NCBI GenBank assembly: GCA_913063435.1 | Contig: CAJXYI010000008.1 | Location: forward strand, 1 to 62,916 | Reading direction: 5' to 3' | Origin: an uncultured Actinomycetales bacterium | Lineage (GTDB): Bacteria; Actinomycetota; Actinomycetes; S36-B12 | Length of the DNA stretch: 62,916 nt | Part shown: positions 1 to 62,916 of the stretch, piece by piece | How the letters are laid out: every line of letters begins with the position of its first letter | Position numbering within the stretch: position 1 is the first letter of the stretch | Program-made: the position numbers and the translations under genes | The notes under the pieces: model-generated | Seen by the model: the letters and a program-made list of their open reading frames with translations, nothing else | Database searches by the model: none | What the model was told of the DNA's origin: nothing

Positions 1-45
1 CCTACACCCCCGCCCCCATCCTCTAACCCCTACCCCCCACCGAAT

Positions 46-110
46 GCGTCTGAGTTACCTGAGTGGTCGTTAACTCACCGAGTTAGCGACCACTCAGGTA
101 ACTCAGACGC
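46..110. repeat. Palindromic hairpin repeat, copy 1
   Basis: Two 31-nt arms (46-76 and 80-110) are inverted complements around a 3-nt loop, with one mismatch that would be a G-U pair in RNA. The same element recurs at 57703-57765 and 62850-62912. It lies just upstream of the first gene, between C-rich and G-rich flanks. It may be a dispersed intergenic repeat, or act as a bidirectional terminator or RNA-processing hairpin. There is no T-tract. Confidence 0.9.
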
Positions 111-148
111 AGAGGGGGGATGCGGAGGGGGGATGGGAGGATGGAGGG

Positions 149-1057
149 GTGACGCTGGGAGCCGAGGAAACCCCACCCGCCTACGACCTGCCGTCGGGAT
201 ACGACCACATCTATTCGGGCAAGGTGCGCGAGTTGTATCGAAGCCCCGAGGGGCGCCTGCTCTTCGTAGCCACCGACCGGATCTCCGCCTATGACTGGAT
301 TCTGGAGACCCCCATCCCCGACAAGGGCCGCATCCTGACCCAGTTGAGCCTGTGGTGGTTCGATCAGTTCGCCGACATCGTCCCCAATCACGTGCTGTCG
401 ACACGTGTGCCCGATGCCGTTGCCGGGCGCGCCCTGCTGTGTCAGGAACTGGACATGATGCCGGTGGAATGCGTGGTGCGTGGTTTCCTCGCCGGCTCCG
501 GATACGCGGACTACGTTCGCGCGCGCAGCATCTGCGGCAATGGCCTGCCCCCGGGATTGCGTGAGGGTGACCGATTGCCCAAGCCGCTGTTCACTCCCGC
601 GACGAAGGCCCCGCAGGGCGAACACGACGAGAACATCACCTATGACGAGGTCATCGTGTTGATCGGACAGAACGAGGCGCAGGATCTCAAGCGCTTGTCG
701 CTGGCCGTGTATGCGCGCGCCGCCGAAATCGCCGAGGAACGTGGATTGATCGTGGCTGACACCAAGTTCGAATTCGGGCTCGCCACCTCGGGCCGACATA
801 GGGGACAGATGGTGCTCGCCGACGAGGTGCTCACCCCGGACTCGTCGCGCTACTGGCCGCTCGATGGCTGGGCTCCCGGCGGCGCGCAACCCTCCTTCGA
901 CAAGCAGTACGTGCGCGACTGGTTGACCTCGGCGGATTCGGGCTGGGACCGCGATTCCGGGGAAACGCCACCCCCGCTTCCCGACGAGATCGTCGCGAAG
1001 ACCCGAGCCAAGTACGTCGAGGCCTATGAACGCCTGACCGGAGAGCGCTTCGCATGA
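149..1057 (+). CDS. purC: Phosphoribosylaminoimidazole-succinocarboxamide (SAICAR) synthase
   Basis: This enzyme condenses CAIR with aspartate using ATP in cytosolic purine synthesis. The 302-residue protein carries the SAICAR synthetase signature SGKVREL at residues 23-29, followed by the ATDRISAYD segment, a VVRGFLAGSG loop in the middle and DTKFEFG near residue 204. It is full length for the actinobacterial type. The start is GTG at 149; the upstream ATG at 141 is out of frame and stops at once. Its stop codon overlaps the ATG of the next gene (ATGA), so the two are translationally coupled. It belongs with purS, purQ and purL downstream. Confidence 0.96.
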   Translation: MTLGAEETPPAYDLPSGYDHIYSGKVRELYRSPEGRLLFVATDRISAYDWILETPIPDKGRILTQLSLWWFDQFADIVPNHVLSTRVPDAVAGRALLCQELDMMPVECVVRGFLAGSGYADYVRARSICGNGLPPGLREGDRLPKPLFTPATKAPQGEHDENITYDEVIVLIGQNEAQDLKRLSLAVYARAAEIAEERGLIVADTKFEFGLATSGRHRGQMVLADEVLTPDSSRYWPLDGWAPGGAQPSFDKQYVRDWLTSADSGWDRDSGETPPPLPDEIVAKTRAKYVEAYERLTGERFA

Positions 1058-2001
1058 CGACCTGGCTGATCACCGGTGGCGCGGGGTACATCGGTGCCCA
1101 TGTCGTTCGGGCCCTGCGGGAATCGGGTCGGTCCGTGGTGGTGCTCGATGACCTGTCCACCGGGCATGCCGACCGGATTCCCGACGATGTGCCCTTGGCA
1201 CAGGTGAGCGTCCTCGACACACCGTCGGTCCGAGATGCGTTGCGCGAGTATGCCGTCGATGGTGTGGTGCACCTTGCGGCGAAGAAGGCAGTGGGCGAAT
1301 CGGTGGAGCAGCCACTGCACTACTACCGCGAGAACGTCACCGGCGTGATCTCCCTGCTCGAAGCGATGCGCGATGAGGGCGTTCACAATCTCGTGTACTC
1401 GTCCTCGGCCGCGGTGTATGGCGAACCGCCCTGGTCGCCGATCCGCGAAGAGACTCCGTGTGCACCGCTGTCTCCCTATGGGGAAACGAAACTCGTCGGG
1501 GAGTGGATGATCCGTGCTGCTGCTTCCGCGCAGCGACTGTCCTGGGTTGCCCTGCGATATTTCAACGTCGCTGGTGCGGGCGCACCGGAATTGCGCGACA
1601 CGAGCGTGAACAACCTGATTCCGATGGTCTATGCCGCCCTCGAGCGAGGTGTCGCCCCACAGGTCTTCGGAAGCGATTACCCCACCCCCGATGGTTCGTG
1701 CATCCGCGACTACATCCACGTGTCCGATCTCGCCGACGCCCATGTCGCGGCTGCGGCGTATTGCGAGGCCAACGATGCCCAGGACGTGTTCAACGTCGGT
1801 ACGGGTGAGGGCGCATCGGTGTGGGAGGTGATGGCCGCGGTGAGTGAAGCGGTGGGCCATGACATCGGTGCGGTCGCGGTTGCCCGCCGCACCGGGGATC
1901 CCCCGGAACTCGTCGCCTCCGCCGATCGCATCGCCGGAGTCCTCGGGTGGCAGGCACGCCGAGACCTTGCCGAGATGGTGTCTTCCGCGCGCCTAGACTG
2001 A
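1054..2001 (+). CDS. NAD-dependent sugar-nucleotide epimerase, GalE-like
   Basis: This is an extended short-chain dehydrogenase of 315 residues resembling UDP-glucose 4-epimerase. The N-terminal GGAGYIGAHV segment is the NAD-binding glycine motif, YSSSAAVYGEP carries the active-site serine region, and YGETK gives the catalytic Tyr-x-x-x-Lys pair. A C-terminal NVGTGEG segment is also typical of GalE proteins. It probably interconverts UDP-glucose and UDP-galactose, but other sugar-nucleotide substrates cannot be excluded. It starts at an ATG overlapping the purC stop and is followed closely by purS, so a cell-surface sugar gene sits inside the purine operon. Confidence 0.85.
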   Translation: MTTWLITGGAGYIGAHVVRALRESGRSVVVLDDLSTGHADRIPDDVPLAQVSVLDTPSVRDALREYAVDGVVHLAAKKAVGESVEQPLHYYRENVTGVISLLEAMRDEGVHNLVYSSSAAVYGEPPWSPIREETPCAPLSPYGETKLVGEWMIRAAASAQRLSWVALRYFNVAGAGAPELRDTSVNNLIPMVYAALERGVAPQVFGSDYPTPDGSCIRDYIHVSDLADAHVAAAAYCEANDAQDVFNVGTGEGASVWEVMAAVSEAVGHDIGAVAVARRTGDPPELVASADRIAGVLGWQARRDLAEMVSSARLD

Positions 2002-2037
2002 GGCGACATACCTCCCGTAACCGCAAAGGAGCCCCGT

Positions 2038-2283
2038 ATGGCCCGCGTCATCGTCGACGTGATGCTCAAACCCGAGATCCTCGACCCGCAGGGGCGTGCG
2101 GTCAGCGGTGCGCTCACCCGATTGGGTATCACCGGCGTGAATGACGTGCGCCAGGGTAAGAGATTCGAGATCACCGTCGACGGCAACGTCGCCGATGTCG
2201 ACGAGTCGGCGATGCGCTCGATCGCCGAAGAGCTGCTGAGCAATCCGGTGATCGAGGATTACACCCTTCGGATCGAGCCGTGA
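2038..2283 (+). CDS. purS: Phosphoribosylformylglycinamidine synthase subunit PurS
   Basis: This 81-residue protein is the small structural subunit of the three-part FGAM synthase (PurS-PurQ-PurL). The N-terminal strand [17 protein letters not shown] and the [12 protein letters not shown] segment are typical of PurS. The length matches the family. An AAAGGAG ribosome site precedes the ATG. The stop codon overlaps the GTG start of purQ, indicating coupled synthesis of the complex. Confidence 0.95.
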
Positions 2284-2963
2284 CCGCACGCATCGGTGTG
2301 GTCACCTTCCCGGGATCACTCGACGACCGAGATGCTGCTCGCGCGATCCGCATCGCCGGTGGTGAGCCGGTTGTGCTGTGGCACGCGGATGCCGATGTTC
2401 GCGGCGTCGATGCGGTGGTGCTCCCCGGTGGTTTCTCCTACGGCGACTATCTGCGCTGCGGGGCGATCGCGAAGTTCGCGCCCGTGATGGGCACTGTCAT
2501 CGAGCAGGCACGCACCGGTCTGCCGGTTCTCGGTATATGCAACGGATTCCAGATCCTGTGCGAGTCGCATCTGCTGCCCGGAGCCCTGACGCGCAACGAT
2601 CACCTGCACTTCATCTGCCGCGATCAGCGATTGCGCATCGATGCGACTGACACGGTGTGGACCGCGGCCTACACCCCCGGTGAGGAGATCGTGATCCCCT
2701 TGAAGAACGGCGAGGGTGGCTATGTCGCCGATGAGTCGACCCTCGATGCGCTCGAGGCCGAGGGGCGTGTGGTCGCCCGCTATCTCGAGGTCAATCCCAA
2801 TGGATCTCGGCGTGACATCGCCGGTGTCGCGGATCCCACGGGCCGGATCGTCGGACTCATGCCGCACCCGGAGCACGCGGTCGAGGCCCTCACCGGACCG
2901 AGCACCGATGGCCTGGGGTTCTTCGCCTCGATGGTGACCAGCCTGATCGAGTCCGCACCCTGA
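2280..2963 (+). CDS. purQ: Phosphoribosylformylglycinamidine synthase, glutaminase subunit PurQ
   Basis: This class I glutamine amidotransferase of 227 residues supplies ammonia to PurL. The nucleophile cysteine lies in the elbow [11 protein letters not shown], and the His-x-Glu part of the triad is in MPHPEHAVE near the C terminus. The [15 protein letters not shown] segment is typical of PurQ. It starts at a GTG overlapping the purS stop. The purL partner follows after one intervening gene. Confidence 0.95.
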
Positions 2964-3033
2964 CCACCGGCCGTGGGGGGTATTCCCTACGTAGGGGTTG
3001 ACGACACGGTTGGAGTCTGGTGGGTTGTGCGTC

Positions 3034-3783
3034 ATGAGAATCACACTGCGTCCCGCCCTCGCTGTTTCCGCCGCTATCGCCTTGGCCGTGCCTCTGGTCG
3101 CTGCCAGCCCAGCGAACGCCGACACCTACCGACCGGTGGGTGAGCGCACGCTGGCGAACTCCTCGCTCAGCGCCAAGGACATCCCCCGCTGGATGCGCCA
3201 CGGCAACGACCCCCAGCCGGAGCAGACTTTCCTGCGGGGGCGCAACGCAGCAGCGCCGGATCTATGCCTGGACGAGAACGGCGACGATGTCACCGGCAAG
3301 CGGCCGCGTCAGTCGATGCAGTCGATGTCCACCACACGGGTGAACCTCGATGACTTCCAGTTCACCGAGATCAACTCCAACATCTATCAGTACCGCACGC
3401 GTGCAGCCGCCGAGCGGGCATGGGCGCACCTGAACCGAGTCGCCCAGACGTGCGCAGGCGACATCGAGGTCGACATCTCCGAGGAGGACGTAGACGCCCA
3501 GGTTGCCGTCAACACCCAGGTAGACCACCTGCCCAACCTCTTCGGGACCCCGGGACTGGAGATCCTTACCGATGTCACCGTGGCGATCGAGGCACCCGAT
3601 TTAGATCTCGGCATCATCGGTGATCAGTACGCGAACTACTACCTCGCTGGCACCTCGATCGTCCGAGTGGAGTTCGCCAACATCAACGGCCAGTCCCGCG
3701 GAGTCGGTCGGGTCGTTCAGGGCTTCGTGCAGTCGATGTCGATGGTCGTGGCCCAGCGGGTGGAGCGTCGTAGTTCCCGCTAG
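3034..3783 (+). CDS. Secreted protein with sensor-like extracellular domain
   Basis: The predicted product has 249 residues from the ATG at 3034, where a good signal peptide begins (basic MRITLRP, hydrophobic core, Ala-rich cleavage region near ASPANA). The mature part contains two cysteines about 80 residues apart that could form a disulfide. Its fold-like layout, including RAAAERAWAHLNRVAQTC, resembles the PknH_C-like sensor domains of secreted or lipoprotein-like actinobacterial proteins. That assignment is tentative and I cannot name a function. A TTG-initiated upstream extension to 2998 is possible but would bury the signal peptide. It sits between purQ and purL on the same strand. Confidence 0.6.
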   Translation: MRITLRPALAVSAAIALAVPLVAASPANADTYRPVGERTLANSSLSAKDIPRWMRHGNDPQPEQTFLRGRNAAAPDLCLDENGDDVTGKRPRQSMQSMSTTRVNLDDFQFTEINSNIYQYRTRAAAERAWAHLNRVAQTCAGDIEVDISEEDVDAQVAVNTQVDHLPNLFGTPGLEILTDVTVAIEAPDLDLGIIGDQYANYYLAGTSIVRVEFANINGQSRGVGRVVQGFVQSMSMVVAQRVERRSSR

Positions 3784-3801
3784 GCATGACAGGATTCGGG
3801 G

Positions 3802-6117
3802 GTGACCCTCGACACCGTCACCCACGCTGCTGAACACCCCGAGGACGACCAGCCGTTCGCCGAGTTGGGTCTGCGACCCGAGGAGTACGACAGGATCTGC
3901 GAGATCCTCGGGCGCCGGCCCACCTCGAGTGAGTTGGCGATGTACTCGGTGATGTGGAGCGAGCACTGCTCCTATAAGTCATCCAAGGTTCACCTGCGCC
4001 AGTTCGGGAATAAGCAGCCTGAGGGCGGCTGGCCGCAATTGATGGTGGGCATCGGCGAGAACGCCGGGGTCGTCGACGTCGGTGACGGCTGGGCGGTGAC
4101 GTTCAAGATCGAAAGCCACAATCATCCGTCGTTTATCGAGCCGTATCAGGGAGCGGCGACGGGTGTGGGTGGCATCGTGCGCGACATCCTGTCGATGGGT
4201 GCGCGACCGATCGCTATCGCCGATCCCTTGCGCTTCGGTCCTGCGGACGCACCCGACACCAAGCGGGTGCTGCCGGGCGTGGTCGCCGGGATCGGTGGCT
4301 ATGGCAACTGCCTGGGACTACCGACGATCGGTGGCGAGACGGTGTTCGACGCCTCCTATGCCGGCAATCCGCTTGTCAACGCCCTGTGTATAGGGGCGAT
4401 GCGTCACGAGGATGTGCATCTTGCCTCCGCGCGCGGTGTCGGCAATCTGATCGTGCTCTACGGCGCCCGCACCGGCGGCGATGGCATCGGTGGAGTGTCG
4501 GTGCTCGCCAGTGAGACCTTCGATGCCGAGGGACCGGCGAAGCGCCCCGCGGTGCAGGTGGGCGATCCGTTCATGGAGAAGCTACTCATCGAGGCGACCC
4601 TCGAGGTGCTGCACACCGGGCTGGTGGAAGGCATCCAGGATCTCGGCGGTGCGGGCATCTCGTGTGCGACGAGCGAGTTGGCCTCCAACGGTGAAGGCGG
4701 CATGCACGTGTGGCTCGACCGCGTGCTGCTGCGCGACTCCTCGCTCAGCCCGGAGGAGATCTTGATGAGCGAATCCCAGGAGCGCATGTGCGCGGTGGTC
4801 ACCCCGGACAATATCGACGCCTTCATGGCGATCTGCGCGAAATGGGATGTGGAAGCAGTCGTCATCGGCGAGGTCAATGATTCGGGCCGGCTCACCATCG
4901 ACTACCACGGCGAACGCATCGTGGATGTTCCGCCGCGTACGGTCGCCCACGAGGGCCCGGTATATCAGCGGCCGATGTCGCGGCCGATGGATCTTGATGC
5001 GCTGCAGGCGGATTCCTCCGATGTGCTGCCCCGACCGACGACAGGTGCGGAGTTGAAGAAGACGCTGCTCACGATGGTCGCGTCGGCAAACCTGGCGTCG
5101 AAGGCGTGGATCACCGATCAGTACGACCGTTACGTCCTGGGCAACACCGTTCTGGCGCAACCCGAGGACACCGGGATGGTCCGCATCGATGAGAGCAGCG
5201 GACGCGGGGTTGCGGTATCGACCGACTGCAATGGGCGGTTCGTGCGCCTGGATCCCTATGCGGGAACGCAGCTCGCCCTGGCAGAGGCGTATCGCAATGT
5301 CGCGGTCAGTGGCGCTCGCCCGACCGCGGTGTCGAACTGCTTGAACTTCGGTTCGCCGGAGGATCCGGAAGTGATGTGGACCTTCGCCGAGGCGGTGCGC
5401 GGGTTAGCCGATGGCTGTCTCGAACTAGGCATTCCGGTCACCGGTGGCAACGTGAGCTTCTACAACTCCACCGCCGATACCGCGATCCTGCCGACCCCCG
5501 TCATAGCGGTGCTCGGGGTCATCGACGATGTGGAGCGACGCACCCCGATGGCCTGGGGACCCGATGGCGAACTGATCTATCTGCTGGGCGACACTCGGGC
5601 GGAGTTTTCGGGGAGCGAATGGGCGCACGTGATGCACGGCCATCTCGGGGGACAACCCCCGAGGGTCGATCTCGCACGCGAGGCGCTTCTCGCCGATATC
5701 TGCATTGCTGGTTCGCGCGATGGCATGCTCACCGCCGCGCACGATGTCGCCGATGGCGGTGTCGCACAGACACTGGTCGAGATGGCGTTGCGTGCCGGGG
5801 TCGGTGCGCGCCTGTGGGTTCCCGATGATCTGGACGCCGCGATGTTCCTGTGGTCGGAATCGGCAGGACGAGCCGTCGTAGTGGTGGCCCGCAGCGAGGA
5901 GATGCGGTTCACCGACATGTGCGCGGCACGCGGGATGCCAGCCACGCGGATCGGCGTGGTCGATTCCGGACTCGGCGCCGAACTCGGATTCACCAGTTCG
6001 GGTGATGCCGGGCAGGTCCTGGACCTGTCGGGGAAGTTCACCGTGAGCCTGGCGCAGCTCCGCGAGGCCTACGAGGGCACCCTGCCTGATCTGTTCGACT
6101 CGGGTTTTTCGCGCTAG
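3802..6117 (+). CDS. purL: Phosphoribosylformylglycinamidine synthase subunit PurL
   Basis: This 771-residue protein is the small-type PurL that works with PurS and PurQ to make FGAM from FGAR, ATP and glutamine-derived ammonia. The N-terminal [11 protein letters not shown] segment (near residue 50), ESHNHPS, and the glycine-rich GGDGIGG and NGRFVRLDP segments are family hallmarks. Two AIRS-type domain pairs are recognisable. The GTG start at 3802 follows the secreted-protein gene after 18 nt. The length is normal. The purine gene run ends here and the catabolic block begins. Confidence 0.96.
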
Positions 6118-6245
6118 CGCCCACAAGACATCCGACTATTTTTTGACTTTGGTGCCGCGACGGTCAGCTTTATGGCACCCTGCCATTCAGACATAGGACG
6201 TATCCGGCCTGACTGGGGTTGGATGACGAGTGGTGGAGGTTGCCG

Positions 6246-7001
6246 ATGCCCCGCTTTTCTGATCGCGTGGTGTTGATTACAGGAGCCGGTTCAGGACTTG
6301 GGCGCGCGGCGGCGGTCGAGATGGCCGGTGAAGGGGGAGCGATCGCAGTTGTCGACATCGACCGCCCTTCCGCGGAAGAGACCGTAGGCCTGATCACCCG
6401 GGAAGGCGGCAATGCCGTTGCGATCGAGGCAGACGTCAGTTCGAGTACGTCCGTCCAGGCCATGGTTGCGGCCGCAGTCGGCCACTTCGGTCGTATCGAC
6501 GTTCTCGTGAATAACGCCGGTGTCGTGGGTGAATTGAAACCTCTGCATGAAGTCTCCGAAGAATCCTGGGACTTTGTCCAGAGCGTGGACATGAAGGGCG
6601 TCTTCCTCTGTTCGAAATATGTCATTCCGATCATGTTGGAACAGGGCAGGGGCGTGATCGTCAACATCGCCTCGGTTTCAGGATTCCTCGCGAGCAAGAC
6701 TGGTGTGGAATACACGGCAGCCAAGCATGGAGTGACCGGCTTGACGAAGCAGACCGCCTATGACTACGGGCATCAGGGGATACGGGCCGTCGGTATCGGA
6801 CCAGGTGTGATCGAAACTCCCCTCACCGCTGAGTGGACATGTGAGGGCGGTCCGTTCCATGAGTTGACCATGGAAGCACCCGCCGGACGATACGGCAGGC
6901 CGGAGGACGTGGCTCGATTGGTGGCCTTTCTCGCCAGCGATGATGCGGATTTCATGCACGGCCACACGATTCCAATCGATGGTGGCTCCATTATCCGCTG
7001 A
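6246..7001 (+). CDS. Short-chain dehydrogenase/reductase
   Basis: This classical SDR of 251 residues has the TGAGSGLGRA cofactor loop, NNAG in the centre, a catalytic Ser in the IASVSGF region and YTAAK. An Asp at the end of the second strand (VDIDRP) favours NAD(H). I chose the ATG at 6246 because GGAGG lies about 7 nt upstream; a TTG at 6219 would add nine residues. It precedes the Liv transporter on the same strand and is likely an alcohol or hydroxyacyl oxidoreductase of the catabolic block. The exact substrate cannot be read. Confidence 0.85.
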   Translation: MPRFSDRVVLITGAGSGLGRAAAVEMAGEGGAIAVVDIDRPSAEETVGLITREGGNAVAIEADVSSSTSVQAMVAAAVGHFGRIDVLVNNAGVVGELKPLHEVSEESWDFVQSVDMKGVFLCSKYVIPIMLEQGRGVIVNIASVSGFLASKTGVEYTAAKHGVTGLTKQTAYDYGHQGIRAVGIGPGVIETPLTAEWTCEGGPFHELTMEAPAGRYGRPEDVARLVAFLASDDADFMHGHTIPIDGGSIIR

Positions 7002-7074
7002 CGATCACGAAGTCCCTCGTGGCTAACACAGCAACCTGCTCACTGATCTGAACTAGCGTCAAGGAGACACGTTC

Positions 7075-10000
7075 GTGGAAGATGTGATCAAGTTCGCACT
7101 AGTCGGACTCGGCATCGGTTCGCTCTATGTTCTGGCAGCCCAGGGCCTCATCGTCATCTTCCGTGGCTCAGGGGTTCTCAACCTTGGCCTTGGTGCGATC
7201 GGGATGGTGGGAGCCTACTTCGCTTGGGATCTGTCCAACGGGGTTCTCCTGGTCTGGGACATTCCGGCGCAGAGTTTCTGGGTTTCCCTGGTTTTCGGCG
7301 CGCTGGTGTCGGCTGGAGTAGGTGCGCTCGTTCAGCAGTTCATCATGAGACCGCTGCGAAACAGATCCGCACTGGTGAAAGTCATTGCCACACTCGGCGT
7401 CCTTCTGACCTTGCAGGCTCTCGTCATCCTTCGTTGGACATCGGTCGCGAAGATCCCACCGTCTCCGTTCCCACGAGACCTCATTCCCTTGTTCGGGACA
7501 GAGGTGAATCTGGACAAACTGATCCTCCTCGCGATTGCAATCGTGGTCACCTTGGGCCTCTTCTTGTTCTATCGATATACCCGCTTCGGACTCAGCACGA
7601 CCGCTGTCGCCGAGAACGAGACGGTCGCAGCGAGCCTGGGGCAGTCACCCAACCGCATCGCATTGATCAACTGGGCAATCGGAAGCGGCTTAGCGGGAGT
7701 CTTCGCCATTCTCATCGCGCCAACGGTCACCCTCCAGCCCACGGTTATGACCAGCCTGGTTCTTGCAGCGACGTCGGTCGCCCTCGTGGCTGGCTTCAAG
7801 TCATTCCCAATCGCCTTGGTGGCAGGCTTGGTCATCGGAGTGGCTCAGACTGAGGTGCAAAGCCTCGTTACCGGCATCCCGGGAATCGGTCAGGCTGTTC
7901 CCTTCCTCTTCATCGTGGCCTGGCTCATGCTGCGGGGCCAGGGCATTCCGCAGCGGGATTTCATCCTCCAGAGGCTGCCTTCCGTCGGCTCGGGCCAACT
8001 GCGGTGGACACTGATCCTTGCCCTCTTGGCCGTGGTCGTGGCGATGTCCTTCTCGGTGCAGGACACATGGCTGGATGGATACATCGTCACGATGTCGTCT
8101 GCCATCATCATCTTGTCGATCGTCGTGCTCACCGGTTACGCGGGGCAGTTATCACTGGCGCAGTTCGCCATCGCCATCTTCGGCGCATGGGTAGCAGGAC
8201 GGACCGCGGCCGTGTTCGAGTTGCCCTTCCTCGTCGTCCTGGTGATCGGTGTCATTGCTGCGGTTCCGCTCGGGGTCCTCTTCGCTATTCCCGCCGTAAG
8301 GACGCGTGGCATCAACCTCGCCATCGTGACCCTGGGCCTGGGTACGGTCCTTTACGTCACAATCTTCAACAATCAAAATCTGACGGGAGGCACGAGCGGA
8401 ACCGTCATCGCGGAGCCGGAGATCTTCGGCTGGAACATCTGGTCAGCCGCGAATCCACGCAATTACACGCTCGTCGTTCTCGCGTTCCTGCTGCTCATGA
8501 TCGTCGTCGTGAGCAACCTCAGAAGGGGAAGATCCGGGCGCCGACTACTCGCTGTCCGGGCGAATGAGCGAGCGGCCGCAGCACTCGGAATCAATGTCCG
8601 CAGCGCCAAGTTGTACGCATTCGGAGTGGCAGCCGGGATCGCTGCGGTAGGTGGTGTGCTCTACGCCTTCAGGAACACGTCGATCCGCTACGGAAACTAT
8701 GACAACTTCGGCTCGATCGAGTTGATCGCCGACGCCATGATCGGCGGCATCGGATACCTCGGTGGCGCAGTCCTGGGTGGCACCCTGTTCGGCGGTGGCT
8801 TCAACAGCAAGGTCCTGAATTCGCTGGGAGATGGAATCGAGGCGTATATCCCGCTGATAGGTGGTGCGGGATTGCTGTTGATGGTTCTGCTGAATCAGGA
8901 CGGGATCGTTCGCGAGCTCATCAACTGGTCTCATCTGGTGAAGCAGTATCTTCGGGATGGCGGACCCGTCGCGCGTTGGCTAGCAGTCCCGGTGATCGGA
9001 ATCTTTCTCACTGTCGGTGTGCTGTTGTTCGATCGTCAGGATGCCTGGTGGGATGTGTTCCGTCTCGCGGTGGGCCTGTCGACGCTATCGGTTGCGATCG
9101 GCATGACGAGGATGGATCCCAGAGCCATTAGCGGAAGGCTCATTCTGGGGCTCATTGCGTTGTGGGTACTCGCCGCTCAGCAGTGGTCCATCGTCTACTT
9201 CGTGGTCTACGCGACAATGGCCATAGCTGTGCTGATCCTGTTCCAGCGAGGTCAGTTCGCGCGTGTAGGAGTAGCCAGGATCACTCTCTTCGTACCGGTC
9301 ATCGGTGCAGTACTCGTCTACGCGATTGCTCCGGGCGCGGACTCGCTGGCTTTGGCGATCGTTCTTGTGGCTCAGTCGGTGGCGATCTGGGGAGTTGCCC
9401 GTGGCGATGTCATCAGCATGCTGCAGGAGGGACTCGCCCTGCTCGTGCCGACCGTCGTTGCAGCCATCCTGTACGTTGCCGGAGGTCTGGTCCCCGAGAC
9501 GGCACCGCTCCTACTCGTCGGGCAGGTTCCGATCATCGCCATCATCGCATGGCGACATAGGACAGCTTCGGTCCCTGTCGGCCTTATCGTGATGGCCGTT
9601 CCCACGATCGCATCATTGGTGTATCTCCTAATCGACGCGAGGGCGATGTCGGTCATTGCCCTGCTCGTCGCCCAGTTCACCTACGTCGTCGCGATTATGC
9701 GCACTCAGACGAGCGAACGAATCCGAATGACCATGTTCGTGGGCGGTCAAGCGGTTATCGGAGGCATCTTCTTCTATCTCCTCACCATGTGGCCGGTTTC
9801 CGTTGTGTTCGCGGTTCTCGCTCTCATCAAGATTGCTCGCGGTCCCGTTGCTCAGAAGGAGATCGTCTACGAACTTCCGGAAGTCACGGAGTTCGAGACG
9901 ATAGCGGCGAAGACCCTGGAAACCAAGGGAATCACGGTGAGATACGGTGGGACGGTAGCGGTGAATGCAGTGGATCTCACGGTGCGACCCGGGAGGATCA

Positions 10001-10695
10001 CCGGACTCATTGGGCCCAATGGTGCAGGGAAGACATCCCTCATCGATGCGGTGACTGGTTTCACGAAGGCATCGGAGGGGTCCATTCTCCTGGATGGGCA
10101 GCCGATCACGAATTGGTCGACGACGAGACGAGCTCGAGCGGGTGTAGGACGTTCCTTCCAAGCACTGGAGTTGTTCGAGGACTGTTCCGTCATCGACAAC
10201 TTGAAGTCGGCGTCCGATCCCCGCGATTTCGTGTCCTATGTTCGAGACCTTGTGTACCCGGTCGAGGCTCCATTGACCCCAACGGTCATCGCAGCTATCC
10301 GAGACTTCGACCTCACGGACGATCTCAACCGCGGAGTCGAGGATTTGTCCTATGGCAAGCGACGCCTGCTTGCCATAGCCCGTGCAGTTGCGGCGCAACC
10401 GAGCGTCCTGCTCTTGGACGAGCCGGCTGCCGGACTCAATGATTTCGAGACTCGGGAACTCGCTTCACTCGTCACGAAGCTGGCGAAGGACTGGGGCATG
10501 TCCATCCTCCTCGTGGAGCACGACATCAATTTCGTGATGTCCGTGTGCGATGACATCACCGTTCTTGATTTCGGAACACGAATCAGCCACGGTTCCCCGT
10601 CGGAGGTTCGCAACGACCCGGCTGTCATCGCGGCGTACCTAGGTGATGAGGATGCGCCGACTGAATCGGGAACTATCGAGAAAGCAGAGGCGTGA
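7075..10695 (+). CDS. Fused Liv-type ABC importer: LivH-LivM-membrane block-LivG
   Basis: This 1206-residue polypeptide joins parts that are usually separate. Residues 1 to about 295 are a LivH permease (GIGSLYVLAAQGLIVIFRGSG near the N terminus). Residues about 305-620 are a LivM permease. About 635-925 is an additional polytopic stretch of roughly ten hydrophobic segments that I do not recognise. From about 930 there is a LivG ATPase with Walker A GPNGAGKTS, signature LSYGKRR, Walker B VLLLDEPAAGL and the switch histidine in VEHD. It starts at a GTG with AAGGAG upstream. The livF-like gene overlaps its end and the binding lipoprotein follows. The family imports branched-chain amino acids, amides, and organic or aromatic acids. 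Confidence 0.88.
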   Translation: MEDVIKFALVGLGIGSLYVLAAQGLIVIFRGSGVLNLGLGAIGMVGAYFAWDLSNGVLLVWDIPAQSFWVSLVFGALVSAGVGALVQQFIMRPLRNRSALVKVIATLGVLLTLQALVILRWTSVAKIPPSPFPRDLIPLFGTEVNLDKLILLAIAIVVTLGLFLFYRYTRFGLSTTAVAENETVAASLGQSPNRIALINWAIGSGLAGVFAILIAPTVTLQPTVMTSLVLAATSVALVAGFKSFPIALVAGLVIGVAQTEVQSLVTGIPGIGQAVPFLFIVAWLMLRGQGIPQRDFILQRLPSVGSGQLRWTLILALLAVVVAMSFSVQDTWLDGYIVTMSSAIIILSIVVLTGYAGQLSLAQFAIAIFGAWVAGRTAAVFELPFLVVLVIGVIAAVPLGVLFAIPAVRTRGINLAIVTLGLGTVLYVTIFNNQNLTGGTSGTVIAEPEIFGWNIWSAANPRNYTLVVLAFLLLMIVVVSNLRRGRSGRRLLAVRANERAAAALGINVRSAKLYAFGVAAGIAAVGGVLYAFRNTSIRYGNYDNFGSIELIADAMIGGIGYLGGAVLGGTLFGGGFNSKVLNSLGDGIEAYIPLIGGAGLLLMVLLNQDGIVRELINWSHLVKQYLRDGGPVARWLAVPVIGIFLTVGVLLFDRQDAWWDVFRLAVGLSTLSVAIGMTRMDPRAISGRLILGLIALWVLAAQQWSIVYFVVYATMAIAVLILFQRGQFARVGVARITLFVPVIGAVLVYAIAPGADSLALAIVLVAQSVAIWGVARGDVISMLQEGLALLVPTVVAAILYVAGGLVPETAPLLLVGQVPIIAIIAWRHRTASVPVGLIVMAVPTIASLVYLLIDARAMSVIALLVAQFTYVVAIMRTQTSERIRMTMFVGGQAVIGGIFFYLLTMWPVSVVFAVLALIKIARGPVAQKEIVYELPEVTEFETIAAKTLETKGITVRYGGTVAVNAVDLTVRPGRITGLIGPNGAGKTSLIDAVTGFTKASEGSILLDGQPITNWSTTRRARAGVGRSFQALELFEDCSVIDNLKSASDPRDFVSYVRDLVYPVEAPLTPTVIAAIRDFDLTDDLNRGVEDLSYGKRRLLAIARAVAAQPSVLLLDEPAAGLNDFETRELASLVTKLAKDWGMSILLVEHDINFVMSVCDDITVLDFGTRISHGSPSEVRNDPAVIAAYLGDEDAPTESGTIEKAEA

Positions 10696-10697
10696 TC

Positions 10698-11438
10698 ATG
10701 GCTGAATCCAGCACAGTCGAGGGGTCTCAGGACGACCTGGTGCTTTCCGCCAAGGGGCTTGTTGCCGGGTACGTCGGCCAGCCCGTTGTACAAGAGGTCA
10801 ATATCTCCGTCCATCCAGGCGAGGTCGTGTGCCTGCTTGGTCCCAATGGGGCGGGTAAGACCACCACCTTGCTGACCTTGACGGGGATCCTTCCACTGAT
10901 GGGCGGCACGGTGGAAATGTTCGGTAGTTCCGCGCTGGAACCGCTCTACCGCAGAGCAAGAAAGGGTCTATCGTTCGTTACCGAGGAGAGATCAATCATC
11001 CGATCACTGAGCCTTGCCGACAATGTGCGGCTGGCCGGAGTTCCACTGGAACGGGTAACAGATCTCTTCCCAGAGTTGAAGACTCGCATTACGACGAGAG
11101 CCGGACTCCTCTCGGGGGGTGAACAGCAGATGCTGACTCTGGGTCGAGCCCTCGCACGCGATCCACGACTGCTTCTTGCTGATGAGTTGTCTTTGGGCCT
11201 TGCTCCCCTGATCGTCGACCGATTGCTTGCTGCGGTGCGTGCGGCAGCCGATGAGCAGCAGACCGGTGTTCTCATGGTGGAGCAGCATGCTCGCAAGGCT
11301 CTTCGATATGCGGATCGAGCGATCGTGATGCAAAGAGGCCGCGTCGTCTTGGAACTTTCTGGAGCAGAAGCCCGTGATCGAATCTCGGAGATCGAGGACT
11401 CCTACCTGGCCGGCGCGGCAGGGGACAGCGCCGCCTAG
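10698..11438 (+). CDS. Liv-type ABC transporter ATPase, LivF-like
   Basis: This is the second ATP-binding subunit of the Liv importer, 246 residues. It has Walker A GPNGAGKTT, signature LLSGGEQQM, Walker B DPRLLLADELSLGL and the switch histidine in VEQHA. It lacks the longer insertions seen in LivG. I chose the ATG at 10698 because AGAGG lies about 7 nt upstream; a GTG at 10692 overlapping the previous stop is the alternative. It pairs with the LivG domain fused to the permeases just upstream. Confidence 0.92.
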   Translation: MAESSTVEGSQDDLVLSAKGLVAGYVGQPVVQEVNISVHPGEVVCLLGPNGAGKTTTLLTLTGILPLMGGTVEMFGSSALEPLYRRARKGLSFVTEERSIIRSLSLADNVRLAGVPLERVTDLFPELKTRITTRAGLLSGGEQQMLTLGRALARDPRLLLADELSLGLAPLIVDRLLAAVRAAADEQQTGVLMVEQHARKALRYADRAIVMQRGRVVLELSGAEARDRISEIEDSYLAGAAGDSAA

Positions 11439-11631
11439 AAAGTCCACGTCAGCCGACATCGGTTACCGGACAGTAACTATCGCGCGGGGTATCGCTTCGC
11501 CCAAACATCGCTTGTTTAGAGGTGATTTTGTAACAAATCAGTCGCGAATTCTCGCATGTTCCTGCGAATTGCTCCGATGTTCCGCATGCTAAAGCCACTT
11601 CGTCCCAGTGGCGCTTGGTCACCGAAGTATC

Positions 11632-11648
11632 ACTAACCGAACGTTAGT
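11632..11648. promoter_or_regulatory. Inverted repeat ACTAAC-N5-GTTAGT, likely TetR operator
   Basis: A perfect 6-bp inverted repeat with a 5-bp spacer lies 14 nt before the start of the binding-lipoprotein gene, overlapping its ribosome site region. The same half-sites with a 4-bp spacer occur at 41211-41226, near the only TetR gene in the window. Binding here would block transcription or translation of the transporter binding protein. Confidence 0.6.
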
Positions 11649-11662
11649 AATGGAGGACAAGC

Positions 11663-12967
11663 ATGACCCTCGCATCCCCAGCCGGACGGATCCGGCGTGG
11701 TCGCAGGCTGTTGTCGCTGGGTGCGGCAACAGCAGCGGCTCTTCTCGTGGTCTCGGCTTGTGGTGGTTCATCCGACGACGGTGGTGGCGACGAGAGTCCG
11801 TCCCCGACCGCGACGACGCAGACTTCGACGGCAGAACCCCCCAGCGGCGAGCCCATCAGGACAATGACGATCACGGATATCAATTCCGCCGGTGCGGTGT
11901 ACCCGAACATCCACATCACGGCGGATGCATCACAAGAGTGGATCAATGCCAATGGCGGTATTGCCGGTCGGCCGATCGAGGTGCTGAAATGCGACAGCCA
12001 GGGAACCGCCGACGGAGCAGCCAACTGCGCCCGTGAAGCGGTCGCAGCTGGGGTGGTGGCTGTCGTGGGTAGCTTCAATTTCAGCCCGGACGCCATGGTC
12101 GAGGTTCTCGAAGCGGCGGGCATTCCGTACTTCGGTCAGTGTTGCGCCCTGGGTGCCAAGGAGAACACCTCTGAATGGTCCTTCCCGCTCGGTTCCGTGC
12201 AGATGTACGGAGTCGGCGAGATCAAGAAGGCAGTCGAGGATGGTTGCCAGAACATCAAGGGCATGGTCATCGAAGGTGCTGAGTCGTTCTGGCCGCCGAT
12301 GCTCGAAGCGGCTGCCCGCCTTGGCGCCTCCGACCGTCTGGACCCTGACTATGTGGTCCAGCCGGGTACGGTGCAAGATCAGTCGGCACAGGTTGCCGAG
12401 CTTCTCGCCGGTGGCACGGACTGCGTGGTCTCGGTAACGTCGGAGACTCCGTTGACCGCATTCATGGTTGCCTGGGAGGCCGCCCAGCCCTCCGCGAAGT
12501 TCTACGGACCACAGGGCAACTTGAACAAGGTCTCGGCAGCTCCCGCTGCGGAAATCCTCGATGGCTCGGTGGTCGTGGGTATCTATCCCGACATCGCCTG
12601 CCCCGTCTGGGATCCCTACCGCGCCAGCCTAGAGGCGATCAATGCCGATCCCGCTCAGGACTACAACAGCCTGGGTGGTTTGGGCACGTGGACTGCGTAC
12701 ATGGCCTTCAAGCAGGTAGCCGAGCGCATCGATGGCGAGATCACGGCAGCATCGTTCCAGGAGCAAGCGAACACCGGAGTCATCGACCTGCCCGGAATGA
12801 TCCCTGCGGTGAGCTTCGAGGATGAGTGGACGCAGTATCCCGCTCTGCTTCGCATGGTGAACCAGTCGGTGGTGTACTCCCAGATCGAGAACGGCGACGT
12901 CGTTCCGCTCGGTGGCTGTGAGGACTTCGACGACGTGTCGACCCTCGTCGAGGAGCCGAGCAGCTGA
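11663..12967 (+). CDS. Liv-type periplasmic-binding lipoprotein
   Basis: This 434-residue substrate-binding protein has a basic N terminus, a hydrophobic stretch and a lipobox ending VVSAC, so it is lipid-anchored outside the membrane. A Ser/Thr/Pro-rich linker follows the cysteine. The mature part has the layout of the LivJ-type (Peripla_BP_6) family, beginning ITDINSAGAVYPN and containing EWINANGGIAGRPIEV. It supplies ligand to the fused LivHMG and LivF just upstream. Family ligands include branched amino acids, amides and aromatic or aliphatic acids; the ligand cannot be read. A putative TetR operator precedes it and a 13-bp hairpin follows. Confidence 0.92.
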   Translation: MTLASPAGRIRRGRRLLSLGAATAAALLVVSACGGSSDDGGGDESPSPTATTQTSTAEPPSGEPIRTMTITDINSAGAVYPNIHITADASQEWINANGGIAGRPIEVLKCDSQGTADGAANCAREAVAAGVVAVVGSFNFSPDAMVEVLEAAGIPYFGQCCALGAKENTSEWSFPLGSVQMYGVGEIKKAVEDGCQNIKGMVIEGAESFWPPMLEAAARLGASDRLDPDYVVQPGTVQDQSAQVAELLAGGTDCVVSVTSETPLTAFMVAWEAAQPSAKFYGPQGNLNKVSAAPAAEILDGSVVVGIYPDIACPVWDPYRASLEAINADPAQDYNSLGGLGTWTAYMAFKQVAERIDGEITAASFQEQANTGVIDLPGMIPAVSFEDEWTQYPALLRMVNQSVVYSQIENGDVVPLGGCEDFDDVSTLVEEPSS

Positions 12968-13003
12968 TCCATGAGGTAGGCACGATCCGATGAAGCAAGT
13001 GAC

Positions 13004-13044
13004 CCACCGGTGGCCGGGGAAGGAATACCCTCGGCCACCGGTGG
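13004..13044 (+). terminator. Hairpin after the transporter operon
   Basis: A perfect 13-bp inverted repeat (13004-13016 and 13032-13044) with a 15-nt loop lies 37 nt after the binding-protein stop. There is no T-run, so it may act with Rho or as an mRNA-stabilising hairpin. Confidence 0.55.
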
Positions 13045-13138
13045 ATCGCTATCGAACGCATCGTGAATCGAAGGAAGGCCCTTCGCGAGGATCGACTGTT
13101 CGATCGGAATCACAATGTTGGTGCCGTAAGGAGTTCCC

Positions 13139-14185
13139 GTGAAAGCTGCAATTTTCGAAGGCCCAGAAACGCTGACCGTTCACACCGTGGCGGATCCCGA
13201 GTGCGGGCCCGATGACATCATCGTGAAGGTCGCCGACTGTGGAATATGCGGTTCGGACCTGCACTCGTATATCGAGGGTGCCTTCGTCGCACCCGGTCAG
13301 ATCATGGGACATGAATTCTCCGGTACCGTCATCGAAGCAGGCTCTCGCGTCGAGGGAGTGGTGGTCGGTGATCGGGTGACCGCGGTCCCCCTGACCGTGT
13401 GCGGTCGATGCCCCCGCTGTCTCGAGGGATCCACGCACCTGTGCGAGGTCGGCCTCGCCGAAAGCGTGGCCTATGGACTGCCGGGCGCTTTCGCCGAGTA
13501 CGTCCGCGTTCCGAATGTCGTTCGCGGCGGGAATGTCCATGTGCTCCCCGCCTCCGTGGACGACCCGTCGGCCGCGCTCGTGGAGCCCCTCGCCGTTGCG
13601 CTGCATGCGGCGAAGCTGGCCGATCCCCTGCCCACGGATACCTGTGTGGTCATCGGGCTGGGCAGTATCGGCATCAACACCGTCCAGATGCTCAAGGTCA
13701 TGGGTGCCGGGCGGATCATCGGTATCGATGTCTCACCGACCCGGTTGGAGATCGCCCGGCAATTCGGTGCCGATATCACCATCAACGGCCGGGAGAGGGA
13801 TCCCCTCGAAGCTGTCACGGAGATCACCGGCGTCGGTGCCTACGGCGTGGGAGCTCGCGCCGACATCGTCATCGAGGCCTCCGGTGTGCCCGCGCTCCTC
13901 GGGCAGGCCATCTCCATGACCCGCGCCGCAGGCAAACTGCGCATCGCGGCTCTCTACGAGGGGGAGCCTCCGATTCCGGCGAACCAGATCGTGCAGAAGG
14001 AGATGAGCGTCTCGGGGACATTCGCCTACAAGGGCGAGTTCGGCCAGGTCATCGAACTCCTCGCTGCCGGCAGGGTCCAGGCGGCACCGGTGATCACGCA
14101 CACCTTCGCACTCGACGATATCGAGCAGGCCTTTCGGACCCAGTTGGACAAGGACATCTCCATCAAGGTCCAGGTCGCTCCCTAG
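13139..14185 (+). CDS. Zinc-dependent medium-chain alcohol dehydrogenase
   Basis: This 348-residue MDR protein resembles butanediol, sorbitol and threonine dehydrogenases. Catalytic zinc ligands are seen in CGICGSDLH and GHEFSG, and the structural zinc cysteines in CGRCPRCLEGSTHLC. The cofactor loop is VIGLGSIG followed by an acidic residue (GIDVSP), which favours NAD. The GTG start at 13139 follows a short AAGGAG site. It is followed by an SDR and a phosphatase-like gene. It probably oxidises a secondary alcohol or diol to a ketone in the catabolic block; the substrate is unknown. Confidence 0.9.
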   Translation: MKAAIFEGPETLTVHTVADPECGPDDIIVKVADCGICGSDLHSYIEGAFVAPGQIMGHEFSGTVIEAGSRVEGVVVGDRVTAVPLTVCGRCPRCLEGSTHLCEVGLAESVAYGLPGAFAEYVRVPNVVRGGNVHVLPASVDDPSAALVEPLAVALHAAKLADPLPTDTCVVIGLGSIGINTVQMLKVMGAGRIIGIDVSPTRLEIARQFGADITINGRERDPLEAVTEITGVGAYGVGARADIVIEASGVPALLGQAISMTRAAGKLRIAALYEGEPPIPANQIVQKEMSVSGTFAYKGEFGQVIELLAAGRVQAAPVITHTFALDDIEQAFRTQLDKDISIKVQVAP

Positions 14186-14229
14186 TTGCCACCATCTACG
14201 AAGTCAGTCCCTTTACCGCAGGAGGAATC

Positions 14230-15021
14230 ATGGGTCGTCTCGACGACAAGGTCGTAGTCATCACCGGTGCCAGCACCGGGATCGGCCGAGCCACAATGGA
14301 ACGATGCGCCGAAGAGGGTGCCACCGTCGTGGGCTGCTCACGCACGCAGTCGACACTCGATGAGGCACTTGCCTCCGCACTATCCCGCGGTGGGCAGGGC
14401 ATGACCTTCGCCACGGATCTGTCCACCGAAAACAACTGCAAGGCACTGATCGATGCGACGATCGATGCGTATGGTCGAATCGACGTCCTCATCAACAATG
14501 CTGGGGTGGGCTGGCAGTACGGCATCGACAATCCCGGGTCCATGGCAGCACTGCATGACACGACGGCAGACTGGTGGCACGACGTGATGGCCATCAATCT
14601 CGACTCCTATGTGTTCTGCACCAAGCATGCGCTCAAGCCGATGATGGAAGCCGGTAGTGGTTCCCTGGTGCACGTGGCGAGCATGGGTGGCGTCACCGGC
14701 CTTTATGACGGTCACACCTACACGGCTGCGAAGGGTGCCATCGTCAATCTCTCCCGTTCGCTGGCCATCACCTATATCAAGCAGGGGATTCGCAGCAACG
14801 TGGTGAGCCCCGGCTTCATCGATACCCCGATGGTCGCGGCGGTAACGCCGCTGTTCGATGATCCTGCGGTGGCGGCGAACCTGTCCCCGATCGCCCGCGC
14901 AGCTGCTCCCGAGGAGATCGCAGCCTGCAATGCGTTCTTCGCCTCAGACGACTCGTCGTACTGCAATGGCGCGAATCTGGTCGTCGATGGCGGCTGCACC
15001 GCCCGTTCGTTCCCCGGCTGA
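14230..15021 (+). CDS. Short-chain dehydrogenase/reductase
   Basis: This SDR of 263 residues has TGASTGIGRA, NNAGVGW and YTAAK with a Ser in the VASMGG segment. The start ATG at 14230 follows a strong GGAGGA site. An Arg in the CSRTQS segment after the second strand suggests NADP preference. Its stop overlaps the ATG of the phosphatase-like gene, so they are co-translated. It is similar in style to the SDR at 30281-31066, which suggests duplicated enzymes for related alcohols or ketones. Confidence 0.87.
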   Translation: MGRLDDKVVVITGASTGIGRATMERCAEEGATVVGCSRTQSTLDEALASALSRGGQGMTFATDLSTENNCKALIDATIDAYGRIDVLINNAGVGWQYGIDNPGSMAALHDTTADWWHDVMAINLDSYVFCTKHALKPMMEAGSGSLVHVASMGGVTGLYDGHTYTAAKGAIVNLSRSLAITYIKQGIRSNVVSPGFIDTPMVAAVTPLFDDPAVAANLSPIARAAAPEEIAACNAFFASDDSSYCNGANLVVDGGCTARSFPG

Positions 15022-15758
15022 TGTCAGTTGAAGGCGCGCTGAACTTCCGCGAAGTTGCCTGCCTTCCCGCCGAGGGGGGCCGGCGAATCGCACCGCGTCG
15101 GTTGTTCCGCAGCGACACGATCCAATTCCTCACCCCGTCGGACGTGACGTGGCTGACCCAGGACGTGGGGCTGCGCACGATCATCGACCTGCGCCTGGAT
15201 TACGAGCTCGAGGTGGAGGGATTCGGACTCCCGGGTAGCTCGGTGCCTACCCACCATCATCTCCCCTTCAGAGTCGACGGAACGCAGGGCTCGCAGGATG
15301 CCACCCCGATCCTCCAGGCTGACGATCCGATGGTTCCTCACTACCTGGGCTATCTGCGCACTATGCCCGAATCGGTCACGCAGATCGTGCGAGTGCTGGG
15401 TGCACAAGAGTCGGTGCCCGCGCTCATCCACTGCGCAGCGGGAAAGGATCGTACGGGAGTCGCGGTGGCAGTGGTCCTGTCGGTCGCGGGCGTGAGCCAG
15501 GAGCACATCGCTGCGGAGTACAGCCTGAATCCGGATCGAATCCCGCTGGTGATGGAGCAGCTTCGTTCGATGAAGTCCTATGGGGATTCCATCGACCGGC
15601 TTCCTCCGCAGGCCCATCTCACCGATGCGGAGTTCATGTCACGATTCCTCGCAGCTGTCGATGACATCTATGGCGGTGTCGTGCCTTATCTGCAACGCCA
15701 CGGTGTGACCGACGATGAATTGCAGAGCCTGCGGGACGCACTCACCGAGCCTGCGTGA
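15021..15758 (+). CDS. Tyrosine/serine phosphatase-like protein (Y_phosphatase3 type)
   Basis: This 245-residue protein carries the phosphatase loop HCAAGKDRTGV with nucleophile Cys138 and Arg144, plus the family's N-terminal NFRE and RSD segments. Homologues such as MptpB act on phosphoproteins or phosphoinositides, but small phosphorylated metabolites are possible. It starts at an ATG overlapping the SDR stop and its end overlaps the convergent ADC-like gene by 17 nt. A second family member lies at 48772-49515, also inside the catabolic block, hinting at a role with phosphorylated intermediates rather than signalling. Confidence 0.85.
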   Translation: MSVEGALNFREVACLPAEGGRRIAPRRLFRSDTIQFLTPSDVTWLTQDVGLRTIIDLRLDYELEVEGFGLPGSSVPTHHHLPFRVDGTQGSQDATPILQADDPMVPHYLGYLRTMPESVTQIVRVLGAQESVPALIHCAAGKDRTGVAVAVVLSVAGVSQEHIAAEYSLNPDRIPLVMEQLRSMKSYGDSIDRLPPQAHLTDAEFMSRFLAAVDDIYGGVVPYLQRHGVTDDELQSLRDALTEPA

Positions 15759-16485
15759 GGTCATCGACGATTCGACCCGGAACCAGCGCGAAGTCGCTGC
15801 GCTGCCAGTATGCGCCCTGAACGACGATGGGGGTTATGAGATGCCAGGGATCGGCATCGGAGGCTCCCGATGTGGTGAGAGCTCCCTGTCCTGCCCACAG
15901 CAGGGGACGGTCGAGTGCATCCCGCTGAATGGCTTTGCTTCCGCCGAGCACGATCAGTTCGCTGATCGTGCCTGATGAGCCCACGATGTGACGGTGGCTC
16001 ATCACCGGATGGCCTTGGCGCTCGCCGGGGTCGGCCTGGCGGGTGGGACGGAAGGAGGCGGTGAGCAGGCGATGACCGGCTGGGCGTTCCATAGTGAAGA
16101 GGACCTGGCCCGACGTCGCCTGATCCCACTGCCAGGACATGACCGCGAGCTTCTTGGCGTATCCCCAGGCCTCACGACCGGCGGACAATGGGATGTCGCT
16201 GTCAGTCATGATCAATGGCAGGAACCAGATGACCTCTCCCTCATGACGTGCACGCACCACGACATAGGTTTCGAGAAACGGTCCGAAGGTGCTCCAGGGA
16301 TAGGAGCACACGCGTACCTCTGCTCGAGCATGACCATCCGGTGTCGGATCGATCCGCACGCCAGGAGGCAGTAACCGAGACCAACCCTGCGAGTTCGTGT
16401 CGAGGATGAAGGAGATCTGATCGGCTCCGCGAAAGGGCCAGGGCGGTCGCGGGTAGGCCTCGGCCTGGCAGTACTCGGTGATCAT
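15742..16485 (-). CDS. Acetoacetate decarboxylase-like protein
   Basis: This 247-residue protein has the ADC fold signature: an N-terminal RLLPPGVRID segment, the central YPWSTFGPFLETYVVV strand block and GYAKKL with Lys111-Lys112, equivalent to the Schiff-base lysine pair of acetoacetate decarboxylase. The family acts on beta-keto acids, or catalyses related lysine-dependent aldol and hydration chemistry. It is the last gene of the minus-strand biotin-carboxylation operon and lies 13 nt after a paralogue. Both retain the two lysines. Confidence 0.85.
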   Translation of the reverse strand: MITEYCQAEAYPRPPWPFRGADQISFILDTNSQGWSRLLPPGVRIDPTPDGHARAEVRVCSYPWSTFGPFLETYVVVRARHEGEVIWFLPLIMTDSDIPLSAGREAWGYAKKLAVMSWQWDQATSGQVLFTMERPAGHRLLTASFRPTRQADPGERQGHPVMSHRHIVGSSGTISELIVLGGSKAIQRDALDRPLLWAGQGALTTSGASDADPWHLITPIVVQGAYWQRSDFALVPGRIVDDLTQAR

Positions 16486-16498
16486 CGTCGAGTGTTCC

Positions 16499-17302
16499 TC
16501 ACGGCGCCAGGTAGTCCTTGACGACAGTCCCCAGGCGCAGGGTGAAATCAGCAGTCGTCCAATAGGCGCCTAGAGTCCGAACGGGTGCGAAGAGGTGCCA
16601 GGGGTCGATGCTGCTGCGAGCATCGAAATTCACCGACCCCCGGCCGGTCCAGAATTCGGGGGTTCCATCAGCGGCGTGGTAGAGCGATCCAGCGACATCG
16701 AGTCGTATGAGTTCGCTCGCAGTCGGATCCGCACCCTCTTCACTCGGCGGAAGATGGCGGAAACTCAAGACGGGCAGCCCTTCCCGCTCGGCCGGGTTGA
16801 AGGGGCGCTCGGGTGCGAAGGTGTAGGTCATGATGCGCTGTCCCGCAGGCCGCTCAGCGGTGAACAGCAATTGCTCGTTGCGGGTTCCACCACGGGCAGC
16901 ACCACCCCAGTCCCACTGCATCACGGCGAGCTTCTTGGCAAACCCCCAGATCTCGCGACCCGCGGCAAGGGGGACCTCGCTATCGGTGAAGATCACCGGC
17001 TGATACCAGTAGCGAACCCCGTCGACGATGACGCGGACCATGATGTACGCCTCGTGGTAAGGGCCGAAGGTCGTCCAGGGATACCAGCAGACCCAGGCCT
17101 CGCAGATCGCGGGATCGCTATCCGGTTCGACACCGGGGGGAAGGAGTGCGGCGATCGCATCCGCATCCGCCTCGTAGGCGATCCAGGACTGGTCGGCGCG
17201 ACGAAACTCATACGGTGGTGCCGGATACAACGAAGCCCCCAGCGGCATGCTGAAACCCTCGGGTGAGCCGGCGGTGGAGGCTGTGAGATCCGATATCGTC
17301 AT
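16499..17302 (-). CDS. Acetoacetate decarboxylase-like protein
   Basis: This 267-residue paralogue of the next gene downstream has the same order of motifs: ALLPPGVEPD, the YPWTTFGPYHEAY block, and GFAKKL with Lys123-Lys124 matching the catalytic pair of acetoacetate decarboxylase. The ATG at 17302 is preferred because GGAG lies 6 nt upstream; a GTG at 17308 is possible. The two adjacent copies may form a hetero-oligomer or act on two related substrates. Context (biotin carboxylase, ligase, thiolase) suggests beta-keto acid metabolism. Confidence 0.85.
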   Translation of the reverse strand: MTISDLTASTAGSPEGFSMPLGASLYPAPPYEFRRADQSWIAYEADADAIAALLPPGVEPDSDPAICEAWVCWYPWTTFGPYHEAYIMVRVIVDGVRYWYQPVIFTDSEVPLAAGREIWGFAKKLAVMQWDWGGAARGGTRNEQLLFTAERPAGQRIMTYTFAPERPFNPAEREGLPVLSFRHLPPSEEGADPTASELIRLDVAGSLYHAADGTPEFWTGRGSVNFDARSSIDPWHLFAPVRTLGAYWTTADFTLRLGTVVKDYLAP

Positions 17303-17328
17303 GGCCACTCCGATCTGTAGGTGGTGAA

Positions 17329-18075
17329 TCAGTGAACGGTGTATCCACCGTCGGTGGGAACGAACGATCCAGTGATGTTGCGAGCACGTTCGCTCATGAG
17401 GAAGGTGACGAGTTCGGCAACGTCCTCGGGAGAACCAAGGCGCCCGATCGGGTGACGCGCGGTGAGATCATGTCGGACATCGGCGGCCATGTCGCGGCGA
17501 CGCTCGACATCGATGAATCCTGGACCAACGGCGTTGATGCGGATCCCGTCTTGCGCATAATCCAGGGCCGCGCTCCTCGTCAAACCGAGCACCCCGTGCT
17601 TAGCCGTGATGTACGCGGCAGCATTCGAGACGGCGACAGTACTCAGAATGGAGGCCATATTGACGATGCTGCCACGCCCACGTGGCCTCATTGCGCGAAT
17701 CTCGGCACGCATGCAATACAGCACTCCATCGAGATCGATGCTGCGCGTGTGAATCCACGCTTCATCATCGAGATCAGCGATGCCGACACGCGCCCCGCTG
17801 ATACCGGCGTTGTTCACGGCACCATCTAGCGCCCCATGCTTGCGGATAATCATGTCGACCATGGCGTCGACGGCTGCACTGTTGGTGACATCGCACACGT
17901 GGGCGTCACCGAATCCACCGTGATCGCCGATGTGTCGGGTGGTGGATTCAGCACTTCGTTCATCGCGATCGGCGGCGATGACGTGATAGCCGTGGGATGC
18001 GAGAGTGATAGCGCACGCACGCCCGATGCCCGCACCGGCTCCGGTGACGAGCACGACGGGACGTGGGGACGTCAC
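17329..18075 (-). CDS. Short-chain dehydrogenase/reductase
   Basis: This 248-residue SDR has TGAGAGIGRAC, NNAGISG, a Ser in NMASILS and YITAK. It starts at a GTG overlapping the stop of the upstream thiolase (GTGA). The AADRDE segment after the second strand suggests NAD. It would oxidise a hydroxy intermediate, or reduce a ketone, in the pathway encoded by this operon. Confidence 0.87.
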   Translation of the reverse strand: MTSPRPVVLVTGAGAGIGRACAITLASHGYHVIAADRDERSAESTTRHIGDHGGFGDAHVCDVTNSAAVDAMVDMIIRKHGALDGAVNNAGISGARVGIADLDDEAWIHTRSIDLDGVLYCMRAEIRAMRPRGRGSIVNMASILSTVAVSNAAAYITAKHGVLGLTRSAALDYAQDGIRINAVGPGFIDVERRRDMAADVRHDLTARHPIGRLGSPEDVAELVTFLMSERARNITGSFVPTDGGYTVH

Positions 18076-19268
18076 GTCACGCGCTCCAGGACGGTCGCAT
18101 TCGCCATGCCTCCGCTCTCGCACATCGTGAGCAGACCGTAGCGTCCACCGGTGTGATCGAGATAGCCGAGGAGATTGCCGAGTAAGCGACCCCCGGAAGC
18201 CCCTGCTGGGTGTCCGACCGCGATCGCACCACCCCAGGGATTGATGCGTGTCTCGTCGACGTCGAACTCGTCCCGCCACGCTAGTACGACCGGAGCGAAG
18301 GCCTCATTGACTTCGCTGACATCGATGTCAGCGAGGGATAGTCCGGTCTGGTCCAGTACCTTCCTGGTGGCGGGGATGACCCCTGTCAGCATCATGATCG
18401 GGTCGTCGCCGACAGCACTCATCCCGATCACCCGTGCGCGAGGCTTCGCCCCGATGCGCTGCATAGCTTCCTCAGACATCACCAGGGCGGCTGCCGCACC
18501 ATCAGTGATCTGCGAGGAGTTGCCCGCGGTGACGACCCAACCGATTTCGGGGAACCGCTCGGACAGCTCGGGGTTCTCGAAGGAGACCTTCAAACCCGCA
18601 AGCACATCGGGGGTCGTGGTGTCGCGGATCCCCTCATCGGTCGTGACCTGCTGGCCTGAGACGTCGATCGGGATGACGGTATCGGCGAGCAGGCCCTGGT
18701 CACGAGTCCGTGCAGCTCGTTGGTGTGACCGCGCAGAGTAGGCATCGAGTCGCTGCCGATCCAGATTCCACCGTGCGGCGATGAGTTCGGCGGAGATTCC
18801 CTGACGGACCAGGCCGTCGGGGAAGTTCTTCGCGAACATGGGTCCAAGTTCGTCGCGGTCGAGTCGGTTGAGCCGCATCGGGATGCGGCTCATCATCTCG
18901 ACTCCTCCGACGGCGATGATGTCCATGCTCCCGCTGGCGATCGCCTGAGCGGCGAAATGCAGTGCCTGCTGGAAGGACCCGCACTTCCGATCGAGGGTGA
19001 CGCCTGGAACGGTTGCCGGCCAGCCCGCTGCGAGGACGGCGTGACGTGCCACGTTCCCGGCCTGCTCGCCCACCTGTTGGACGCAGCCGGCGATGTGGTC
19101 GTCGACGAGAGTCGGGTCCAGACCGTTGCGGGTACTGAGCTGGTTGAGAAGCGTCGCGAGAAGATCAACCGGGTGAGCATCAGCGAGCGCACCTCCGGGA
19201 CGGCCCTTGCCGAATGGTGTGCGCACGACATCGACGACATAGGCCGGGCGTCCGGTCAAGCCCGTCAT
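18072..19268 (-). CDS. Thiolase (acetyl-CoA acyltransferase)
   Basis: This 398-residue thiolase has the nucleophile Cys96 in DRKCGSFQQ, the His of GHPAGASGGR and the second Cys in CESGGMANA. It cleaves beta-ketoacyl-CoA with CoA, or runs in the synthetic direction. The ATG at 19268 overlaps the stop of the AMP ligase, giving a coupled ligase-thiolase pair. This supports a route in which a free beta-keto acid is first thioesterified and then cleaved. Confidence 0.92.
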   Translation of the reverse strand: MTGLTGRPAYVVDVVRTPFGKGRPGGALADAHPVDLLATLLNQLSTRNGLDPTLVDDHIAGCVQQVGEQAGNVARHAVLAAGWPATVPGVTLDRKCGSFQQALHFAAQAIASGSMDIIAVGGVEMMSRIPMRLNRLDRDELGPMFAKNFPDGLVRQGISAELIAARWNLDRQRLDAYSARSHQRAARTRDQGLLADTVIPIDVSGQQVTTDEGIRDTTTPDVLAGLKVSFENPELSERFPEIGWVVTAGNSSQITDGAAAALVMSEEAMQRIGAKPRARVIGMSAVGDDPIMMLTGVIPATRKVLDQTGLSLADIDVSEVNEAFAPVVLAWRDEFDVDETRINPWGGAIAVGHPAGASGGRLLGNLLGYLDHTGGRYGLLTMCESGGMANATVLERVT

Positions 19269-20749
19269 GAGGAGGTACCGTGCAACCGTTCGGTTTCGCG
19301 CTCCTTGACAGTCCGGCGCAAGATCTTGCCGGCGTGGCTCTTGGGTAGCTCGGGCCAGATCTCGACCGAGCGCGGTTTCGCATAGCGCGGTAGGCGCTCG
19401 CTGACGAAGTCCAAGATCTCCTGTTCGGAGACATCCTGTCGAACAGCCACAACAGCGTGGACGAGTTCGCCCCAGGTCTCGTCGGGGATCCCGACGACAG
19501 CCGCTTCGCGAACAGCGGGGTGCGCGTTGAGTACGTCCTCCACTTCGCGTGGATAGACATTGCTGCCCCCGCTGATGATCTTGTCGTTCATCCGATCGAC
19601 GAGGTACAGATATCCGTCGCCATCGAGATAGCCGATATCCCCGGTGTGCAACCACCCATCCCGGATCGTCTTCTCTGTGAGGTCAGGGCGATTCCAGTAA
19701 CCCTTCATGAGGACCTGACCACGCGCAACGACCTCCCCGTGCTCACCGGGGTCGAGGAAGCGGCCTTCCTCGTCCATGACGCCTACCTCCATGAGGGTGT
19801 AGGGCCGACCCGCGGAGCCGATGCGAACATGCTCTTCGGGGGTGAGCACGCTGATGGCCATCGGCGCTTCCGCCTGGCCGTAGGTCTGGGCGAGCACCTT
19901 GCCGAAGACGGATTGGGCGCGTTCGGCGACCGATGGTGGAATGGGCGATGCTCCCCAGCACAGGCGACGGAGGCTGGATGCGTCGACATCCTCGACATTC
20001 GGTGTATCGAGTACCAGTGCGATCATCGTGGGAACGAGGAAACTGTGGCTGGCGCGGCTTCGCTCGATCTCCTCCAACCACAGTCCTGGGTCGAATTTGG
20101 TGATGATGCGATTACTGGCCCCGCGGGCGAGTGATGGCAGGAAGAATGCGCCACTGGCATGGATGATCGGCGCGGCATGCAACATCGTCTCCCCCGGACC
20201 GATGTCGGGCATGAGATCCATGAGGAAGGCAGCGACTTCTGCGCTCTCACCACGCATGGTGAGCGTGACGGCCTTCGACTTCCCGGTTGTTCCGCCTGTG
20301 TAGCCAAGGCGGTAGGGCGCTTCCGGATCACGGGGCACGTAGCAGGATTGGGCGGGACCCTGCCAGGCTGTCGACTCGATCCAGTCGTAATCGCCCACCA
20401 TGGAGACGGTCGCACCGTCGGTCGGCGCGAGGCCCGTGTGGATGATCCCGCGACACCCGGCATCGTCGATCTTGTATGCGTTGGCCTCGGCCGTGTCCTT
20501 CTCGTTGAGTGCCACTCGTACCAGACCGGACTTCGCCAAGGCGTAGTAGACGACGAGACACTCGATGCCATTCGGCAGCATGACGCCGACCCGGTCGCCC
20601 GGTGCGAGTCCTTCCGCGAGGAGAGCATTGCCCACCCGGTCGGTGGCCTCGTCGAATTCGCGAAAGGAAACTGTTCTCCCGTCGCACTCGAGTGCCGGGG
20701 CATCCTGGAACCGTCGTGCTGCATTCCGGATAAGGCTGCCGATTTCCAT
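19265..20749 (-). CDS. AMP-forming acyl-CoA synthetase
   Basis: This 494-residue ANL-superfamily ligase has the P-loop GYTGGTTGKSK, the YGQAEAP core motif, TGDIGYLDGDGYLYLVDR and a C-terminal catalytic lysine region PKSHAGKILR. It activates a carboxylate to its CoA thioester through an acyl-adenylate. It lies between the carboxyltransferase (40 nt upstream) and the thiolase (overlapping), so its substrate is plausibly the product of carboxylation. The substrate is not readable from the sequence. Confidence 0.92.
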   Translation of the reverse strand: MEIGSLIRNAARRFQDAPALECDGRTVSFREFDEATDRVGNALLAEGLAPGDRVGVMLPNGIECLVVYYALAKSGLVRVALNEKDTAEANAYKIDDAGCRGIIHTGLAPTDGATVSMVGDYDWIESTAWQGPAQSCYVPRDPEAPYRLGYTGGTTGKSKAVTLTMRGESAEVAAFLMDLMPDIGPGETMLHAAPIIHASGAFFLPSLARGASNRIITKFDPGLWLEEIERSRASHSFLVPTMIALVLDTPNVEDVDASSLRRLCWGASPIPPSVAERAQSVFGKVLAQTYGQAEAPMAISVLTPEEHVRIGSAGRPYTLMEVGVMDEEGRFLDPGEHGEVVARGQVLMKGYWNRPDLTEKTIRDGWLHTGDIGYLDGDGYLYLVDRMNDKIISGGSNVYPREVEDVLNAHPAVREAAVVGIPDETWGELVHAVVAVRQDVSEQEILDFVSERLPRYAKPRSVEIWPELPKSHAGKILRRTVKERETERLHGTSS

Positions 20750-20789
20750 CGTGCTCCTCTCGTACAGGTGGGTAGTCAGGACGGTCGGA

Positions 20790-22247
20790 TCAGTCGCGGC
20801 GGAGCGTGACGTCGAGGTCGCCTCGCTGATATTTGACGTACTTCGACGCGGTCGAGGACATCAGATCGCGGGCCAAGGTGGCGGCTGGCGAATCGGGATA
20901 GAGCAACTCGGCCTTGGTGGGACCGGCCGCGTACATGGCATCGACATCGGGCCCGGGAATGAGATAGCGCAGTAGGAGTTCCTCGTCGCTCATCGTCTCG
21001 CCGAACTGGTGGCGGATCTCGGCCAAAGAGGGCTGAGGAGGCTCCCAATCGAGGAATTCCTTGCCGCGCTTGCTGCCGAAGGCCCGATCCTTGACCTCTT
21101 GTTCAACAGGTCCGGGGATCGGTCCCATGTGTCCGGCGAGGTACATGAGGTTCTCGTCGGGGAAGACCGTGTAACGCTCTTCGTTGACGAGGTTGAGCAG
21201 TGCCTGGATACCGACGAGTTGTGAATATGGAGTCGCCATGATCGGGTAGCCCATCTCTTCTCGGACGACGCCGATCTCTTCCATCAGTTCTTCGTAGCGG
21301 TCTTCCATGCCGTACTGCTTCAACTGGTTGATCAAGGTTCCGGTCATTCCGCCGGGTAGTTGGGCGTGAGAGTGGGCGAGGTTGTACTCCCGTGGCACAC
21401 CGATCGTGTACCCCTCGGCCTCGGCGATGCGCAGGAAATGCTCGCTGATTCCGGGGACGAGGCTCTCATCGAGATTGACGTCGAACCCGAGTCGGCGCAT
21501 GTTGTCTGCGGTGACCGTCACCGATGGCATCGATGGTCCATTCGCCATGGGGCCCATTGCCGTATGCAGGATGTGCACGCCGGCGTTCGCGGCAGTGATG
21601 TAGTTCAGCGTGGAGATGCCCGTGGTGTTGTGAAAGTGCGCTTCCAGCGGAACGCCCCCAGCGGCATCGACCATTCGGGGCACCCACGTCGTTGCACGTT
21701 CGGCAGTAAGGACACCGGCCTCATCACCCAAGATGATGGACTCGGTACCCCAGGTGGACATCTCGGCAACTATTGCCGCGTAGTAGTCGTCGGTGTGGAC
21801 GGGGGACTCGGCGAACATCACCTGGGGTGCCGCGTGCATCCCGGCATCCTGAGCGATGCCCGACATCCACTTCATCTCCTCCAGGTTGAACAGGCAGTCG
21901 AAGATCCAGAAACTCCCGATTCCATGCTTGGCCAGGGTGCGCACCCATAGTTCGAGGATGGAGCGGGGCGTGAGACCCATGCCGACGATCGCGTTGGCCC
22001 GCGCCCCGGCGCGCAGTCGCGAGTTCGGCATCGCGGCATGGACCAGATCCACCATCTCCCAGGGGTTTTCCTGGCAGTACCGCACGAGCACTTCGAATAA
22101 CGATGACCCGGTCAGATCGACGACGTGGTAGCCGATGCGGTCGATATCGGATGCGACGGGAACGCTGTGGCCGGCGCGCATCCGCATGCCCCAGAGGCTT
22201 TGCTGTCCATCCCGGATGGACTGGTCGATGAACTTTATCTCGGTCAC
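20790..22247 (-). CDS. Pyruvate-carboxylase/OadA-type carboxyltransferase, atypical
   Basis: This 485-residue protein matches the HMGL-like TIM barrel plus PYC_OADA domain. Residues 6-19 (FIDQSIRDGQQSLW) align with the metal and substrate motif of oxaloacetate decarboxylase alpha and pyruvate carboxylase, and a PGGM segment with flanking helices closes the C-terminal domain. His204 and His206 keep the HxH metal pair. The lysine that is carbamylated in pyruvate carboxylase (SICIKD) is replaced by Gly174 (SIILGD). Biotin carboxylase and carrier genes lie just upstream and a ligase downstream. A 2-oxo acid or a simple ketone is the likely acceptor. It could instead be a lyase. A paralogue is at 27971-29431. 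Confidence 0.85.
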   Translation of the reverse strand: MTEIKFIDQSIRDGQQSLWGMRMRAGHSVPVASDIDRIGYHVVDLTGSSLFEVLVRYCQENPWEMVDLVHAAMPNSRLRAGARANAIVGMGLTPRSILELWVRTLAKHGIGSFWIFDCLFNLEEMKWMSGIAQDAGMHAAPQVMFAESPVHTDDYYAAIVAEMSTWGTESIILGDEAGVLTAERATTWVPRMVDAAGGVPLEAHFHNTTGISTLNYITAANAGVHILHTAMGPMANGPSMPSVTVTADNMRRLGFDVNLDESLVPGISEHFLRIAEAEGYTIGVPREYNLAHSHAQLPGGMTGTLINQLKQYGMEDRYEELMEEIGVVREEMGYPIMATPYSQLVGIQALLNLVNEERYTVFPDENLMYLAGHMGPIPGPVEQEVKDRAFGSKRGKEFLDWEPPQPSLAEIRHQFGETMSDEELLLRYLIPGPDVDAMYAAGPTKAELLYPDSPAATLARDLMSSTASKYVKYQRGDLDVTLRRD

Positions 22248-22292
22248 GTGTGCTCCTCGATTCCTCGACTATGGGGGCGGTTGTTGCGCATG

Positions 22293-23663
22293 TCAGGTGG
22301 TCCTCGGTGACCAGTCGGGTAGGAAGTCCTGCTCGACCCACCGCGTGTGGTGTTCGCCGGCTACGAAGGCGGGGTTGGCGATGACATCGAGCAGGAATTG
22401 CCGATTCGTCTGCACTCCGTCGACGACGAGATGGCTCAGCGCGCGGTCCATCGCCGCCAGGGCCGCGTCGCGGTCAGCGCCGTGCGTAATGACCTTGGCG
22501 ATCATGGAGTCGTAGTAAGGCGGGATGAGATAGCCGCCGAACACGTGGCTGTCGACTCTCACATCGGCACCCACCGGTGGAATCCAGCGGGTAACCCGTC
22601 CGGGCGAGGGCAGGAAATCCACGGCCGGGTCCTCAGCGTTCAGCCGGCATTCCACCGCGTGTCCATCGAGATGGACATCCTCTTGACGGAAAGACAGGGG
22701 AAGGCCACCTGCGATGCGCAGTTGCTCGCGGACGATGTCGATGCCGGTGAGCATTTCCGTCACCGGATGCTCCACTTGGACCCGAGTGTTGACTTCGAGG
22801 AAGGCGAAGTCGCCGGTGATGGCATCGACGATGAACTCCACGGTGGCTGCACCGACGTAATCCAGGCCTCGCGCGAGATCGAGCGCTGCGGAGTGCAGCC
22901 GGGCACGAATATCGGCAGGAACGAATGAGGCCGGTGCCTCCTCGACGACTTTCTGATATCGCCGCTGGGCGGTGCAGTCGCGTTCACCGAGGTGAACGGT
23001 ATTTCCGTGGGTATCGGCGAGGATCTGGACCTCGACATGGCGGGCACGTGAGACGAATCGCTCGACGTACAGTCGCCCGTCCCCGAAAGCCTGTAGTGCT
23101 TCGTGGCTTGCGGAGGAGAAGCGATCTCGCAGGTCGCTGGCTTGTTCGACGAGGACCATTCCGCGCCCTCCTCCACCTGCGGCAGCCTTCAGGAGGACGG
23201 GGAATCCGACGGTCGTGGCAACTCGCTCGGCTTCGTCGACATCGGTGAGAGCATCGCTACCGGCTCCCGTGGGGACGTCGAGGTTTCGTGCGAGCGACCG
23301 GGCCTCGACCTTGTCACCGCCGCGGCGGATGGCATCGGCTGACGGTCCGATGAACACGATGCCGTTCTGTGTGCAGGCCTCGGCCAGATCGGCGCGCTCA
23401 GCGAGGAATCCATAACCGGGATGCAGCCCGTCGCAGCCGGTGAGCGTCGCAGCGGCCAGGATGCGGTCGATGTCCAAGTAGCTCTCTGGTGAGGGCCCCG
23501 GACCGATGCAGACCACTCGGTCGGCGAGTTCGGCGGCCATACTGTCTCGGTCTGCGTCGGAGACGACGGCGACACTTTCGATGCCTTCGTCGATGCAGGC
23601 CCGGATGATCCGGACGGCGATCTCGCCCCGGTTGGCGACGAGGACGCGGCGCAGCGGCGCCAT
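22293..23663 (-). CDS. Biotin carboxylase
   Basis: This 456-residue protein has the AccC-type domains in order: VLVANRGEIAVR at the N terminus, the ATP-grasp loop AAGGGGRGM, GERDCTAQRRYQKVVEE, and EVNTRVQVEHPVTEM. It carboxylates carrier-bound biotin with ATP and bicarbonate. It is a free-standing subunit lying only 3 nt after the carrier gene and 45 nt before the carboxyltransferase. The gene set therefore forms a three-subunit biotin enzyme. I leave the symbol empty because the complex is unlikely to be the housekeeping acetyl-CoA carboxylase. Confidence 0.95.
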   Translation of the reverse strand: MAPLRRVLVANRGEIAVRIIRACIDEGIESVAVVSDADRDSMAAELADRVVCIGPGPSPESYLDIDRILAAATLTGCDGLHPGYGFLAERADLAEACTQNGIVFIGPSADAIRRGGDKVEARSLARNLDVPTGAGSDALTDVDEAERVATTVGFPVLLKAAAGGGGRGMVLVEQASDLRDRFSSASHEALQAFGDGRLYVERFVSRARHVEVQILADTHGNTVHLGERDCTAQRRYQKVVEEAPASFVPADIRARLHSAALDLARGLDYVGAATVEFIVDAITGDFAFLEVNTRVQVEHPVTEMLTGIDIVREQLRIAGGLPLSFRQEDVHLDGHAVECRLNAEDPAVDFLPSPGRVTRWIPPVGADVRVDSHVFGGYLIPPYYDSMIAKVITHGADRDAALAAMDRALSHLVVDGVQTNRQFLLDVIANPAFVAGEHHTRWVEQDFLPDWSPRTT

Positions 23664-23666
23664 GGT

Positions 23667-24182
23667 CTATTCCCCCGGTTCGATGACGACGAGAGGGGCG
23701 CCGAACTCGACCATCGCACCGTTATCGACGTTGATCGCCACGACAGTGCCGGCGACACCGGCTTTGACGTGATTCATCAACTTCATGACCTCGACGATGC
23801 ACACGGTGTCCTCGGGCCCGACCTGCTGACCCACCTCGACGAACGGCGGCGCACCCGGTTGGGGTGAGCGCCAGAACAGTCCCAGGGACGGAGAGGTCAC
23901 CCGATGACCATCGGGCAGATTCGTTGCCGGACCGCCCGTGGGAGCTGCTGCGGGCGTTGGTGTCGCAGCGTCGATGCTCGCCGGAGCGGAAGGGGTCGCT
24001 GCTGCGGGGGCACTGACGGGGGCCGGTGCGGGCGCTGGAGCGGGCGCGGCACTTGCCTGGGGAGCCCGGCCGTTACGGGACAGATCGAGGCGTGTGTCCC
24101 CGTACTGAAGGGACATTTCATCCCAATCGGACCCTTCGAAGGCGCTCACGAGAGCCCTGATGTCTTCTGGGGTGAGTGACAC
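23667..24182 (-). CDS. Biotin carboxyl carrier protein
   Basis: This 171-residue AccB-like protein has an N-terminal helical segment (SLTPEDIRALVSAFEGSDWDEM), a long Ala/Pro linker, and a biotinyl domain with Lys134 in EVMKLMNHV (the usual AMKM varies to VMKL). The GTG at 24182 is chosen because GGAGGGAG precedes it and the family start aligns; a 45-residue extension is open but unlike the family. It heads the minus-strand operon and is divergent from the GntR gene. Confidence 0.93.
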   Translation of the reverse strand: MSLTPEDIRALVSAFEGSDWDEMSLQYGDTRLDLSRNGRAPQASAAPAPAPAPAPVSAPAAATPSAPASIDAATPTPAAAPTGGPATNLPDGHRVTSPSLGLFWRSPQPGAPPFVEVGQQVGPEDTVCIVEVMKLMNHVKAGVAGTVVAINVDNGAMVEFGAPLVVIEPGE

Positions 24183-24271
24183 TTTGGCCTGTCTCCCTCC
24201 GGCCGGTGGGCCTGGTCGGTTCCGTCCCTCCCGGGACGATGATGTGGATGACCTCCGGGAATCGCGCCCAG

Positions 24272-24282
24272 ACATCATATGT
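24272..24282. promoter_or_regulatory. Putative operator ACATCATATGT
   Basis: This 11-nt imperfect palindrome sits between the divergent carrier and GntR genes. Close relatives occur at 31233-31243 (ACATCCGATGT) and 38529-38539 (TCATCCGATGT), each in an intergenic region of the catabolic block. It is a candidate site for the GntR regulator, which would then control both divergent operons and itself. Confidence 0.45.
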
Positions 24283-24378
24283 TTGTGGCAGAGTAGCGCC
24301 CGTGCTGCTGATCGCACAGCAGAATGCGAGAAGATTCCTCCACAACCTGCCGAAGGGGCAGCCTAGTGAAGGGGGTCT

Positions 24379-25125
24379 GTGGTGAGCGTCACGGACGAAG
24401 CGATCGTGCGCATCCGGGAATTGATTACGAGCGGTCGGATCAATCCGGGGGACCGGCTGCCACCGGAGCAGGATCTGGCCACCATGCTCGGGATCTCCCG
24501 TAGCTCGCTCAGGGAGGCCGTGAAGGCACTCAGCCAGGCACGGGTGCTCGACGTCCGACGCGGTGACGGCACCTACGTGACCAGCCTCGAGCCGGAGCTT
24601 TTGCTGTCGGGAATGTCCTTCGTGGTGGACTTGATGCAAGACTCGACGCTTGTCGAGGTTTTCGAGGTGCGCAAGCTCTTGGAGCCCGCTGCCACTGCCT
24701 TGGCGGCCCAACGCATCAGCTCGGAGCAGGTGCAGGAGTTGCGCGACAGCCTGAAGGCCATGCGTGAGGCGCATGATCCCGAGGAATTGGTGATGCGTGA
24801 CATCGAATTCCACGCCCATGTTGCGTCCGCGACGGGCAATGCAAGCTTGTGTTCCATTCTCGAAGCGATCTCGACCCGGGGTCTGCGCGCTCGGATCTGG
24901 CGGGCGTCGGTAACCGGCATGAAGACCATGACGCTGTCCCAGCATTCTTTGATCCTCGATGCTCTTGCCGCTCGGGATGCCGTACTGGCCCGTTCTGCGG
25001 CGACGATCCACGTCTCCGAATCCGAGAGGTGGTTGAAGGAATACCTCGGAGTGTCCATGGCAGCGGAGACCGATGGCCTGTTACTGGAGGACGAGCCCGC
25101 CGTGCTGGAGGCTCCGTCAACGTGA
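24379..25125 (+). CDS. GntR/FadR-family transcriptional regulator
   Basis: This 248-residue regulator has an N-terminal winged helix (RINPGDRLPPEQDLATML, then SRSSLREAVKAL) and a C-terminal FCD ligand domain with the Asp-x4-His pair in DIEFHAHVASATGN. FCD proteins usually bind carboxylates or CoA derivatives through a metal. It is divergent from the biotin carboxylation operon and upstream of the second ligase-thiolase-carboxyltransferase set, so it likely controls both. Starts at GTG 24379 or 24382 are equally plausible. Confidence 0.92.
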   Translation: MVSVTDEAIVRIRELITSGRINPGDRLPPEQDLATMLGISRSSLREAVKALSQARVLDVRRGDGTYVTSLEPELLLSGMSFVVDLMQDSTLVEVFEVRKLLEPAATALAAQRISSEQVQELRDSLKAMREAHDPEELVMRDIEFHAHVASATGNASLCSILEAISTRGLRARIWRASVTGMKTMTLSQHSLILDALAARDAVLARSAATIHVSESERWLKEYLGVSMAAETDGLLLEDEPAVLEAPST

Positions 25126-25172
25126 TCGAGCGGCATTCTGTCCGAAAGTCATAGACGAAGGAGAAGGCGAGC

Positions 25173-26402
25173 GTGACCCATTCGTTCATTAATGGTGTCG
25201 GCATGACCCGGTTTGGTCGGCATCCCGACGAGACGGTGTCCAGTCTCGCGCTCTCCGCATGCCGTGACGCGCTGATCGACGCCCAGGTGGATCCCCGTGA
25301 GATAGATGCGGTGGTATTCGGCAACGCGACCTGGGGTGCGATGGGCGGTCAGCATGGGATTCGGGGACAACTCGCTCTTCAGAATCTGGGATTGCGCCCG
25401 GTGCCGATCATCAACGTCGAGAACGCTTGCTGCAGCGCTACGACGGCCCTGCAGGTGGCTACGGCCTATGTGAAGGGTGGACTTGCCGAGACGGTGCTCG
25501 CCGTTGGTTCCGAGGTGATGAGCCAGGCGGGCTTACCCGAATTGCTCGCCGCTTTCGAAGGCAGTTGGGACGTCGCGGGGCGCGAGCAATCGATCGAACG
25601 CCTTGCCGATTGGGGATCGAAGACCCCTGTTCCCCCGGATGCGGTCGAACTTGCCAGTCGCACGGTCTTCATGGACATCTACGCGGCCTTCGCCCGCGAT
25701 CATATGGCTCGATTCGGCAGTACCCCCGAGCAGTTCGCGGCGGTCAGCTCGAAGAACCACATGCATTCGGTGCACAATCCACGTGCTCAGTTCCAGAAGC
25801 CGTTCACGGTCAACGAGGTTCTCGAAGGCAGGGCCGTCGTGTGGCCGCTCACCGTGCCGATGTGTTCACCCGTGAGCGACGGTGCTGCTGCAGCTGTTGT
25901 CTCAGCCAAGGCCGTGGACAAGTCGCGTGCCGTGCGAATACTGGCGCAGCGCATTGGGCATGGCGGCTCCTGGGACGGCGTCGATCCGCGAGGCCACGTC
26001 AGTCATCAGACGGGGCTGCTGTCCTTCGCCGATGCCGGTGTGGATCCGGGGGACATCGACGTTGCCGAAGTGCACGATGCCACTGCCGTGGGTGAGGTCC
26101 AGCAGGTCGAGCACATGGGGTTGGTCCCCTACGGTGAAGGAGGCCTTGCTGCAGTGCGCGGTGAGACGGCACTCGGTGGCCGAATTCCGGTGAACCCGTC
26201 GGGTGGCTTGGAATCGCGGGGTCACCCGATCGGTGCGACCGGCCTGGCCCAGGTGTTCGAGTTGGTCAACCAACTGCGCGGGGAGGCCGGTGCGCGACAG
26301 GTGGACGGTGCTCGCCTGGCCCTGGCAGAGAATAGTGGTGGCCTGGTCGGTGTCGAGGAAGCAGCGGTCGCGGTGACCATTCTGGAGGCCCCAGCGCGAT
26401 GA
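25173..26402 (+). CDS. Thiolase-like protein, SCP-x type
   Basis: This 409-residue protein belongs to the thiolase superfamily branch of SCP-x/lipid-transfer thiolases. The nucleophile lies in NVENACCSAT (Cys86 or Cys87), GHPIGATG is near the C terminus, and the end NSGGLVGVEEAAVAV departs from the classical CxG motif. Such enzymes cleave branched or steroid-like beta-ketoacyl-CoAs in known examples. It begins the forward operon after the GntR gene, and its stop overlaps the start of the AMP ligase. Confidence 0.88.
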   Translation: MTHSFINGVGMTRFGRHPDETVSSLALSACRDALIDAQVDPREIDAVVFGNATWGAMGGQHGIRGQLALQNLGLRPVPIINVENACCSATTALQVATAYVKGGLAETVLAVGSEVMSQAGLPELLAAFEGSWDVAGREQSIERLADWGSKTPVPPDAVELASRTVFMDIYAAFARDHMARFGSTPEQFAAVSSKNHMHSVHNPRAQFQKPFTVNEVLEGRAVVWPLTVPMCSPVSDGAAAAVVSAKAVDKSRAVRILAQRIGHGGSWDGVDPRGHVSHQTGLLSFADAGVDPGDIDVAEVHDATAVGEVQQVEHMGLVPYGEGGLAAVRGETALGGRIPVNPSGGLESRGHPIGATGLAQVFELVNQLRGEAGARQVDGARLALAENSGGLVGVEEAAVAVTILEAPAR

Positions 26403-27925
26403 ATCTCGCCTGGACCCTGGCGGCTAGTGCTGCCGCTCATGCGTCGCGGCCTGCCATCGTCGTCGATGACACGGTCGAAAGCGACTACGCGCTCCTGCTC
26501 GATCGCGTGTCCCGACGGGCAGGTGACCTCGTTGTGCAGGGAGTCCGCCCGGGTGATCGAGTCGCCCTCTACCTCACTAATCGGCCGGACTATCTCGAGG
26601 CGCTCTACGCGATCTGGTGGTGCGGTGCTGTCGCTGTTCCCTTGAGTAGCATGCTGCACCCGCAGGAAGCCGCTGACCTCATTCTCGATAGTTCGGCGGA
26701 GCTGTGCTGGGTCTCCCCTGACCTTGCGGGGGGAATCGTCGATCATCCTGCGGTGTCGGGAAGGATTCGGGTTGTCGATGACGCGGAACTGATCCGAGCC
26801 CGCAGGGCAGAGTCGATCGCGTGCATTGATCGGGCTTCAGGTGATGACGCCTGGATCTTCTACACCTCGGGGACGACGGGTAAGCCCAAGGGAGCCAGAC
26901 TCTCGCACGGCAACCTCTGGGCGATGTCGGTTGCCTACTGCGCTGATGTCGAGTGGGTCGATGCCGATTCCGGGCTCCTCCATGTTGCCTTGCAGAGCCA
27001 TGCCTCCGGCCTGTTCGCCCTCCCCTTCATCGCTCGGGGAGGTGCCCAAGTCGTGCCGACCAGTACCGATGCCGATCACGTAGCACGGCTCTTGGGGACG
27101 CGCTCCGGTCTCACCTTCTTCGCGCCGCCGATCCTGCTGCGTCGATTGGCGGACTCCCCGGTTCTGTCGTCGACGCCGGTGGAGCGAATGGGAACCGTGC
27201 TCGTCGGAGCTGCTCCCGTTCACGCCGATGATCTGCGCCGTGGCATGGCGGCCTTCGGTCCCCGCATCTGGAATGGCTACGGCCAGGGGGAGAGCCCCCT
27301 CACCATCACCGCGATGGGACCGAAGGCGATGGCCGCCGCAGAGGCTGCCGGGGATGAGGAAGCACTCGTGTCGGTCGGCATCCCTCGGATCGGAACCCGG
27401 GTCCGCGTCGTCGATGAGCAGGACCGACCGATGCCGGATGGTGAGATCGGCGAGGTCGTCGTGTCAGGTCCGACCGTCATGGCCGGGTATCTCGATCGAC
27501 CTGAAGCTACCGCCGAAACGCTCCGTGGGGGTTGGTTGCACACGGGAGATCTCGGTCGCTTCGATCGCGGATTGCTGACCCTCCTCGATCGAAGCAAGGA
27601 CATGGTCATCACCGGTGGAGCCAATGTGTATCCACGTGAGATCGAAGAAGCCCTGCGCGGCCACGAATCGGTCACCGATATCGCCGTCATAGGTCTTCCG
27701 GATCCCGAATGGGGGGAACGGGTCGTTGCCTTCGTCGTCCCCGCGCGCGAGACATCCATCCGTGAGATGAGCACGTCACTCGACGCCTATTGCCTGGAGA
27801 ACATGGCGCGCTATAAGCGCCCGAAGGAGTACCACCTCATCTCTGATCTACCTCGCAACGGAGCTGGGAAAGTCCTCAAAACCGAATTACGACGACGGCT
27901 CTTGGACGCCCCTGATCGACGCTGA
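26399..27925 (+). CDS. AMP-forming acyl-CoA synthetase
   Basis: This 508-residue ANL ligase has the P-loop YTSGTTGKPKG, NGYGQGES, TGDLGRFD and the C-terminal NGAGKVLK lysine. It starts at an ATG overlapping the thiolase stop. It is a paralogue of the ligase at 19265-20749 but distinct in sequence. Its pairing with a thiolase and a carboxyltransferase repeats the layout of the minus-strand operon. Confidence 0.92.
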   Translation: MNLAWTLAASAAAHASRPAIVVDDTVESDYALLLDRVSRRAGDLVVQGVRPGDRVALYLTNRPDYLEALYAIWWCGAVAVPLSSMLHPQEAADLILDSSAELCWVSPDLAGGIVDHPAVSGRIRVVDDAELIRARRAESIACIDRASGDDAWIFYTSGTTGKPKGARLSHGNLWAMSVAYCADVEWVDADSGLLHVALQSHASGLFALPFIARGGAQVVPTSTDADHVARLLGTRSGLTFFAPPILLRRLADSPVLSSTPVERMGTVLVGAAPVHADDLRRGMAAFGPRIWNGYGQGESPLTITAMGPKAMAAAEAAGDEEALVSVGIPRIGTRVRVVDEQDRPMPDGEIGEVVVSGPTVMAGYLDRPEATAETLRGGWLHTGDLGRFDRGLLTLLDRSKDMVITGGANVYPREIEEALRGHESVTDIAVIGLPDPEWGERVVAFVVPARETSIREMSTSLDAYCLENMARYKRPKEYHLISDLPRNGAGKVLKTELRRRLLDAPDRR

Positions 27926-27970
27926 ACGCACCTCCTAGGACACCGGACAACCGCTACAGATGGAGTGATC

Positions 27971-29431
27971 GTGCCGCACCTGAACTTCCTGGATGAGACC
28001 CTCCGTGATGGACAGCAGAGTCTGTGGGGCATGCGCATGCAAGCCGCGCACGCGCTGCCGATCGCGAACATCCTCGATCGGACTGGTTTCAGTCGGATCG
28101 ACCTCGCAGCTTCTTCCTTCATGGAAGTCCTCATCAAGTTCTGCCGCGAAGATCCCTGGGAGGGCCTCGACTTGATTCAAGCGCAGATCACCCGTACTCC
28201 GACCCGGGGTGGGATGCGCTCGAATGCCGCGGTGAGCATGGGGATCACCCCCCCGGACCTCATGGATGCCTGGATGAGGCAACTCAATCGCCATGGCGTG
28301 CGGTCGTACTGGATATACGACACCCTCTACAACTTCCATCACATCGATCGCCTCTCCCGGGTAGCCAAGGAGTTCGGCTCAGAGATCGCCGGGACGGTGT
28401 TCTTCACCGAGTCGCCGGTCCACACCGACGATCTGTTCGCCGAGCAGGTTCGCCAGATGGCCGCGATCGAAGGTGTCGACACGATCTTGTTCTATGACAC
28501 TGCAGGTGTGCTGCTTCCCGACCGCATTCGCACCCTCGTGCCGCGGATCGTCGAGGCTGCCGGTGGCAAGCCCATCGAGATGCACTCGAACAATCTGATG
28601 GGCACCTCGACGCTGGCGTACTGCGAAGCGATCCAGCACGGTGTGACGACCATCCACACCGCGAGCCGCCCGATGGCCAACGGGCCCTCCACACCATCGA
28701 CGGAGGTGATGGTTCGAAACGCCGAGATTCTTGGTTTCTCCCATTCCCTCGACACCAGTCTTTTCGCGCCAGTCGCCGAACACATGGAACGGGTGGGCAA
28801 AGCGATGGGATACCTGGTCAACCAGCACGCCGAATACGACCTGTCGAACGTCGCACACCAGGTTCCCGGAGGGATGACCGGGACGCTGAAGGCCCAACTT
28901 GCTCAGTACGGCATGTCCCACCGACTGGACGAGGTGTTCCAGGAGGCAGGGCGCGTGCGGCGAGAACTGGGCTACCCGATCATGGCGACACCGGTGAGCC
29001 AATTGGTGGGAATCCAGGCGGTCTTGAACGTCGTCACCGGTGACCGATACTCCGTGGTACCGACGGAGAACCTGATGTACGCCGCGGGCTTCTATGGCAA
29101 CCCGCCAGCTCCGATCGACCCGGATGCGATGGATCGGATGACAGCGAATTCGCGCTGGCAGGAAGTCGTGGACAATCCGCCGGAGTCGCCGAGCATCGAG
29201 GAACTTCGCAAGGCCTACGGCACTGATGACGACGATGAACTCATCCTGCGTTTCCTCGTCCCGGAACCCGACCTTGAAGCGATGCGCGCGGCCGGCCCGG
29301 TCAAGCGCGATTTCCCGCTGGCTTCCGACGAGGTTCAGCAGGTGCAGGCGCTTATTCGCGCGGTCAACTCACCGTATTTCCGATTATCGACGGAGAAGTT
29401 CGACGTCTCCCTCGCAAAGCAAGGCGAATGA
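27971..29431 (+). CDS. Divergent carboxyltransferase-like (HMGL/PYC-type) protein
   Basis: This 486-residue paralogue of the protein at 20790-22247 starts at the GTG at 27971, because GGAG lies 5 nt upstream and the first 20 residues then align column by column with the paralogue. The N-terminal motif FLDETLRDGQQSLW is kept, as is the PGGM C-terminal domain. The HxH metal pair has become His205-x-Asn207 and the carbamyl-lysine position is Tyr175 (TILFYD). It has no biotin carboxylase beside it. It may share the divergent carboxylase, or may have lost carboxyl transfer and act as a lyase or on phosphorylated intermediates. Confidence 0.82.
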   Translation: MPHLNFLDETLRDGQQSLWGMRMQAAHALPIANILDRTGFSRIDLAASSFMEVLIKFCREDPWEGLDLIQAQITRTPTRGGMRSNAAVSMGITPPDLMDAWMRQLNRHGVRSYWIYDTLYNFHHIDRLSRVAKEFGSEIAGTVFFTESPVHTDDLFAEQVRQMAAIEGVDTILFYDTAGVLLPDRIRTLVPRIVEAAGGKPIEMHSNNLMGTSTLAYCEAIQHGVTTIHTASRPMANGPSTPSTEVMVRNAEILGFSHSLDTSLFAPVAEHMERVGKAMGYLVNQHAEYDLSNVAHQVPGGMTGTLKAQLAQYGMSHRLDEVFQEAGRVRRELGYPIMATPVSQLVGIQAVLNVVTGDRYSVVPTENLMYAAGFYGNPPAPIDPDAMDRMTANSRWQEVVDNPPESPSIEELRKAYGTDDDDELILRFLVPEPDLEAMRAAGPVKRDFPLASDEVQQVQALIRAVNSPYFRLSTEKFDVSLAKQGE

Positions 29432-29441
29432 CCCGCAGGCG

Positions 29442-30194
29442 TCAGGACAACAGGTCTGCGCCACCGTGCACGTAGAACACCTGCCCGGTGATCATCGATG
29501 CACTCGGTGAGCAGATGAAGGACACGAGGGGTCGGTAGTCGTCGGGTTCGACGAGACGGCCCATCGGGCTCTTGGCGCGAGCACCATCGAGAATCCCGTC
29601 GGTGGCCTCCCCGAATACTGCTCGCAGAGCACTCGTGTCCTGGGCACCTGGTGCAAAGGAGTTGACGCGGATTCCATCAGGTGCGAGTTCGACGGCGAGA
29701 TAGCGGACGAGCGACTCGGCGAGCGCTTTGGCGGGACCGAGGGAGCCGTAGCCGGGGTAGACCGCTCGGGCTCCGCGACTGGTGACGTACAGGATCGTGC
29801 TCCCATGGCGAAGGTGGGGTCGGGCTGCCCTTACGAGGTCGAGGAGCGAGAGCCCGTTCGCCCGGAGAGCGTGCTCGAAGGTGTCCTGGGGCATCTCGAG
29901 CAATCCGGCACGATGGACTTCGCCGACGCTGTGGACGACGTGACCGAGGGGCTGGTCCTCATCGAGTGCCGCCGCGATGAGCGCGCCACCGCCGTCGGCT
30001 GAACCCATATCCACCCGGACCGTCACAGCGCGCAGCCCCTCGAACTGAGCACGCGAGGTCGCCCGCGCAGCGGCGTCCTCGTCAGCGTGGTAGCCGAGGA
30101 CGACGGTATCGCCGGGGCTCGCGACCGCGATGGCCGTCTCCAGCCCGATCCCCTTGGTGCCACCGGCGATGACGTGCGTTCGAGTCTCTTTCAC
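29442..30194 (-). CDS. Short-chain dehydrogenase/reductase, FabG-like
   Basis: This 250-residue SDR has an altered cofactor loop, AGGTKGIGLETA, a Ser in YVTSRG and a catalytic Tyr in YGSLGPAKAL where the usual YxxxK is stretched. That may lower or change activity. The VHSVGEV segment replaces the common NNAG. It is convergent with the carboxyltransferase gene, 11 nt away. The role is unknown; it could be a specialised ketoreductase or a weakly active homologue. Confidence 0.75.
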   Translation of the reverse strand: MKETRTHVIAGGTKGIGLETAIAVASPGDTVVLGYHADEDAAARATSRAQFEGLRAVTVRVDMGSADGGGALIAAALDEDQPLGHVVHSVGEVHRAGLLEMPQDTFEHALRANGLSLLDLVRAARPHLRHGSTILYVTSRGARAVYPGYGSLGPAKALAESLVRYLAVELAPDGIRVNSFAPGAQDTSALRAVFGEATDGILDGARAKSPMGRLVEPDDYRPLVSFICSPSASMITGQVFYVHGGADLLS

Positions 30195-30230
30195 AATGCG
30201 CTCCTCAGCGTGGGGGCGGGACAGGGAGAC

Positions 30231-30272
30231 AGGTCAGCCCGCGAGTACAGGAACGCACTCACGGGCTGACCT
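30231..30272 (-). terminator. Hairpin between two SDR genes
   Basis: A 16-bp stem (30231-30246 with 30257-30272, one G-U-type mismatch) with a 10-nt loop lies just after the stop of the SDR at 30281-31066 and before the start of the next minus-strand gene. There is no T-tract. It could attenuate read-through. Confidence 0.6.
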
Positions 30273-30280
30273 GACTGCTG

Positions 30281-31066
30281 TCAGCAGGCGGTGAATCCGC
30301 CATCCACGGCCATGACCAGGCCGTTGGTGTAGGTCGACATGTCGGAAGCCAAGTACAGCACCGTGTTGGCGATCTCCTCAGGAGTCCCAGTGCGTTCCAT
30401 GGGGCATCCCCATCCGGCTTTCGTTTCCTCCGCATTGAGGAAGTCGGTGTACTCCGCGATCATCGGAGTGTCGATGTATCCGGGGGCGAGGACGTTGCTT
30501 CGGACATTGAAAGGACCGTAGGTCTTGGCCATCGAACGGGTGAGATTGATGATCGCGCCCTTAGCGGTGGTGTAGGCGTGCGCATCATGGTGTCCCACCA
30601 TTCCGAGGATGCTTGCGACGTTGATGATCGATCCACTGCGCTGTTCAATCATCGTCGGTAGCGCCCGGCGACATGCGAACACCACCGAATCCAGATTGAT
30701 TCCCATGACATGGTGCCAGTCCTCTAGGGGTGACTCGACGATGGGCAGCATGCTGTCGGGTCTTTGGGCCCGGTAGCCATAGCCGACGCCAGCATTGTTG
30801 ACGAGGACGTCTAGGCCACCGAACTCACTCGCGGCGGCGTCGATGACTTTTCCGACCTGAGCGTCGTCGCTCATATCGGCAGGCACGGCGATCGCGGACC
30901 CGCCGGCCGCGGTCACCTCATCGACAGCCGCCTGAAGTTTGCTCGCCGTGCGGGCTGAAGCGACTACATTGGCCCCCTCAGCACAGAGTTTGTCCATGGC
31001 TGCTCTCCCGATACCGGTACTGGCACCGGTGAGCACGACCGTCTTCCCCGCCATGAGATCTCCCAT
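30281..31066 (-). CDS. Short-chain dehydrogenase/reductase
   Basis: This 261-residue SDR has TGASTGIGRAA, NNAGVGYGY, a Ser in NVASILG and YTTAK. The ATG at 31066 follows AAGGGAG by 5 nt. It strongly resembles the SDR at 14230-15021 in motif wording and in the insertion before the active site (PDSMLPIVESPLEDWHHV against PGSMAALHDTTADWWHDV). The two are likely paralogues acting on related substrates. It is divergent from the swivel-domain gene and may share its promoter region. Confidence 0.87.
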   Translation of the reverse strand: MGDLMAGKTVVLTGASTGIGRAAMDKLCAEGANVVASARTASKLQAAVDEVTAAGGSAIAVPADMSDDAQVGKVIDAAASEFGGLDVLVNNAGVGYGYRAQRPDSMLPIVESPLEDWHHVMGINLDSVVFACRRALPTMIEQRSGSIINVASILGMVGHHDAHAYTTAKGAIINLTRSMAKTYGPFNVRSNVLAPGYIDTPMIAEYTDFLNAEETKAGWGCPMERTGTPEEIANTVLYLASDMSTYTNGLVMAVDGGFTAC

Positions 31067-31518
31067 GGGGACTCCCTTCTTGGATTATCCGGTCCGACTT
31101 CTTCGGGCCGAAACAGTGATGGTGCGTCCTCCCTGGCTTGCGTATGGCTCGGGGCGGGTAGACGACCCGGGGCGATGGGTCGGCTGCCCTGGGTGGGAGG
31201 TCCGCACGAATGCACCGACAAATGAGTCGAAGACATCCGATGTAAGGCTCAGGGTCCTCGCAGGGGACGCCTGGCGCAAGCGATTCGACCAAAATCGTCG
31301 AAGAACATAGGCGGTAACGATCAGGCGGAAAAATTTCACAAAAATGCCCCCTGACGTCGGATCATCAGGCTACGGTGCATTCCCACGGGCAGTCATCCCC
31401 ATGGCGCGGCGGTGCAAAGTGGTCTGATGTCTGCTCGAGCTCACCGGGAGCTCATCGGAGGATTGAGTCCCCTGGTGGGTATCACCCATTGAGCCATCAC
31501 GACGGCAGGAGGTTGTGC
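31067..31518. promoter_or_regulatory. Divergent promoter region, 452 nt without a gene
   Basis: This is the shared upstream region of the SDR on the minus strand and the swivel-domain gene on the plus strand. It holds the perfect palindrome ACATCCGATGT at 31233-31243 and an A-rich stretch around 31300-31345. I find no convincing coding sequence in it. A forward open frame from 31375 to the swivel gene lacks a ribosome site and is probably untranslated. Confidence 0.5.
31233..31243. promoter_or_regulatory. Putative operator ACATCCGATGT
   Basis: This is a perfect 5-1-5 palindrome, the best copy of a motif also found at 24272 and 38529. It lies between divergent genes of the catabolic block. 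The regulator is inferred, not shown; GntR at 24379-25125 is the nearest candidate. Confidence 0.45.
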
Positions 31519-32217
31519 ATGAGCGAGCCCAATATCCTCAGCGACAAGTGGGGAAAGCCGGCGATGAGCGAGGTGCTCGAGTACTACCACTCGTCCATCC
31601 GCGCACTCGTCGCCGAGAAGTTCGCAGCATCAGGAAAGACCTGGCAGGAAGCAGTAAACGATCCTGCGTTGGAGTTGACCCGCGAGGACTTCCAGAAGAT
31701 CGAGGACGACTTCCTCGCGACCGGATACCGGTTCACCATGTCGGCCCAGGTGTCGATCGTGGAGGAACCGGAGAAGTACCAGCCCATCGCGGGCGTCGGT
31801 GACTCCGGAAGCCAGCCCAAGGACGAGCAGGGACGACTCATCGTCGGGACCGGCGATAACGTGTTCCAAGCCGAAGACCTCGAGGGCACCGCACGTTTCG
31901 TCGGGACGGTGGAAACCGTCATGGACATGCTGATGAATGGCGTGCCGGAAGGCACGATCGCGATCATCGACGACTCGGGCGGCACGTTGACCGCACCGAT
32001 TCTCGAAGGATTCGCCGGTGTGGTCTGCATGGGTGGCACGATCCGATCCCATTTGGGCATCCTCACCCGCGAATACGACATCCCGTGCCTGATGGCTGCG
32101 GAACTCGATGGTCTCTCCGACGGCGATCGCATCGTCGTCGAGTACTCCAAGCCCGCCACGGACGCCTACGCAGAACGAGATGACGCTGCGCGCGCCCGCA
32201 TCGTGAAGGTCTCCTGA
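31519..32217 (+). CDS. Free-standing phosphohistidine swivel-domain protein (PEP-synthase-like)
   Basis: This 232-residue protein begins at the ATG at 31519 after AGGAGG. The C-terminal half is a PEP-utilising-enzyme mobile domain: GGTIRSHLGILTREYDIP has His178 at the place of the phosphorylated histidine of PEP synthase and PPDK (GGRTCHAA in E. coli PpsA), with one extra residue in the motif. The usual Thr/Ser before His is Arg-Ser. The N-terminal 120 residues are not recognised. No ATP-grasp or PEP barrel is attached, so it must take phosphate from another protein. The next gene follows after 17 nt. The nearest analogy is the split phenylphosphate synthase of Thauera. Confidence 0.8.
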   Translation: MSEPNILSDKWGKPAMSEVLEYYHSSIRALVAEKFAASGKTWQEAVNDPALELTREDFQKIEDDFLATGYRFTMSAQVSIVEEPEKYQPIAGVGDSGSQPKDEQGRLIVGTGDNVFQAEDLEGTARFVGTVETVMDMLMNGVPEGTIAIIDDSGGTLTAPILEGFAGVVCMGGTIRSHLGILTREYDIPCLMAAELDGLSDGDRIVVEYSKPATDAYAERDDAARARIVKVS

Positions 32218-32234
32218 GGAGGAACGACGACACT

Positions 32235-33785
32235 ATGCCTGCGAACATTTCCTATAACGAACTGCAGGATCTAAATCAGTTCCTGCAGAAGTCCAGTGAC
32301 GTCTTCTATTTCCAGTGCACGACTCGAACGGTTCAGGAGTCCAAGCTCTTCCCCGTCAATCCCTATATCGCACTGTCGTACTACAACTGCTGGTACCGGT
32401 ACCCGGAGATCTTCCGCAAGATCGAAGAGGTGATGACACCCGAGGAGCTCGGTGACCGTGCTCGCGAGGTGTCCATGTCGGCGAACGCCATCATGCTGGG
32501 AATCATCCAGCAGTTCTATCTCGGTGGTCGCCAGTTCCTCATTGACATGGGAATGATCAACCCCACCGATGGAATCGATGACATCAAGTACGTCCTCGAC
32601 TTTGCCCAGCGGGTCAATCGGTCCTACCACCGGCAGAGTGGTTACACCTTGAATAGCGACATGAACCACCGCGCTCAGTTGCTGCCCGAGCGCACCCTGC
32701 AGGTCTTCGAGGCAGACGCCCTCGGGTGCAAGCCTGGAGATAAATTGCACAACGCGGTGGTGAAGTTCCTCGCGACCGCATCGCAGTACGCGTTCTTGAA
32801 GAACGCCGAGTGCCGTCTGGGCATCCACAACTCCGGTCCGTACAAGGTCGGTGACAAGGAGATGCTCATTCGTGACTTCGTCGATCTCAGCGAAGGCGAT
32901 TACCCTTGGCTGGACGGTGTCGCCAGCGGGATCGAGTACAACAACGTGACGCTCCCGGTCATCATGAAGGACACCCACTTCCACATGGTCGACGACTGGG
33001 GTTCCTTCGAAGCGACCCCGTCCTACGACCACGACAACATGGTCGCAGTCGGTCTGTACACGTCGGACTATCTGTCCAATGGGTACATCCCGGTGCACAT
33101 GGACAACGCCAGCGAGTTGGCCGACTACCTCGATCACATGCGCGATCAGATGCAGACGGCTACCTCCGAATTGTGGAAGCGGATGGCGGGCTGGACACGG
33201 GATCAGATGATCGACGCGGGACTGCTGGTGTACTACGCCGTGCCCAAGGACCTTGCCCACATCGCCGGGGTCTACGACCCGAACGACTGGATGATGGTCG
33301 ATGAGCGAGTGCAGCGTCTCAAGCCATTCTTCAACGACGAATACGGCGGTGCGGCGATCGCCGAACTCGTGGGCTACATCTCCTTGAGCTCCCAGCAGGA
33401 GAGCCCCTACACCATGAGCAAGTATTCGAATGCGAGCTCGGATATGTGGTCCAAGATCCCGTATTCGGTCCTTGCCGATGACAATTTCACCTCCCACGTT
33501 CCCCCGATGGGGCCGGGAAGCACGTCCCTGCCGCCGAAGACCGGCAAGTACACGACGACCCGGGGGAGGCTGACTCTCGAGGAAGCCAATGCCCTCGCGC
33601 GCGGGTTCACTCCCGAGACCTTGCAGGGGGCGAATCGTTTCTACGACGACCAGTGGGTCAAGTACAACGCGGGAACCCCTGCAGCCGATGCGCTGTACAA
33701 GGCGACCCAGCAGAACTCCTTCCAGCTGAAGGACAAGGGCTCGACGCTCACCGCCGAGGACGTCGAGAAGTTGCGCCGCTGGTAA
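32235..33785 (+). CDS. Unrecognised 516-residue protein, likely substrate subunit of the phosphotransfer system
   Basis: I do not recognise the family. The protein is soluble with no signal peptide or membrane segment. It is rich in aromatic, Asp and His residues (for example MKDTHFHMVDDWG and SYDHDNMV in the middle), and a C-terminal block RLTLEEANALARGF precedes a lysine-rich tail. A strong GAGGAGGA site precedes the ATG, 17 nt after the swivel-domain gene, and a terminator hairpin follows, so the two form a bicistronic unit. By analogy with phenylphosphate synthase it may hold the acceptor substrate for phosphate from His178 of its partner. Codon use looks fully native. A similar-length antisense frame is only a shadow. 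Confidence 0.75.
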   Translation: MPANISYNELQDLNQFLQKSSDVFYFQCTTRTVQESKLFPVNPYIALSYYNCWYRYPEIFRKIEEVMTPEELGDRAREVSMSANAIMLGIIQQFYLGGRQFLIDMGMINPTDGIDDIKYVLDFAQRVNRSYHRQSGYTLNSDMNHRAQLLPERTLQVFEADALGCKPGDKLHNAVVKFLATASQYAFLKNAECRLGIHNSGPYKVGDKEMLIRDFVDLSEGDYPWLDGVASGIEYNNVTLPVIMKDTHFHMVDDWGSFEATPSYDHDNMVAVGLYTSDYLSNGYIPVHMDNASELADYLDHMRDQMQTATSELWKRMAGWTRDQMIDAGLLVYYAVPKDLAHIAGVYDPNDWMMVDERVQRLKPFFNDEYGGAAIAELVGYISLSSQQESPYTMSKYSNASSDMWSKIPYSVLADDNFTSHVPPMGPGSTSLPPKTGKYTTTRGRLTLEEANALARGFTPETLQGANRFYDDQWVKYNAGTPAADALYKATQQNSFQLKDKGSTLTAEDVEKLRRW

Positions 33786-33803
33786 CAGCGTCGTGATGGC
33801 GAC

Positions 33804-33833
33804 GGGAGGGGTCCTGGATCCAGGGCCTCTCCC
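33804..33833 (+). terminator. Terminator hairpin after the swivel operon
   Basis: A 14-bp stem with two mismatches (GGGAGGGGTCCTGG paired with CCAGGGCCTCTCCC) and a 2-nt loop is followed by GTTTCCT. It lies 18 nt after the 516-residue gene and before a convergent amidase. Confidence 0.7.
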
Positions 33834-33876
33834 GTTTCCTATCTGCGGCCGGCTCGGCTGGGAGTCCCCAGAGTGA

Positions 33877-35283
33877 TCAGTGCTGCAGGACCGACGGGGA
33901 CCACATGGGGAATCCAGCAGCTGACTCATAGGTTCGACTGGCACGCATCACGAGTCGATCCTCGAAGTGGCGTCCCACGATCTGCATCGCCATGGGCAGG
34001 CCGTCATCGGTGAGTCCGACCGGAACCGATGCTGCCGGGCAGCGGGACAGATTGTGGGGGTAGGTGAAGGGAGTCCACTGCGTCCAATGGTCTTGGACCT
34101 CGGAATCCCACACATCGGTCCCGACGGGAAGGGCGACCGTGGGCATCTGCGGCGAGATGAGCAGATCATAGGAATCGAAGACCCTGGTCAGGGCTTGGGC
34201 GAGGCGCAAGCGTGATCCCTCGGCGACGAGATAATCGTGTGCGGTGAGCTTCCGGCCGCGGTCCAAGGTGGCGACGAGTCCGGGGTCGCTGTCGCCGAGT
34301 CGCTGCTCGGGAACATCCCACAGCGCCATGGAGAGCATGCCGTCCCAGATGGTGCAGAAGTCCTCTCGCGGGTCATCGAACGGGGCATCGATGACATCGA
34401 TGATCGCCCCGGCATCACCGAGTACGCGAACAGCGCGTTCGACTGCTGCAGCGATGCGTGGATCGACCTGCGCGTATCCATAGTCGGGCGAGTAGGCGAT
34501 GCGCACCCCGTTGACGCCGCGTTCCACATCGCTCACCCAGGGTCGGGGATCATCGGGAACCGGATATACCTCGCGGGGATCGGATCGGGCGATGACCTCC
34601 ATCATGGCGGCGGCGTCGGTCACGGTTCGGGTCATCGGGCCTACGTGGGACAGGGTGCCGCCCGTCGAGGGTGGATAGATCGGGACGAGGGAGAACGTGG
34701 GCTTGAGGCCGAAGATCCCGCAGAAGGCGGCGGGCATCCGGACTGATCCTCCACCGTCGGTTCCCGTCGCCACGACAGTCATGCCCGTGGCCACCGCTGC
34801 GGCCGAGCCTGCGGAAGAGCCACCGGTGGTGCGATCGATGTTCCATGGGTTGCGAGTGATTCCGGTGAGCGGCGAATCCCCGACGCCTTTCCACCCGAAC
34901 TCCGGCGTCGTCGACTTGCCGAGGAAGACTGCACCGGATTCCCTCATGCGTGCTGCCGCGGGAGCATCCTCGGTGGAGATCTTGTCGGGATCGGTCTGCC
35001 GTGAACCCTTGCGAGTGGGCCAGCCCTTGAATGCCATCGTGTCCTTGATCACGCTGGGAATTCCATCGAGTGGACCAAGGGTGCGTTGCGCTTGCCAGCG
35101 CTGTTCGCTCTCTCGTGCCAGTCGACGTGCAGTGTCTGCATCGACTCCAACGAAGGCGTTCAGTTCCGGGTCGAGGGCTTCGATCCGCGCGAGGCAGGAG
35201 TCGACGACCTCGACAGGGGAGAGGTCGCGATTAGCGTAGGACTGCTGCAAGGAGACGATGCTGAATTCGGTGGGGTCGGTCAT
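33877..35283 (-). CDS. Amidase-signature family hydrolase
   Basis: This 468-residue protein has the amidase signature: the catalytic Lys in SVIKDTMAF, the cis-Ser/Ser nucleophile region GGSSAGSAAAVATG, and GTDGGGSVRMPA. It hydrolyses an amide or related C-N bond of unknown substrate. The ATG at 35283 starts the family-typical MTDPTEFS N terminus; the open frame upstream is an artefact. It is the last gene of a minus-strand group including the HAD and PPDK-like genes. Confidence 0.9.
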   Translation of the reverse strand: MTDPTEFSIVSLQQSYANRDLSPVEVVDSCLARIEALDPELNAFVGVDADTARRLARESEQRWQAQRTLGPLDGIPSVIKDTMAFKGWPTRKGSRQTDPDKISTEDAPAAARMRESGAVFLGKSTTPEFGWKGVGDSPLTGITRNPWNIDRTTGGSSAGSAAAVATGMTVVATGTDGGGSVRMPAAFCGIFGLKPTFSLVPIYPPSTGGTLSHVGPMTRTVTDAAAMMEVIARSDPREVYPVPDDPRPWVSDVERGVNGVRIAYSPDYGYAQVDPRIAAAVERAVRVLGDAGAIIDVIDAPFDDPREDFCTIWDGMLSMALWDVPEQRLGDSDPGLVATLDRGRKLTAHDYLVAEGSRLRLAQALTRVFDSYDLLISPQMPTVALPVGTDVWDSEVQDHWTQWTPFTYPHNLSRCPAASVPVGLTDDGLPMAMQIVGRHFEDRLVMRASRTYESAAGFPMWSPSVLQH

Positions 35284-35386
35284 AATGGGGCGCCTCCGGG
35301 AGTCGGGTCTTGCACGGTGCGAGCGATCGGTGAGCGATGGGCCATGCCATCCGGCTGCGGCAGAAGCACGAGTCAATCGGGTGTCG

Positions 35387-36016
35387 TCAGGACCATCCCA
35401 GTGCGGTCGTGATGCGATCGATGCGCTGTGGATCGTGGGGATCGCAGTGCACCGCCCGCAGTCCGTAGCTTTGCGCCGCGGCGACGTTCGGGTATTCGTC
35501 ATCGACGTAGACCACTTCGTGTGGTTCGAGCTCGATCAGTTCCAACACGTGCACGAAGATCTCCCGATCAGGTTTGCGCATGCCGACATCGCCGCTGATC
35601 ACGACGGCATCGAATGCTTCCTGCCAGTTCCGACGGTCGTAGGAGTCGCCCCAGGAATTCGACAGCAGCCCGGTTCGCAGGCCTTGGCTGCGGGCACTCG
35701 TCATCAGCGCGATCATGTCGGGGTTGGTCCGGATGGGTGCGAACATCCGCTCGAAGATCCCTCGGGGCTCAGGGCGAGGACCGTGTTCGGCGAAGACATC
35801 GGCGATCCATGGCTCGATGTCCTCTCGCGTGAGTTCCCCCCTCTCAAGTTGCTGGAGGGGGTTGTGTTCACCGGTGATGTGGCGGGTGAGCGAAGCCATG
35901 ACCCCCGCGGGATCCAGCCCCTCCTGCTCGGCGAAGTCGGCCATGCATTCGCGGAGAGGCTGCGTGACGACGCCGCCCCAGTCGACGACCAGACCCCGTG
36001 GTGGTGGCACCTGCAT
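35387..36016 (-). CDS. HAD-superfamily hydrolase
   Basis: This 209-residue protein has a variant HAD motif I, VVDWGGVV, where the second Asp of DxD is replaced (Asp-Trp-Gly), and motif II/III elements such as LLSNSW, GMRKPDREIF and YVDDEYPN. This arrangement occurs in HAD proteins of the epoxide-hydrolase N-domain and haloacid-dehalogenase subgroup as well as in phosphatases. It lies 8 nt after the PPDK-like gene, so it could act on a phosphorylated product. The specificity is unknown. Confidence 0.82.
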   Translation of the reverse strand: MQVPPPRGLVVDWGGVVTQPLRECMADFAEQEGLDPAGVMASLTRHITGEHNPLQQLERGELTREDIEPWIADVFAEHGPRPEPRGIFERMFAPIRTNPDMIALMTSARSQGLRTGLLSNSWGDSYDRRNWQEAFDAVVISGDVGMRKPDREIFVHVLELIELEPHEVVYVDDEYPNVAAAQSYGLRAVHCDPHDPQRIDRITTALGWS

Positions 36017-36024
36017 GGGCTATT

Positions 36025-37797
36025 TCACTCCTTTGTCGCCTGCAGCACTCTCAGCTGCAACGGGAGGGGAGGATCTGCGATGACGAGGCTGGTTCCCGAA
36101 GCCAGCAGCGCCCGTACGCCCTCGGTGGTGTTGAGCACCGAGCCTCGCACCGGAAGTGCATTGGCAAGGAGTGCCTGGGTGACGGCCTCCTGATCGACCC
36201 GCCCGGTCTCAGGATCGACACCGATCCGTTCGACGTCGAGGTCGAGGATGTCGCTGTCGTGCTGGGCGACGATGTCGATGGGGCAATGCTCGCTCGCCCA
36301 GGCGGCTAGCGGACTGAGCGCGGGATGGTCTTCGATTGTCGTGGCTTGGAGGGGAAGGGCCCCCTGATACACCCGACCAGCGGCCCCATCGACCGTCAGG
36401 AGTTGGCCCTCGAGGCCTTCGGCCACGCCATCGCCGACGCCCACGACGCTGGGACGGCCCAGGGCACGGGTGACGACGGCGGCGTGCGATGTCGATCCAC
36501 CCAGATCGGTCACGACGGCTACCGCGGCGATCATGCCGTGGACATCGTTGGGGCTGGTGGTGGGTCGAACCAGGACGATGTCCTCGCCCGCGTGGGCGCG
36601 CCGCTCGGCCTCATCGGGATCGACGACACCGATCCCGATAGCGATGCCAGGACAGGCGGCTTCGCCGACGGCCACGGGAGTTGCATCGATCAACGCCTCG
36701 GGGGCCAACGTGGGCAGGAGCACGGAGGCGACCTGCTCGGGAGTCACCCTCATCACCGCGGTGGCCGAATCGATGAACCCCTCGCTGACCAGGTCGGTGG
36801 CGATGCGGACAGCAGCATCAGGTGAGCGCTTAGCGGTGCGGGTCTGCAGCAGGTACAGCGTTCCCGCCTCGACGGTGAACTCGACATCCTGCACCTCGCG
36901 GTGCTCGTCCTCGAGGGTTTTGGCCCAGGTGAGCAATTCCTCGTGCACGGTTGGCATCGCCGCCTCGAGGGCGGATAGGTCGAGGACCGCGTGCGTTCCA
37001 CCGACGACATCGTCACCCTGGCCCCCGGGAAGCCACTCGCCATAGGGGGTGGCTTCACCGTTGAGCGGATTGCGAGTGAAGAGGACGCCGGTACCCGATT
37101 CATCGCCCAGATTGCCGAACACCATGGCCTGCACGGTCACAGCAGTTCCGCCTTCATCGGAGATGCCCCAATGCTTGCGATAGCTGCGTGCGCGAGCGGA
37201 TGTCCACGAATCGAATACGGCGCTGATGGCGGCGCGCAACTGAGAGTAAGGATCCTCAGGGATGGACTCACCGACATCCTCGAGGACGAGGGCTCGCATG
37301 TCCGCAGCAGTGGAACCGCTCGCATAGGGGTCGAGATGTGCCTTCAACACGACGTCGCCGAATTGATGGCAGAAGCGAGCGTGGGTATCCCGGGCGTAGA
37401 TTGCATCACCGGTGATGTGTGCGAGGCCGTGCTCGACCTCATCGGTGATTCCGAGGTTGAGCACCGTATCCATCATCCCCGGCATGCTTATGGCAGCTCC
37501 CGATCGGACAGACACCAGGAGCGGTGAGTGTGGGTCCCCGAAGCGACGTCCGGTGGCTGACTCGATGGATCGGACGCCGTCCATCACCGAGTCCCAGAGA
37601 TCATCGTCGATCGTTTTGCCGGCTTCGTGGTATCGAATGCATTCCGAGATGGGGATGACGAAGGCTGGGGGAACCCGCAACCCGAGGCCGGTCATACGCG
37701 CGATGCTCCAGGCCTTGCCGCCGATGAGTTCGCGACCGGGCAACGATGTGCCGTCGAGGACGATGATGCGATCTGCCTGCTGCGTTGTCGATGTCAT
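36025..37797 (-). CDS. PPDK-like phosphotransferase lacking the PEP/pyruvate barrel
   Basis: This 590-residue protein has the N-terminal nucleotide-binding domain of pyruvate phosphate dikinase (GGKAWSIARM at the start, SVRSG with Arg98, GTGVLFTRNPLNGE, the LLQTR loop) and a swivel domain with His438 in GGSTSHAAVV. Classical PPDK has about 880 residues. Here the C-terminal PEP-binding barrel is missing and only some 90 unrelated residues follow the swivel domain. Shortened ppdK genes are known in mycobacteria. The ATG at 37797 follows AGGAG. It may phosphorylate its own histidine with ATP and pass phosphate to a separate acceptor. A 205-residue gene lies 4 nt upstream. Confidence 0.85.
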   Translation of the reverse strand: MTSTTQQADRIIVLDGTSLPGRELIGGKAWSIARMTGLGLRVPPAFVIPISECIRYHEAGKTIDDDLWDSVMDGVRSIESATGRRFGDPHSPLLVSVRSGAAISMPGMMDTVLNLGITDEVEHGLAHITGDAIYARDTHARFCHQFGDVVLKAHLDPYASGSTAADMRALVLEDVGESIPEDPYSQLRAAISAVFDSWTSARARSYRKHWGISDEGGTAVTVQAMVFGNLGDESGTGVLFTRNPLNGEATPYGEWLPGGQGDDVVGGTHAVLDLSALEAAMPTVHEELLTWAKTLEDEHREVQDVEFTVEAGTLYLLQTRTAKRSPDAAVRIATDLVSEGFIDSATAVMRVTPEQVASVLLPTLAPEALIDATPVAVGEAACPGIAIGIGVVDPDEAERRAHAGEDIVLVRPTTSPNDVHGMIAAVAVVTDLGGSTSHAAVVTRALGRPSVVGVGDGVAEGLEGQLLTVDGAAGRVYQGALPLQATTIEDHPALSPLAAWASEHCPIDIVAQHDSDILDLDVERIGVDPETGRVDQEAVTQALLANALPVRGSVLNTTEGVRALLASGTSLVIADPPLPLQLRVLQATKE

Positions 37798-37801
37798 CAG
37801 T

Positions 37802-38419
37802 TCACTCCTGACGCGTGCGGCCGAGCATACGGAGCAGGTCTTCATGCAACTCGAACCACACCGTGTGGTAGCTGTCGATGCGCACGCCGCTCACGTAGTC
37901 GATGTCGCCGGCCAGCACCTTGTCGTAGGCCTCCTCCAACCGCTCGAGGTGGCGTCGAAGGCGTGGCTGGGCATCGGCACATGCCCCGACGACACGCTCG
38001 GCACGCTCATGCAGCCGGCCCAGGCGATCGATGATGCCGCGGTCGTAATCGGCGTCGCTGTGGTCATTGGGGACTCTTTGCCCGCCAGCGTCCATCGTCT
38101 GCCAGTCGGTGAAGAGAGCGAGCAATTCGGTATTGACCTTCTCGAATCTCTCGTAGGCAGCGGTCAATTCGCCGTCCTCTCGAGCCTCCGCGTAGACAAC
38201 CGGGTACTGCTCGATGAGCCAGGCCTGTCCAGCCGGGGCGACCATGTACGTTCCCTTCGCACCGGCGGCACGTCCTTCGGCGACGGCAGCGTCGAGAGCC
38301 GCCGCGATCTGGGCTTCGTCTGCACCTAGTAGCGAAGCCACCGTGGCGGGGCTACCGGCCTTGCGGACTGCGAGCCCGTGTAAGGCGAGGAATTCCACGG
38401 GGACATCGGGATCGGACAT
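37802..38419 (-). CDS. PPDK-associated protein with N-terminal winged-helix-like segment
   Basis: This 205-residue protein is not a member of a family I can name. The first 75 residues (LALHGLAVRKAGSPATVASLLGADEAQIAAAL) look like a winged helix, and the rest is helical and charged, with coiled-coil character around RLGRLHERAERVV. It lies 4 nt before the PPDK-like gene, in the same operon. It may regulate the kinase, or be a structural subunit replacing the missing domain. A putative operator is at 38529-38539 upstream. Confidence 0.75.
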   Translation of the reverse strand: MSDPDVPVEFLALHGLAVRKAGSPATVASLLGADEAQIAAALDAAVAEGRAAGAKGTYMVAPAGQAWLIEQYPVVYAEAREDGELTAAYERFEKVNTELLALFTDWQTMDAGGQRVPNDHSDADYDRGIIDRLGRLHERAERVVGACADAQPRLRRHLERLEEAYDKVLAGDIDYVSGVRIDSYHTVWFELHEDLLRMLGRTRQE

Positions 38420-38528
38420 CGGCTACTCCTTGTCGTGACGAGTGGTGTTCTCCTAGGTTTACCCTGGGGCGGATGGCGCGTTTCACGGTCTCGGCGGTGA
38501 CACCTCAGTCGAATCTCTTGAAGTAAAA

Positions 38529-38539
38529 TCATCCGATGT
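38529..38539. promoter_or_regulatory. Putative operator TCATCCGATGT
   Basis: It differs at one position from the palindrome at 31233-31243 and lies about 110 nt upstream of the operon containing the PPDK-like gene. A second partial copy, CCGATGTTTGTCG, follows near 38610. This links the PPDK operon with the swivel-domain and biotin operons in a possible regulon. Confidence 0.4.
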
Positions 38540-38652
38540 TTCCCAAAGGTGCTCGCGGGTGAGACTATCGCGAAAACCGGATTGCCCGGGAATGCTTGGG
38601 AGAATTGCCCCGATGTTTGTCGAGGAACTCCGAGTGGAGGGCCCGAGGGGGA

Positions 38653-39339
38653 TCATGATCCGACCCCGTAGCCGAGGGCACGAGCGACATCCCCGAGATC
38701 GGTGACGAGCAATTGCGGGGCGAGATCGTGAAACTCCTCGGTGGTGTGCAGGCCCTGGGTGAGGCAGATCGTCCGGACTCCGGCTGCCTGACCGGCGCGT
38801 GCATCGACCGGTCCGTCCCCAACGTATACGGTGGTCTCCACAGAACCGCCGAGCGCGGTGATCGCCCGGTGGATCCCTTCAGGGGCGGGCTTGCCGAGTG
38901 TGACGTCGTCACCGGTGATCACGATATCGAGATAGGGATCCAATCCGCTGACACGACCATCGATGCTGCGGCGGACTGCACTCTTGGAGGTGACGACCCC
39001 CACGCGGATCTCGTGGTCACGCAACGACCGCAGCAACCGCTCCGCACCTTCATGCGCGCGGACGTTCAGTGGCGCGAGTGGTTCGTAAGTAGCGTCGAAG
39101 GCGGCAGTCAGCGCAGCGGTCTGCTCGGGCCCGTCGGTGATCGTGGGGAAACTGTCCACCGCGCGCATCGCGAGGACTCGGCGTCGATCCTCCTCCTCGA
39201 CCGGGAAGCGATACCCCAGCACCTGTTCGGTTGCCGCATGCCAGCACGACAGCAGGATGTCCCCGGTATCGACGAGGGTTCCGTCCCAATCGAAGAGCAC
39301 GATTGCGGGGGGCGGTCCCTCCAACTCTGGGGAACTCAC
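38653..39339 (-). CDS. HAD-superfamily phosphatase
   Basis: This 228-residue protein has an intact HAD motif I, VLFDWDGTLVD, motif II VVTSKS, the lysine in LGKPAPEG and motif III YVGDGPVDARAG, matching the phosphoglycolate phosphatase-like group. It should dephosphorylate a small phosphorylated metabolite. Its ATG overlaps the end of the TetR gene, so the two are co-transcribed on the minus strand after an acyl-CoA dehydrogenase. Confidence 0.85.
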   Translation of the reverse strand: MSSPELEGPPPAIVLFDWDGTLVDTGDILLSCWHAATEQVLGYRFPVEEEDRRRVLAMRAVDSFPTITDGPEQTAALTAAFDATYEPLAPLNVRAHEGAERLLRSLRDHEIRVGVVTSKSAVRRSIDGRVSGLDPYLDIVITGDDVTLGKPAPEGIHRAITALGGSVETTVYVGDGPVDARAGQAAGVRTICLTQGLHTTEEFHDLAPQLLVTDLGDVARALGYGVGS

Positions 39340-39974
39340 GATGTACCTCCTGATCTGCGTCGTCGAACTGGTGCCGGTGATCCGATGACCATGCGGTGAG
39401 CGAGCGCAACGTAGGTGGTGGCGACTTCATCGACGCTCAGGCCCCCGCCTTTGCGGAACCAGTTCGACACTGCGATGCACATCTGCAGGATCGCGTACAC
39501 ACTCAGGCGTGAGTCAACCAGTGAGAAGGATCCCTCACGCACACCGTCGTCGAGTATTCCCGCGAGCTGCTCCTCGAAAGTCCGTCTGAGCCCGACGATC
39601 TCTCGATAGTGGGTGCGATTGAGGCCGGACATCTGCTGATTGACGATCCTGGCGCGTTCGCTATTGAGGGCGTGGAATCGCACGTGCGCATCGATGAACG
39701 ACGACAGTTTCGCTGATGCCGAAGTGTCGGCTGGAAGCCGGGCAAGGGCGGTATCGATGTGTTCGCGCAGATCGAGCAGGGCCCCACGCGTGAGATCCCA
39801 CAGAATCTCCTCTTTGGAGGAGAAGTGGTTATACAAACTGCCGGCCTGGATACCCACTGCCGCAGCGATCTCTCGCATGGAGGTCGCCTCATAGCCTTCG
39901 TGTGCGAAGAGCTTCAGGGCAGAACGACGGATAACCTCGGCCGTGTCGGCACCAGGTGCGCTGGCCGGGCTCAC
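39336..39974 (-). CDS. TetR-family transcriptional regulator
   Basis: This 212-residue repressor has an N-terminal helix-turn-helix (HEGYEATSMREIAAAVGIQAGSLYNHF) and an all-helical ligand domain. The pattern resembles KstR2- and FadR-type TetR proteins that respond to acyl-CoAs. Its ATG overlaps the stop of the acyl-CoA dehydrogenase gene. The inverted repeat ACTAAC-N4-GTTAGT at 41211-41226 upstream of that gene, and its copy at 11632-11648, are likely binding sites, implying autoregulation. Confidence 0.9.
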   Translation of the reverse strand: MSPASAPGADTAEVIRRSALKLFAHEGYEATSMREIAAAVGIQAGSLYNHFSSKEEILWDLTRGALLDLREHIDTALARLPADTSASAKLSSFIDAHVRFHALNSERARIVNQQMSGLNRTHYREIVGLRRTFEEQLAGILDDGVREGSFSLVDSRLSVYAILQMCIAVSNWFRKGGGLSVDEVATTYVALAHRMVIGSPAPVRRRRSGGTS

Positions 39975-41179
39975 TCTGGCCGGTAGCGCTTCAATTCGCG
40001 GCGGGCAAGGGACATCTTGTGCACTTCGTCAGGTCCGTCTGCGATGTGCAGCATGCGAGCTGTGGAGTACAGCTCCGCCAATGGGGTGTCCTGGCTGACG
40101 CCGGCTCCGCCGAAGGTCTCGATCGCTCGGTCGATCACCCAGGTAGCCATCTCGGGAGCAGCAACCTTGATGGCCGAGATTTCCACGGCGGCTCCCTTAT
40201 TGCCGACCGTGTCCATCAACCATGCAGTCTTCAATACCAGGAGGCGCACCATCTCGATCTTCATGCGTGCCTCGGCGACCCAGTCTTGGAACACGCCCTG
40301 ATCGGCGATGGGTTTGCCGAAGGGGAAGCGAGTCCACGACCGCTCGCACATGAGGTCGAAGGCTCGCTCGGCCATGCCGATGAGGCGCATCGCGTGATGG
40401 ATGCGTCCGGGCCCGAGACGCGCCTGAGCGATGGCGAACCCACCGTGCAGTTCCCCGAGCAGATTGTCTCGGGGAACCCACACGTCGTAGTCGATTTCCG
40501 CGTGGCCGCCGTGGCCGCCGTCGGAATAGCCGAACACGCTGGTAGAGCGCAGGATGTCGACACCGGGAGTCTCCAGCGGAACCACGATCATGCTGTGTCG
40601 CCGGTGCTTTTCACCGTCAGGATCGGATACGCCCATGACGATGGCGACCTTGCAGGCGGGACTCATCGCACCGCTTGACCACCACTTGCGGCCCTGAATG
40701 CGGAACCCACCGTTCTCCTCGATGATGCGCGTCGAGATGTTGTTCGCGTCGGAGCTCGCGACGGCGGGCTCGGTCATCGAGTAGACCGAACGGATCTTGC
40801 CGTCGAGAAGATCGGGCAGCCAGCGCTCGCGGACCTCGTCGGTGGCGAAGTGATGGAGAATTTCCATATTGCCGGTGTCCGGTGCAGAGCAGTTCATCGC
40901 CTCGGGCATGATCCACGGCGACCGCCCGGATATCTCGGCGATCGGTGCGTACTGCAGGTTGGTCAGGCCGGCGCCGCGGTCTCCGGGCAGAAAGAGATTC
41001 CACAGCCCTCGGCGGTGTGCTTCGACCTTGAGGTCCTCCATGACCGGAGGCGTGTCCCAGGCACCGATCTCGCGCCGCTGCTGCGCATACACCGGTTCGG
41101 CCGGAAGGACGTGATGCTGGAGGAAGTCGTAGGCCTGGTCGGACAGGCGCTGCACGGTCTCGTCGTATTCGAATTCCAC
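39971..41179 (-). CDS. Acyl-CoA dehydrogenase
   Basis: This 402-residue flavoprotein of the acyl-CoA dehydrogenase family has YSMTEPAVASSDA in the FAD/substrate region, RGRKWWSSGA-like wording and a C-terminal FGGAGVSQDTPLAELY. These resemble the ACAD10/11-like branch. It oxidises an acyl-CoA at the alpha-beta bond. It is divergent from a second acyl-CoA dehydrogenase across a TetR-type operator and co-transcribed with the TetR and HAD genes. Confidence 0.92.
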   Translation of the reverse strand: MEFEYDETVQRLSDQAYDFLQHHVLPAEPVYAQQRREIGAWDTPPVMEDLKVEAHRRGLWNLFLPGDRGAGLTNLQYAPIAEISGRSPWIMPEAMNCSAPDTGNMEILHHFATDEVRERWLPDLLDGKIRSVYSMTEPAVASSDANNISTRIIEENGGFRIQGRKWWSSGAMSPACKVAIVMGVSDPDGEKHRRHSMIVVPLETPGVDILRSTSVFGYSDGGHGGHAEIDYDVWVPRDNLLGELHGGFAIAQARLGPGRIHHAMRLIGMAERAFDLMCERSWTRFPFGKPIADQGVFQDWVAEARMKIEMVRLLVLKTAWLMDTVGNKGAAVEISAIKVAAPEMATWVIDRAIETFGGAGVSQDTPLAELYSTARMLHIADGPDEVHKMSLARRELKRYRPE

Positions 41180-41210
41180 GAGATTTCCTCCAAAAAAGAG
41201 TGACGGACAA

Positions 41211-41226
41211 ACTAACGCTTGTTAGT
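41211..41226. promoter_or_regulatory. Inverted repeat ACTAAC-N4-GTTAGT, likely TetR operator
   Basis: A perfect 6-bp inverted repeat with a 4-bp spacer lies between two divergent acyl-CoA dehydrogenase genes, 31 nt before one of them. The same half-sites occur at 11632-11648. The TetR gene at 39336-39974 is in the left-hand operon. Confidence 0.65.
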
Positions 41227-41309
41227 ATCACGGGGAGCGCACCCGCGGCAAGGACTTCGCCGCAATTCATCAGGTCGCTCTGACTGACCGAAGCCGACTG
41301 GGAGGGCAC

Positions 41310-42455
41310 ATGCAACGTTCGGTGTACGGCGAAGATCACGAAGAGTTCAGGGAGACCGCACGGGCCTTCGTCGAACGGACGTTGCTCCCGGGTTATGAGC
41401 GGTTCGCCACGGAACGGGAGATTCCCCGGGATGCCTGGCATGCGGCAGGCAAGGCTGACCTGCTAGGTCTGGAAATCGCTGAACGATTCGGGGGAAGCGC
41501 GCCGGAGGACTATCGATTCAACGCGGTGCTGCAGGAGGAGTTGGGGCGTGCCAGCATGGCGTTCCACTCGTGCTTCCAGATGCATTTCGATGTAGCAGTT
41601 CCCTATCTTTCGATTTACGGAACCGAAGACCAGAAGGAGCGATGGCTTCCTGGTGCGGCCAACGGCGACATCGTGAGCACTATCGCCATGACGGAACCAT
41701 CGGGCGGATCGGATCTCGCCTCGCTGCGCACCTCGGCGGTGCGGCGGGGTGGCCGGTGGGTGCTCAACGGATCCAAGACGTTCATCACAAACGGCTACAC
41801 AGCCGATTTGGTGATCGTGGCTGCACGAACATCACCGGAGAAGAGAGCCAAGGGCATCAGCCTGTTCGCCCTGGAGACGGGAACTCCGGGTTTCGAACGT
41901 GGTCGCAAGCTCGACAAAGTCGGCCAACCCGAGGCGAACACGGCGGAGTTGTTCTTCAACGACGTCGAGCTGGGTGACGAGCACATCATCGGGGAGCTCG
42001 ACCGGGGTTTCATCCAGATGATGGAGCAACTTCCCCAGGAGCGCATCGGTGCTGCGGTCGGCAATCTCGCCCAGGCTTGGTCGGTATTGGAGGAGACGCT
42101 GGTGTACGTCAAGGAGCGCCAGGCTTTCGGCCAGCCGATCGGGTCCTTCCAGCACAACAAGTTCATGCTCGCCGACATGGTGACCAAGATGGAGGTCACG
42201 CAGGCGTTCGTCGACGCGTGTGTCGATGCGCATGCTCGCGGGGAACTCTCCGCAGTCGATGCCGCGAAGGCGAAGTACGTCAGCGCGGATGTCCAGAACG
42301 AGATCATCGACAACTGTGTTCAGCTATTCGGCGGCTACGGATACATGAAGGAATACCGCGTGGCACAGGCATGGCTCGATGCACGAGTCACCCGAATCTG
42401 GGGCGGCACGAACGAAATCATGAAGGAGATCATCGGCCGAGACCTCGGTCTTTGA
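41310..42455 (+). CDS. Acyl-CoA dehydrogenase
   Basis: This 381-residue acyl-CoA dehydrogenase has IAMTEPSGGSDLASLRT, a GSKTFITNG segment and the C-terminal QLFGGYGYMKEYRVAQAWLDARVTRIWGGTNEIMKEIIG, all standard for the family. It starts at the ATG at 41310 after GGGAGG. It heads a forward operon with an SDR, a CurA-like reductase, a thiolase and an F420-type oxidoreductase, consistent with beta-oxidation-like processing of an acyl-CoA. Confidence 0.94.
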   Translation: MQRSVYGEDHEEFRETARAFVERTLLPGYERFATEREIPRDAWHAAGKADLLGLEIAERFGGSAPEDYRFNAVLQEELGRASMAFHSCFQMHFDVAVPYLSIYGTEDQKERWLPGAANGDIVSTIAMTEPSGGSDLASLRTSAVRRGGRWVLNGSKTFITNGYTADLVIVAARTSPEKRAKGISLFALETGTPGFERGRKLDKVGQPEANTAELFFNDVELGDEHIIGELDRGFIQMMEQLPQERIGAAVGNLAQAWSVLEETLVYVKERQAFGQPIGSFQHNKFMLADMVTKMEVTQAFVDACVDAHARGELSAVDAAKAKYVSADVQNEIIDNCVQLFGGYGYMKEYRVAQAWLDARVTRIWGGTNEIMKEIIGRDLGL

Positions 42456-42508
42456 TATCTCCGTCGGTCACGACAGTTGCATCACCACACGGGAGAGACG
42501 AGACAATC

Positions 42509-43246
42509 ATGGGCAACATCGCATATGACTTCAGTGGTCGAACCGTGATCGTCACGGGAGCCGCGCGTGGCATCGGTCTGGAGATCGGCCGGTACTTCCG
42601 GGCCGCAGGCGCTCAAGCCGTACTCGTCGACTTCGACGGTGAGGAACTCGAGCGTGCGGCCGCGGAGATTGACGCGATCGGCGTGCGAGCTGACGTGAGC
42701 TCGACGGAGGATGTCGAGCAGGTCGTGGCGACCGCCGTCGAGCGGACGGGCCGGGTCGACGTGCTCGTCAACAATGCGGGCATCCTTCGGGACAAGGTCC
42801 TATGGAAGATCACCGACGAGGACTGGGAAGCCGTGCTTGCCGTGCATGCAGGTGGAACGTTCCGGCTCACGCGCGCCTGCGTCCCGCATTTTCGGGAGCA
42901 GGAATTCGGTCGCGTCATCAACGTGACTTCCTACACGGGCCTGCACGGCAATACAGGTCAGTCCAACTATGCGACCGCCAAGGCCGGGATCATCGGCTTC
43001 ACCAAGACCGCGGCAAAGGAACTTGCCCGTTTCGGAGTCACCGTCAACGCCATCTCACCGAATGCCGAGACCCGCATGGTGGCGTCGATTCCACCGGACA
43101 AACTGGCCGAGATCGCAGCGGGAATCCCCATGGGGCGCTTCGCACATCCTGCCGAGATGTCCGCTGCGGTGGCTTTCCTCGCATCTGAAGAGGCCGGGTA
43201 CATCACCGGCGTTGTCCTGCCTGTGGATGGTGGGTTATCGATGTGA
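42509..43246 (+). CDS. Short-chain dehydrogenase/reductase
   Basis: This 245-residue SDR is FabG/3-hydroxyacyl-CoA dehydrogenase-like, with TGAARGIGLE, NNAGILRD, a Ser in NVTSYTGL and YATAK. VDFDGE after the second strand suggests NAD. The ATG at 42509 follows GGGAGA. Its stop overlaps the GTG of the next gene. It probably oxidises the hydroxyacyl intermediate formed downstream of the acyl-CoA dehydrogenase. Confidence 0.88.
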   Translation: MGNIAYDFSGRTVIVTGAARGIGLEIGRYFRAAGAQAVLVDFDGEELERAAAEIDAIGVRADVSSTEDVEQVVATAVERTGRVDVLVNNAGILRDKVLWKITDEDWEAVLAVHAGGTFRLTRACVPHFREQEFGRVINVTSYTGLHGNTGQSNYATAKAGIIGFTKTAAKELARFGVTVNAISPNAETRMVASIPPDKLAEIAAGIPMGRFAHPAEMSAAVAFLASEEAGYITGVVLPVDGGLSM

Positions 43247-44280
43247 GTGTCGCGGCGCCGGCGTGGCCTGCCCGCGAAGTCGCCCTGATCCGTTACCCGC
43301 AAGGATCACCGCGGGTCACGGATTTCGAGATGCGCTGGTGCGACATTCCCCCGCTGCCCCGCGCCGGGGTGCTGATCCGCATGCAACGGATCTCGCTGGA
43401 TCCCGCTATGCGTACCTGGGCATCGGAGAGTCCGGGTCGCGGTCAACCCATCCCACTGGGTTCGGTCATGCGGGCCTACGGCGTCGGCGAGGTGGTCGGC
43501 AGTGACAACGCCGACTATCCCGTGGGTACCCGGGTCGTTGGCCCCTTCGGCATGAAGACCTGGCATGCCAGTGACGGATCGGACATCCGTCGCATCGTGC
43601 CGTCGGACTTGGAACCGGTGGAGGCCTCCCTCGGAGTAGTCGGCCATATCGGACTCACGGCGCACGTCGGACTTCGACGCATCGCGCAGGCGAAGTCGGG
43701 CGACACCGTTGTGGTGACCTCGGCGGCGGGAGCTGTGGGCAGCGTTGCGGCCCAGATCGCCCGGAACCTGGGGTGCACTGTGATCGGAATCGCAAGCGCG
43801 AAGAAACTGCAGTGGGCAGAGGCCACGTACGGAATCGACACCATGCTCGATCGCCGAGATCCCGAACTCGGCGCGCGCCTCGATGAGGCGGCACCCGAGG
43901 GGGTCGATGTGTTCTTCGATAACACCGGTGGGGCCGTTCATGATCTGGTCATGACTCGCATGGCACCGGGAGGCCGGGTCGTCATCTGCGGGACGATCGC
44001 GATGGACAGTGCCCATCCGGGAACCGGCCCTCGCCATGAGCGCCTGATTCTCGATAGGGCCCTGACGGTCAACGGATTCCTGCAATCCCACCACGACGAT
44101 GAATCCGAGCGGGCTCTGGCCGAACTCCGTGGGTGGCACGACGCGGGACTCGTTCGGCTGCATCACGAACTCATTGCAGGTTTGGAGCATGCTCCCGAGG
44201 GGCTGGAACGTCTACTGAATGGGGATCACCAGGGAAAGGTGATCGTCACCATCGATCCCGAACACGACATCGAAACCTGA
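43243..44280 (+). CDS. CurA-like NADP-dependent medium-chain reductase
   Basis: This 345-residue MDR enzyme without zinc ligands has RISLDPAMRTW near residue 50, TSAAGAVGS in the cofactor loop and FFDNTGGAVHD in the middle. It matches the curcumin reductase/leukotriene B4 dehydrogenase group that reduces the C=C bond of enones with NADPH. A GTG start overlaps the SDR stop. A paralogue is at 49531-50580. An alpha,beta-unsaturated ketone intermediate is implied. Confidence 0.86.
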   Translation: MSVAAPAWPAREVALIRYPQGSPRVTDFEMRWCDIPPLPRAGVLIRMQRISLDPAMRTWASESPGRGQPIPLGSVMRAYGVGEVVGSDNADYPVGTRVVGPFGMKTWHASDGSDIRRIVPSDLEPVEASLGVVGHIGLTAHVGLRRIAQAKSGDTVVVTSAAGAVGSVAAQIARNLGCTVIGIASAKKLQWAEATYGIDTMLDRRDPELGARLDEAAPEGVDVFFDNTGGAVHDLVMTRMAPGGRVVICGTIAMDSAHPGTGPRHERLILDRALTVNGFLQSHHDDESERALAELRGWHDAGLVRLHHELIAGLEHAPEGLERLLNGDHQGKVIVTIDPEHDIET

Positions 44281-44305
44281 CTAGCAATCGCACGACGAAG
44301 CACGG

Positions 44306-44361
44306 ACATTCGAACACCTGCGATCTGAACATCCGCGATAGCCGAATACCCCGACATCCGA
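44306..44361. promoter_or_regulatory. Three ACATCCGA-like half-sites upstream of a thiolase
   Basis: The 97-nt gap between the CurA-like gene and the thiolase holds ACATTCGA (44306-44313), ACATCCGC (44329-44336) and ACATCCGA (44354-44361), about 24 nt apart. They match one arm and centre of the palindrome at 31233. They could be operator half-sites, or chance in a short spacer. Confidence 0.25.
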
Positions 44362-44377
44362 ATTCCGAGGAGAAGCC

Positions 44378-45538
44378 GTGAGCAACCGGGACGCCGTCAT
44401 CGTTGAAGCCATCCGAACCCCGGTGGGGGTGGGCAAACCAGGTAAGGGGGATCTGGATGGGATCCACCCCGTCGACCTGTCCGCCATGGTCTTGCGCGGA
44501 CTGGTGGAACGAACGGGAATCGATCCGGCTGTGGTCGACGACGTGGTGTGGGGGTGTGTTTCGCAGGTTGGCGAGCAATCGTTCAACGTAGGCCGCAACG
44601 CGGCACTGGGTGCTGGATTCCCCGAGAGCGTCGTGGGGACGACGGTCGATCGTCAGTGCGGATCCAGCCAGCAGGCGGCGCATTTCGCAGCGGCTGGTGT
44701 GATCTCCGGTCAGTACGACGTGGCGATCGCCGGTGGTGTGGAGTCGATGTCTCGAGTACCGATGTTCTCGAACACTGAGGGAGGAGACGGCCCCTTCGGA
44801 CCCATGATGAAGGACCGCTACGAGGGTCGACTGGTCAATCAGGGAATCAGCGCGGAGATGATCGCGAAGCGTTGGGGCCTGAGTCGGGCCGACCTGGATG
44901 AGATCGCCGTCGCCTCACACGAGCGCGCTGCAGCTGCTACCGACGCGGGTTGGTTCGTAGATGAGATCCTGCCGATCGAGACTGAGAACGGACTTGTCAG
45001 CGTCGATCAGGGAATCCGTCCGGGAACATCCGTGGACAGTCTCGCCGGGTTGAAGACGCCGTTCCAGGAGGATGGCGTGGTCACAGCCGGGAATGCCTCA
45101 CAGATTTCCGACGGCTCGGCAGCTCTGTTGATCATGACCTCGGCCAAGGCTGCGGAACTGGGACTGACACCCATCGCTCGATTCCATACATTCGCACTCG
45201 CCGGGGTCGACCCGGTGATCATGCTGACGGGTCCGATTCCCGCGACGCAGAAGGCACTGGCGAAAGCCGGACTGTCGGCCGATGACATCGGCACCTTCGA
45301 GGTCAACGAGGCTTTCGCCTCGGTCCTGGGCGCTTGGTATTCAGAGATCGGCGCCGATCGGGATCGGACGAACCCCTCGGGTGGTGCGATCGCACTGGGT
45401 CATCCCTTGGGAGCCTCCGGTGCACGGTTGATGACCACCATGATCCACAACATGCGCCGCAACGGAACCCGATACGGACTGCAGAGCATGTGTGAGGGCG
45501 GGGGAATGGCTAACGCCACCATTTTGGAGTTGCTATGA
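44378..45538 (+). CDS. Thiolase (acetyl-CoA acyltransferase)
   Basis: This 386-residue thiolase has nucleophile Cys94 in DRQCGSSQQA, GHPLGASGARL and CEGGGMANA. It starts at GTG 44378 after CGAGGAG, and its stop overlaps the start of the F420-type oxidoreductase. It is closest in motif wording to the thiolase at 18072-19268. It likely performs the cleavage step of the beta-oxidation-like route in this operon. Confidence 0.93.
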   Translation: MSNRDAVIVEAIRTPVGVGKPGKGDLDGIHPVDLSAMVLRGLVERTGIDPAVVDDVVWGCVSQVGEQSFNVGRNAALGAGFPESVVGTTVDRQCGSSQQAAHFAAAGVISGQYDVAIAGGVESMSRVPMFSNTEGGDGPFGPMMKDRYEGRLVNQGISAEMIAKRWGLSRADLDEIAVASHERAAAATDAGWFVDEILPIETENGLVSVDQGIRPGTSVDSLAGLKTPFQEDGVVTAGNASQISDGSAALLIMTSAKAAELGLTPIARFHTFALAGVDPVIMLTGPIPATQKALAKAGLSADDIGTFEVNEAFASVLGAWYSEIGADRDRTNPSGGAIALGHPLGASGARLMTTMIHNMRRNGTRYGLQSMCEGGGMANATILELL

Positions 45539-46611
45539 AAAGACTGTTGATCGATCGGGTTGTTCCTCCGGGAGACACGCTCTCGGCGCTGGATGCGGCA
45601 CTCCTCGGTGCTGCGACCGAGGCTGGTCCATGGGATGGACTGTGGGTCTCGGAGGCACGCCATGACCCATTCCTGACCCTGGGTTTCGTCGCTGAGCACA
45701 CCGAGCGTTTGACTCTGGGAACGTCTATCGCTGTGGCTTTCGCTCGATCACCTATGACGGTCGCACACACGGCCTATGACCTGCAGCGGTTGAGCGAAGG
45801 ACGCTTCGTTCTCGGGCTCGGCAGCCAGGTGCGGGCCCATATCGAGCGACGGTTCAACATGCCATGGTCCTCTCCAGCAGCGCGAATGCGCGACTACGTG
45901 GGCGCCCTCCGTGCCATCTGGCAGTCGTGGAATACCGGTGAGCCGTTGAAGTACCACGGAGAGTTCTATGAGCACACCCTGATGACCCCGTTCTTCTCCC
46001 CGCCGGCGTTGTCCTTCCCAGATCCCCAGGTATACGTCGCTGCTGTGGGTCCGGCGATGACCAAGGTCGCCGGAGAAGTCGCGGATGGTGTCATCCTGCA
46101 TGGCTTCACCACACCGCGATACATTCGCGAGGTCAGCGCACCCGCCCTCGCTGAAGGCCGTCGACGAGCGGGTCGTGGCGACGATGAAGTCGCGGTCTCA
46201 CTCATGGCCTTCGTTGTGACGGGACGCACCGAGATCGAAATGTCACAGGCTGCACAAGCCGTTCGGGAACAGATCGCGTTCTATGCGAGCACGCCTGCCT
46301 ACCGACCGGTGATGGAACTGCATGGTTGGGGAGAGGCAGCGGAGGAGTTGTCCGTCCTCGCACGTCGAGGCGGCGACTCCTGGTCATCGATGACAGCACT
46401 CATCGATGATTCGATGCTTCGGGAGTTCGCTGTCGTTGCCGAGCCCGGCCGAGTGGCCTCGGCTATCGCGGACCGATACTCCGGGGTTGTTGACCGGTTG
46501 AGCTTCTACACCCCGTATCCGGGTGCGGAGCGCATGTGGGATGACATCGCCCACGACCTCCTTCTGGCGCAACCGGTCGAACCGATCCGCCCTACGGGTG
46601 CGAGTGCCTAG
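45535..46611 (+). CDS. LLM-class, probably F420-dependent, oxidoreductase
   Basis: This 358-residue luciferase-like TIM-barrel protein has TLGTSIAVAFARSPM, DLQRLSEGRFVLGLGSQVRAHIERRFNMPW and PQVYVAAVGPAM. This wording matches the actinobacterial F420-dependent subgroup typified by the MSMEG_2256 family. Coenzyme F420 use is inferred from the family, not shown. It starts at an ATG overlapping the thiolase stop. It may oxidise or reduce a ketone or alcohol in the pathway. Confidence 0.88.
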   Translation: MKRLLIDRVVPPGDTLSALDAALLGAATEAGPWDGLWVSEARHDPFLTLGFVAEHTERLTLGTSIAVAFARSPMTVAHTAYDLQRLSEGRFVLGLGSQVRAHIERRFNMPWSSPAARMRDYVGALRAIWQSWNTGEPLKYHGEFYEHTLMTPFFSPPALSFPDPQVYVAAVGPAMTKVAGEVADGVILHGFTTPRYIREVSAPALAEGRRRAGRGDDEVAVSLMAFVVTGRTEIEMSQAAQAVREQIAFYASTPAYRPVMELHGWGEAAEELSVLARRGGDSWSSMTALIDDSMLREFAVVAEPGRVASAIADRYSGVVDRLSFYTPYPGAERMWDDIAHDLLLAQPVEPIRPTGASA

Positions 46612-46617
46612 GCGTCC

Positions 46618-47085
46618 TCACAGAATCTCGTAAACCGTGTAGCGCGGCCCAACATCGAGGCGTTCGCCGTAGCCGATGCACATGATGTTGTTAAGCCACG
46701 CATATTCGGCACTTCCGGTCTCGAAGCGTGGAGCGATCCGGAAGTAGTACTCGCTTGGATCGACCGGCTCCTTGCGGGCAAGGCGATCGAGGACCTCGGC
46801 GGGCCCATTGCGCACGCCGTGATAGGTCATCAGGATCCGCGCGCCGTCATCGGTGGTCAGGGTCAGTCGCACGTCGAGTATGAGGCTGCCGTCATTGCGC
46901 ACCAGCGCCCAGTCGTGGCCACCGAGGGGCTCGATGACTCCCTGCAGCCGCTCCCCGGTGAACGTGCCGCCGGTCACCGGAACGACCTTTCGGATTCCGT
47001 AAGGGGTGGGTTCGTTCAGGTGGGGGGGATCGAGGTGCGCGGTGAGGACGAGGAGCGATCGGGCGTTCAGGGATACGTCGGTCAC
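46618..47085 (-). CDS. DUF3237-family protein
   Basis: This 155-residue protein matches the DUF3237 pattern: PYGIRKVVPVTGGTFTGERLQGVIEPLGGHDWALVR near the middle, LTLTTDDGARILMTYHG, and YYFRIAPRFETGSAEYAWLNN. The family forms a small beta barrel of unknown function often found in aromatic and ketone catabolic clusters. It starts at GTG 47085. It converges with the F420-type gene, 6 nt away. Confidence 0.85.
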   Translation of the reverse strand: MTDVSLNARSLLVLTAHLDPPHLNEPTPYGIRKVVPVTGGTFTGERLQGVIEPLGGHDWALVRNDGSLILDVRLTLTTDDGARILMTYHGVRNGPAEVLDRLARKEPVDPSEYYFRIAPRFETGSAEYAWLNNIMCIGYGERLDVGPRYTVYEIL

Positions 47086-47266
47086 GGGGTCATCGCACCA
47101 TATTCGTCAGATCTCTGGTGCCTGAATGGGACAGTTCAAGGCCATCCGCTTGTAAATCTCCTCATGCGAGTCTGTGCATTTCCATTGCAGACCCCATGCT
47201 GCGCGGCATATGGTCCGATCAATTGCACGAAGATTTTCGTGTCGTCCCGGACCTGAGGAGGTCGCT

Positions 47267-48049
47267 GTGGAGTCATTCGTCGCCAGTCCCGAGCGCATCA
47301 AGGCCATCACCGAAGTCATCGCTCGACCTCGGTTCGTCAATTGCGAGATGCTGTCGATCACCGCCGGCGTCGATCCGGCCTGGCTACGTGAGGTGATCCC
47401 GGCACCGCTGGAGCCCGATGGCGACAGTGTCCGCGTCATGGTGGGTAGATGGCAGAGCAATTGCGTCGATGACTTCGCCGGAGCCGGTGTTTACGTGCCG
47501 GCTCGTCTGGGCGATATCTCCGGGGAATACGTCCTGGCGATGTATATGGACACCGACGCCGCCATCATCTACGGCCGTGAGGTATTCGGGGAGCCGAAGA
47601 AGCAGGCGACGACTCAGCTTCGCCGGGCCAATGGTCACGCCATGGCGTGGGTGGAACGGCACGGGGAACGCATCATCCACCTTGAGGCCGAACTCACCGA
47701 GGACACCGGTGCGCTTGAGACGACCGGTGTGAACTTCAACATCAAGGCGACTCCCGCATGCAACGGTGACGGTCTCGAAGACGATGCCGTACTGACGATC
47801 GCGGACTTCGATGTGCGTTTCAGCGTCACGATGGCCGGATCGGGAGCGATGCGGTTGCGTGGGAACGGCCACGACCCACTGGACTCCATTCCCATCAAGG
47901 ACATCCGTGGTGCAGTCTGGCAGGAAGGCGATCTCCTGGCGCAGGCGCGGCGTGCTGCGACTATCCCGGCTGATGACTTCGCACCGTACTACTTCGCGCG
48001 GATCGACGACTACGCGCTCCTGGATACCGAGACGCGCCAACTCATGTAG
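47267..48049 (+). CDS. Acetoacetate decarboxylase-like protein
   Basis: This 260-residue protein is the third ADC-like member of the window. EVFGEPKKQA carries Lys111-Lys112 at the Schiff-base position, closer to classical acetoacetate decarboxylase than the two proteins at 15742-17302 because the Pro before the lysines is kept. The GTG at 47267 follows GAGGAGG by 6 nt; the longer open frame lacks a ribosome site. It probably decarboxylates a beta-keto acid, or performs related imine chemistry. Confidence 0.85.
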   Translation: MESFVASPERIKAITEVIARPRFVNCEMLSITAGVDPAWLREVIPAPLEPDGDSVRVMVGRWQSNCVDDFAGAGVYVPARLGDISGEYVLAMYMDTDAAIIYGREVFGEPKKQATTQLRRANGHAMAWVERHGERIIHLEAELTEDTGALETTGVNFNIKATPACNGDGLEDDAVLTIADFDVRFSVTMAGSGAMRLRGNGHDPLDSIPIKDIRGAVWQEGDLLAQARRAATIPADDFAPYYFARIDDYALLDTETRQLM

Positions 48050-48185
48050 TTCAAAACTGGTGCCGTGTCGATCTGCGGCGCGGCATCGGATGCAGAGGTA
48101 CTAGTTCACGACTACACCAAACCGCACATGAATCCAAGGTCCACGCGGCGGCGGGACCCTCATCGAGATCGACACAGGAGGACCC

Positions 48186-48722
48186 ATGTCACGCCTACCC
48201 CTACCCGAACCGGAGACGATCGACCCCTTCCTGCAGGAGTTGCACAACGGCGCTAGTCCGGATGATTGGGCGACGCGCCATGTTGCGCGGGCTTTCGCCG
48301 GTCAACCCCGTTTGCTCGAGGAATATCTCACCTTCTATTACCCATGGCATTCCGAAAAAGGTGTCATCACGCCTCGGATGAAAGAGCTCGTTCGCCTTCA
48401 TATTGCGACACTCAACGGATGCCAGACTTGCGCAGCAGCTCGCCTCGCCTCGGACACTGTCATGGAGGTCGAGGCCCTAGGTGCCCTGGAGGGCAACTCC
48501 GACGGTCTGGCCACTTTGAGCGAGCAGGAGCGGGTCGCCCTCGATTTCGCTGAGCGGATGGCCCTGGATCATCACTCCATCAGCGATGCCGATGTCCGTC
48601 GCTGGCGCGATACCTTCGGCGATGAAGGCTTCGTGGAATTGGCGATGATGACCTCGCAGTACATCGGCTTCGGCCGCGTCCTGGCCATGCTGCAGTTGGA
48701 GACCGTGGCCTGTCCCATCTGA
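48186..48722 (+). CDS. AhpD/carboxymuconolactone decarboxylase-like protein
   Basis: This 178-residue helical protein carries the redox motif CQTC (Cys79, Cys82) in LNGCQTCAAARLASD. The family includes alkylhydroperoxidase AhpD and carboxymuconolactone decarboxylase. The CxxC pair favours a peroxidase role protecting against flavoenzyme by-products. The ATG follows ACAGGAGGA. The next gene is a phosphatase-like protein on the same strand. Confidence 0.87.
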   Translation: MSRLPLPEPETIDPFLQELHNGASPDDWATRHVARAFAGQPRLLEEYLTFYYPWHSEKGVITPRMKELVRLHIATLNGCQTCAAARLASDTVMEVEALGALEGNSDGLATLSEQERVALDFAERMALDHHSISDADVRRWRDTFGDEGFVELAMMTSQYIGFGRVLAMLQLETVACPI

Positions 48723-48771
48723 ATCCCGGTAGCCCCAAGTCCGACCGACGTAACCTGAGGATGCGACACAC

Positions 48772-49515
48772 GTGACCGATGCTCAACAGGCAACGGCCCA
48801 GGGCCTTGTCAATCTGCGCGACCTGGGTGGCCTCCCCCTCACCGGTGGAGGCCGAACCCGGGCCGGGGTGCTCTTCCGCAGCGAATCGCTGCAGGAAGCC
48901 ACCGATGCGGACTCCGAGTTGCTGCTGCGGGAGTTCCGCCTGGGAGCCGTCTTGGACCTGCGTTCGGCGCGGGAGACAGTGTCCGAGGGCCGGGGACCGT
49001 TGGCCAGCGCTTCAGTTTCCTACCTGAACATCCCGCTGAATCCGGCGCCGGTTGACCTGGCCACCTCGTCGGACATGCGGCCCGGGGAATTGACGGCACA
49101 GGTGTATCGGGCCTTCGCGGATGATCCAGAAGGGGGACTGCCGAAGGTCTTCCGACTCCTTCCCGAATTAATGGCCGCACCCACCCTGATCCACTGCGCG
49201 GCAGGCAAGGATCGCACGGGACTCGTCGTTGCCATGACTTTAGAGATCGCCGGAGTCACCCGTGATGCGGTGATCGCCGATTACCTCGTTTCACAGGTCA
49301 ACAACCACCGGGTGAACGAGATGCTGTCTCGCTCACCGAGATACCGCGCTCATATGACCAAGGTTCACCCGGAGTTCTACGAGGTCCACGAATTCGCCAT
49401 CACCGAATATCTCCAATCCCTGGATCGCGACTTCGGGGGTGTGCGCGGGTGGGCACAGAGTGCGGGAATCGGCGACGAATACATGGACAGGATCAGCGAC
49501 CACCTGCGTGGATAG
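48772..49515 (+). CDS. Tyrosine/serine phosphatase-like protein (Y_phosphatase3 type)
   Basis: This 247-residue protein has LVNLRDLGGLPL at the N terminus, LFRSESL, and the loop HCAAGKDRTG with Cys142 and Arg148. It is a clearer family member than the one at 15021-15758, since the NxRDLGG motif is intact. The GTG start at 48772 is followed by normal codon use. It is followed after 15 nt by a CurA-like reductase. Metabolic rather than signalling dephosphorylation is possible given its neighbours. Confidence 0.87.
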   Translation: MTDAQQATAQGLVNLRDLGGLPLTGGGRTRAGVLFRSESLQEATDADSELLLREFRLGAVLDLRSARETVSEGRGPLASASVSYLNIPLNPAPVDLATSSDMRPGELTAQVYRAFADDPEGGLPKVFRLLPELMAAPTLIHCAAGKDRTGLVVAMTLEIAGVTRDAVIADYLVSQVNNHRVNEMLSRSPRYRAHMTKVHPEFYEVHEFAITEYLQSLDRDFGGVRGWAQSAGIGDEYMDRISDHLRG

Positions 49516-49530
49516 TGGAGGAAGAAGGAT

Positions 49531-50580
49531 ATGACGGGACTGAATCGGGAATGGATCCTTTCCTCACGTCCCTCGGGCTCGGCGAGACCCGAGGACTTCA
49601 CGATGCGCGACACCGAAGTGCCTGACGCGGATTCTCTGTCACCGGGTCAGATCCTGGTGCGTCACAGTGTGTTCCTCCACGCGCCGACGATGCGAAACTG
49701 GATGGATGCCCCAGGGAACAACTACTACCCCTCGGTCGATCTGGGCGCACCGATGCTGGCGACGTCGGGCGGAGACGTCGTCGCCAGCGCCGATGAACGC
49801 TTTCCCGTAGGAATGAGGGTCACCACGATCGGCTTCTGGCAGGAATACAGCGTCATCGACGCCACGGTGATGCCGGTTCGTCCGGTACGCGACGACATGA
49901 CCCTCGTCGAGGCGATGGGGCCGGTCGGCATGAATGCGCTCACCGCGTACATGGGCATGATCGAAGTCGGTCAAGCGAAGGAAGGGGAAACGGTCGTCGT
50001 CTCCGGTGCTGCTGGTTCGACGGGGTCGGTGGCCGGACAGATCGCCCGGATCCTGGGCTGCCGGGTCATCGGCATCGCGGGTTCGTCGCAGAAGTGCGGT
50101 TACCTCACCTCTGAGTTGGGCTTCGATGCTGCTATCGACTACCGAACCGAAGATGTTCGAGCACGCATGGCCGAGCTCGCCCCCGGTGGAATCGACGTCT
50201 TCTTCGACAACGTGGGCGGGGCGATCCTGCAGGCAGCGGTGGAGAACATCGCCAAGTTCGGTCGCATCGTGCTGTGCGGGCAAATCTCCGGGTATGACGC
50301 AAGCACTCCGGTCCCAGGGCCTTCGAACATGATGCGCCTGGTGTACGGAAGCGTTCGAATGCAGGGATTCCTCCTCGGCGACTATGAGGCGAAGATCCCG
50401 GCGGCACGCGACCAGCTGTGGGAATGGGTGGCCTCAGGACGGCTGCGCCATCGAGAGGACGTCAGGGAGGGCTTCGAGAACCTGCCGGCGACTTTCGGGG
50501 ACCTGTCGCGAGGAGCCAACGAGGGCACGCTCCTCGTGGTGACCGACGAGGAGCGTGCTTTCCACCGGCCCACCGCCTAG
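49531..50580 (+). CDS. CurA-like NADP-dependent medium-chain reductase
   Basis: This 349-residue zinc-free MDR protein has APTMRNWM near residue 54, VVSGAAGSTGSVAGQIA as cofactor loop and FFDNVGGAILQAAV. It is a paralogue of the gene at 43243-44280. It probably reduces an enone with NADPH. The ATG follows GGAGGAAGA. It is the last gene of the block that clearly belongs to the catabolic region. Confidence 0.87.
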   Translation: MTGLNREWILSSRPSGSARPEDFTMRDTEVPDADSLSPGQILVRHSVFLHAPTMRNWMDAPGNNYYPSVDLGAPMLATSGGDVVASADERFPVGMRVTTIGFWQEYSVIDATVMPVRPVRDDMTLVEAMGPVGMNALTAYMGMIEVGQAKEGETVVVSGAAGSTGSVAGQIARILGCRVIGIAGSSQKCGYLTSELGFDAAIDYRTEDVRARMAELAPGGIDVFFDNVGGAILQAAVENIAKFGRIVLCGQISGYDASTPVPGPSNMMRLVYGSVRMQGFLLGDYEAKIPAARDQLWEWVASGRLRHREDVREGFENLPATFGDLSRGANEGTLLVVTDEERAFHRPTA

Positions 50581-50643
50581 TTTCGCCGTGATGGGCGAGG
50601 GCCTCTTCTTGCGGGCCTGCGGATCGGTCGCCATAGTGAGGAC

Positions 50644-51987
50644 ATGACGATCGCACCCGACGCCTGGGCCGTCATCGGCGCCGGGCCCCATGGCATCAGC
50701 GCGCTGAAGGCCCTACTCGAACGTGGCATCCCCGCCCATGGCTTCGAACGGGACACCGATCTCGGTGGCAACTGGAACTACCATGCCGAGAACTCCCGCG
50801 TATATGAGTCGACGCACCTGATCTCGACCAAGCCGTTCACCCAGTTCCCCGATTTCCCGATGCCCGACTCCTATCCGGATTATCCCTCGCACTGGCAGGT
50901 CCACGAATACTTCACCACCTATGCCGAGCACTTCGGCCTGCTCGACCACCTGTCGCTGTCGACCGAGGTGGTGCGCTGCGAGCCGGTCGGCCCGGATGCC
51001 AGCGACGGCTGGGATGTCACCGTTCTCGATCGCACGTCGGGCACGGAGTCCACGCATCGGTTCGCAGGCGTCGTCGTCGCCAATGGACACAACTGGTGGC
51101 CGAAGATCCCGAACTATCCGGGGCAGGAATCCTTTACCGGTGAGATCCGTCATTCCGCGCAATACAAGGGTGCCGATGTGCTGCGCGGCAAGCGTGTTCT
51201 CGTTGTGGGGGCCGGCAATACCGGCTGCGATATCGCGGTCGAAAGTGCCCAGAATGCGCGCTCGACGCTGCACTCGACACGTCGTGGTTATTACTACAAC
51301 CCGAAGTACGCCTTCGGCCGTCCCAGTGATCAGACCGCGGATCTGCTGCTCGCGATGCGTCTGCCGCTTGCCTTGCGCCGCATCATGTTCAAGACGACCC
51401 TGCGACTGACCGTCGGTGACTTCACGAAATTCGGACTACCCAAGCCCGATCACGAGTTCTTCGAGACCCATCCGATCATCAACCAGCAGTTGGTCTATTA
51501 CGTCGGCCACGGCGACATCATCCCGAAGCCGGACATCGAGCGCTTCGAAGGTGACACGGTGTACTTCACCGACGGCTCCAGTGCCGAGGTGGATCTCGTG
51601 GTGTTCGCCACGGGCTATCTCGCACACTTCCCGTTCCTGGATGACTCCTGGCTCAATCCCGACGGTGATCATCCGGTGCTGGCTCGCCAGATCTTCACCC
51701 CGGCTTTCGATTCCCTCGTCGTCAGCGGTCTCATCCAGCCCGACAGCGGCCAGTGGACCATCGCGCACTGGCAGGGCGTACTCATTGCGGCGTACGCCGA
51801 GGCGATGCGTGACGATCCGAGGGCAGCGCGAGCGTTCTACGACCAGATGATGGATCAGATCCAGGTGCGGTTCACCGGTGGTGCCGACTACAAGGAGTCG
51901 ACACGGCACTACTACGAAATCGCTCATCAGGAATACCTGCGGGCCCTCGAAGCCGATCTGTCACGACTCGAGGGTGTCCCCGCATGA
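50644..51987 (+). CDS. Flavin-containing monooxygenase
   Basis: This 447-residue class B monooxygenase has the FAD loop GAGPHGIS, the fingerprint FTGEIRHSAQYK (FxGxxxHxxxY(K) of FMO type, where Baeyer-Villiger enzymes have Trp), the NADPH loop GAGNTGCD and VVFATGYLAHFP near the C terminus. It inserts oxygen using NADPH. The Tyr makes FMO-type heteroatom oxidation more likely than Baeyer-Villiger chemistry, though some FMOs do oxidise ketones. Its stop overlaps the hydrolase start. Confidence 0.92.
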   Translation: MTIAPDAWAVIGAGPHGISALKALLERGIPAHGFERDTDLGGNWNYHAENSRVYESTHLISTKPFTQFPDFPMPDSYPDYPSHWQVHEYFTTYAEHFGLLDHLSLSTEVVRCEPVGPDASDGWDVTVLDRTSGTESTHRFAGVVVANGHNWWPKIPNYPGQESFTGEIRHSAQYKGADVLRGKRVLVVGAGNTGCDIAVESAQNARSTLHSTRRGYYYNPKYAFGRPSDQTADLLLAMRLPLALRRIMFKTTLRLTVGDFTKFGLPKPDHEFFETHPIINQQLVYYVGHGDIIPKPDIERFEGDTVYFTDGSSAEVDLVVFATGYLAHFPFLDDSWLNPDGDHPVLARQIFTPAFDSLVVSGLIQPDSGQWTIAHWQGVLIAAYAEAMRDDPRAARAFYDQMMDQIQVRFTGGADYKESTRHYYEIAHQEYLRALEADLSRLEGVPA

Positions 51988-52880
51988 GCCGTGCCGGCTC
52001 ATCGGTGAATGTCGATCCACGGCTGCGTAAGCCCACCACGGTGATGCGACTGTGGGACTGGTCGCTTCCCCCGCATGGTGTGCACCGCGAGGTTCTCTCG
52101 GCCGTGCCTGACGGCTGGGCTGATGAGCCGCGGGCCACCCGGACACCCCCGCTGCTGTTCATCCACGGGCTAGCGCACGGTGCCTGGTGCTTCGCGGAGA
52201 ACTGGCTTCCGGCGGCTGCCGCCAAGGGATTCCCCGCCTATGCGCTGTCCCTTCGAGGACATGGTGGTTCGGGTGGATCGCGACAGCGGCGTCGCACTCT
52301 GATGCGGCACTATGTCCACGATGTGATGCAGACGATCACCGAACTGCCGCAACCTCCGGTCCTCGTCGGACACTCGATGGGTGCGATCATCGCGCAACTC
52401 GTCGCGGATCGGTATTCCCCGCGTGCTCTCGTTCTCCTCACTCCCGCACCGCTGCAGGGTGCGGGCGCCACGATGTTGGAGTTGGCACGTAGGAAGCCCA
52501 TGGCGGCAGCGACCGTTGTCGCCGGTGGAACGCTGCCGATGCAAGCACCGCAACTGTTCACCGGACTCGATGATGCGACGGCAGATCACTACGTTTCGCG
52601 TCTTGTTCCCGAGTCTCCGTGGGTGCAGTACGAACTGCTGCGCCGGCGTCGCATCGGCCCCGTGCGCGCACCCGTCATGGTCGCGGGGACGAAGGCTGAT
52701 CGTCTCGTTCGCGTGGCCGATATCGAGCGCACGGCAGCCGCGTACGGTGTCGATCCGGTGTGGCTGACGCGAGCCGACGGGCAGCCGCTCGGCCATGACG
52801 TCATGCTCGATACCGGATGGGATCGAGCACTCGATTCGGTGTTGGAGTTCGTTTCGGCGAACACGATGTCGCGTGGCTGA
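51984..52880 (+). CDS. Alpha/beta hydrolase
   Basis: This 298-residue hydrolase has FIHGLAHGAWCF (oxyanion HG motif), the nucleophile elbow GHSMGA, and a C-terminal His in GQPLGHDVMLD. It could cleave an ester, such as one produced by the monooxygenase just upstream with which it overlaps by 4 nt. It also overlaps the start of the sterol-carrier-like gene. Confidence 0.88.
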   Translation: MSRAGSSVNVDPRLRKPTTVMRLWDWSLPPHGVHREVLSAVPDGWADEPRATRTPPLLFIHGLAHGAWCFAENWLPAAAAKGFPAYALSLRGHGGSGGSRQRRRTLMRHYVHDVMQTITELPQPPVLVGHSMGAIIAQLVADRYSPRALVLLTPAPLQGAGATMLELARRKPMAAATVVAGGTLPMQAPQLFTGLDDATADHYVSRLVPESPWVQYELLRRRRIGPVRAPVMVAGTKADRLVRVADIERTAAAYGVDPVWLTRADGQPLGHDVMLDTGWDRALDSVLEFVSANTMSRG

Positions 52881-53247
52881 CGATCTCACTGGGCCTGACG
52901 ATTTCGCTGGACCGGACGATCTCACCCTGTGCCTGGCCGAATACGACGCGGGGCGGACTCCCGAACGGATCATCGAGAAGGCCGCGGTCAAGGCGACATT
53001 GGAACGCCTGACCGAGATCGCACCGGGCCACAGCGTCGAGGTGCGTGTTCCGCCCTACGCGGCGGTGCAGGTGGTCGAAGGCGTCCGCCACCGTCGGGGC
53101 ACTCCACCGGCGCTCGTGGAATCGGATGCGCGGACGTGGCTGCTCCTCGCTGCCGGCCGCATGACGTGGGCGGATGCGCTCGCCAGCGGAGCGCTGCGGG
53201 CCAGCGGGGAACGCAGCGACCTGTCGGGCCACCTCCCTCTGTACTAA
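52873..53247 (+). CDS. Sterol-carrier-like (SCP2-type) protein
   Basis: This 124-residue protein has the SCP2-like segment HSVEVRVPPYAAVQVVEG and DARTWLLLAAGRMTWADALASG, typical of small actinobacterial sterol carrier family proteins. I use the GTG at 52873, which overlaps the hydrolase stop. In mycobacteria a homologue sits beside the purine genes between purL and purF, so this gene may mark the far side of an insertion after purL. Confidence 0.78.
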   Translation: MADDLTGPDDFAGPDDLTLCLAEYDAGRTPERIIEKAAVKATLERLTEIAPGHSVEVRVPPYAAVQVVEGVRHRRGTPPALVESDARTWLLLAAGRMTWADALASGALRASGERSDLSGHLPLY

Positions 53248-53801
53248 TCGAGCGAGGCGAGCACCTCGGCGGTGCTGACCACGTCGGCGAATTCGCCATG
53301 CAGATTGGTCGCGGTCACCCGAGCAAGCTCCTCGGCGGGGATCGTGGTGCCATCAGGTGCAACGCGATCGAAGGTATGGGTGGCATCGAGGGCGAAGCGC
53401 ACCCGATAACCCAGGTTGCCGGCCATCCGCGCGGTCGTTTCACAGCAGAAATTCGTCTGGACCCCACAGATCACCAGATCGTCGATCTCCTGTGATTCCA
53501 GCCAGAGTTCGAGGTCGGGCTCGCCATAGAACGCGGAGTTGACGCTCTTGGTGACGAACAGATCCGCTGGGCCGTCGACGAACCCGCGCAGTGCGTTGCC
53601 CGGTTGTCCGGGGGCGAGCGGTGAACCAGGCCGCTGTGAATCGTGTCGCACCAGCACCAGTGGCAGATGCGAGCCCCGCCAGGTGCCCACGAGTCGCGCG
53701 ATATTGGCCTCGGCATCGGGGTTATTGCGTCTCCCCCAGCGAGGATCGTCGAAACCTGCTTGAACATCGATCACGATGAGCGCCGAACGTGGGGTGGCCA
53801 T
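53244..53801 (-). CDS. Isochorismatase-like cysteine hydrolase
   Basis: This 185-residue protein has the catalytic triad: Asp in LIVIDVQ, Lys in VTKSVNSAF and Cys in VQTNFCCETTARMAGNLGY. The family hydrolyses amides, ureas or isochorismate. The ATG at 53801 gives the family-typical start. It converges on the sterol-carrier-like gene and is divergent from the iron transporter. Confidence 0.88.
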   Translation of the reverse strand: MATPRSALIVIDVQAGFDDPRWGRRNNPDAEANIARLVGTWRGSHLPLVLVRHDSQRPGSPLAPGQPGNALRGFVDGPADLFVTKSVNSAFYGEPDLELWLESQEIDDLVICGVQTNFCCETTARMAGNLGYRVRFALDATHTFDRVAPDGTTIPAEELARVTATNLHGEFADVVSTAEVLASLD

Positions 53802-53860
53802 GACCTCAGGGTAGGCCTTCGGGTGGCCGGTCGGGCTTGACAGGAGGGCGGGCCCTGAGA

Positions 53861-53894
53861 TTAGGTAAGGCGGTCCTAAGTTAGGCTTACCTAT
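53861..53894. promoter_or_regulatory. Two overlapping DtxR/IdeR iron boxes
   Basis: 53861-53879 and 53876-53894 each match the 19-bp iron-box consensus TTAGGTTAGSCTAACCTAA at 15 of 19 positions by eye. They lie 35-68 nt before the start of the iron-binding lipoprotein gene. DtxR/IdeR with Fe(II) would repress the transporter when iron is plentiful. Confidence 0.8.
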
Positions 53895-53928
53895 CCTGAG
53901 AAGAACGACATCCCCGGAAAGGAACCAC

Positions 53929-54981
53929 GTGATCCGTACTTCCCGCATCGCGGCCATCTTGGCCACCTCGGCGTTGGCAGCCGGTGCCCTCACCGCCTGC
54001 GGTGGCTCCGGGGACGACTCGGCCACCCCCACCACGACCAACGGGGAGGGTGGTTCGTTCGTCGTGTACTCCGGCCGCTCGGAGTCCCTCGTCGGCCCGC
54101 TGTTCGAGCAGTTCACCGCCGAGACGGGGATCACCATCGAGGCCCGGTACGGCGACACGGCCGAACTCGCCGCACAGTTGGTCGAGGAGGGTGACCGCAC
54201 CCCCGCCCAGGTGTATTTCGCCCAGGACGCCGGCGCACTCGGCGCCGTCGCCGCCGAGGGGCTGTTCGCACCGTTGCCCGCAGCTGTCGCCACCACAGTG
54301 CCGGTGAACTACCGGGCCGAGGATGGCACATGGACCGGTGTCACCGGCCGCGCGCGGGTGATCACCTATGACGCCCAGCAGGTGTCCGCCGATGAAGTCC
54401 CCGACAGCATCTTCGACCTCACCGATCCGAGGTGGAACGGACAGGTCGGGATCGCCCCGACGAACGGATCGTTCCAGGCCTTCGTCACCGCGATGCGGGT
54501 CGCTCAAGGTGACGATGTGACCCGTGACTGGTTGCAGGGGCTGGTCGACAACGATGTGCAGACCTTCGAGAAGAACGGCCTCATCCTCGACGCCGTGGAC
54601 ACCGGACAGGTGCAACTCGGGTTGATCAACCACTACTACTGGTATCAGAAGGCTGCCGAGGTCGGTAACGACGCCATGCGTGCGCAACTGCACTTCACCG
54701 CTCCTGGCGATCCCGGCGCGTTGGTGAACGTCGCCGGTGTCGGTGTCATGGCGAATGCGGCGGATAACGCACAGGCGGCAACCTTCGTCGAATGGCTGCT
54801 CAGCCCGGCAACACAGCAGTGGTTCGTGGAGAACACCTACGAGTATCCACTCGTGCCGGGAGTGGCTGCCGTTGATGGCGTGCCACCTCTGGACACCTTG
54901 CGTGGCCCCGACGCACCGCTGGCGGAACTGGCTGACCTGCCGGGCACCCTGACGATGTTGCAGGACGTCGGCCTGCTGTGA
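53929..54981 (+). CDS. Iron(III) ABC transporter substrate-binding lipoprotein
   Basis: This 350-residue protein has a lipoprotein signal ending LTAC and an FbpA/AfuA-type body (VVYSGRSESLVGPLFEQFTAETGI; NHYYWYQKAAE with the tyrosine-rich ferric-ligand segment). It captures Fe3+ outside the membrane. GTG start with AAAGGA upstream. The permease and ATPase genes follow with overlaps, and two iron boxes precede it. Confidence 0.93.
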   Translation: MIRTSRIAAILATSALAAGALTACGGSGDDSATPTTTNGEGGSFVVYSGRSESLVGPLFEQFTAETGITIEARYGDTAELAAQLVEEGDRTPAQVYFAQDAGALGAVAAEGLFAPLPAAVATTVPVNYRAEDGTWTGVTGRARVITYDAQQVSADEVPDSIFDLTDPRWNGQVGIAPTNGSFQAFVTAMRVAQGDDVTRDWLQGLVDNDVQTFEKNGLILDAVDTGQVQLGLINHYYWYQKAAEVGNDAMRAQLHFTAPGDPGALVNVAGVGVMANAADNAQAATFVEWLLSPATQQWFVENTYEYPLVPGVAAVDGVPPLDTLRGPDAPLAELADLPGTLTMLQDVGLL

Positions 54982-56615
54982 GTTCAACGGATTCGATCTC
55001 GGGATCGACGCTCGCAACCCCGGTACGCACCCGCGTACCGGGGTTCGTGCGTGTGCATGATCGGTCCCGGCCGTCTCGAGTCCTGCTCGCCTTCAGTGCC
55101 CTGACCGCAGCCGTTGCGGTCATCCCCCTGGTATATCTCGTGGTGCGCGTTATCGGCGCGGGCCCTGACCGCGTGATCGAGGTGCTGTGGCGAGCCCGCA
55201 CCCTGGAAACGATCCTCACATCCGCAGCCTTCGTCTTCGTGGTCACGACCGCATGCTTGATCATTGGTATCACTGCCGCGTGGTTGATCACCCGAACGAA
55301 TATCCCATTGCGCGGCTTGTGGCTCGTGCTGCTCGCACTCCCGCTGGCGATGCCGTCCTATGTCGCGGCGTATGCCTGGCTTGCGCAATTTCCGTGGATG
55401 AGCGGCTTTGCCGCCGCCGCGTTGATCATGATCCTGGTGTCGTTCCCATATGTCGCTTTGCCCACTGCCGCGGCTTTCCGCCTCGCTGATCCCGGCGTCG
55501 ACGAGGTCGCACGTTCCCTGGGCCGTGGACCATTCCGCGCCTTCACCTCGGCGACATTCCCGCAGATTTGGCCTGCCGCCGCTGCGGGTGGACTGCTGGT
55601 CGCGCTGTACACACTGTCGGAATTCGGTGTCGTAGCGCTCATGCGCGTCGACACCTTCACCCGGGTGATCTATGCCTCCTACCGCGGCAGCTTCGATCGG
55701 GTGAGCGCGGCAGTGCTGGCGCTCGTCCTGGTCGCACTCGCTGCACTGCTCGTCTGGGCGGAGCGACGGGTGCGTGGTCGTCAGCAGCGTTGGCGGGTCG
55801 CCGCATCGGTGCAGCGCGATCATGTGCCGATGCAGCTACGCCGGGGCACGCGGGTCACCGCTATCTCCGGACTCATCGCACTCATCGTGCTGGCGCTCGG
55901 AGTCCCGATCGTGTCACTGATCGATCTGATGTTGCGCAGCACCGATCTGCGATTCGATCCCGCCGAACTATTCACAGCCACGGTGTCGTCAGCGGGGGTC
56001 TCGCTGCTCGGGGCGATCATCGCGGTCGCATTGGCCCTTCCGGTGGGCATCCTGGCGGCTCGCTATCGCACGCGCTCGGTGCGGGGGATCGAAACGGTGT
56101 CGTATGCCGGACACGCTCTCCCCGGTGTCGTCGTCGGTCTGTCGCTGGTGTTCTTGACGCTGGGTGTGCTGCCTTTCGCCTATCAAACGTTGTTCACCCT
56201 CGCTCTCGCCTACGCGGTGCTGTTCCTGCCGAAATCGATCGGTGCGACCCGCAGCGCGACGGCTGCCGTGCCTCCGGTTCTGGAAGACACCGCCCGCACC
56301 CTGGGCCGGGGCCCGGTGCGAGCGTGGTGGTCGACGACCGCACGGTTGACCGCACCGGGGGTGCTCGCCGGTGGACTCCTGGTTCTGCTCACCTCGATGA
56401 AGGAACTCCCCGCGACTCTCATGCTGCGACCGACCGGTCTGGACACCTTGGCCACGGAGTTGTGGAGTCGCACGGAGATCGCCGCCTATGGCCCGGCGGC
56501 GCCCTATGCACTCGCGCTCATCGCCCTCGCTGCGGTGCCGGCCTGGTTGCTGTCTCGCGCCATGGGGCCGGACGCGCGAGGCAGGCGCGGCACCCCGGAT
56601 ACCGTTGGGGCATGA
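54978..56615 (+). CDS. Iron(III) ABC transporter permease
   Basis: This 545-residue FbpB-type permease is a fusion of two homologous membrane halves with about twelve hydrophobic segments. Each half has an EAA-like loop (EVARSLGRGPFRAFTSATFPQIWPA in the first; LEDTARTLGRGPVRAWWSTTARL in the second). GTG start overlapping the binding-protein stop; its end overlaps the ATPase start. Confidence 0.94.
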   Translation: MSSTDSISGSTLATPVRTRVPGFVRVHDRSRPSRVLLAFSALTAAVAVIPLVYLVVRVIGAGPDRVIEVLWRARTLETILTSAAFVFVVTTACLIIGITAAWLITRTNIPLRGLWLVLLALPLAMPSYVAAYAWLAQFPWMSGFAAAALIMILVSFPYVALPTAAAFRLADPGVDEVARSLGRGPFRAFTSATFPQIWPAAAAGGLLVALYTLSEFGVVALMRVDTFTRVIYASYRGSFDRVSAAVLALVLVALAALLVWAERRVRGRQQRWRVAASVQRDHVPMQLRRGTRVTAISGLIALIVLALGVPIVSLIDLMLRSTDLRFDPAELFTATVSSAGVSLLGAIIAVALALPVGILAARYRTRSVRGIETVSYAGHALPGVVVGLSLVFLTLGVLPFAYQTLFTLALAYAVLFLPKSIGATRSATAAVPPVLEDTARTLGRGPVRAWWSTTARLTAPGVLAGGLLVLLTSMKELPATLMLRPTGLDTLATELWSRTEIAAYGPAAPYALALIALAAVPAWLLSRAMGPDARGRRGTPDTVGA

Positions 56616-57709
56616 CCGACGTCGACGTGCGCGGCCTGCGGGCCGGCTATCCCGGCGTCGAGGTGTTGACCGGCATCGACCTGCACGTGCCCGCCGGTGC
56701 GTTGGCTGCCGTCCTCGGTGAAAGCGGGTCCGGGAAGACGACACTGCTGCGAGTACTCGCGGGATTCATCCGACCCACTGCGGGCACGGTGTCCTTCGGC
56801 GACCGCGAAGTGTGCGGCCCGGGGGTGTTCGTCCCGCCGGAGAAACGTCAGGTCGGGATCGTCCCGCAGGAGGGCGCGCTGTTCCCCCACCTCGACGTGC
56901 GCGGCAACATCGCCTTCGGCCTGCGCCGTGGCGCGCAGTCTCGCAAGCGGGTGGATGAGGTGCTCGAACTTGTCGGCTTGACCGGCCTTGCCGATGCCCG
57001 CCCGCAGGAACTCTCCGGTGGCCAACAGCAGCGTGTTGCACTCGCCCGCGCGCTGGCCCCGCAACCTCAGGTGGTTCTGCTCGACGAACCGTTCACTGCC
57101 CTTGATGCAGGGCTGCGCGCGCGGTTGCGCTCCGATGTTCGCGACGTGCTGAGCCAGGTGGGTGCCACGGCGATCCTGGTGACCCACGATCAGGAAGAGG
57201 CACTGTCGATGGCTGACATCGTCGCGGTGATGCGCGACGGTCGATTGGTGCAAACGGGTGCACCATATGAGATCTATGGCTCCCCGGTTGACCTATCGGT
57301 TGCTCGTTTCATCGGTGACGTGGTCGAGATGCCCGTGCTCGAGGAGTTGAGCGATGGTCGGGTGCGGTGCGGTCTGGGTGATCTGTCGATCTCGCAGACG
57401 ATCACCGAAACCGATGAGGATGGATCTAAGGATGTCGTGGTGCTGCGACCCGAACAGTGCACGCTGTCGACGGTGGGTGCCACTTCGAACGGAGTAGCTG
57501 TGTCACCGGCGTCGACGGCGAATATCGGTCGGGTTCAGGCCACGAGCTATCACGGCCACGATGCCATGGTCACCGTGCGGATATCCGATGGCAGCGACAT
57601 CGACGTCCGGGTCACCGGTGTGGCCCCTCCGCCGGTCGGAGAACAGGTCGCCATCGCCGTGACCGGTTCCGCCCGCCGCTTCCGCTCCACCCCACCCCAC
57701 CACGTCTGA
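56612..57709 (+). CDS. Iron(III) ABC transporter ATPase
   Basis: This 365-residue FbpC-type ATPase has Walker [10 protein letters not shown], signature [15 protein letters not shown], Walker B VVLLDEPF and switch His in VTHDQ, followed by a C-terminal TOBE-like regulatory domain. The ATG at 56612 is within the permease stop. A hairpin repeat begins 57703, overlapping its last codons. The open frame extending further upstream is not coding. Confidence 0.94.
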
Positions 57710-57765
57710 GTTACCTGAGTGGTCGCTAACTCGGTGAGTTAACGACCACTCAGGTAACTCAGACG
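57703..57765. repeat. Palindromic hairpin repeat, copy 2
   Basis: Two 30-nt arms (57703-57732, 57736-57765) around a 3-nt loop, with one mismatch. It is nearly identical to copy 1 at 46-110. It starts inside the last codons of the iron ATPase gene and could serve as its terminator. Confidence 0.9.
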
Positions 57766-57862
57766 AAGAAGTGGCGAAACTGAACAATATTCGTGTTTTA
57801 TGGCAGGATGCGGCCGAGGTGCTGTAGGAGCACCGAATCGGTAACACGCAGGGGAGTAATGC

Positions 57863-58456
57863 ATGTCGGAAATCAAGCGCGAGGCGAGAACAATCGAAGG
57901 CGACGTATCCGGCTGGTCGGTCTGGCGGATGGCCCGGCTGGTGACCACGCTGTTCGTGTTGATGGTGGCGGCGTACTACATCGTCGTGGCGTTCGACAAC
58001 ATCACCAATCCGGTGAACCCGAATGGCAGCAACTGGCCCTTCGTTCAGGGTGTGCTCAGCGGAGATGGTGTCCCCGCTGACAGCGGATTCCAATGGCGAT
58101 TCATCGATGCGACGTGGTTCCAGGTGCTCGGCTACATCCTCATCATCACGGGCGAGACCATCACCGGGATCGTTCTGCTGATCGCGGGAATCCTGGGCTT
58201 ACGCGCGGTCGCGTCGCCAACTCGTTGGGCTCATGCCCAGAAGTGGACCTATGTCGGTGGTTTCACCGGGCTTGCCGTGTTCTTCTTCGGTTTCATCACC
58301 GTCGGCGGCAACTGGTTCATCATGTACCTGAACTCCAAGTGGAACGGCTTGGAGCCGGCATTCCAGAACTCGGTGATGACGGTCAGCATGCTGATCCTCG
58401 TTACCGGAGTCCTCATCGGCACTCAACTGGTGGAGCAGAAGGCGGATCAGAAGTAG
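57863..58456 (+). CDS. DUF2165-family integral membrane protein
   Basis: This 197-residue protein has four hydrophobic helices and the DUF2165 wording VVAFDNITNP near residue 45 and FITVGGNWFIMYLNSKWNG near the C-terminal third. The function of the family is not known. The ATG at 57863 is preceded by GGGGAG. It converges with the next gene with only 5 nt between them. Confidence 0.88.
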   Translation: MSEIKREARTIEGDVSGWSVWRMARLVTTLFVLMVAAYYIVVAFDNITNPVNPNGSNWPFVQGVLSGDGVPADSGFQWRFIDATWFQVLGYILIITGETITGIVLLIAGILGLRAVASPTRWAHAQKWTYVGGFTGLAVFFFGFITVGGNWFIMYLNSKWNGLEPAFQNSVMTVSMLILVTGVLIGTQLVEQKADQK

Positions 58457-58461
58457 GCGGG

Positions 58462-58998
58462 TCAGCGGGCGGTGAGGCGGAAGATGCGCACCTCGCGGTC
58501 TGAGATGCGCTTTCGGTAGTCGGTGAAACCGAGATAGAACTCACTCGCCCGCGTCCATGCCTGTTCCCGTTCGCGAGTGTCGGTCACCGCATGTGCAATG
58601 GCGAGGGCGTTGTGACCACGCCACGACACCTCGCAGCGCGGCTCCGCTTCGAGATTGAAGACCCACGCGGGGGTTCTGGGCTGGGCGTAGTTGGTGCCCA
58701 TGATGAAGATGTCGTCGGTGTCGGGGTCTGGAATCCCCGCTACCGGCATCGTGCGCGCCAAGCCGCTCTTCGCACCGGTAGTGGTCAGCATGATCACCGG
58801 AACCCCGGTCGCCAGATCCGGCACGGTGAGTCTTCCTTTGGTCCAGCGATACAGCGGCCGGTCGATGCGATAGAGCGTGCGCTGGAAGGTCCAACTACCG
58901 GCCTTAGTCTTCGCGGCTCGCTGCATCGCCATCTGTACGGAGTTGCCGCGGCGTGGGGCGAACCCCAACTCATGACACAGGCCACCGGATCCACTCAT
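58462..58998 (-). CDS. Deazaflavin (F420)-type nitroreductase family protein
   Basis: This protein of about 178 residues has the split-barrel pattern of the DDN/F420H2-dependent quinone reductase family: LTTTGAKSGLARTMPV, then the GTNYAQPRTPAWVFNLEAEP cofactor segment. F420 use is inferred from the family. The start is uncertain: ATG at 58998 is given, and ATG at 58932 would yield 156 residues, neither with a strong ribosome site. Confidence 0.82.
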   Translation of the reverse strand: MSGSGGLCHELGFAPRRGNSVQMAMQRAAKTKAGSWTFQRTLYRIDRPLYRWTKGRLTVPDLATGVPVIMLTTTGAKSGLARTMPVAGIPDPDTDDIFIMGTNYAQPRTPAWVFNLEAEPRCEVSWRGHNALAIAHAVTDTREREQAWTRASEFYLGFTDYRKRISDREVRIFRLTAR

Positions 58999-59092
58999 AG
59001 TCCGACACGCTAGTGCGTTGTTCGCCGAACAGTCGAGTGGAGTCCGGTGGCCTGTGCGGGAGTCATCCGGGAAGGTCACCCGAAGCCGATGG

Positions 59093-60535
59093 TTACACCA
59101 GCGGGGTCACCGTCGGTGTGCCCGAACCGATCGTGCAGAACCCGAAGTGGGTCACGGTGCCACCGGCGGGGATGCTGCCACCCCAGCTCGGTGCAGTGAC
59201 GGACACGCTGCGCCCGTCGGCATCGGTGCTTCCGCTCCACGAAGAACTCATCGTGACGCCGACCGGCAAGGTGATGCGAGCGCCCCAGGTCGAGACCGCC
59301 GAGTCCGAGTTATTGGTGACGGCCAGGGTGTAGCACGCGCCGGTGCCCCAGTTCGAATCGGTGATGAGTCGAACATCCAGATCACCCGATGGTGCTGGTG
59401 CTGGTGCTGGTGCCGGTGCCGGTGCCGGTTCAGGTGACGGTGCGGGGGCGGGAGCCGGTGCGGTGCGCCTCGCGCAGTAGCCGAACGAGGTCGGGGAGTT
59501 GGCGGTCACCATGTGGTTCCACGCTGCGCCCTCGACGCTCACGCTGCCATCGGGCTGGGTCTTGACGGTGCCGTTCCACAGACTGGACACCTCGATGCCC
59601 TCAGGCAAATCGATGCGCCAGTGCTTATCGGTGGACGACTGCGTGGTGACATCGACGGTGGCGCAGTATCCCGATCCCCAGTCGGAGGAGATCGTGGTCG
59701 TTGCCATGACACCCTCGGTCATTCCGCCGTGGCCGTGACCGTCACCGTGACCGGACCCGTGTCCATCACCGTGACCGGGCATCGGCATCGGAGCGGGTTC
59801 CGGTGCAGGAGCCGGGGCAGGTTCAGGTGCAGGAGCCGGCGCGGGAACCGGTGCAGGCTCGGGCTGCGGGTCGGGTAGCGGAGCCGGCTGCGCGGCACCA
59901 TCGGAATCGATGGTCACATCGGAGCAGGCATAGAACGCCTCGGGCGAATCACTGCGCTGCCACACGGTGTAGAGGATGTGGCGGCCATCGCGTTCGGGTA
60001 ATGCCATGCGCATGGTCGTGGTGGCCTCGCGACCCTTCGGGCCGGAATCGAAGACCAGGTCGAGGTCATCCCATGCCAGCGGTTGGGTCGCGTCGAAGTT
60101 CTCATCGGTCAGATAGACGCGGAAGTACTCGGTGGCGTGCGGAGCACTCGACGTCCAGGTGAGGGTGTACAAACCGTCGGCATCGGGGGTGAGGTTCGTG
60201 GCCTTCCAGTCCAGCGACGGAATATCGAAGGCGGCGTACTTCGACCGACCCGCACTGCACAACTGCCCATCGGGGATCAGCGATCGGTGGGCGCCGGCGA
60301 CAGCACCCTGGTTGATCTCATTCCAGTCGTAGAGCGCCTGGGCGTTGGTCTCCCAGGCGTTCTCGCACATCGGTGATGTGCGGTCGCCATAGAAGCATTC
60401 CCAGATTCGCGAACCAGGATCGGACATGGTGCCGTGGGCCAGGGCGGCAGGGGCGGTAACCGCTGCGGCCGTGATCCCGGTGAGCCCTGCGGCGATCGTG
60501 GCGCCAGCCAGGGCGAGGGAGCGGGTGCGTTTCAC
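59093..60535 (-). CDS. Secreted lytic polysaccharide monooxygenase (AA10) with two CBM2-like domains
   Basis: This 480-residue copper enzyme oxidatively cleaves chitin or cellulose. The signal peptide ends in ALA before His34, which becomes the N-terminal copper ligand; the second ligand is the His of SSAPHATEYF. The AA10 domain runs to about 210. A Pro-Ala-Glu linker and a His-Gly-Asp-rich segment (about 245-265) lead to two CBM2-like modules, each with a Cys pair and Trp residues, separated by another Pro-Ala linker. The GTG start at 60535 has GGAGGA upstream. It is divergent from the ArsR gene. Confidence 0.93.
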   Translation of the reverse strand: MKRTRSLALAGATIAAGLTGITAAAVTAPAALAHGTMSDPGSRIWECFYGDRTSPMCENAWETNAQALYDWNEINQGAVAGAHRSLIPDGQLCSAGRSKYAAFDIPSLDWKATNLTPDADGLYTLTWTSSAPHATEYFRVYLTDENFDATQPLAWDDLDLVFDSGPKGREATTTMRMALPERDGRHILYTVWQRSDSPEAFYACSDVTIDSDGAAQPAPLPDPQPEPAPVPAPAPAPEPAPAPAPEPAPMPMPGHGDGHGSGHGDGHGHGGMTEGVMATTTISSDWGSGYCATVDVTTQSSTDKHWRIDLPEGIEVSSLWNGTVKTQPDGSVSVEGAAWNHMVTANSPTSFGYCARRTAPAPAPAPSPEPAPAPAPAPAPAPSGDLDVRLITDSNWGTGACYTLAVTNNSDSAVSTWGARITLPVGVTMSSSWSGSTDADGRSVSVTAPSWGGSIPAGGTVTHFGFCTIGSGTPTVTPLV

Positions 60536-60725
60536 GCTATTCCTCCGGTGCTGAAGATGGGTTGATGATGGGTGGACGGTGTCTGCAGTAGGACATCTGT
60601 GGTGCTGGTTGCACACCGAGGAGACCTCACCGCTGCCTGAGGTGCCGGTAGGCCAGCCAGCGACGAGGTGTTCGCCGGTAATGAGGATGGGACGACGACC
60701 AGTCCGTGATCGTTCCGTGATGGAG

Positions 60726-60739
60726 GAGGAAATTTCCTC
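60726..60739. promoter_or_regulatory. Palindrome GAGGAAATTTCCTC upstream of arsR
   Basis: A perfect 14-bp palindrome lies 61 nt before the ArsR gene in the divergent LPMO-ArsR region. It is a candidate operator for ArsR or another dimeric regulator. Confidence 0.4.
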
Positions 60740-60799
60740 ATCGGCGTGTCCCGCCGGTGTGACAGGATGACCGAAGCTGGCCGAGAAAGGGGAGTGCAG

Positions 60800-61117
60800 A
60801 TGGCCGAACAGCCGTGTGCGACGACATTGCTGGCTGCTCCGATGGACCGGGTTGAGGCGGAGGATCTGGCCCGCCTGCTCAAAGCCATCGCCGATCCTGC
60901 GCGGCTTCAGGTGATGTCCCTCCTGCGCTCAGCGGAATCCGGTGAGGCGTGCGTGTGCGATCTGACCTCGCCACTGGGGTTGTCCCAGTCGACGGTCAGT
61001 CACCATCTGAAGATCCTGGCTGACGCCGGGCTCGTGCGCCGGGAACGGCGGGGAACCTGGTCGTATTACTCGCTACTGCCCGAGGGCATGAATCGAATCA
61101 GCGACCTGCTGACCTAA
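60800..61117 (+). CDS. ArsR-family metalloregulator
   Basis: This 105-residue winged-helix repressor has the recognition helix LSQSTVSHHLKILADAGLV and a Cys51-Val-Cys53 pair in ACVCDL at the start of the DNA-binding unit, as in arsenic- and antimony-sensing ArsR proteins. Cys6 could be a third ligand. The ATG at 60800 follows GGGGAG. No arsenic resistance gene is visible next to it. Confidence 0.92.
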   Translation: MAEQPCATTLLAAPMDRVEAEDLARLLKAIADPARLQVMSLLRSAESGEACVCDLTSPLGLSQSTVSHHLKILADAGLVRRERRGTWSYYSLLPEGMNRISDLLT

Positions 61118-61176
61118 CGGGCTGGTGTAGCCGCTGAAATATCGGGCCGACTTCCGGATCGTCTCTCGAATCACTA

Positions 61177-61212
61177 CCGGATCGACTTCCGGATCGACTT
61201 CCGGATCGACCA
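61177..61212. repeat. Three tandem copies of a 12-bp repeat
   Basis: The unit CCGGATCGACTT occurs three times head to tail (the last copy ends in CCA), between the convergent ArsR and SDR genes. A minus-strand reading gives Asp-Pro-Glu-Val repeats, but I do not consider it coding. Confidence 0.75.
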
Positions 61213-61258
61213 TGGCATCGACGATCGGATCAACTACGGGATGCGCTATCGGATCCAC

Positions 61259-62011
61259 TCATCGGGCGAGGAACCCCCCATCGACGGCGAGCTCGCAGCC
61301 GGTGACGAACGACGCGTCGTCGCTGGCGAGGTACGCCACGGCAGCGGCGATCTCCTCCGGCCGGCCCAGCCGTCCCATGGGTGTCAGGTCGATCATCGTC
61401 TTCTCGAAGTCCGTGCCGCGCACCGAATCCAGGATCGGGGTGTCGATGAACCCCGGATGGATCGAATTCACACGCACTCCCTGCTGCGCCCACAGCAGTG
61501 CGACGTTCTTGGTGAGGGTGCGCACCGCACCCTTGGCTGCGTGATACGCCGGTGATGTGCCGAAACCTCCGGAGATACCGAAGATCGAGGAGATGTTGAT
61601 GATCGAGCCGTGGCCCGAGGCCTTCAGATGCGGTGCGGCGAGTTTCATACCGAGGAAGATGCTGGTTTGATCGATCGCGATGGTGCGATCCCAATCCTCG
61701 ATCGTGGTCTGCTCGATATCGTCGATGTCACCCATCCCGGCGTTGTTCACCAGGATGTCGAGCCGACCGAACTGCTCTATGACAGTGTCGATAACCCGTT
61801 GCCAATCCTCGGCTTCCGCCACGTCGTGATGAAGCGCAAGAACCTGTGCGCCCTGCTCGGCCAAGGTCGTCGCCACGGTGGTGCAGGCTTCGTCGTTGAT
61901 ATCGGTGAGGACGACGTATGCGCCCTCGTTAGCGAGGCGATGTGCGGTGGCGGCACCGATGCCGCTGCCGGCTCCGGTGACGATGGCAACTCGACCGGGA
62001 AGTCGCTGCAT
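61259..62011 (-). CDS. Short-chain dehydrogenase/reductase
   Basis: This 250-residue SDR has TGAGSGIGAA, NNAGMGD, a Ser in NISSIFG and YHAAK. LTDIND after the second strand suggests NAD. The ATG at 62011 follows GAGAGGA. It has the style of 3-hydroxysteroid or cyclic alcohol dehydrogenases. It is separated from the main catabolic block by about 8 kb. Confidence 0.88.
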   Translation of the reverse strand: MQRLPGRVAIVTGAGSGIGAATAHRLANEGAYVVLTDINDEACTTVATTLAEQGAQVLALHHDVAEAEDWQRVIDTVIEQFGRLDILVNNAGMGDIDDIEQTTIEDWDRTIAIDQTSIFLGMKLAAPHLKASGHGSIINISSIFGISGGFGTSPAYHAAKGAVRTLTKNVALLWAQQGVRVNSIHPGFIDTPILDSVRGTDFEKTMIDLTPMGRLGRPEEIAAAVAYLASDDASFVTGCELAVDGGFLAR

Positions 62012-62171
62012 GGGAATCCTCTCGACGCCTGGCGCGGGAATCACGCGCACACGACGCTAGAGGGAGGCGTGCGACGACGGTAGGGACGTTGGTCCGGCAT
62101 TGACCGGTCGAATGGACCGCGAGGCTACGCGACAGAAGAATGCTTGCCAGGAAGCCGCCGGGGTAACACAT

Positions 62172-62260
62172 GCTCGCTAATGGGTCGCTGAAGGTGCAAA
62201 CGCTGGCTAAGCGGCCGCCACTAACCCAGCGTTTGCTGTCTCAGCGACCCATTAGCGAGC
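62172..62260. repeat. Long hairpin repeat, second family, copy 1
   Basis: A perfect 20-bp outer stem (62172-62191 with 62241-62260) and a perfect 11-bp inner stem (62196-62206 with 62226-62236) enclose a 19-nt GC-rich loop. A degenerate copy is at 62735-62831. It lies in the gap between the SDR and the Cys-rich gene. Confidence 0.88.
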
Positions 62261-62289
62261 GTGTGTGTGCGGGGGAGTCCGGTGCCGGC

Positions 62290-62406
62290 CTAGCGGCAGG
62301 TGCAGCGTCGCTCGGGAGCGACCTGGGACATAACGTCATCGACGTGGGCGCCGCAACCGGCCCAGGTGACCTTGCCGCAGGAATGGCAGGGGGCGGGACT
62401 GCACAT
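62290..62406 (-). CDS. Small Cys-rich metal-binding protein (38 aa)
   Basis: This 38-residue product has six Cys (positions 2, 7, 10, 18, 35, 37) and two His, arranged CxxxxC-HSC, WAGC and CTC. A strong AAGGAG site precedes the ATG. The palindrome ATACCCCCGGGGGTAT about 75 nt upstream resembles copper-responsive CsoR/RicR operators. I infer a copper-binding, metallothionein-like role. Similar short Cys-rich proteins occur in actinobacteria, without known function. Confidence 0.72.
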   Translation of the reverse strand: MCSPAPCHSCGKVTWAGCGAHVDDVMSQVAPERRCTCR

Positions 62407-62480
62407 GGGTGACTCCTTCAAGACGGTCGTGTGCCGGATGGGTGACGGTCCGGTCGGCGAATGATCGGATGACGGAAACT

Positions 62481-62496
62481 ATACCCCCGGGGGTAT
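62481..62496. promoter_or_regulatory. CsoR/RicR-like copper operator
   Basis: A perfect 16-bp palindrome containing TACCC-N4-GGGTA lies upstream of the Cys-rich gene. This matches the core pattern of CsoR-family operators in actinobacteria, which are released on Cu(I) binding. Confidence 0.65.
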
Positions 62497-62554
62497 TTGT
62501 TGGCAAGTGGAGGCCTCCTGAACCAGTCCGGTGTCGTCCGAGCCGATGTCTCAA

Positions 62555-62732
62555 GGATCGAGTTGATGCCGCTCTGCCGGTTCGCGTCACGCTGCCGCAG
62601 GGATCGAGCGGATGCCGCCCGGATCGAGTTGATGCCGCTCTGCGGGTTTGCGTCACGCTGCCGCAGGGATCGAGCGGATGTCGCCCGGATCGAGTTGATG
62701 CCGCTCTGCGGGTTTGCGTCACGCTGCCGCAG
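62555..62732. repeat. 66-bp tandem repeat, about 2.7 copies
   Basis: Units start at 62555, 62621 and 62687 and differ at only a few positions. The unit contains two variants of GGATCGAG(T/C)(T/G)GATG. The period is a multiple of three, so open frames run through it on both strands, but none has a ribosome site or family. Confidence 0.9.
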
Positions 62733-62734
62733 TA

Positions 62735-62831
62735 GACGCCGGCCAAATGGTCGCTGTGCTCGCAGATGCCGGCTAATCGGCGGCCCATTAGCCAGCGTCT
62801 GCCCTCTCAGCGGCCCTTTACCGAGCGTCTG
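62735..62831. repeat. Degenerate copy of the second hairpin repeat family
   Basis: This stretch aligns by eye with 62172-62265 (shared words TCGCTG, GGCTAA, CCAGCGT, CTCAGCG, GAGCGT), with many substitutions and weaker pairing. It follows directly after the 66-bp tandem repeat. Confidence 0.6.
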
Positions 62832-62849
62832 CCCCGACACCCCCTTTCC

Positions 62850-62912
62850 CGTCTGAGTTACCTGTGTGGTCGTTAACTGCCAGAGTTAACGACCACACAG
62901 GTAACTCAGACG
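62850..62912. repeat. Palindromic hairpin repeat, copy 3
   Basis: Arms 62850-62878 and 62884-62912 pair perfectly. Relative to copies 1 and 2, CTGAGTGG has become CTGTGTGG and the opposite arm has changed from CCACTCAG to CCACACAG, so pairing is kept. It ends four nt from the window edge. Confidence 0.88.
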
Positions 62913-62916
62913 AGAA

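Follow-up and report, generated by a model that had tools for sequence, protein, structure and literature searches.

What does a split, PPDK-like phosphotransfer set do when the protein encoded next to its free swivel subunit resembles no described enzyme? The question is raised by a stretch of 62,916 nucleotides from a freshwater actinobacterium (the window, meaning the whole stretch that was analysed). A first-pass annotation had read in it a free swivel protein with His178, an unclassified protein of 516 residues (P516) and, about 2.2 kb from P516, a PPDK-like kinase without its barrel. The open reading frames and domain matches confirmed all three (Table 1). The interval 31519-38419 also holds an open reading frame of 205 amino acids, P205, which completes the four core parts of the system and was absent from the first-pass finding. 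The swivel and P516 genes lie on the plus strand and the kinase and P205 genes on the minus strand. Because the four have full-length relatives in related genomes, with identities of 72-90% for the core genes (65-72% for the kinase), they are genuine genes and not chance reading frames. The amidase and HAD genes that separate P516 from the kinase were weighed as possible members of the pathway and rejected, since neither is matched in loci L005, L006 or L007. The best explanation of the whole, to which we give a probability of about 0.62, is a four-part dikinase relay that would feed the carboxylation of a (hydroxy)ketone.

Table 1. Features of the window and the observations attached to each.
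Feature	Position	Strand	Basis or remark
Free-standing swivel protein, 232 aa	31519..32217	+	PF00391 (PEP-utilisers mobile domain), E 2.8e-6
P516, proposed substrate-acceptor subunit, 516 aa	32235..33785	+	no family match; conserved residues, fusions
PPDK-like kinase, ATP-grasp + swivel, 590 aa	36025..37797	-	PF01326 + PF00391; PRK05878 E 1.4e-208
P205, kinase-associated partner, 205 aa	37802..38419	-	AF2 model, kinase adjacency, fusion
CT1, pyruvate-carboxylase-type carboxyltransferase (CT)	20790..22247	-	PYC_OADA + HMGL-like; type shared with Hpe-type cluster
Biotin carboxylase subunit (BC)	22293..23663	-	conserved in L002, L003, L006, L007, Rhodococcus, Novosphingobium
Biotin carboxyl carrier protein (BCCP)	23667..24317	-	PF00364; TIGR00531 over cut-off
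CT2, second carboxyltransferase paralogue	27965..29431	+	PYC_OADA; co-occurs with P516
Tyrosine-phosphatase-family (PTP) protein, candidate product phosphatase	15021..15758	+	PF13350
Second PF13350 phosphatase	48772..49515	+	33-34% identity to Rhodococcus one
AMP-forming acyl-CoA synthetase, context gene	26399..27925	+	sequence reading; 58-66% identity in L002/L003/L006/L007
Thiolase-family protein, context gene	25173..26402	+	sequence reading; conserved in near loci
AMP-forming acyl-CoA synthetase	19265..20749	-	54% identity to ligase inside Rhodococcus operon

Gene linkage makes it well supported that the four proteins belong to one system. The swivel gene adjoins P516 in 41 of the 43 loci, which is every resolvable one, the remaining two lying at contig ends, and this adjacency holds down to about 21% identity. 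In Rhodococcus opacus B4 the swivel, P516 and P205 are fused, and R. pyridinivorans has a swivel-P516 fusion. The genes run swivel-P516-P205-PPDK in genome G557 (L075) and P516-swivel-P205-PPDK in G136. Rhodococcus operons extend the series to swivel-P516-AMP ligase-P205-PPDK-BCCP-BC-CT-OB fold-thiolase-PTP, and a Novosphingobium cluster holds the four core parts together with BCCP, BC, CT and thiolase. The conserved adjacency, the operons, the fusions and the loss of the PEP barrel bear out the earlier proposal of a split PEP-synthase/PPDK-like system in which an unknown subunit is paired with the swivel. It is highly improbable that P516 is a catabolic enzyme foreign to the system that has simply been inherited along with the swivel gene. 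Its AF2 model, built from seven close sequences, reached a pLDDT of only 32.5 and gives no fold to judge by, but the adjacency at every resolvable locus and the fusions with swivel and P205 argue against such an accident.

P516 had been called unrecognised, and the searches agreed: no match and no known enzyme were found in Pfam, NCBIfam or PDB, the ferritin matches in PDB being set aside as weak (E 0.11). Judged by its sequence, P516 is a new family, undescribed in these three collections. Arg99, Arg194, Gly201, Pro202, Pro262 and Tyr333 are invariant in 50 of 50 relatives. Homology of the P516 profile to the RIF-binding domain, the PEP barrel or the degenerate barrel was not found with hhalign, and no similarity to the substrate domains of HpeH, CreH and PpsA or of PPDK was detectable. 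Against PRK08296, a PpsA/CreH-type family that counts a phenylphosphate cluster's synthase among its best plasmid relatives, the hhalign probability was 0.1, compared to 99.9 for the positive control, RPH-like against PRK08296. The first-pass annotation had likened the set to phenylphosphate synthase. Since the acceptor has no detectable homology and the kinase is of PPDK type with a swivel of its own, the system is not such a synthase.

The kinase scores as a PPDK (693.8 bits with PRK05878, against 111 bits for PEP synthase). Its own swivel domain carries His438, numbered from the 590-aa start; the protein would have 606 aa if it started at the upstream ATG, 37845. In 11 P516-linked kinases, H438 and the ATP-site residues K28, R98, D304, E306, Q318 and R320 are invariant; the latter six we take to match K22, R92, D321, E323, Q335 and R337 in C. 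symbiosum PPDK. The window kinase has no PEP-binding barrel. Among the P516-linked kinases the barrel is absent from the short ones and degenerate in L016, L075 and L099, whereas the barrel motifs GTNDLTQ and CGE are intact in the control housekeeping PPDKs. The closeness of the kinase to PPDK could also suit an ordinary PPDK or PEP synthase in which pyruvate or PEP is bound by P516 as a new subunit. We consider this the least probable reading, because the same genome already encodes a canonical PPDK (G000:C15) with both motifs intact, and because P516 genes occupy catabolic, often plasmid-borne clusters, with up to eight copies per genome. The family occurs in many actinobacteria and some proteobacteria. 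The presence of PPDK genome-wide is not discriminating, as a housekeeping PPDK occurs in nearly all genomes. Some observations count against the four-part reading. One genome, G544 (97% complete), has P516 and the swivel and no PPDK_N protein, the kinase's own swivel leaves the need for a second, free one unexplained, and the two gene pairs in the window lie on opposite strands.

The free swivel protein has an N-terminal extension of about 110 aa, and its Ser177, His178 and Arg184 are invariant in 50 of 50 relatives. The histidine motif reads G-T-x-x-S-H-x-G-I, in contrast to G-G-x-T-S-H-A of two-component small-molecule dikinases, and we propose His178 as the phospho-carrier. P205 was modelled as a winged helix and a four-helix bundle (pLDDT 87.5). 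It adjoins the kinase at all near loci that reach it, as well as in Rhodococcus, Novosphingobium, G136 and G557; overlaps with antisense P516 frames were excluded from its iterated profile. In Mycobacterium branderi a P205 relative adjoins a truncated PPDK.

The winged helix of P205 resembles transcription regulators, and VadK of Mycobacterium tuberculosis, a PPDK-like kinase that lacks the pyruvate domain, has been proposed to regulate methylcitrate-cycle enzymes (PMC13400623). Both would fit a regulatory role, in which a protein-histidine phosphorelay controls the carboxylase or catabolic enzymes and phosphorylates no metabolite. We regard this as unlikely, since P516 and the swivel are enzyme-like in size and conservation and are found fused with P205, and since the carboxylase-linked P516 clade takes the position of HpeHI in the Hpe pathway. 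In other genomes, moreover, the truncated kinase and its small partner adjoin RPH-like acceptor-swivel proteins, the characterised relatives of which act on small molecules. The four-part set is probably an ATP-driven small-molecule dikinase, phosphorylating its substrate before carboxylation and breakdown.

The four genes are clustered with a biotin-dependent carboxylase in the window, as they are in Rhodococcus and Novosphingobium. Within the order, P516 and CT each occur in 8 of 119 genomes and share 7 (Fisher p about 1e-9, uncorrected for relatedness). The carboxylase-linked P516s form a single clade (support 100/100). Most of the P516 relatives found in the other actinobacterial class have no carboxylase near, and carboxylation is therefore specific to this one clade. 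CT2 has 57% identity to the one CT that the Novosphingobium cluster contains, the phosphatase at 15021..15758 has 38% to that of the Rhodococcus P516 operons, and the thiolase-family protein has 38% to the Rhodococcus operon thiolase and 48% to that of Novosphingobium. Homologues of BCCP (38% identity), BC (51%) and CT (36%) lie in the HpeHI-type kinase-carboxylase-HAD cluster of R. leguminosarum BT01. In pyruvate carboxylase, the lysine that precedes the DxxG motif of CT is a metal ligand. It is present in the Hpe-type CT of R. leguminosarum (VKD) and in two bisphenol-plasmid CTs (IKD), and absent from four P516-linked CTs (LGD, FYD, LED and LYD). A related CT occurs in Caballeronia away from any kinase gene, which counts against the four-part reading. 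The acetone and acetophenone carboxylases, to which the first-pass annotation had appealed, are a poor analogy, because they are biotin-independent with hydantoinase-type subunits, whereas the linked carboxylase is biotin-dependent (BC, BCCP and a pyruvate-carboxylase-type CT).

The earlier suggestion that a ketone is phosphorylated before carboxylation gains from this linkage to ketone-type carboxylation; the enol as the site is not favoured. Dikinases such as PPDK and PEP synthase can drive the formation of high-energy enol phosphates, which counts for the view that the same system phosphorylates a plain ketone at its enol oxygen and so activates it for carboxylation. It is SDR, acyl-CoA dehydrogenase and thiolase genes, not aromatic-ring genes, that abound in the window cluster, as read from its open reading frames, and a pyruvate-carboxylase-type CT acts at the carbon beside the carbonyl. 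However, a biotin-dependent carboxylase needs no enol activation, and the linked PTP phosphatase better fits a stable phosphate ester. In the Hpe pathway, moreover, the phenolic hydroxyl is phosphorylated, and the phosphate is kept through carboxylation and then removed (PMC9618137). Given this precedent, an enol phosphate is possible but clearly less probable. The system most likely phosphorylates a (hydroxy)ketone ahead of carboxylation, and by analogy with Hpe its hydroxyl has better precedent as the phosphate site than an enol.

For the four-part relay we infer the following order. The kinase, helped by P205, would move phosphate from ATP to histidine, and the free swivel protein would ferry it on His178 to a substrate held by P516, which would stand in for the lost pyruvate/PEP barrel. 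In the window's clade the substrate would be a (hydroxy)ketone, and its phosphorylated form would be carboxylated by the linked biotin-dependent carboxylase. The PTP-type phosphatase would then remove the phosphate, CoA would be joined, and the thiolase would cleave the product, as in the Hpe pathway. A broader scheme, which we hold to be doubtful, is that P516 founds an acceptor class with its own fold, and that the donor pair of truncated PPDK and P205 serves interchangeable swivel-acceptor pairs like enzyme I and HPr in the PTS. One clade would then make ketone enol phosphates for biotin-dependent carboxylation, and VadK would be a donor half.

The context, the fusions and the loss of the PEP barrel give the P516 family a concrete, testable role. 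If the relay is true, the PPDK/PEP-synthase/RPH superfamily gains a third type of substrate domain, and there is a second route by which a dikinase leads into the phosphorylation and then carboxylation of ketones. Because acceptor-swivel proteins are the neighbours of the truncated kinase and its small partner in other genomes, the result also bears on the target of the VadK phosphohistidine in M. tuberculosis.

Among known systems, the chemistry of HpeHI and HpeCBA is experimentally established (PMC9618137, PMC12167813). HpeHI, CreHI, PpsAB and AcvAB resemble the window set in having the ATP-grasp and swivel-histidine parts on separate proteins (PMC12167813, PMC9618137), and the invariant swivel histidine of the first three is shared with the window swivel. 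The ATP-grasp subunits of these three are without a swivel and have a PEP-synthase-like motif, unlike the PPDK-type window kinase. HpeH unites a RIF-binding with a swivel domain on a single chain, whereas in the window a free swivel stands beside the separate P516. P205 is a fourth protein added to the HpeHI-type plan. Hpe-type clusters likewise place a dikinase before a biotin-dependent carboxylase with homologous BCCP, BC and PYC/OADA-type CT and before a phosphatase, which is HAD there and PTP-type in the P516 system. The P516 system thus mirrors the Hpe pathway in its series of kinase, biotin carboxylase and phosphatase, with a kinase that is not homologous. PPDK and PEP synthase share the ATP-site residues and swivel histidine with the window kinase, in which the PEP/pyruvate barrel is deleted, as it is deleted or degenerate in its P516-linked relatives. 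Rifampin phosphotransferase (RPH) has functionally similar ATP-grasp, substrate and swivel parts on one polypeptide, and its substrate domain has no detectable relation to P516. The 25-hydroxysteroid kinase also acts at an early catabolic step by phosphorylating a hydroxyl of its substrate (PMC8449060), as proposed for the P516 system, but it was rejected as a match, being single-subunit, related to the phosphotransferase family and dependent on a ternary complex with no phosphohistidine (PMC8449060). VadK (Rv1127c) autophosphorylates His422 and is more soluble with its operonic partner, Rv1126c (PMC13400623). Like the window kinase it combines ATP-grasp and histidine domains without a pyruvate domain and is encoded alongside a small partner; VadK has no known acceptor, whereas the window kinase has the swivel and P516 encoded alongside.

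The first-pass annotation had placed in 31519-38419 a split phosphotransfer system like PEP synthase, one that could phosphorylate the enol of a ketone or phenol before carboxylation, and every element that it named was found at its coordinates: the free swivel protein with His178, the 516-residue protein (P516) and the barrel-less kinase with His438. The same interval holds a fourth protein, P205. Because full-length relatives of these core genes occur in other Nanopelagicales genomes at 72-90% identity (65-72% for the kinase), P0001-P0004 are genuine genes.

Features of the window and of the loci compared (CT, carboxyltransferase; BC, biotin carboxylase; BCCP, biotin carboxyl carrier protein; RPH, rifampin phosphotransferase)
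Feature	Location	Strand	Remarks
P0001, swivel	window 31519-32217	+	232 aa; PEP-utilisers mobile domain with His178
P0002, P516	window 32235-33785	+	516 aa; zero matches in Pfam and NCBIfam
P0003, kinase	window 36025-37797	-	PPDK_N and mobile domain with His438; no PEP-binding barrel
P0004, P205	window 37802-38419	-	205 aa; zero family matches
CT1	window 20790-22247	-	lacks the metal-ligand lysine of pyruvate carboxylase
CT2	window 27965-29431	+	lacks the same lysine; H-x-N instead of H-x-H
PF13350 phosphatase	window 15021-15758		resembles Rhodococcus operon phosphatase
PF13350 phosphatase	window 48772-49515		resembles Rhodococcus operon phosphatase
Truncated PPDK and P205 relative by RPH-like protein	L102 8190-12016		Mycobacterium branderi
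Same	L101 12098-15982		Diaphorobacter
Same	L103 5717-11757		Rhodococcus LW-XY12
Tm-1-like protein in HpeHI's place before BCCP-BC-CT-HAD	L109 4963-10348		S. bisphenolicum AO1
Same	L111 5874-11356		P. putida YC-AE1

The arrangement of the genes indicates that swivel, P516, P205 and PPDK belong together. A swivel gene adjoined P516 in 41 of 43 loci, directly upstream in 38, and both exceptions start at a contig end; with the fusion of the two in a 577-residue protein of R. pyridinivorans, and of both with P205 in a 793-residue protein of R. opacus B4, this mapping upholds the pairing proposed earlier. His178, Ser177 and Arg184 of the swivel were invariant (50/50). All four genes are grouped on the same strand in two genomes (G557 and G136), and P516 was present in another (G544) where a PPDK_N protein was not found. 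Related contigs keep, within their reach, the order CT1-BC-BCCP / FadR-thiolase-acyl-CoA synthetase-CT2 / SDR / swivel-P516 ... PPDK-P205, so that the kinase pair remains near swivel-P516 despite its opposite strand; the HAD and amidase genes in 31519-38419 have no counterparts in L005-L007.

Judged by its sequences, P516 is a widespread family without a name. One protein search turned up relatives of 25-30% identity in five further genomes of actinobacteria; with a profile, P516 was detected in 29 of 198 genomes of another actinobacterial class, one of which (G557) has eight matches, with four tandem swivel-P516 pairs on a single 12.6-kb contig (L054, G557:C425, 1-7914). Relatives are plasmid-borne in Rhodococcus, Novosphingobium, Paraburkholderia and Methylibium, and the family is rare in the window's own class (6/297 genomes). 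P516 and five distant members matched nothing in Pfam or NCBIfam and its profile nothing in the PDB, in agreement with the original description of an unrecognised protein; literature searches, with most subscription journals outside their reach, found no description of it. Profile comparison revealed no similarity to PRK08296, RPH-like acceptors or the PEP barrel (positive controls 98.5-99.9). PRK08296 is of the PpsA/CreH type, an assignment confirmed by its occurrence in a phenylphosphate-synthase cluster of Azoarcus and in Rhodococcus clusters linked to P450 genes. Arg99, Arg194, Gly201, Pro202, Pro262 and Tyr333 of P516 were invariant in 50/50 sequences, and Arg213 and Trp225 in 49/50. L007 is titled Bifidobacterium breve but seems to be a mislabelled MAG, since its P516 and the one on L006, a Nanopelagicales contig, are almost the same. 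Methylibium petroleiphilum PM1 carries a plasmid-borne P516-swivel-P205 set (L087 11890-14779) closely upstream of a methylmalonyl-CoA-mutase-type cluster, which we take to be the MTBE-degradation region encoding 2-hydroxyisobutyryl-CoA mutase.

The P516-linked kinases retain K28, R98, D304, E306, Q318, R320 and H438. The barrel is absent from the short ones, and the GTNDLTQ and CGE motifs are gone from three that bear it, two adjoining P516 (L016, L075) and one an extra copy in a P516-bearing genome (L099); both motifs are intact in housekeeping PPDKs, one of them from this genome. The simplest reading would be that P516 replaced the lost PEP barrel as acceptor. Most likely, one or both of the histidines, that of the kinase and that of the swivel protein, would be phosphorylated from ATP, and the swivel protein would hand the phosphate to a substrate bound by P516; a relay from His438 to His178 is one option for having two swivels. 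P205 was confidently predicted as a winged helix and a four-helix bundle, the model matched no solved structure over the whole protein, and our guess is a docking or regulatory part.

Carboxylase genes accompany part of the family. R. pyridinivorans P23 and R. oxybenzonivorans S2-17 carry one run of swivel-P516-AMP ligase-P205-PPDK-BCCP-BC-CT-OB fold-thiolase-tyrosine phosphatase, and these parts recur, differently ordered, in Novosphingobium resinovorum SA1. Of the 119 genomes of the order, 8 have P516 and 8 have this CT type, with both present in 7 (Fisher p ~1e-9, a value that ignores the relatedness of the genomes), which we read as a strong association only. An outlier in the same order, G598, has five paralogues of the CT (42-45% identity to CT2) as well as four distant P516s, with no contig bearing both. 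The carboxylase-linked P516s form one fully supported clade, in which P516 and swivel proteins are longer; most P516 relatives have no carboxylase in their neighbourhood. The window's PF13350 phosphatases are 33-38% identical to the operon phosphatase. The lysine missing from CT1 and CT2 is likewise missing in Rhodococcus and Novosphingobium, whose P516 clusters have a single CT each; the Hpe-type CT has it. Three ORFs resembling acetoacetate-decarboxylase-family proteins (15742-17308, minus strand; 47174-48049, plus strand) lie in the same catabolic island as the putative ketone carboxylase. Given the biotin dependence of the carboxylase and the linkage to a phosphatase, we favour a hydroxyl rather than the enol first proposed as the acceptor oxygen, a choice that sequence cannot decide.

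In Rhodococcus rhodochrous GD02, acetovanillone and 4-hydroxyacetophenone are phosphorylated by HpeHI; the carboxylase HpeCBA accepts only the phosphorylated ketone, dephosphorylation by HpeD follows, and the enzymes proposed for the next steps are a CoA synthetase and a hydrolase (PMC9618137). HpeHI is a two-part dikinase akin to rifampin phosphotransferase (PMC12167813). The CT, BC and BCCP of an Hpe-type cluster on a Rhizobium leguminosarum plasmid are homologous to those of the window (36, 51 and 38% identity). On two plasmids of bisphenol-A-degrading strains, a Tm-1-like ATP-binding protein, perhaps a kinase of a third type serving the Hpe pathway, occupies the slot preceding the same carboxylase and HAD phosphatase; the strains presumably degrade bisphenol A via 4-hydroxyacetophenone. 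Since either this protein or HpeHI can precede the same carboxylase, the P516 system appears to occupy a pathway slot open to different kinases.

VadK of M. tuberculosis autophosphorylates at His422, and methylcitrate-cycle enzymes are its proposed targets (PMC13400623). P0003/P0004 resemble the VadK/Rv1126c pair in architecture. In Streptomyces atratus, a P205 relative and a truncated PPDK (L104 7264-10105) adjoin P450 genes with a polyprenyl synthetase close by, perhaps within a terpenoid cluster. The truncated PPDKs and P205 relatives that adjoin RPH-like acceptor-swivel proteins in M. branderi, Diaphorobacter and Rhodococcus bear on the missing acceptor of VadK, and their position suggests that VadK-like truncated kinases may be the donor halves of small-molecule systems.

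Follow-up and report, generated by a model that had tools for sequence, protein, structure and literature searches.

P516, a proposed acceptor-binding subunit of a split swivel dikinase from an uncultured Actinomycetales bacterium

We analysed a 516-residue protein, here named P516, encoded in a 62,916-nucleotide stretch of contig CAJXYI010000008.1 from an uncultured Actinomycetales bacterium (the window, Table 1). From its sequence relationships, P516 rather likely serves as the acceptor-binding subunit in a split swivel dikinase, an enzyme that would ready a carbon source for degradation. Five features of the sequences bear on this reading: P516 belongs to a family of its own, the family is linked to a phosphohistidine swivel protein, the two are fused in some organisms, an ATP-grasp partner is present in truncated form, and the long-form clade of the family is associated with a carboxylase. 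We infer from these features that P516 binds the acceptor, as well as the direction and order of phosphotransfer and the class of the substrate. In the proposed mechanism, a truncated pyruvate-phosphate-dikinase (PPDK)-like protein would bind ATP, the phosphoryl group would pass to a histidine, and the small swivel protein would deliver it to a small molecule bound by P516. Within the window's clade, the product of this step, probably a phosphorylated ketone or hydroxylated ketone, would undergo carboxylation by a biotin-dependent PycB-type carboxylase, followed by dephosphorylation, ligation to CoA and thiolase cleavage.

Table 1 Features of the window, with coordinates counted from its first nucleotide
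Feature	Position	Strand	Basis or remark
Tyrosine-phosphatase-family protein, candidate dephosphorylating enzyme	15021-15758	+	PF13350, E 5.8e-50; relative in Rhodococcus operon
AMP-forming CoA ligase	19268-20749 (limits approximate)	-	53% to ligase of Rhodococcus P516 operon
PycB-type carboxyltransferase 1	20790-22247	-	Carbamyl-Lys site is Gly
Biotin carboxylase (BC)	22293-23663	-	Sequence search
ORF with biotin carboxyl carrier protein (BCCP) domain	23670-24362	-	Match at 23670-23903, 48%
Thiolase	25173-26402	+	Sequence search
AMP-forming CoA ligase	26399-27925	+	Sequence search
PycB-type carboxyltransferase 2	27965-29431	+	Carbamyl-Lys site is Tyr, one metal His is Asn
Swivel protein (PEP-utilizers domain), phospho-His in GGTIRSHLGI	31519-32217	+	Pfam PF00391, E 2.8e-6; start codon inferred
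P516, proposed acceptor-binding subunit, fold unassigned	32235-33785	+	ORF, homologues, conserved residues, neighbourhood
Strong hairpin past P516 stop, possible terminator	33801-33836 (about)	+	Fold; absent from terminator scan list
HAD-type hydrolase, candidate phosphatase	35387-36016	-	By inspection of sequence
Truncated PPDK-like protein, proposed ATP donor	36025-37845	-	PPDK_N and PEP-utilizers domains only
205-aa protein, partner of truncated dikinase	37802-38419	-	Neighbour or fused; no Pfam family

The P516 gene and its family

The P516 reading frame extends from an ATG at 32235 to a stop codon at 33785, begins 17 nt past the TGA of the swivel gene and is preceded by a GAGGAGG ribosome site. 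Its G+C content at the three codon positions (0.55/0.38/0.82) is as expected for coding DNA here. A search of the genome collection found P516 at 72-86% identity in six other genomes, mostly Nanopelagicales and other Actinomycetota MAGs, and this conservation indicates that it is not a chance ORF. These findings agree with the original prediction of a real gene with a ribosome site, 17 nt behind the swivel gene. On the minus strand, a 557-aa open frame lies opposite P516 (32271-33944), and its G+C by codon position (0.81/0.41/0.56) suggests a shadow frame and not a gene. The claim that a terminator closes the P516 gene stood in part. The hairpin that follows the stop codon is strong (16 pairs, region folding energy -43.6 kcal/mol) and transcription likely ends there, but its U-tract is short, consisting of TTT only, and the terminator consensus scan did not list it, which makes the call plausible rather than established. 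The scan found no promoter-like site within 31000-34200, which agrees with co-transcription of the swivel and P516 genes without proving it.

P516 had been described as a protein of no recognised family, and this was borne out. Searches of Pfam, NCBIfam and the PDB with the protein gave no match (best Pfam E 0.1), and a 46-sequence family profile found no credible match in the same libraries (best PDB E 0.21), so that the sensitive profile searches proposed as a check matched no characterised family. Pfam matches across the family members are isolated, with E above 0.02. A few single members gave weak NCBIfam matches that look like chance, since they share no family; the best of these, to class C beta-lactamase (E 0.0004 in one member), is contradicted by all other members and was rejected as an identity for the family. 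AlphaFold2 modeling of P516 together with six close relatives (seven sequences) gave a mean pLDDT of 32.5 and no usable fold. P516 was also proposed to be the founding member of its family. The family is indeed unnamed, but dozens of members exist.

Among 396 genomes sampled from the phylum, 6 (the source genome included) encode distant relatives, at about 20-30% identity, as do 37 of 247 genomes of the class of genome G134. Closer relatives are present in plasmid records of Rhodococcus pyridinivorans P23 and R. oxybenzonivorans (51%) and of Novosphingobium resinovorum (47%), and further ones in those of R. opacus, Rhodococcus sp. 008, Paraburkholderia and Methylibium petroleiphilum PM1. The family is spread over the Actinomycetota at large and over Rhodococcus, Novosphingobium and Methylibium plasmids. 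The viral contigs that we scanned contained no relatives, and literature searches for the clusters of R. oxybenzonivorans and R. pyridinivorans turned up no annotation of P516.

Inspection of the family alignment revealed seven invariant residues (R99, F187, R194, G201, P202, P262 and Y333) and two near-invariant ones (R213 and W225). The His- and Asp-rich middle segment, THFHMVDDWG, had been suggested as a possible active site. The conservation map does not support this, because neither His248 nor His250 is conserved, although D254 (43 of 48 sequences) and G256 (41 of 48) are largely kept and P262, downstream of the segment, is present in all 48.

The swivel partner and the ATP-donor side

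A PEP-utilizers-type swivel is encoded beside the P516 gene, or within its reading frame, in 38 of 38 loci read, partly close kin and, where unannotated, with open reading frames taken as genes. Novosphingobium is the exception to close spacing, its cluster having a single detected swivel some 7 kb downstream of P516; in the other loci it is a near neighbour. The swivel histidine (SH of GTxxSH) is invariant in 18 of 18 aligned relatives. The longest ORF of the window's swivel gene begins at 31375, upstream of the inferred start. P516 itself contains no swivel, which is either a separate gene or N-terminal to P516 in natural fusions. In R. oxybenzonivorans, a swivel forms the N-terminus of a 541-aa protein that continues with a P516 domain, and R. 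opacus B4 has a 793-aa chain in which swivel and P516 domain are followed by a C-terminal relative of the 205-aa protein. The pairing in all 38 loci, sometimes in one chain, supports the proposal that P516 is a partner of the swivel protein, and pairing and fusions together make a substrate-binding role in phosphotransfer, as originally suggested, the best reading of the sequences.

Two further arrangements were observed. One plasmid cluster contains three consecutive P516-family genes (L055:11314-19575 and L056:11908-19575), comprising two short-form copies, one of them swivel-fused, and a long form. The order P516, 153/165-aa protein, swivel, 205-aa relative is nearly identical in Methylibium PM1 (L058:13890-16779), where it lies beside cobalamin mutase genes, and in L022:5357-8230. 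The 153/165-aa proteins are 76% alike and belong to no family, and the hosts are a beta-proteobacterium and an actinobacterium; this shared order suggests horizontal transfer.

The window cluster encodes both a swivel with the catalytic histidine (PF00391) and an ATP-grasp donor. The latter, the truncated PPDK, contains the ATP-grasp domain and its own phospho-His swivel (GGSTSHAA), and no PEP domain. In the window, Rhodococcus, Novosphingobium and G570 clusters, the ATP-grasp partner is likewise a truncated PPDK of 527-606 aa lacking the PEP domain, and the catalytic His (GGxxSHAA) of the truncated PPDKs near P516 is intact. The 205-aa protein, of which the window copy matched no Pfam family, is paired with a PPDK-type kinase in 9 of 11 fetched loci. 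Since ATP is handled by another protein, the acceptor role would most naturally fall to P516. The PPDK has its own swivel, however, and a second one is therefore not strictly needed, which counts against a split dikinase. The phosphoryl group could reach the separate swivel by way of the PPDK's own swivel or directly from the ATP-grasp domain. The truncated PPDK and 205-aa pair also occurs without P516 in other Actinomycetes, one from the window's own family, and most short-form P516 loci have no truncated PPDK nearby, a further point against the reading. To see whether short-form genomes might use a distinct truncated PPDK, 20 P516-positive and 20 P516-negative genomes were searched with the window PPDK, and the matches were mainly full-length PPDKs in both sets.

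We compared this arrangement with known dikinases. Rifampin phosphotransferase (RPH), PEP synthase and PPDK share the mechanism of ATP-grasp and swivel phospho-His, but carry the acceptor domain in one chain and show no sequence similarity to P516. The phenol-type dikinases CreHI and PpsAB split ATP-to-phenol phosphotransfer over two or more chains; their alpha subunit unites substrate domain and swivel, and no P516 family is involved. In HpeHI, substrate domain and swivel form one chain, of which HpeH His581 is required for activity, and a second protein supplies the ATP-grasp (PMC12167813). The P516 system also has separate ATP-grasp and swivel components, yet P516 belongs to an unrelated-looking family encoded apart from the swivel, and the role of ATP donor would fall to a truncated PPDK that has a swivel of its own and the 205-aa protein as partner. 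As for the window's own genome, the HpeH-like family NF006153 matched swivel regions only in a search for an HpeHI-type kinase.

A variant of the split-dikinase reading holds that P516 is a cryptic HpeH/PpsA/RPH substrate-binding domain, diverged past sequence recognition. It shares the same neighbourhood logic, and the substrate domains of HpeH and RPH are themselves only about 20% alike (PMC12167813). We nevertheless judge it unlikely: profile-profile comparison of P516 with the HpeH substrate domain (hhalign) gave probabilities of 0.5% and 0.1%, whereas the positive control, the swivel profile against the C-terminal swivel of the HpeH-like subunit of Rhodococcus JS3073, reached 97%. The P516 family profile matched nothing in the PDB, and the swivel with the catalytic His is C-terminal in the HpeH, CreH and PpsA alpha subunits but N-terminal in the P516 fusions. 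The lack of profile similarity to HpeH also weighs against the split-dikinase reading itself.

Carboxylase genes and genomic context

The long-form clade (support 100/99) comprises the window, Nanopelagicales, G570, G556/G571, two Rhodococcus plasmids and Novosphingobium. A PycB gene is present in 10 of 10 long-form loci with enough flanking DNA and in 0 of 26 short-form loci (Fisher p 4e-9, an overstatement given the relatedness of the sequences and the limited length of some short-form contigs). In the window, the pathway functions are spread over 15-38 kb and both strands, with BCCP, BC, one PycB and one CoA ligase on the minus strand and the thiolase, the other CoA ligase and the second PycB on the plus strand. 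In Rhodococcus they form an operon in the order swivel, P516, CoA ligase, 205-aa protein, PPDK, BCCP, BC, carboxyltransferase, OB-fold protein, thiolase, tyrosine-phosphatase-type protein and SRPBCC protein.

This operon parallels hpeHICBADEF (PMC9618137). In the Hpe pathway, characterized in R. rhodochrous GD02 (PMC9618137, PMC12167813), HpeHI phosphorylates 4-hydroxyacetophenone or acetovanillone, HpeCBA carboxylates the phosphorylated form only, HpeD then removes the phosphate and HpeE/HpeF finish (PMC9618137). The window cluster also contains a biotin-dependent PycB-type carboxylase with BC and BCCP, a candidate phosphatase and a CoA ligase, functions that fit the same succession of reactions. 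In Rhodococcus JS3073, an HpeH-like gene is found with BCCP, BC, HAD and a PycB-type carboxyltransferase homologous to the P516-linked ones. The phosphatases differ, being of the Y_phosphatase3 type in the Rhodococcus P516 operons and a NagD-like HAD in Hpe.

The carboxyltransferases differ as well. Pyruvate carboxylase binds its metal through a carbamylated Lys in the xKDxxG motif. This residue is replaced by Gly, Tyr or Glu in 8 of 8 aligned P516-linked carboxyltransferases, whereas it is kept in the HpeH-linked enzyme; two enzymes from bisphenol plasmids and one from Caballeronia also keep it. It is missing too from the carboxyltransferase of R. opacus G13, which has no P516 gene nearby. 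The loss suggests a different route to the enolate in the P516-linked enzymes. PEP synthase makes an enol phosphate from pyruvate, and a substrate arriving as enol phosphate would fit the loss of the carbamyl-Lys, as would other explanations. It is very unlikely, in our estimate, that P516 is a new acceptor fold that presents a ketone enol to the swivel to give an enol phosphate, which the carboxyltransferase lacking carbamyl-Lys then carboxylates directly.

Several other genes were noted around these clusters. The window encodes two different PycB-type carboxyltransferases, neither with the carbamyl-Lys. Two adjacent minus-strand proteins (15742-16485 and 16499-17308) are 45% alike, and the first matches acetoacetate decarboxylase (PF06314, E 1.9e-28), a gene for which is also found near the PycB cluster of Caballeronia NK8. 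On the plasmids of bisphenol degraders (L101, L103 and L106), a Tm-1-like ATP-binding protein, and not HpeHI, precedes carboxylase and HAD clusters, and may be an alternative activating enzyme that serves the same type of carboxylation.

Short-form contexts are more varied. In R. opacus and Rhodococcus 008, the kinase genes adjoin genes for a P450, a ferredoxin and alcohol and aldehyde dehydrogenases, and in R. opacus also a tyrosine-phosphatase-type gene. In other genomes, short-form P516 lies amid chromosomal genes, such as malate dehydrogenase. DUF7064/DUF7065 proteins adjoin some short-form genes (L060:16029-17117, L069:10588-11550 and L077:10548-11474). From these varied neighbourhoods, the P516 family probably serves more than one substrate or role.

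This variation bears on two other explanations. P516 could be the enzyme of the next step, a lyase, hydrolase or isomerase acting on the phosphorylated product, tied to the swivel through the succession of steps only. In favour of this, P516 is a large separate protein in most genomes, charged residues are conserved at R99, R194 and R213, and gene order and neighbours vary. However, the swivel-P516 fusions on several plasmids and the adjacency in 38 of 38 loci point to direct joint action, and the pair stays constant while the downstream genes differ among loci, so we regard this explanation as quite unlikely.

The other is modeled on VadK (Rv1127c) of mycobacteria, a truncated PPDK for which a protein-phosphorylation or regulatory relay acting on methylcitrate-cycle enzymes has been proposed (PMC13400623). 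The window PPDK resembles the VadK/Rv1126c pair in having ATP-grasp and phospho-His, no PEP domain and a small operonic partner, the 205-aa protein; the swivel/P516 pair, in contrast, finds no mention in the available text (PMC13400623). P516 would then serve as a scaffold or be phosphorylated itself, with no small molecule taking part. The chromosomal housekeeping genes at many short-form loci would suit such a relay. What makes it distinctly improbable in our view is that it leaves unexplained why the window's long-form clade occurs in catabolic operons together with genes for a carboxylase, a CoA ligase, a thiolase and a phosphatase, and does not account for the variation between P450/dehydrogenase and carboxylase clusters.

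Significance of the P516 system

If the proposed role of P516 in acceptor binding is right, the system represents a third build of small-molecule dikinase, beside the HpeHI/PpsAB type and the single-chain kinases, with a proposed acceptor subunit that is absent from every library searched here. For VadK-like truncated PPDKs, for which a phosphoacceptor has so far only been proposed, the swivel and P516 would provide an acceptor side that can be tested. Dozens of unnamed chromosomal and plasmid genes would gain a phosphotransfer context, and the long-form P516 genes would gain one in which a substrate is phosphorylated and then carboxylated.
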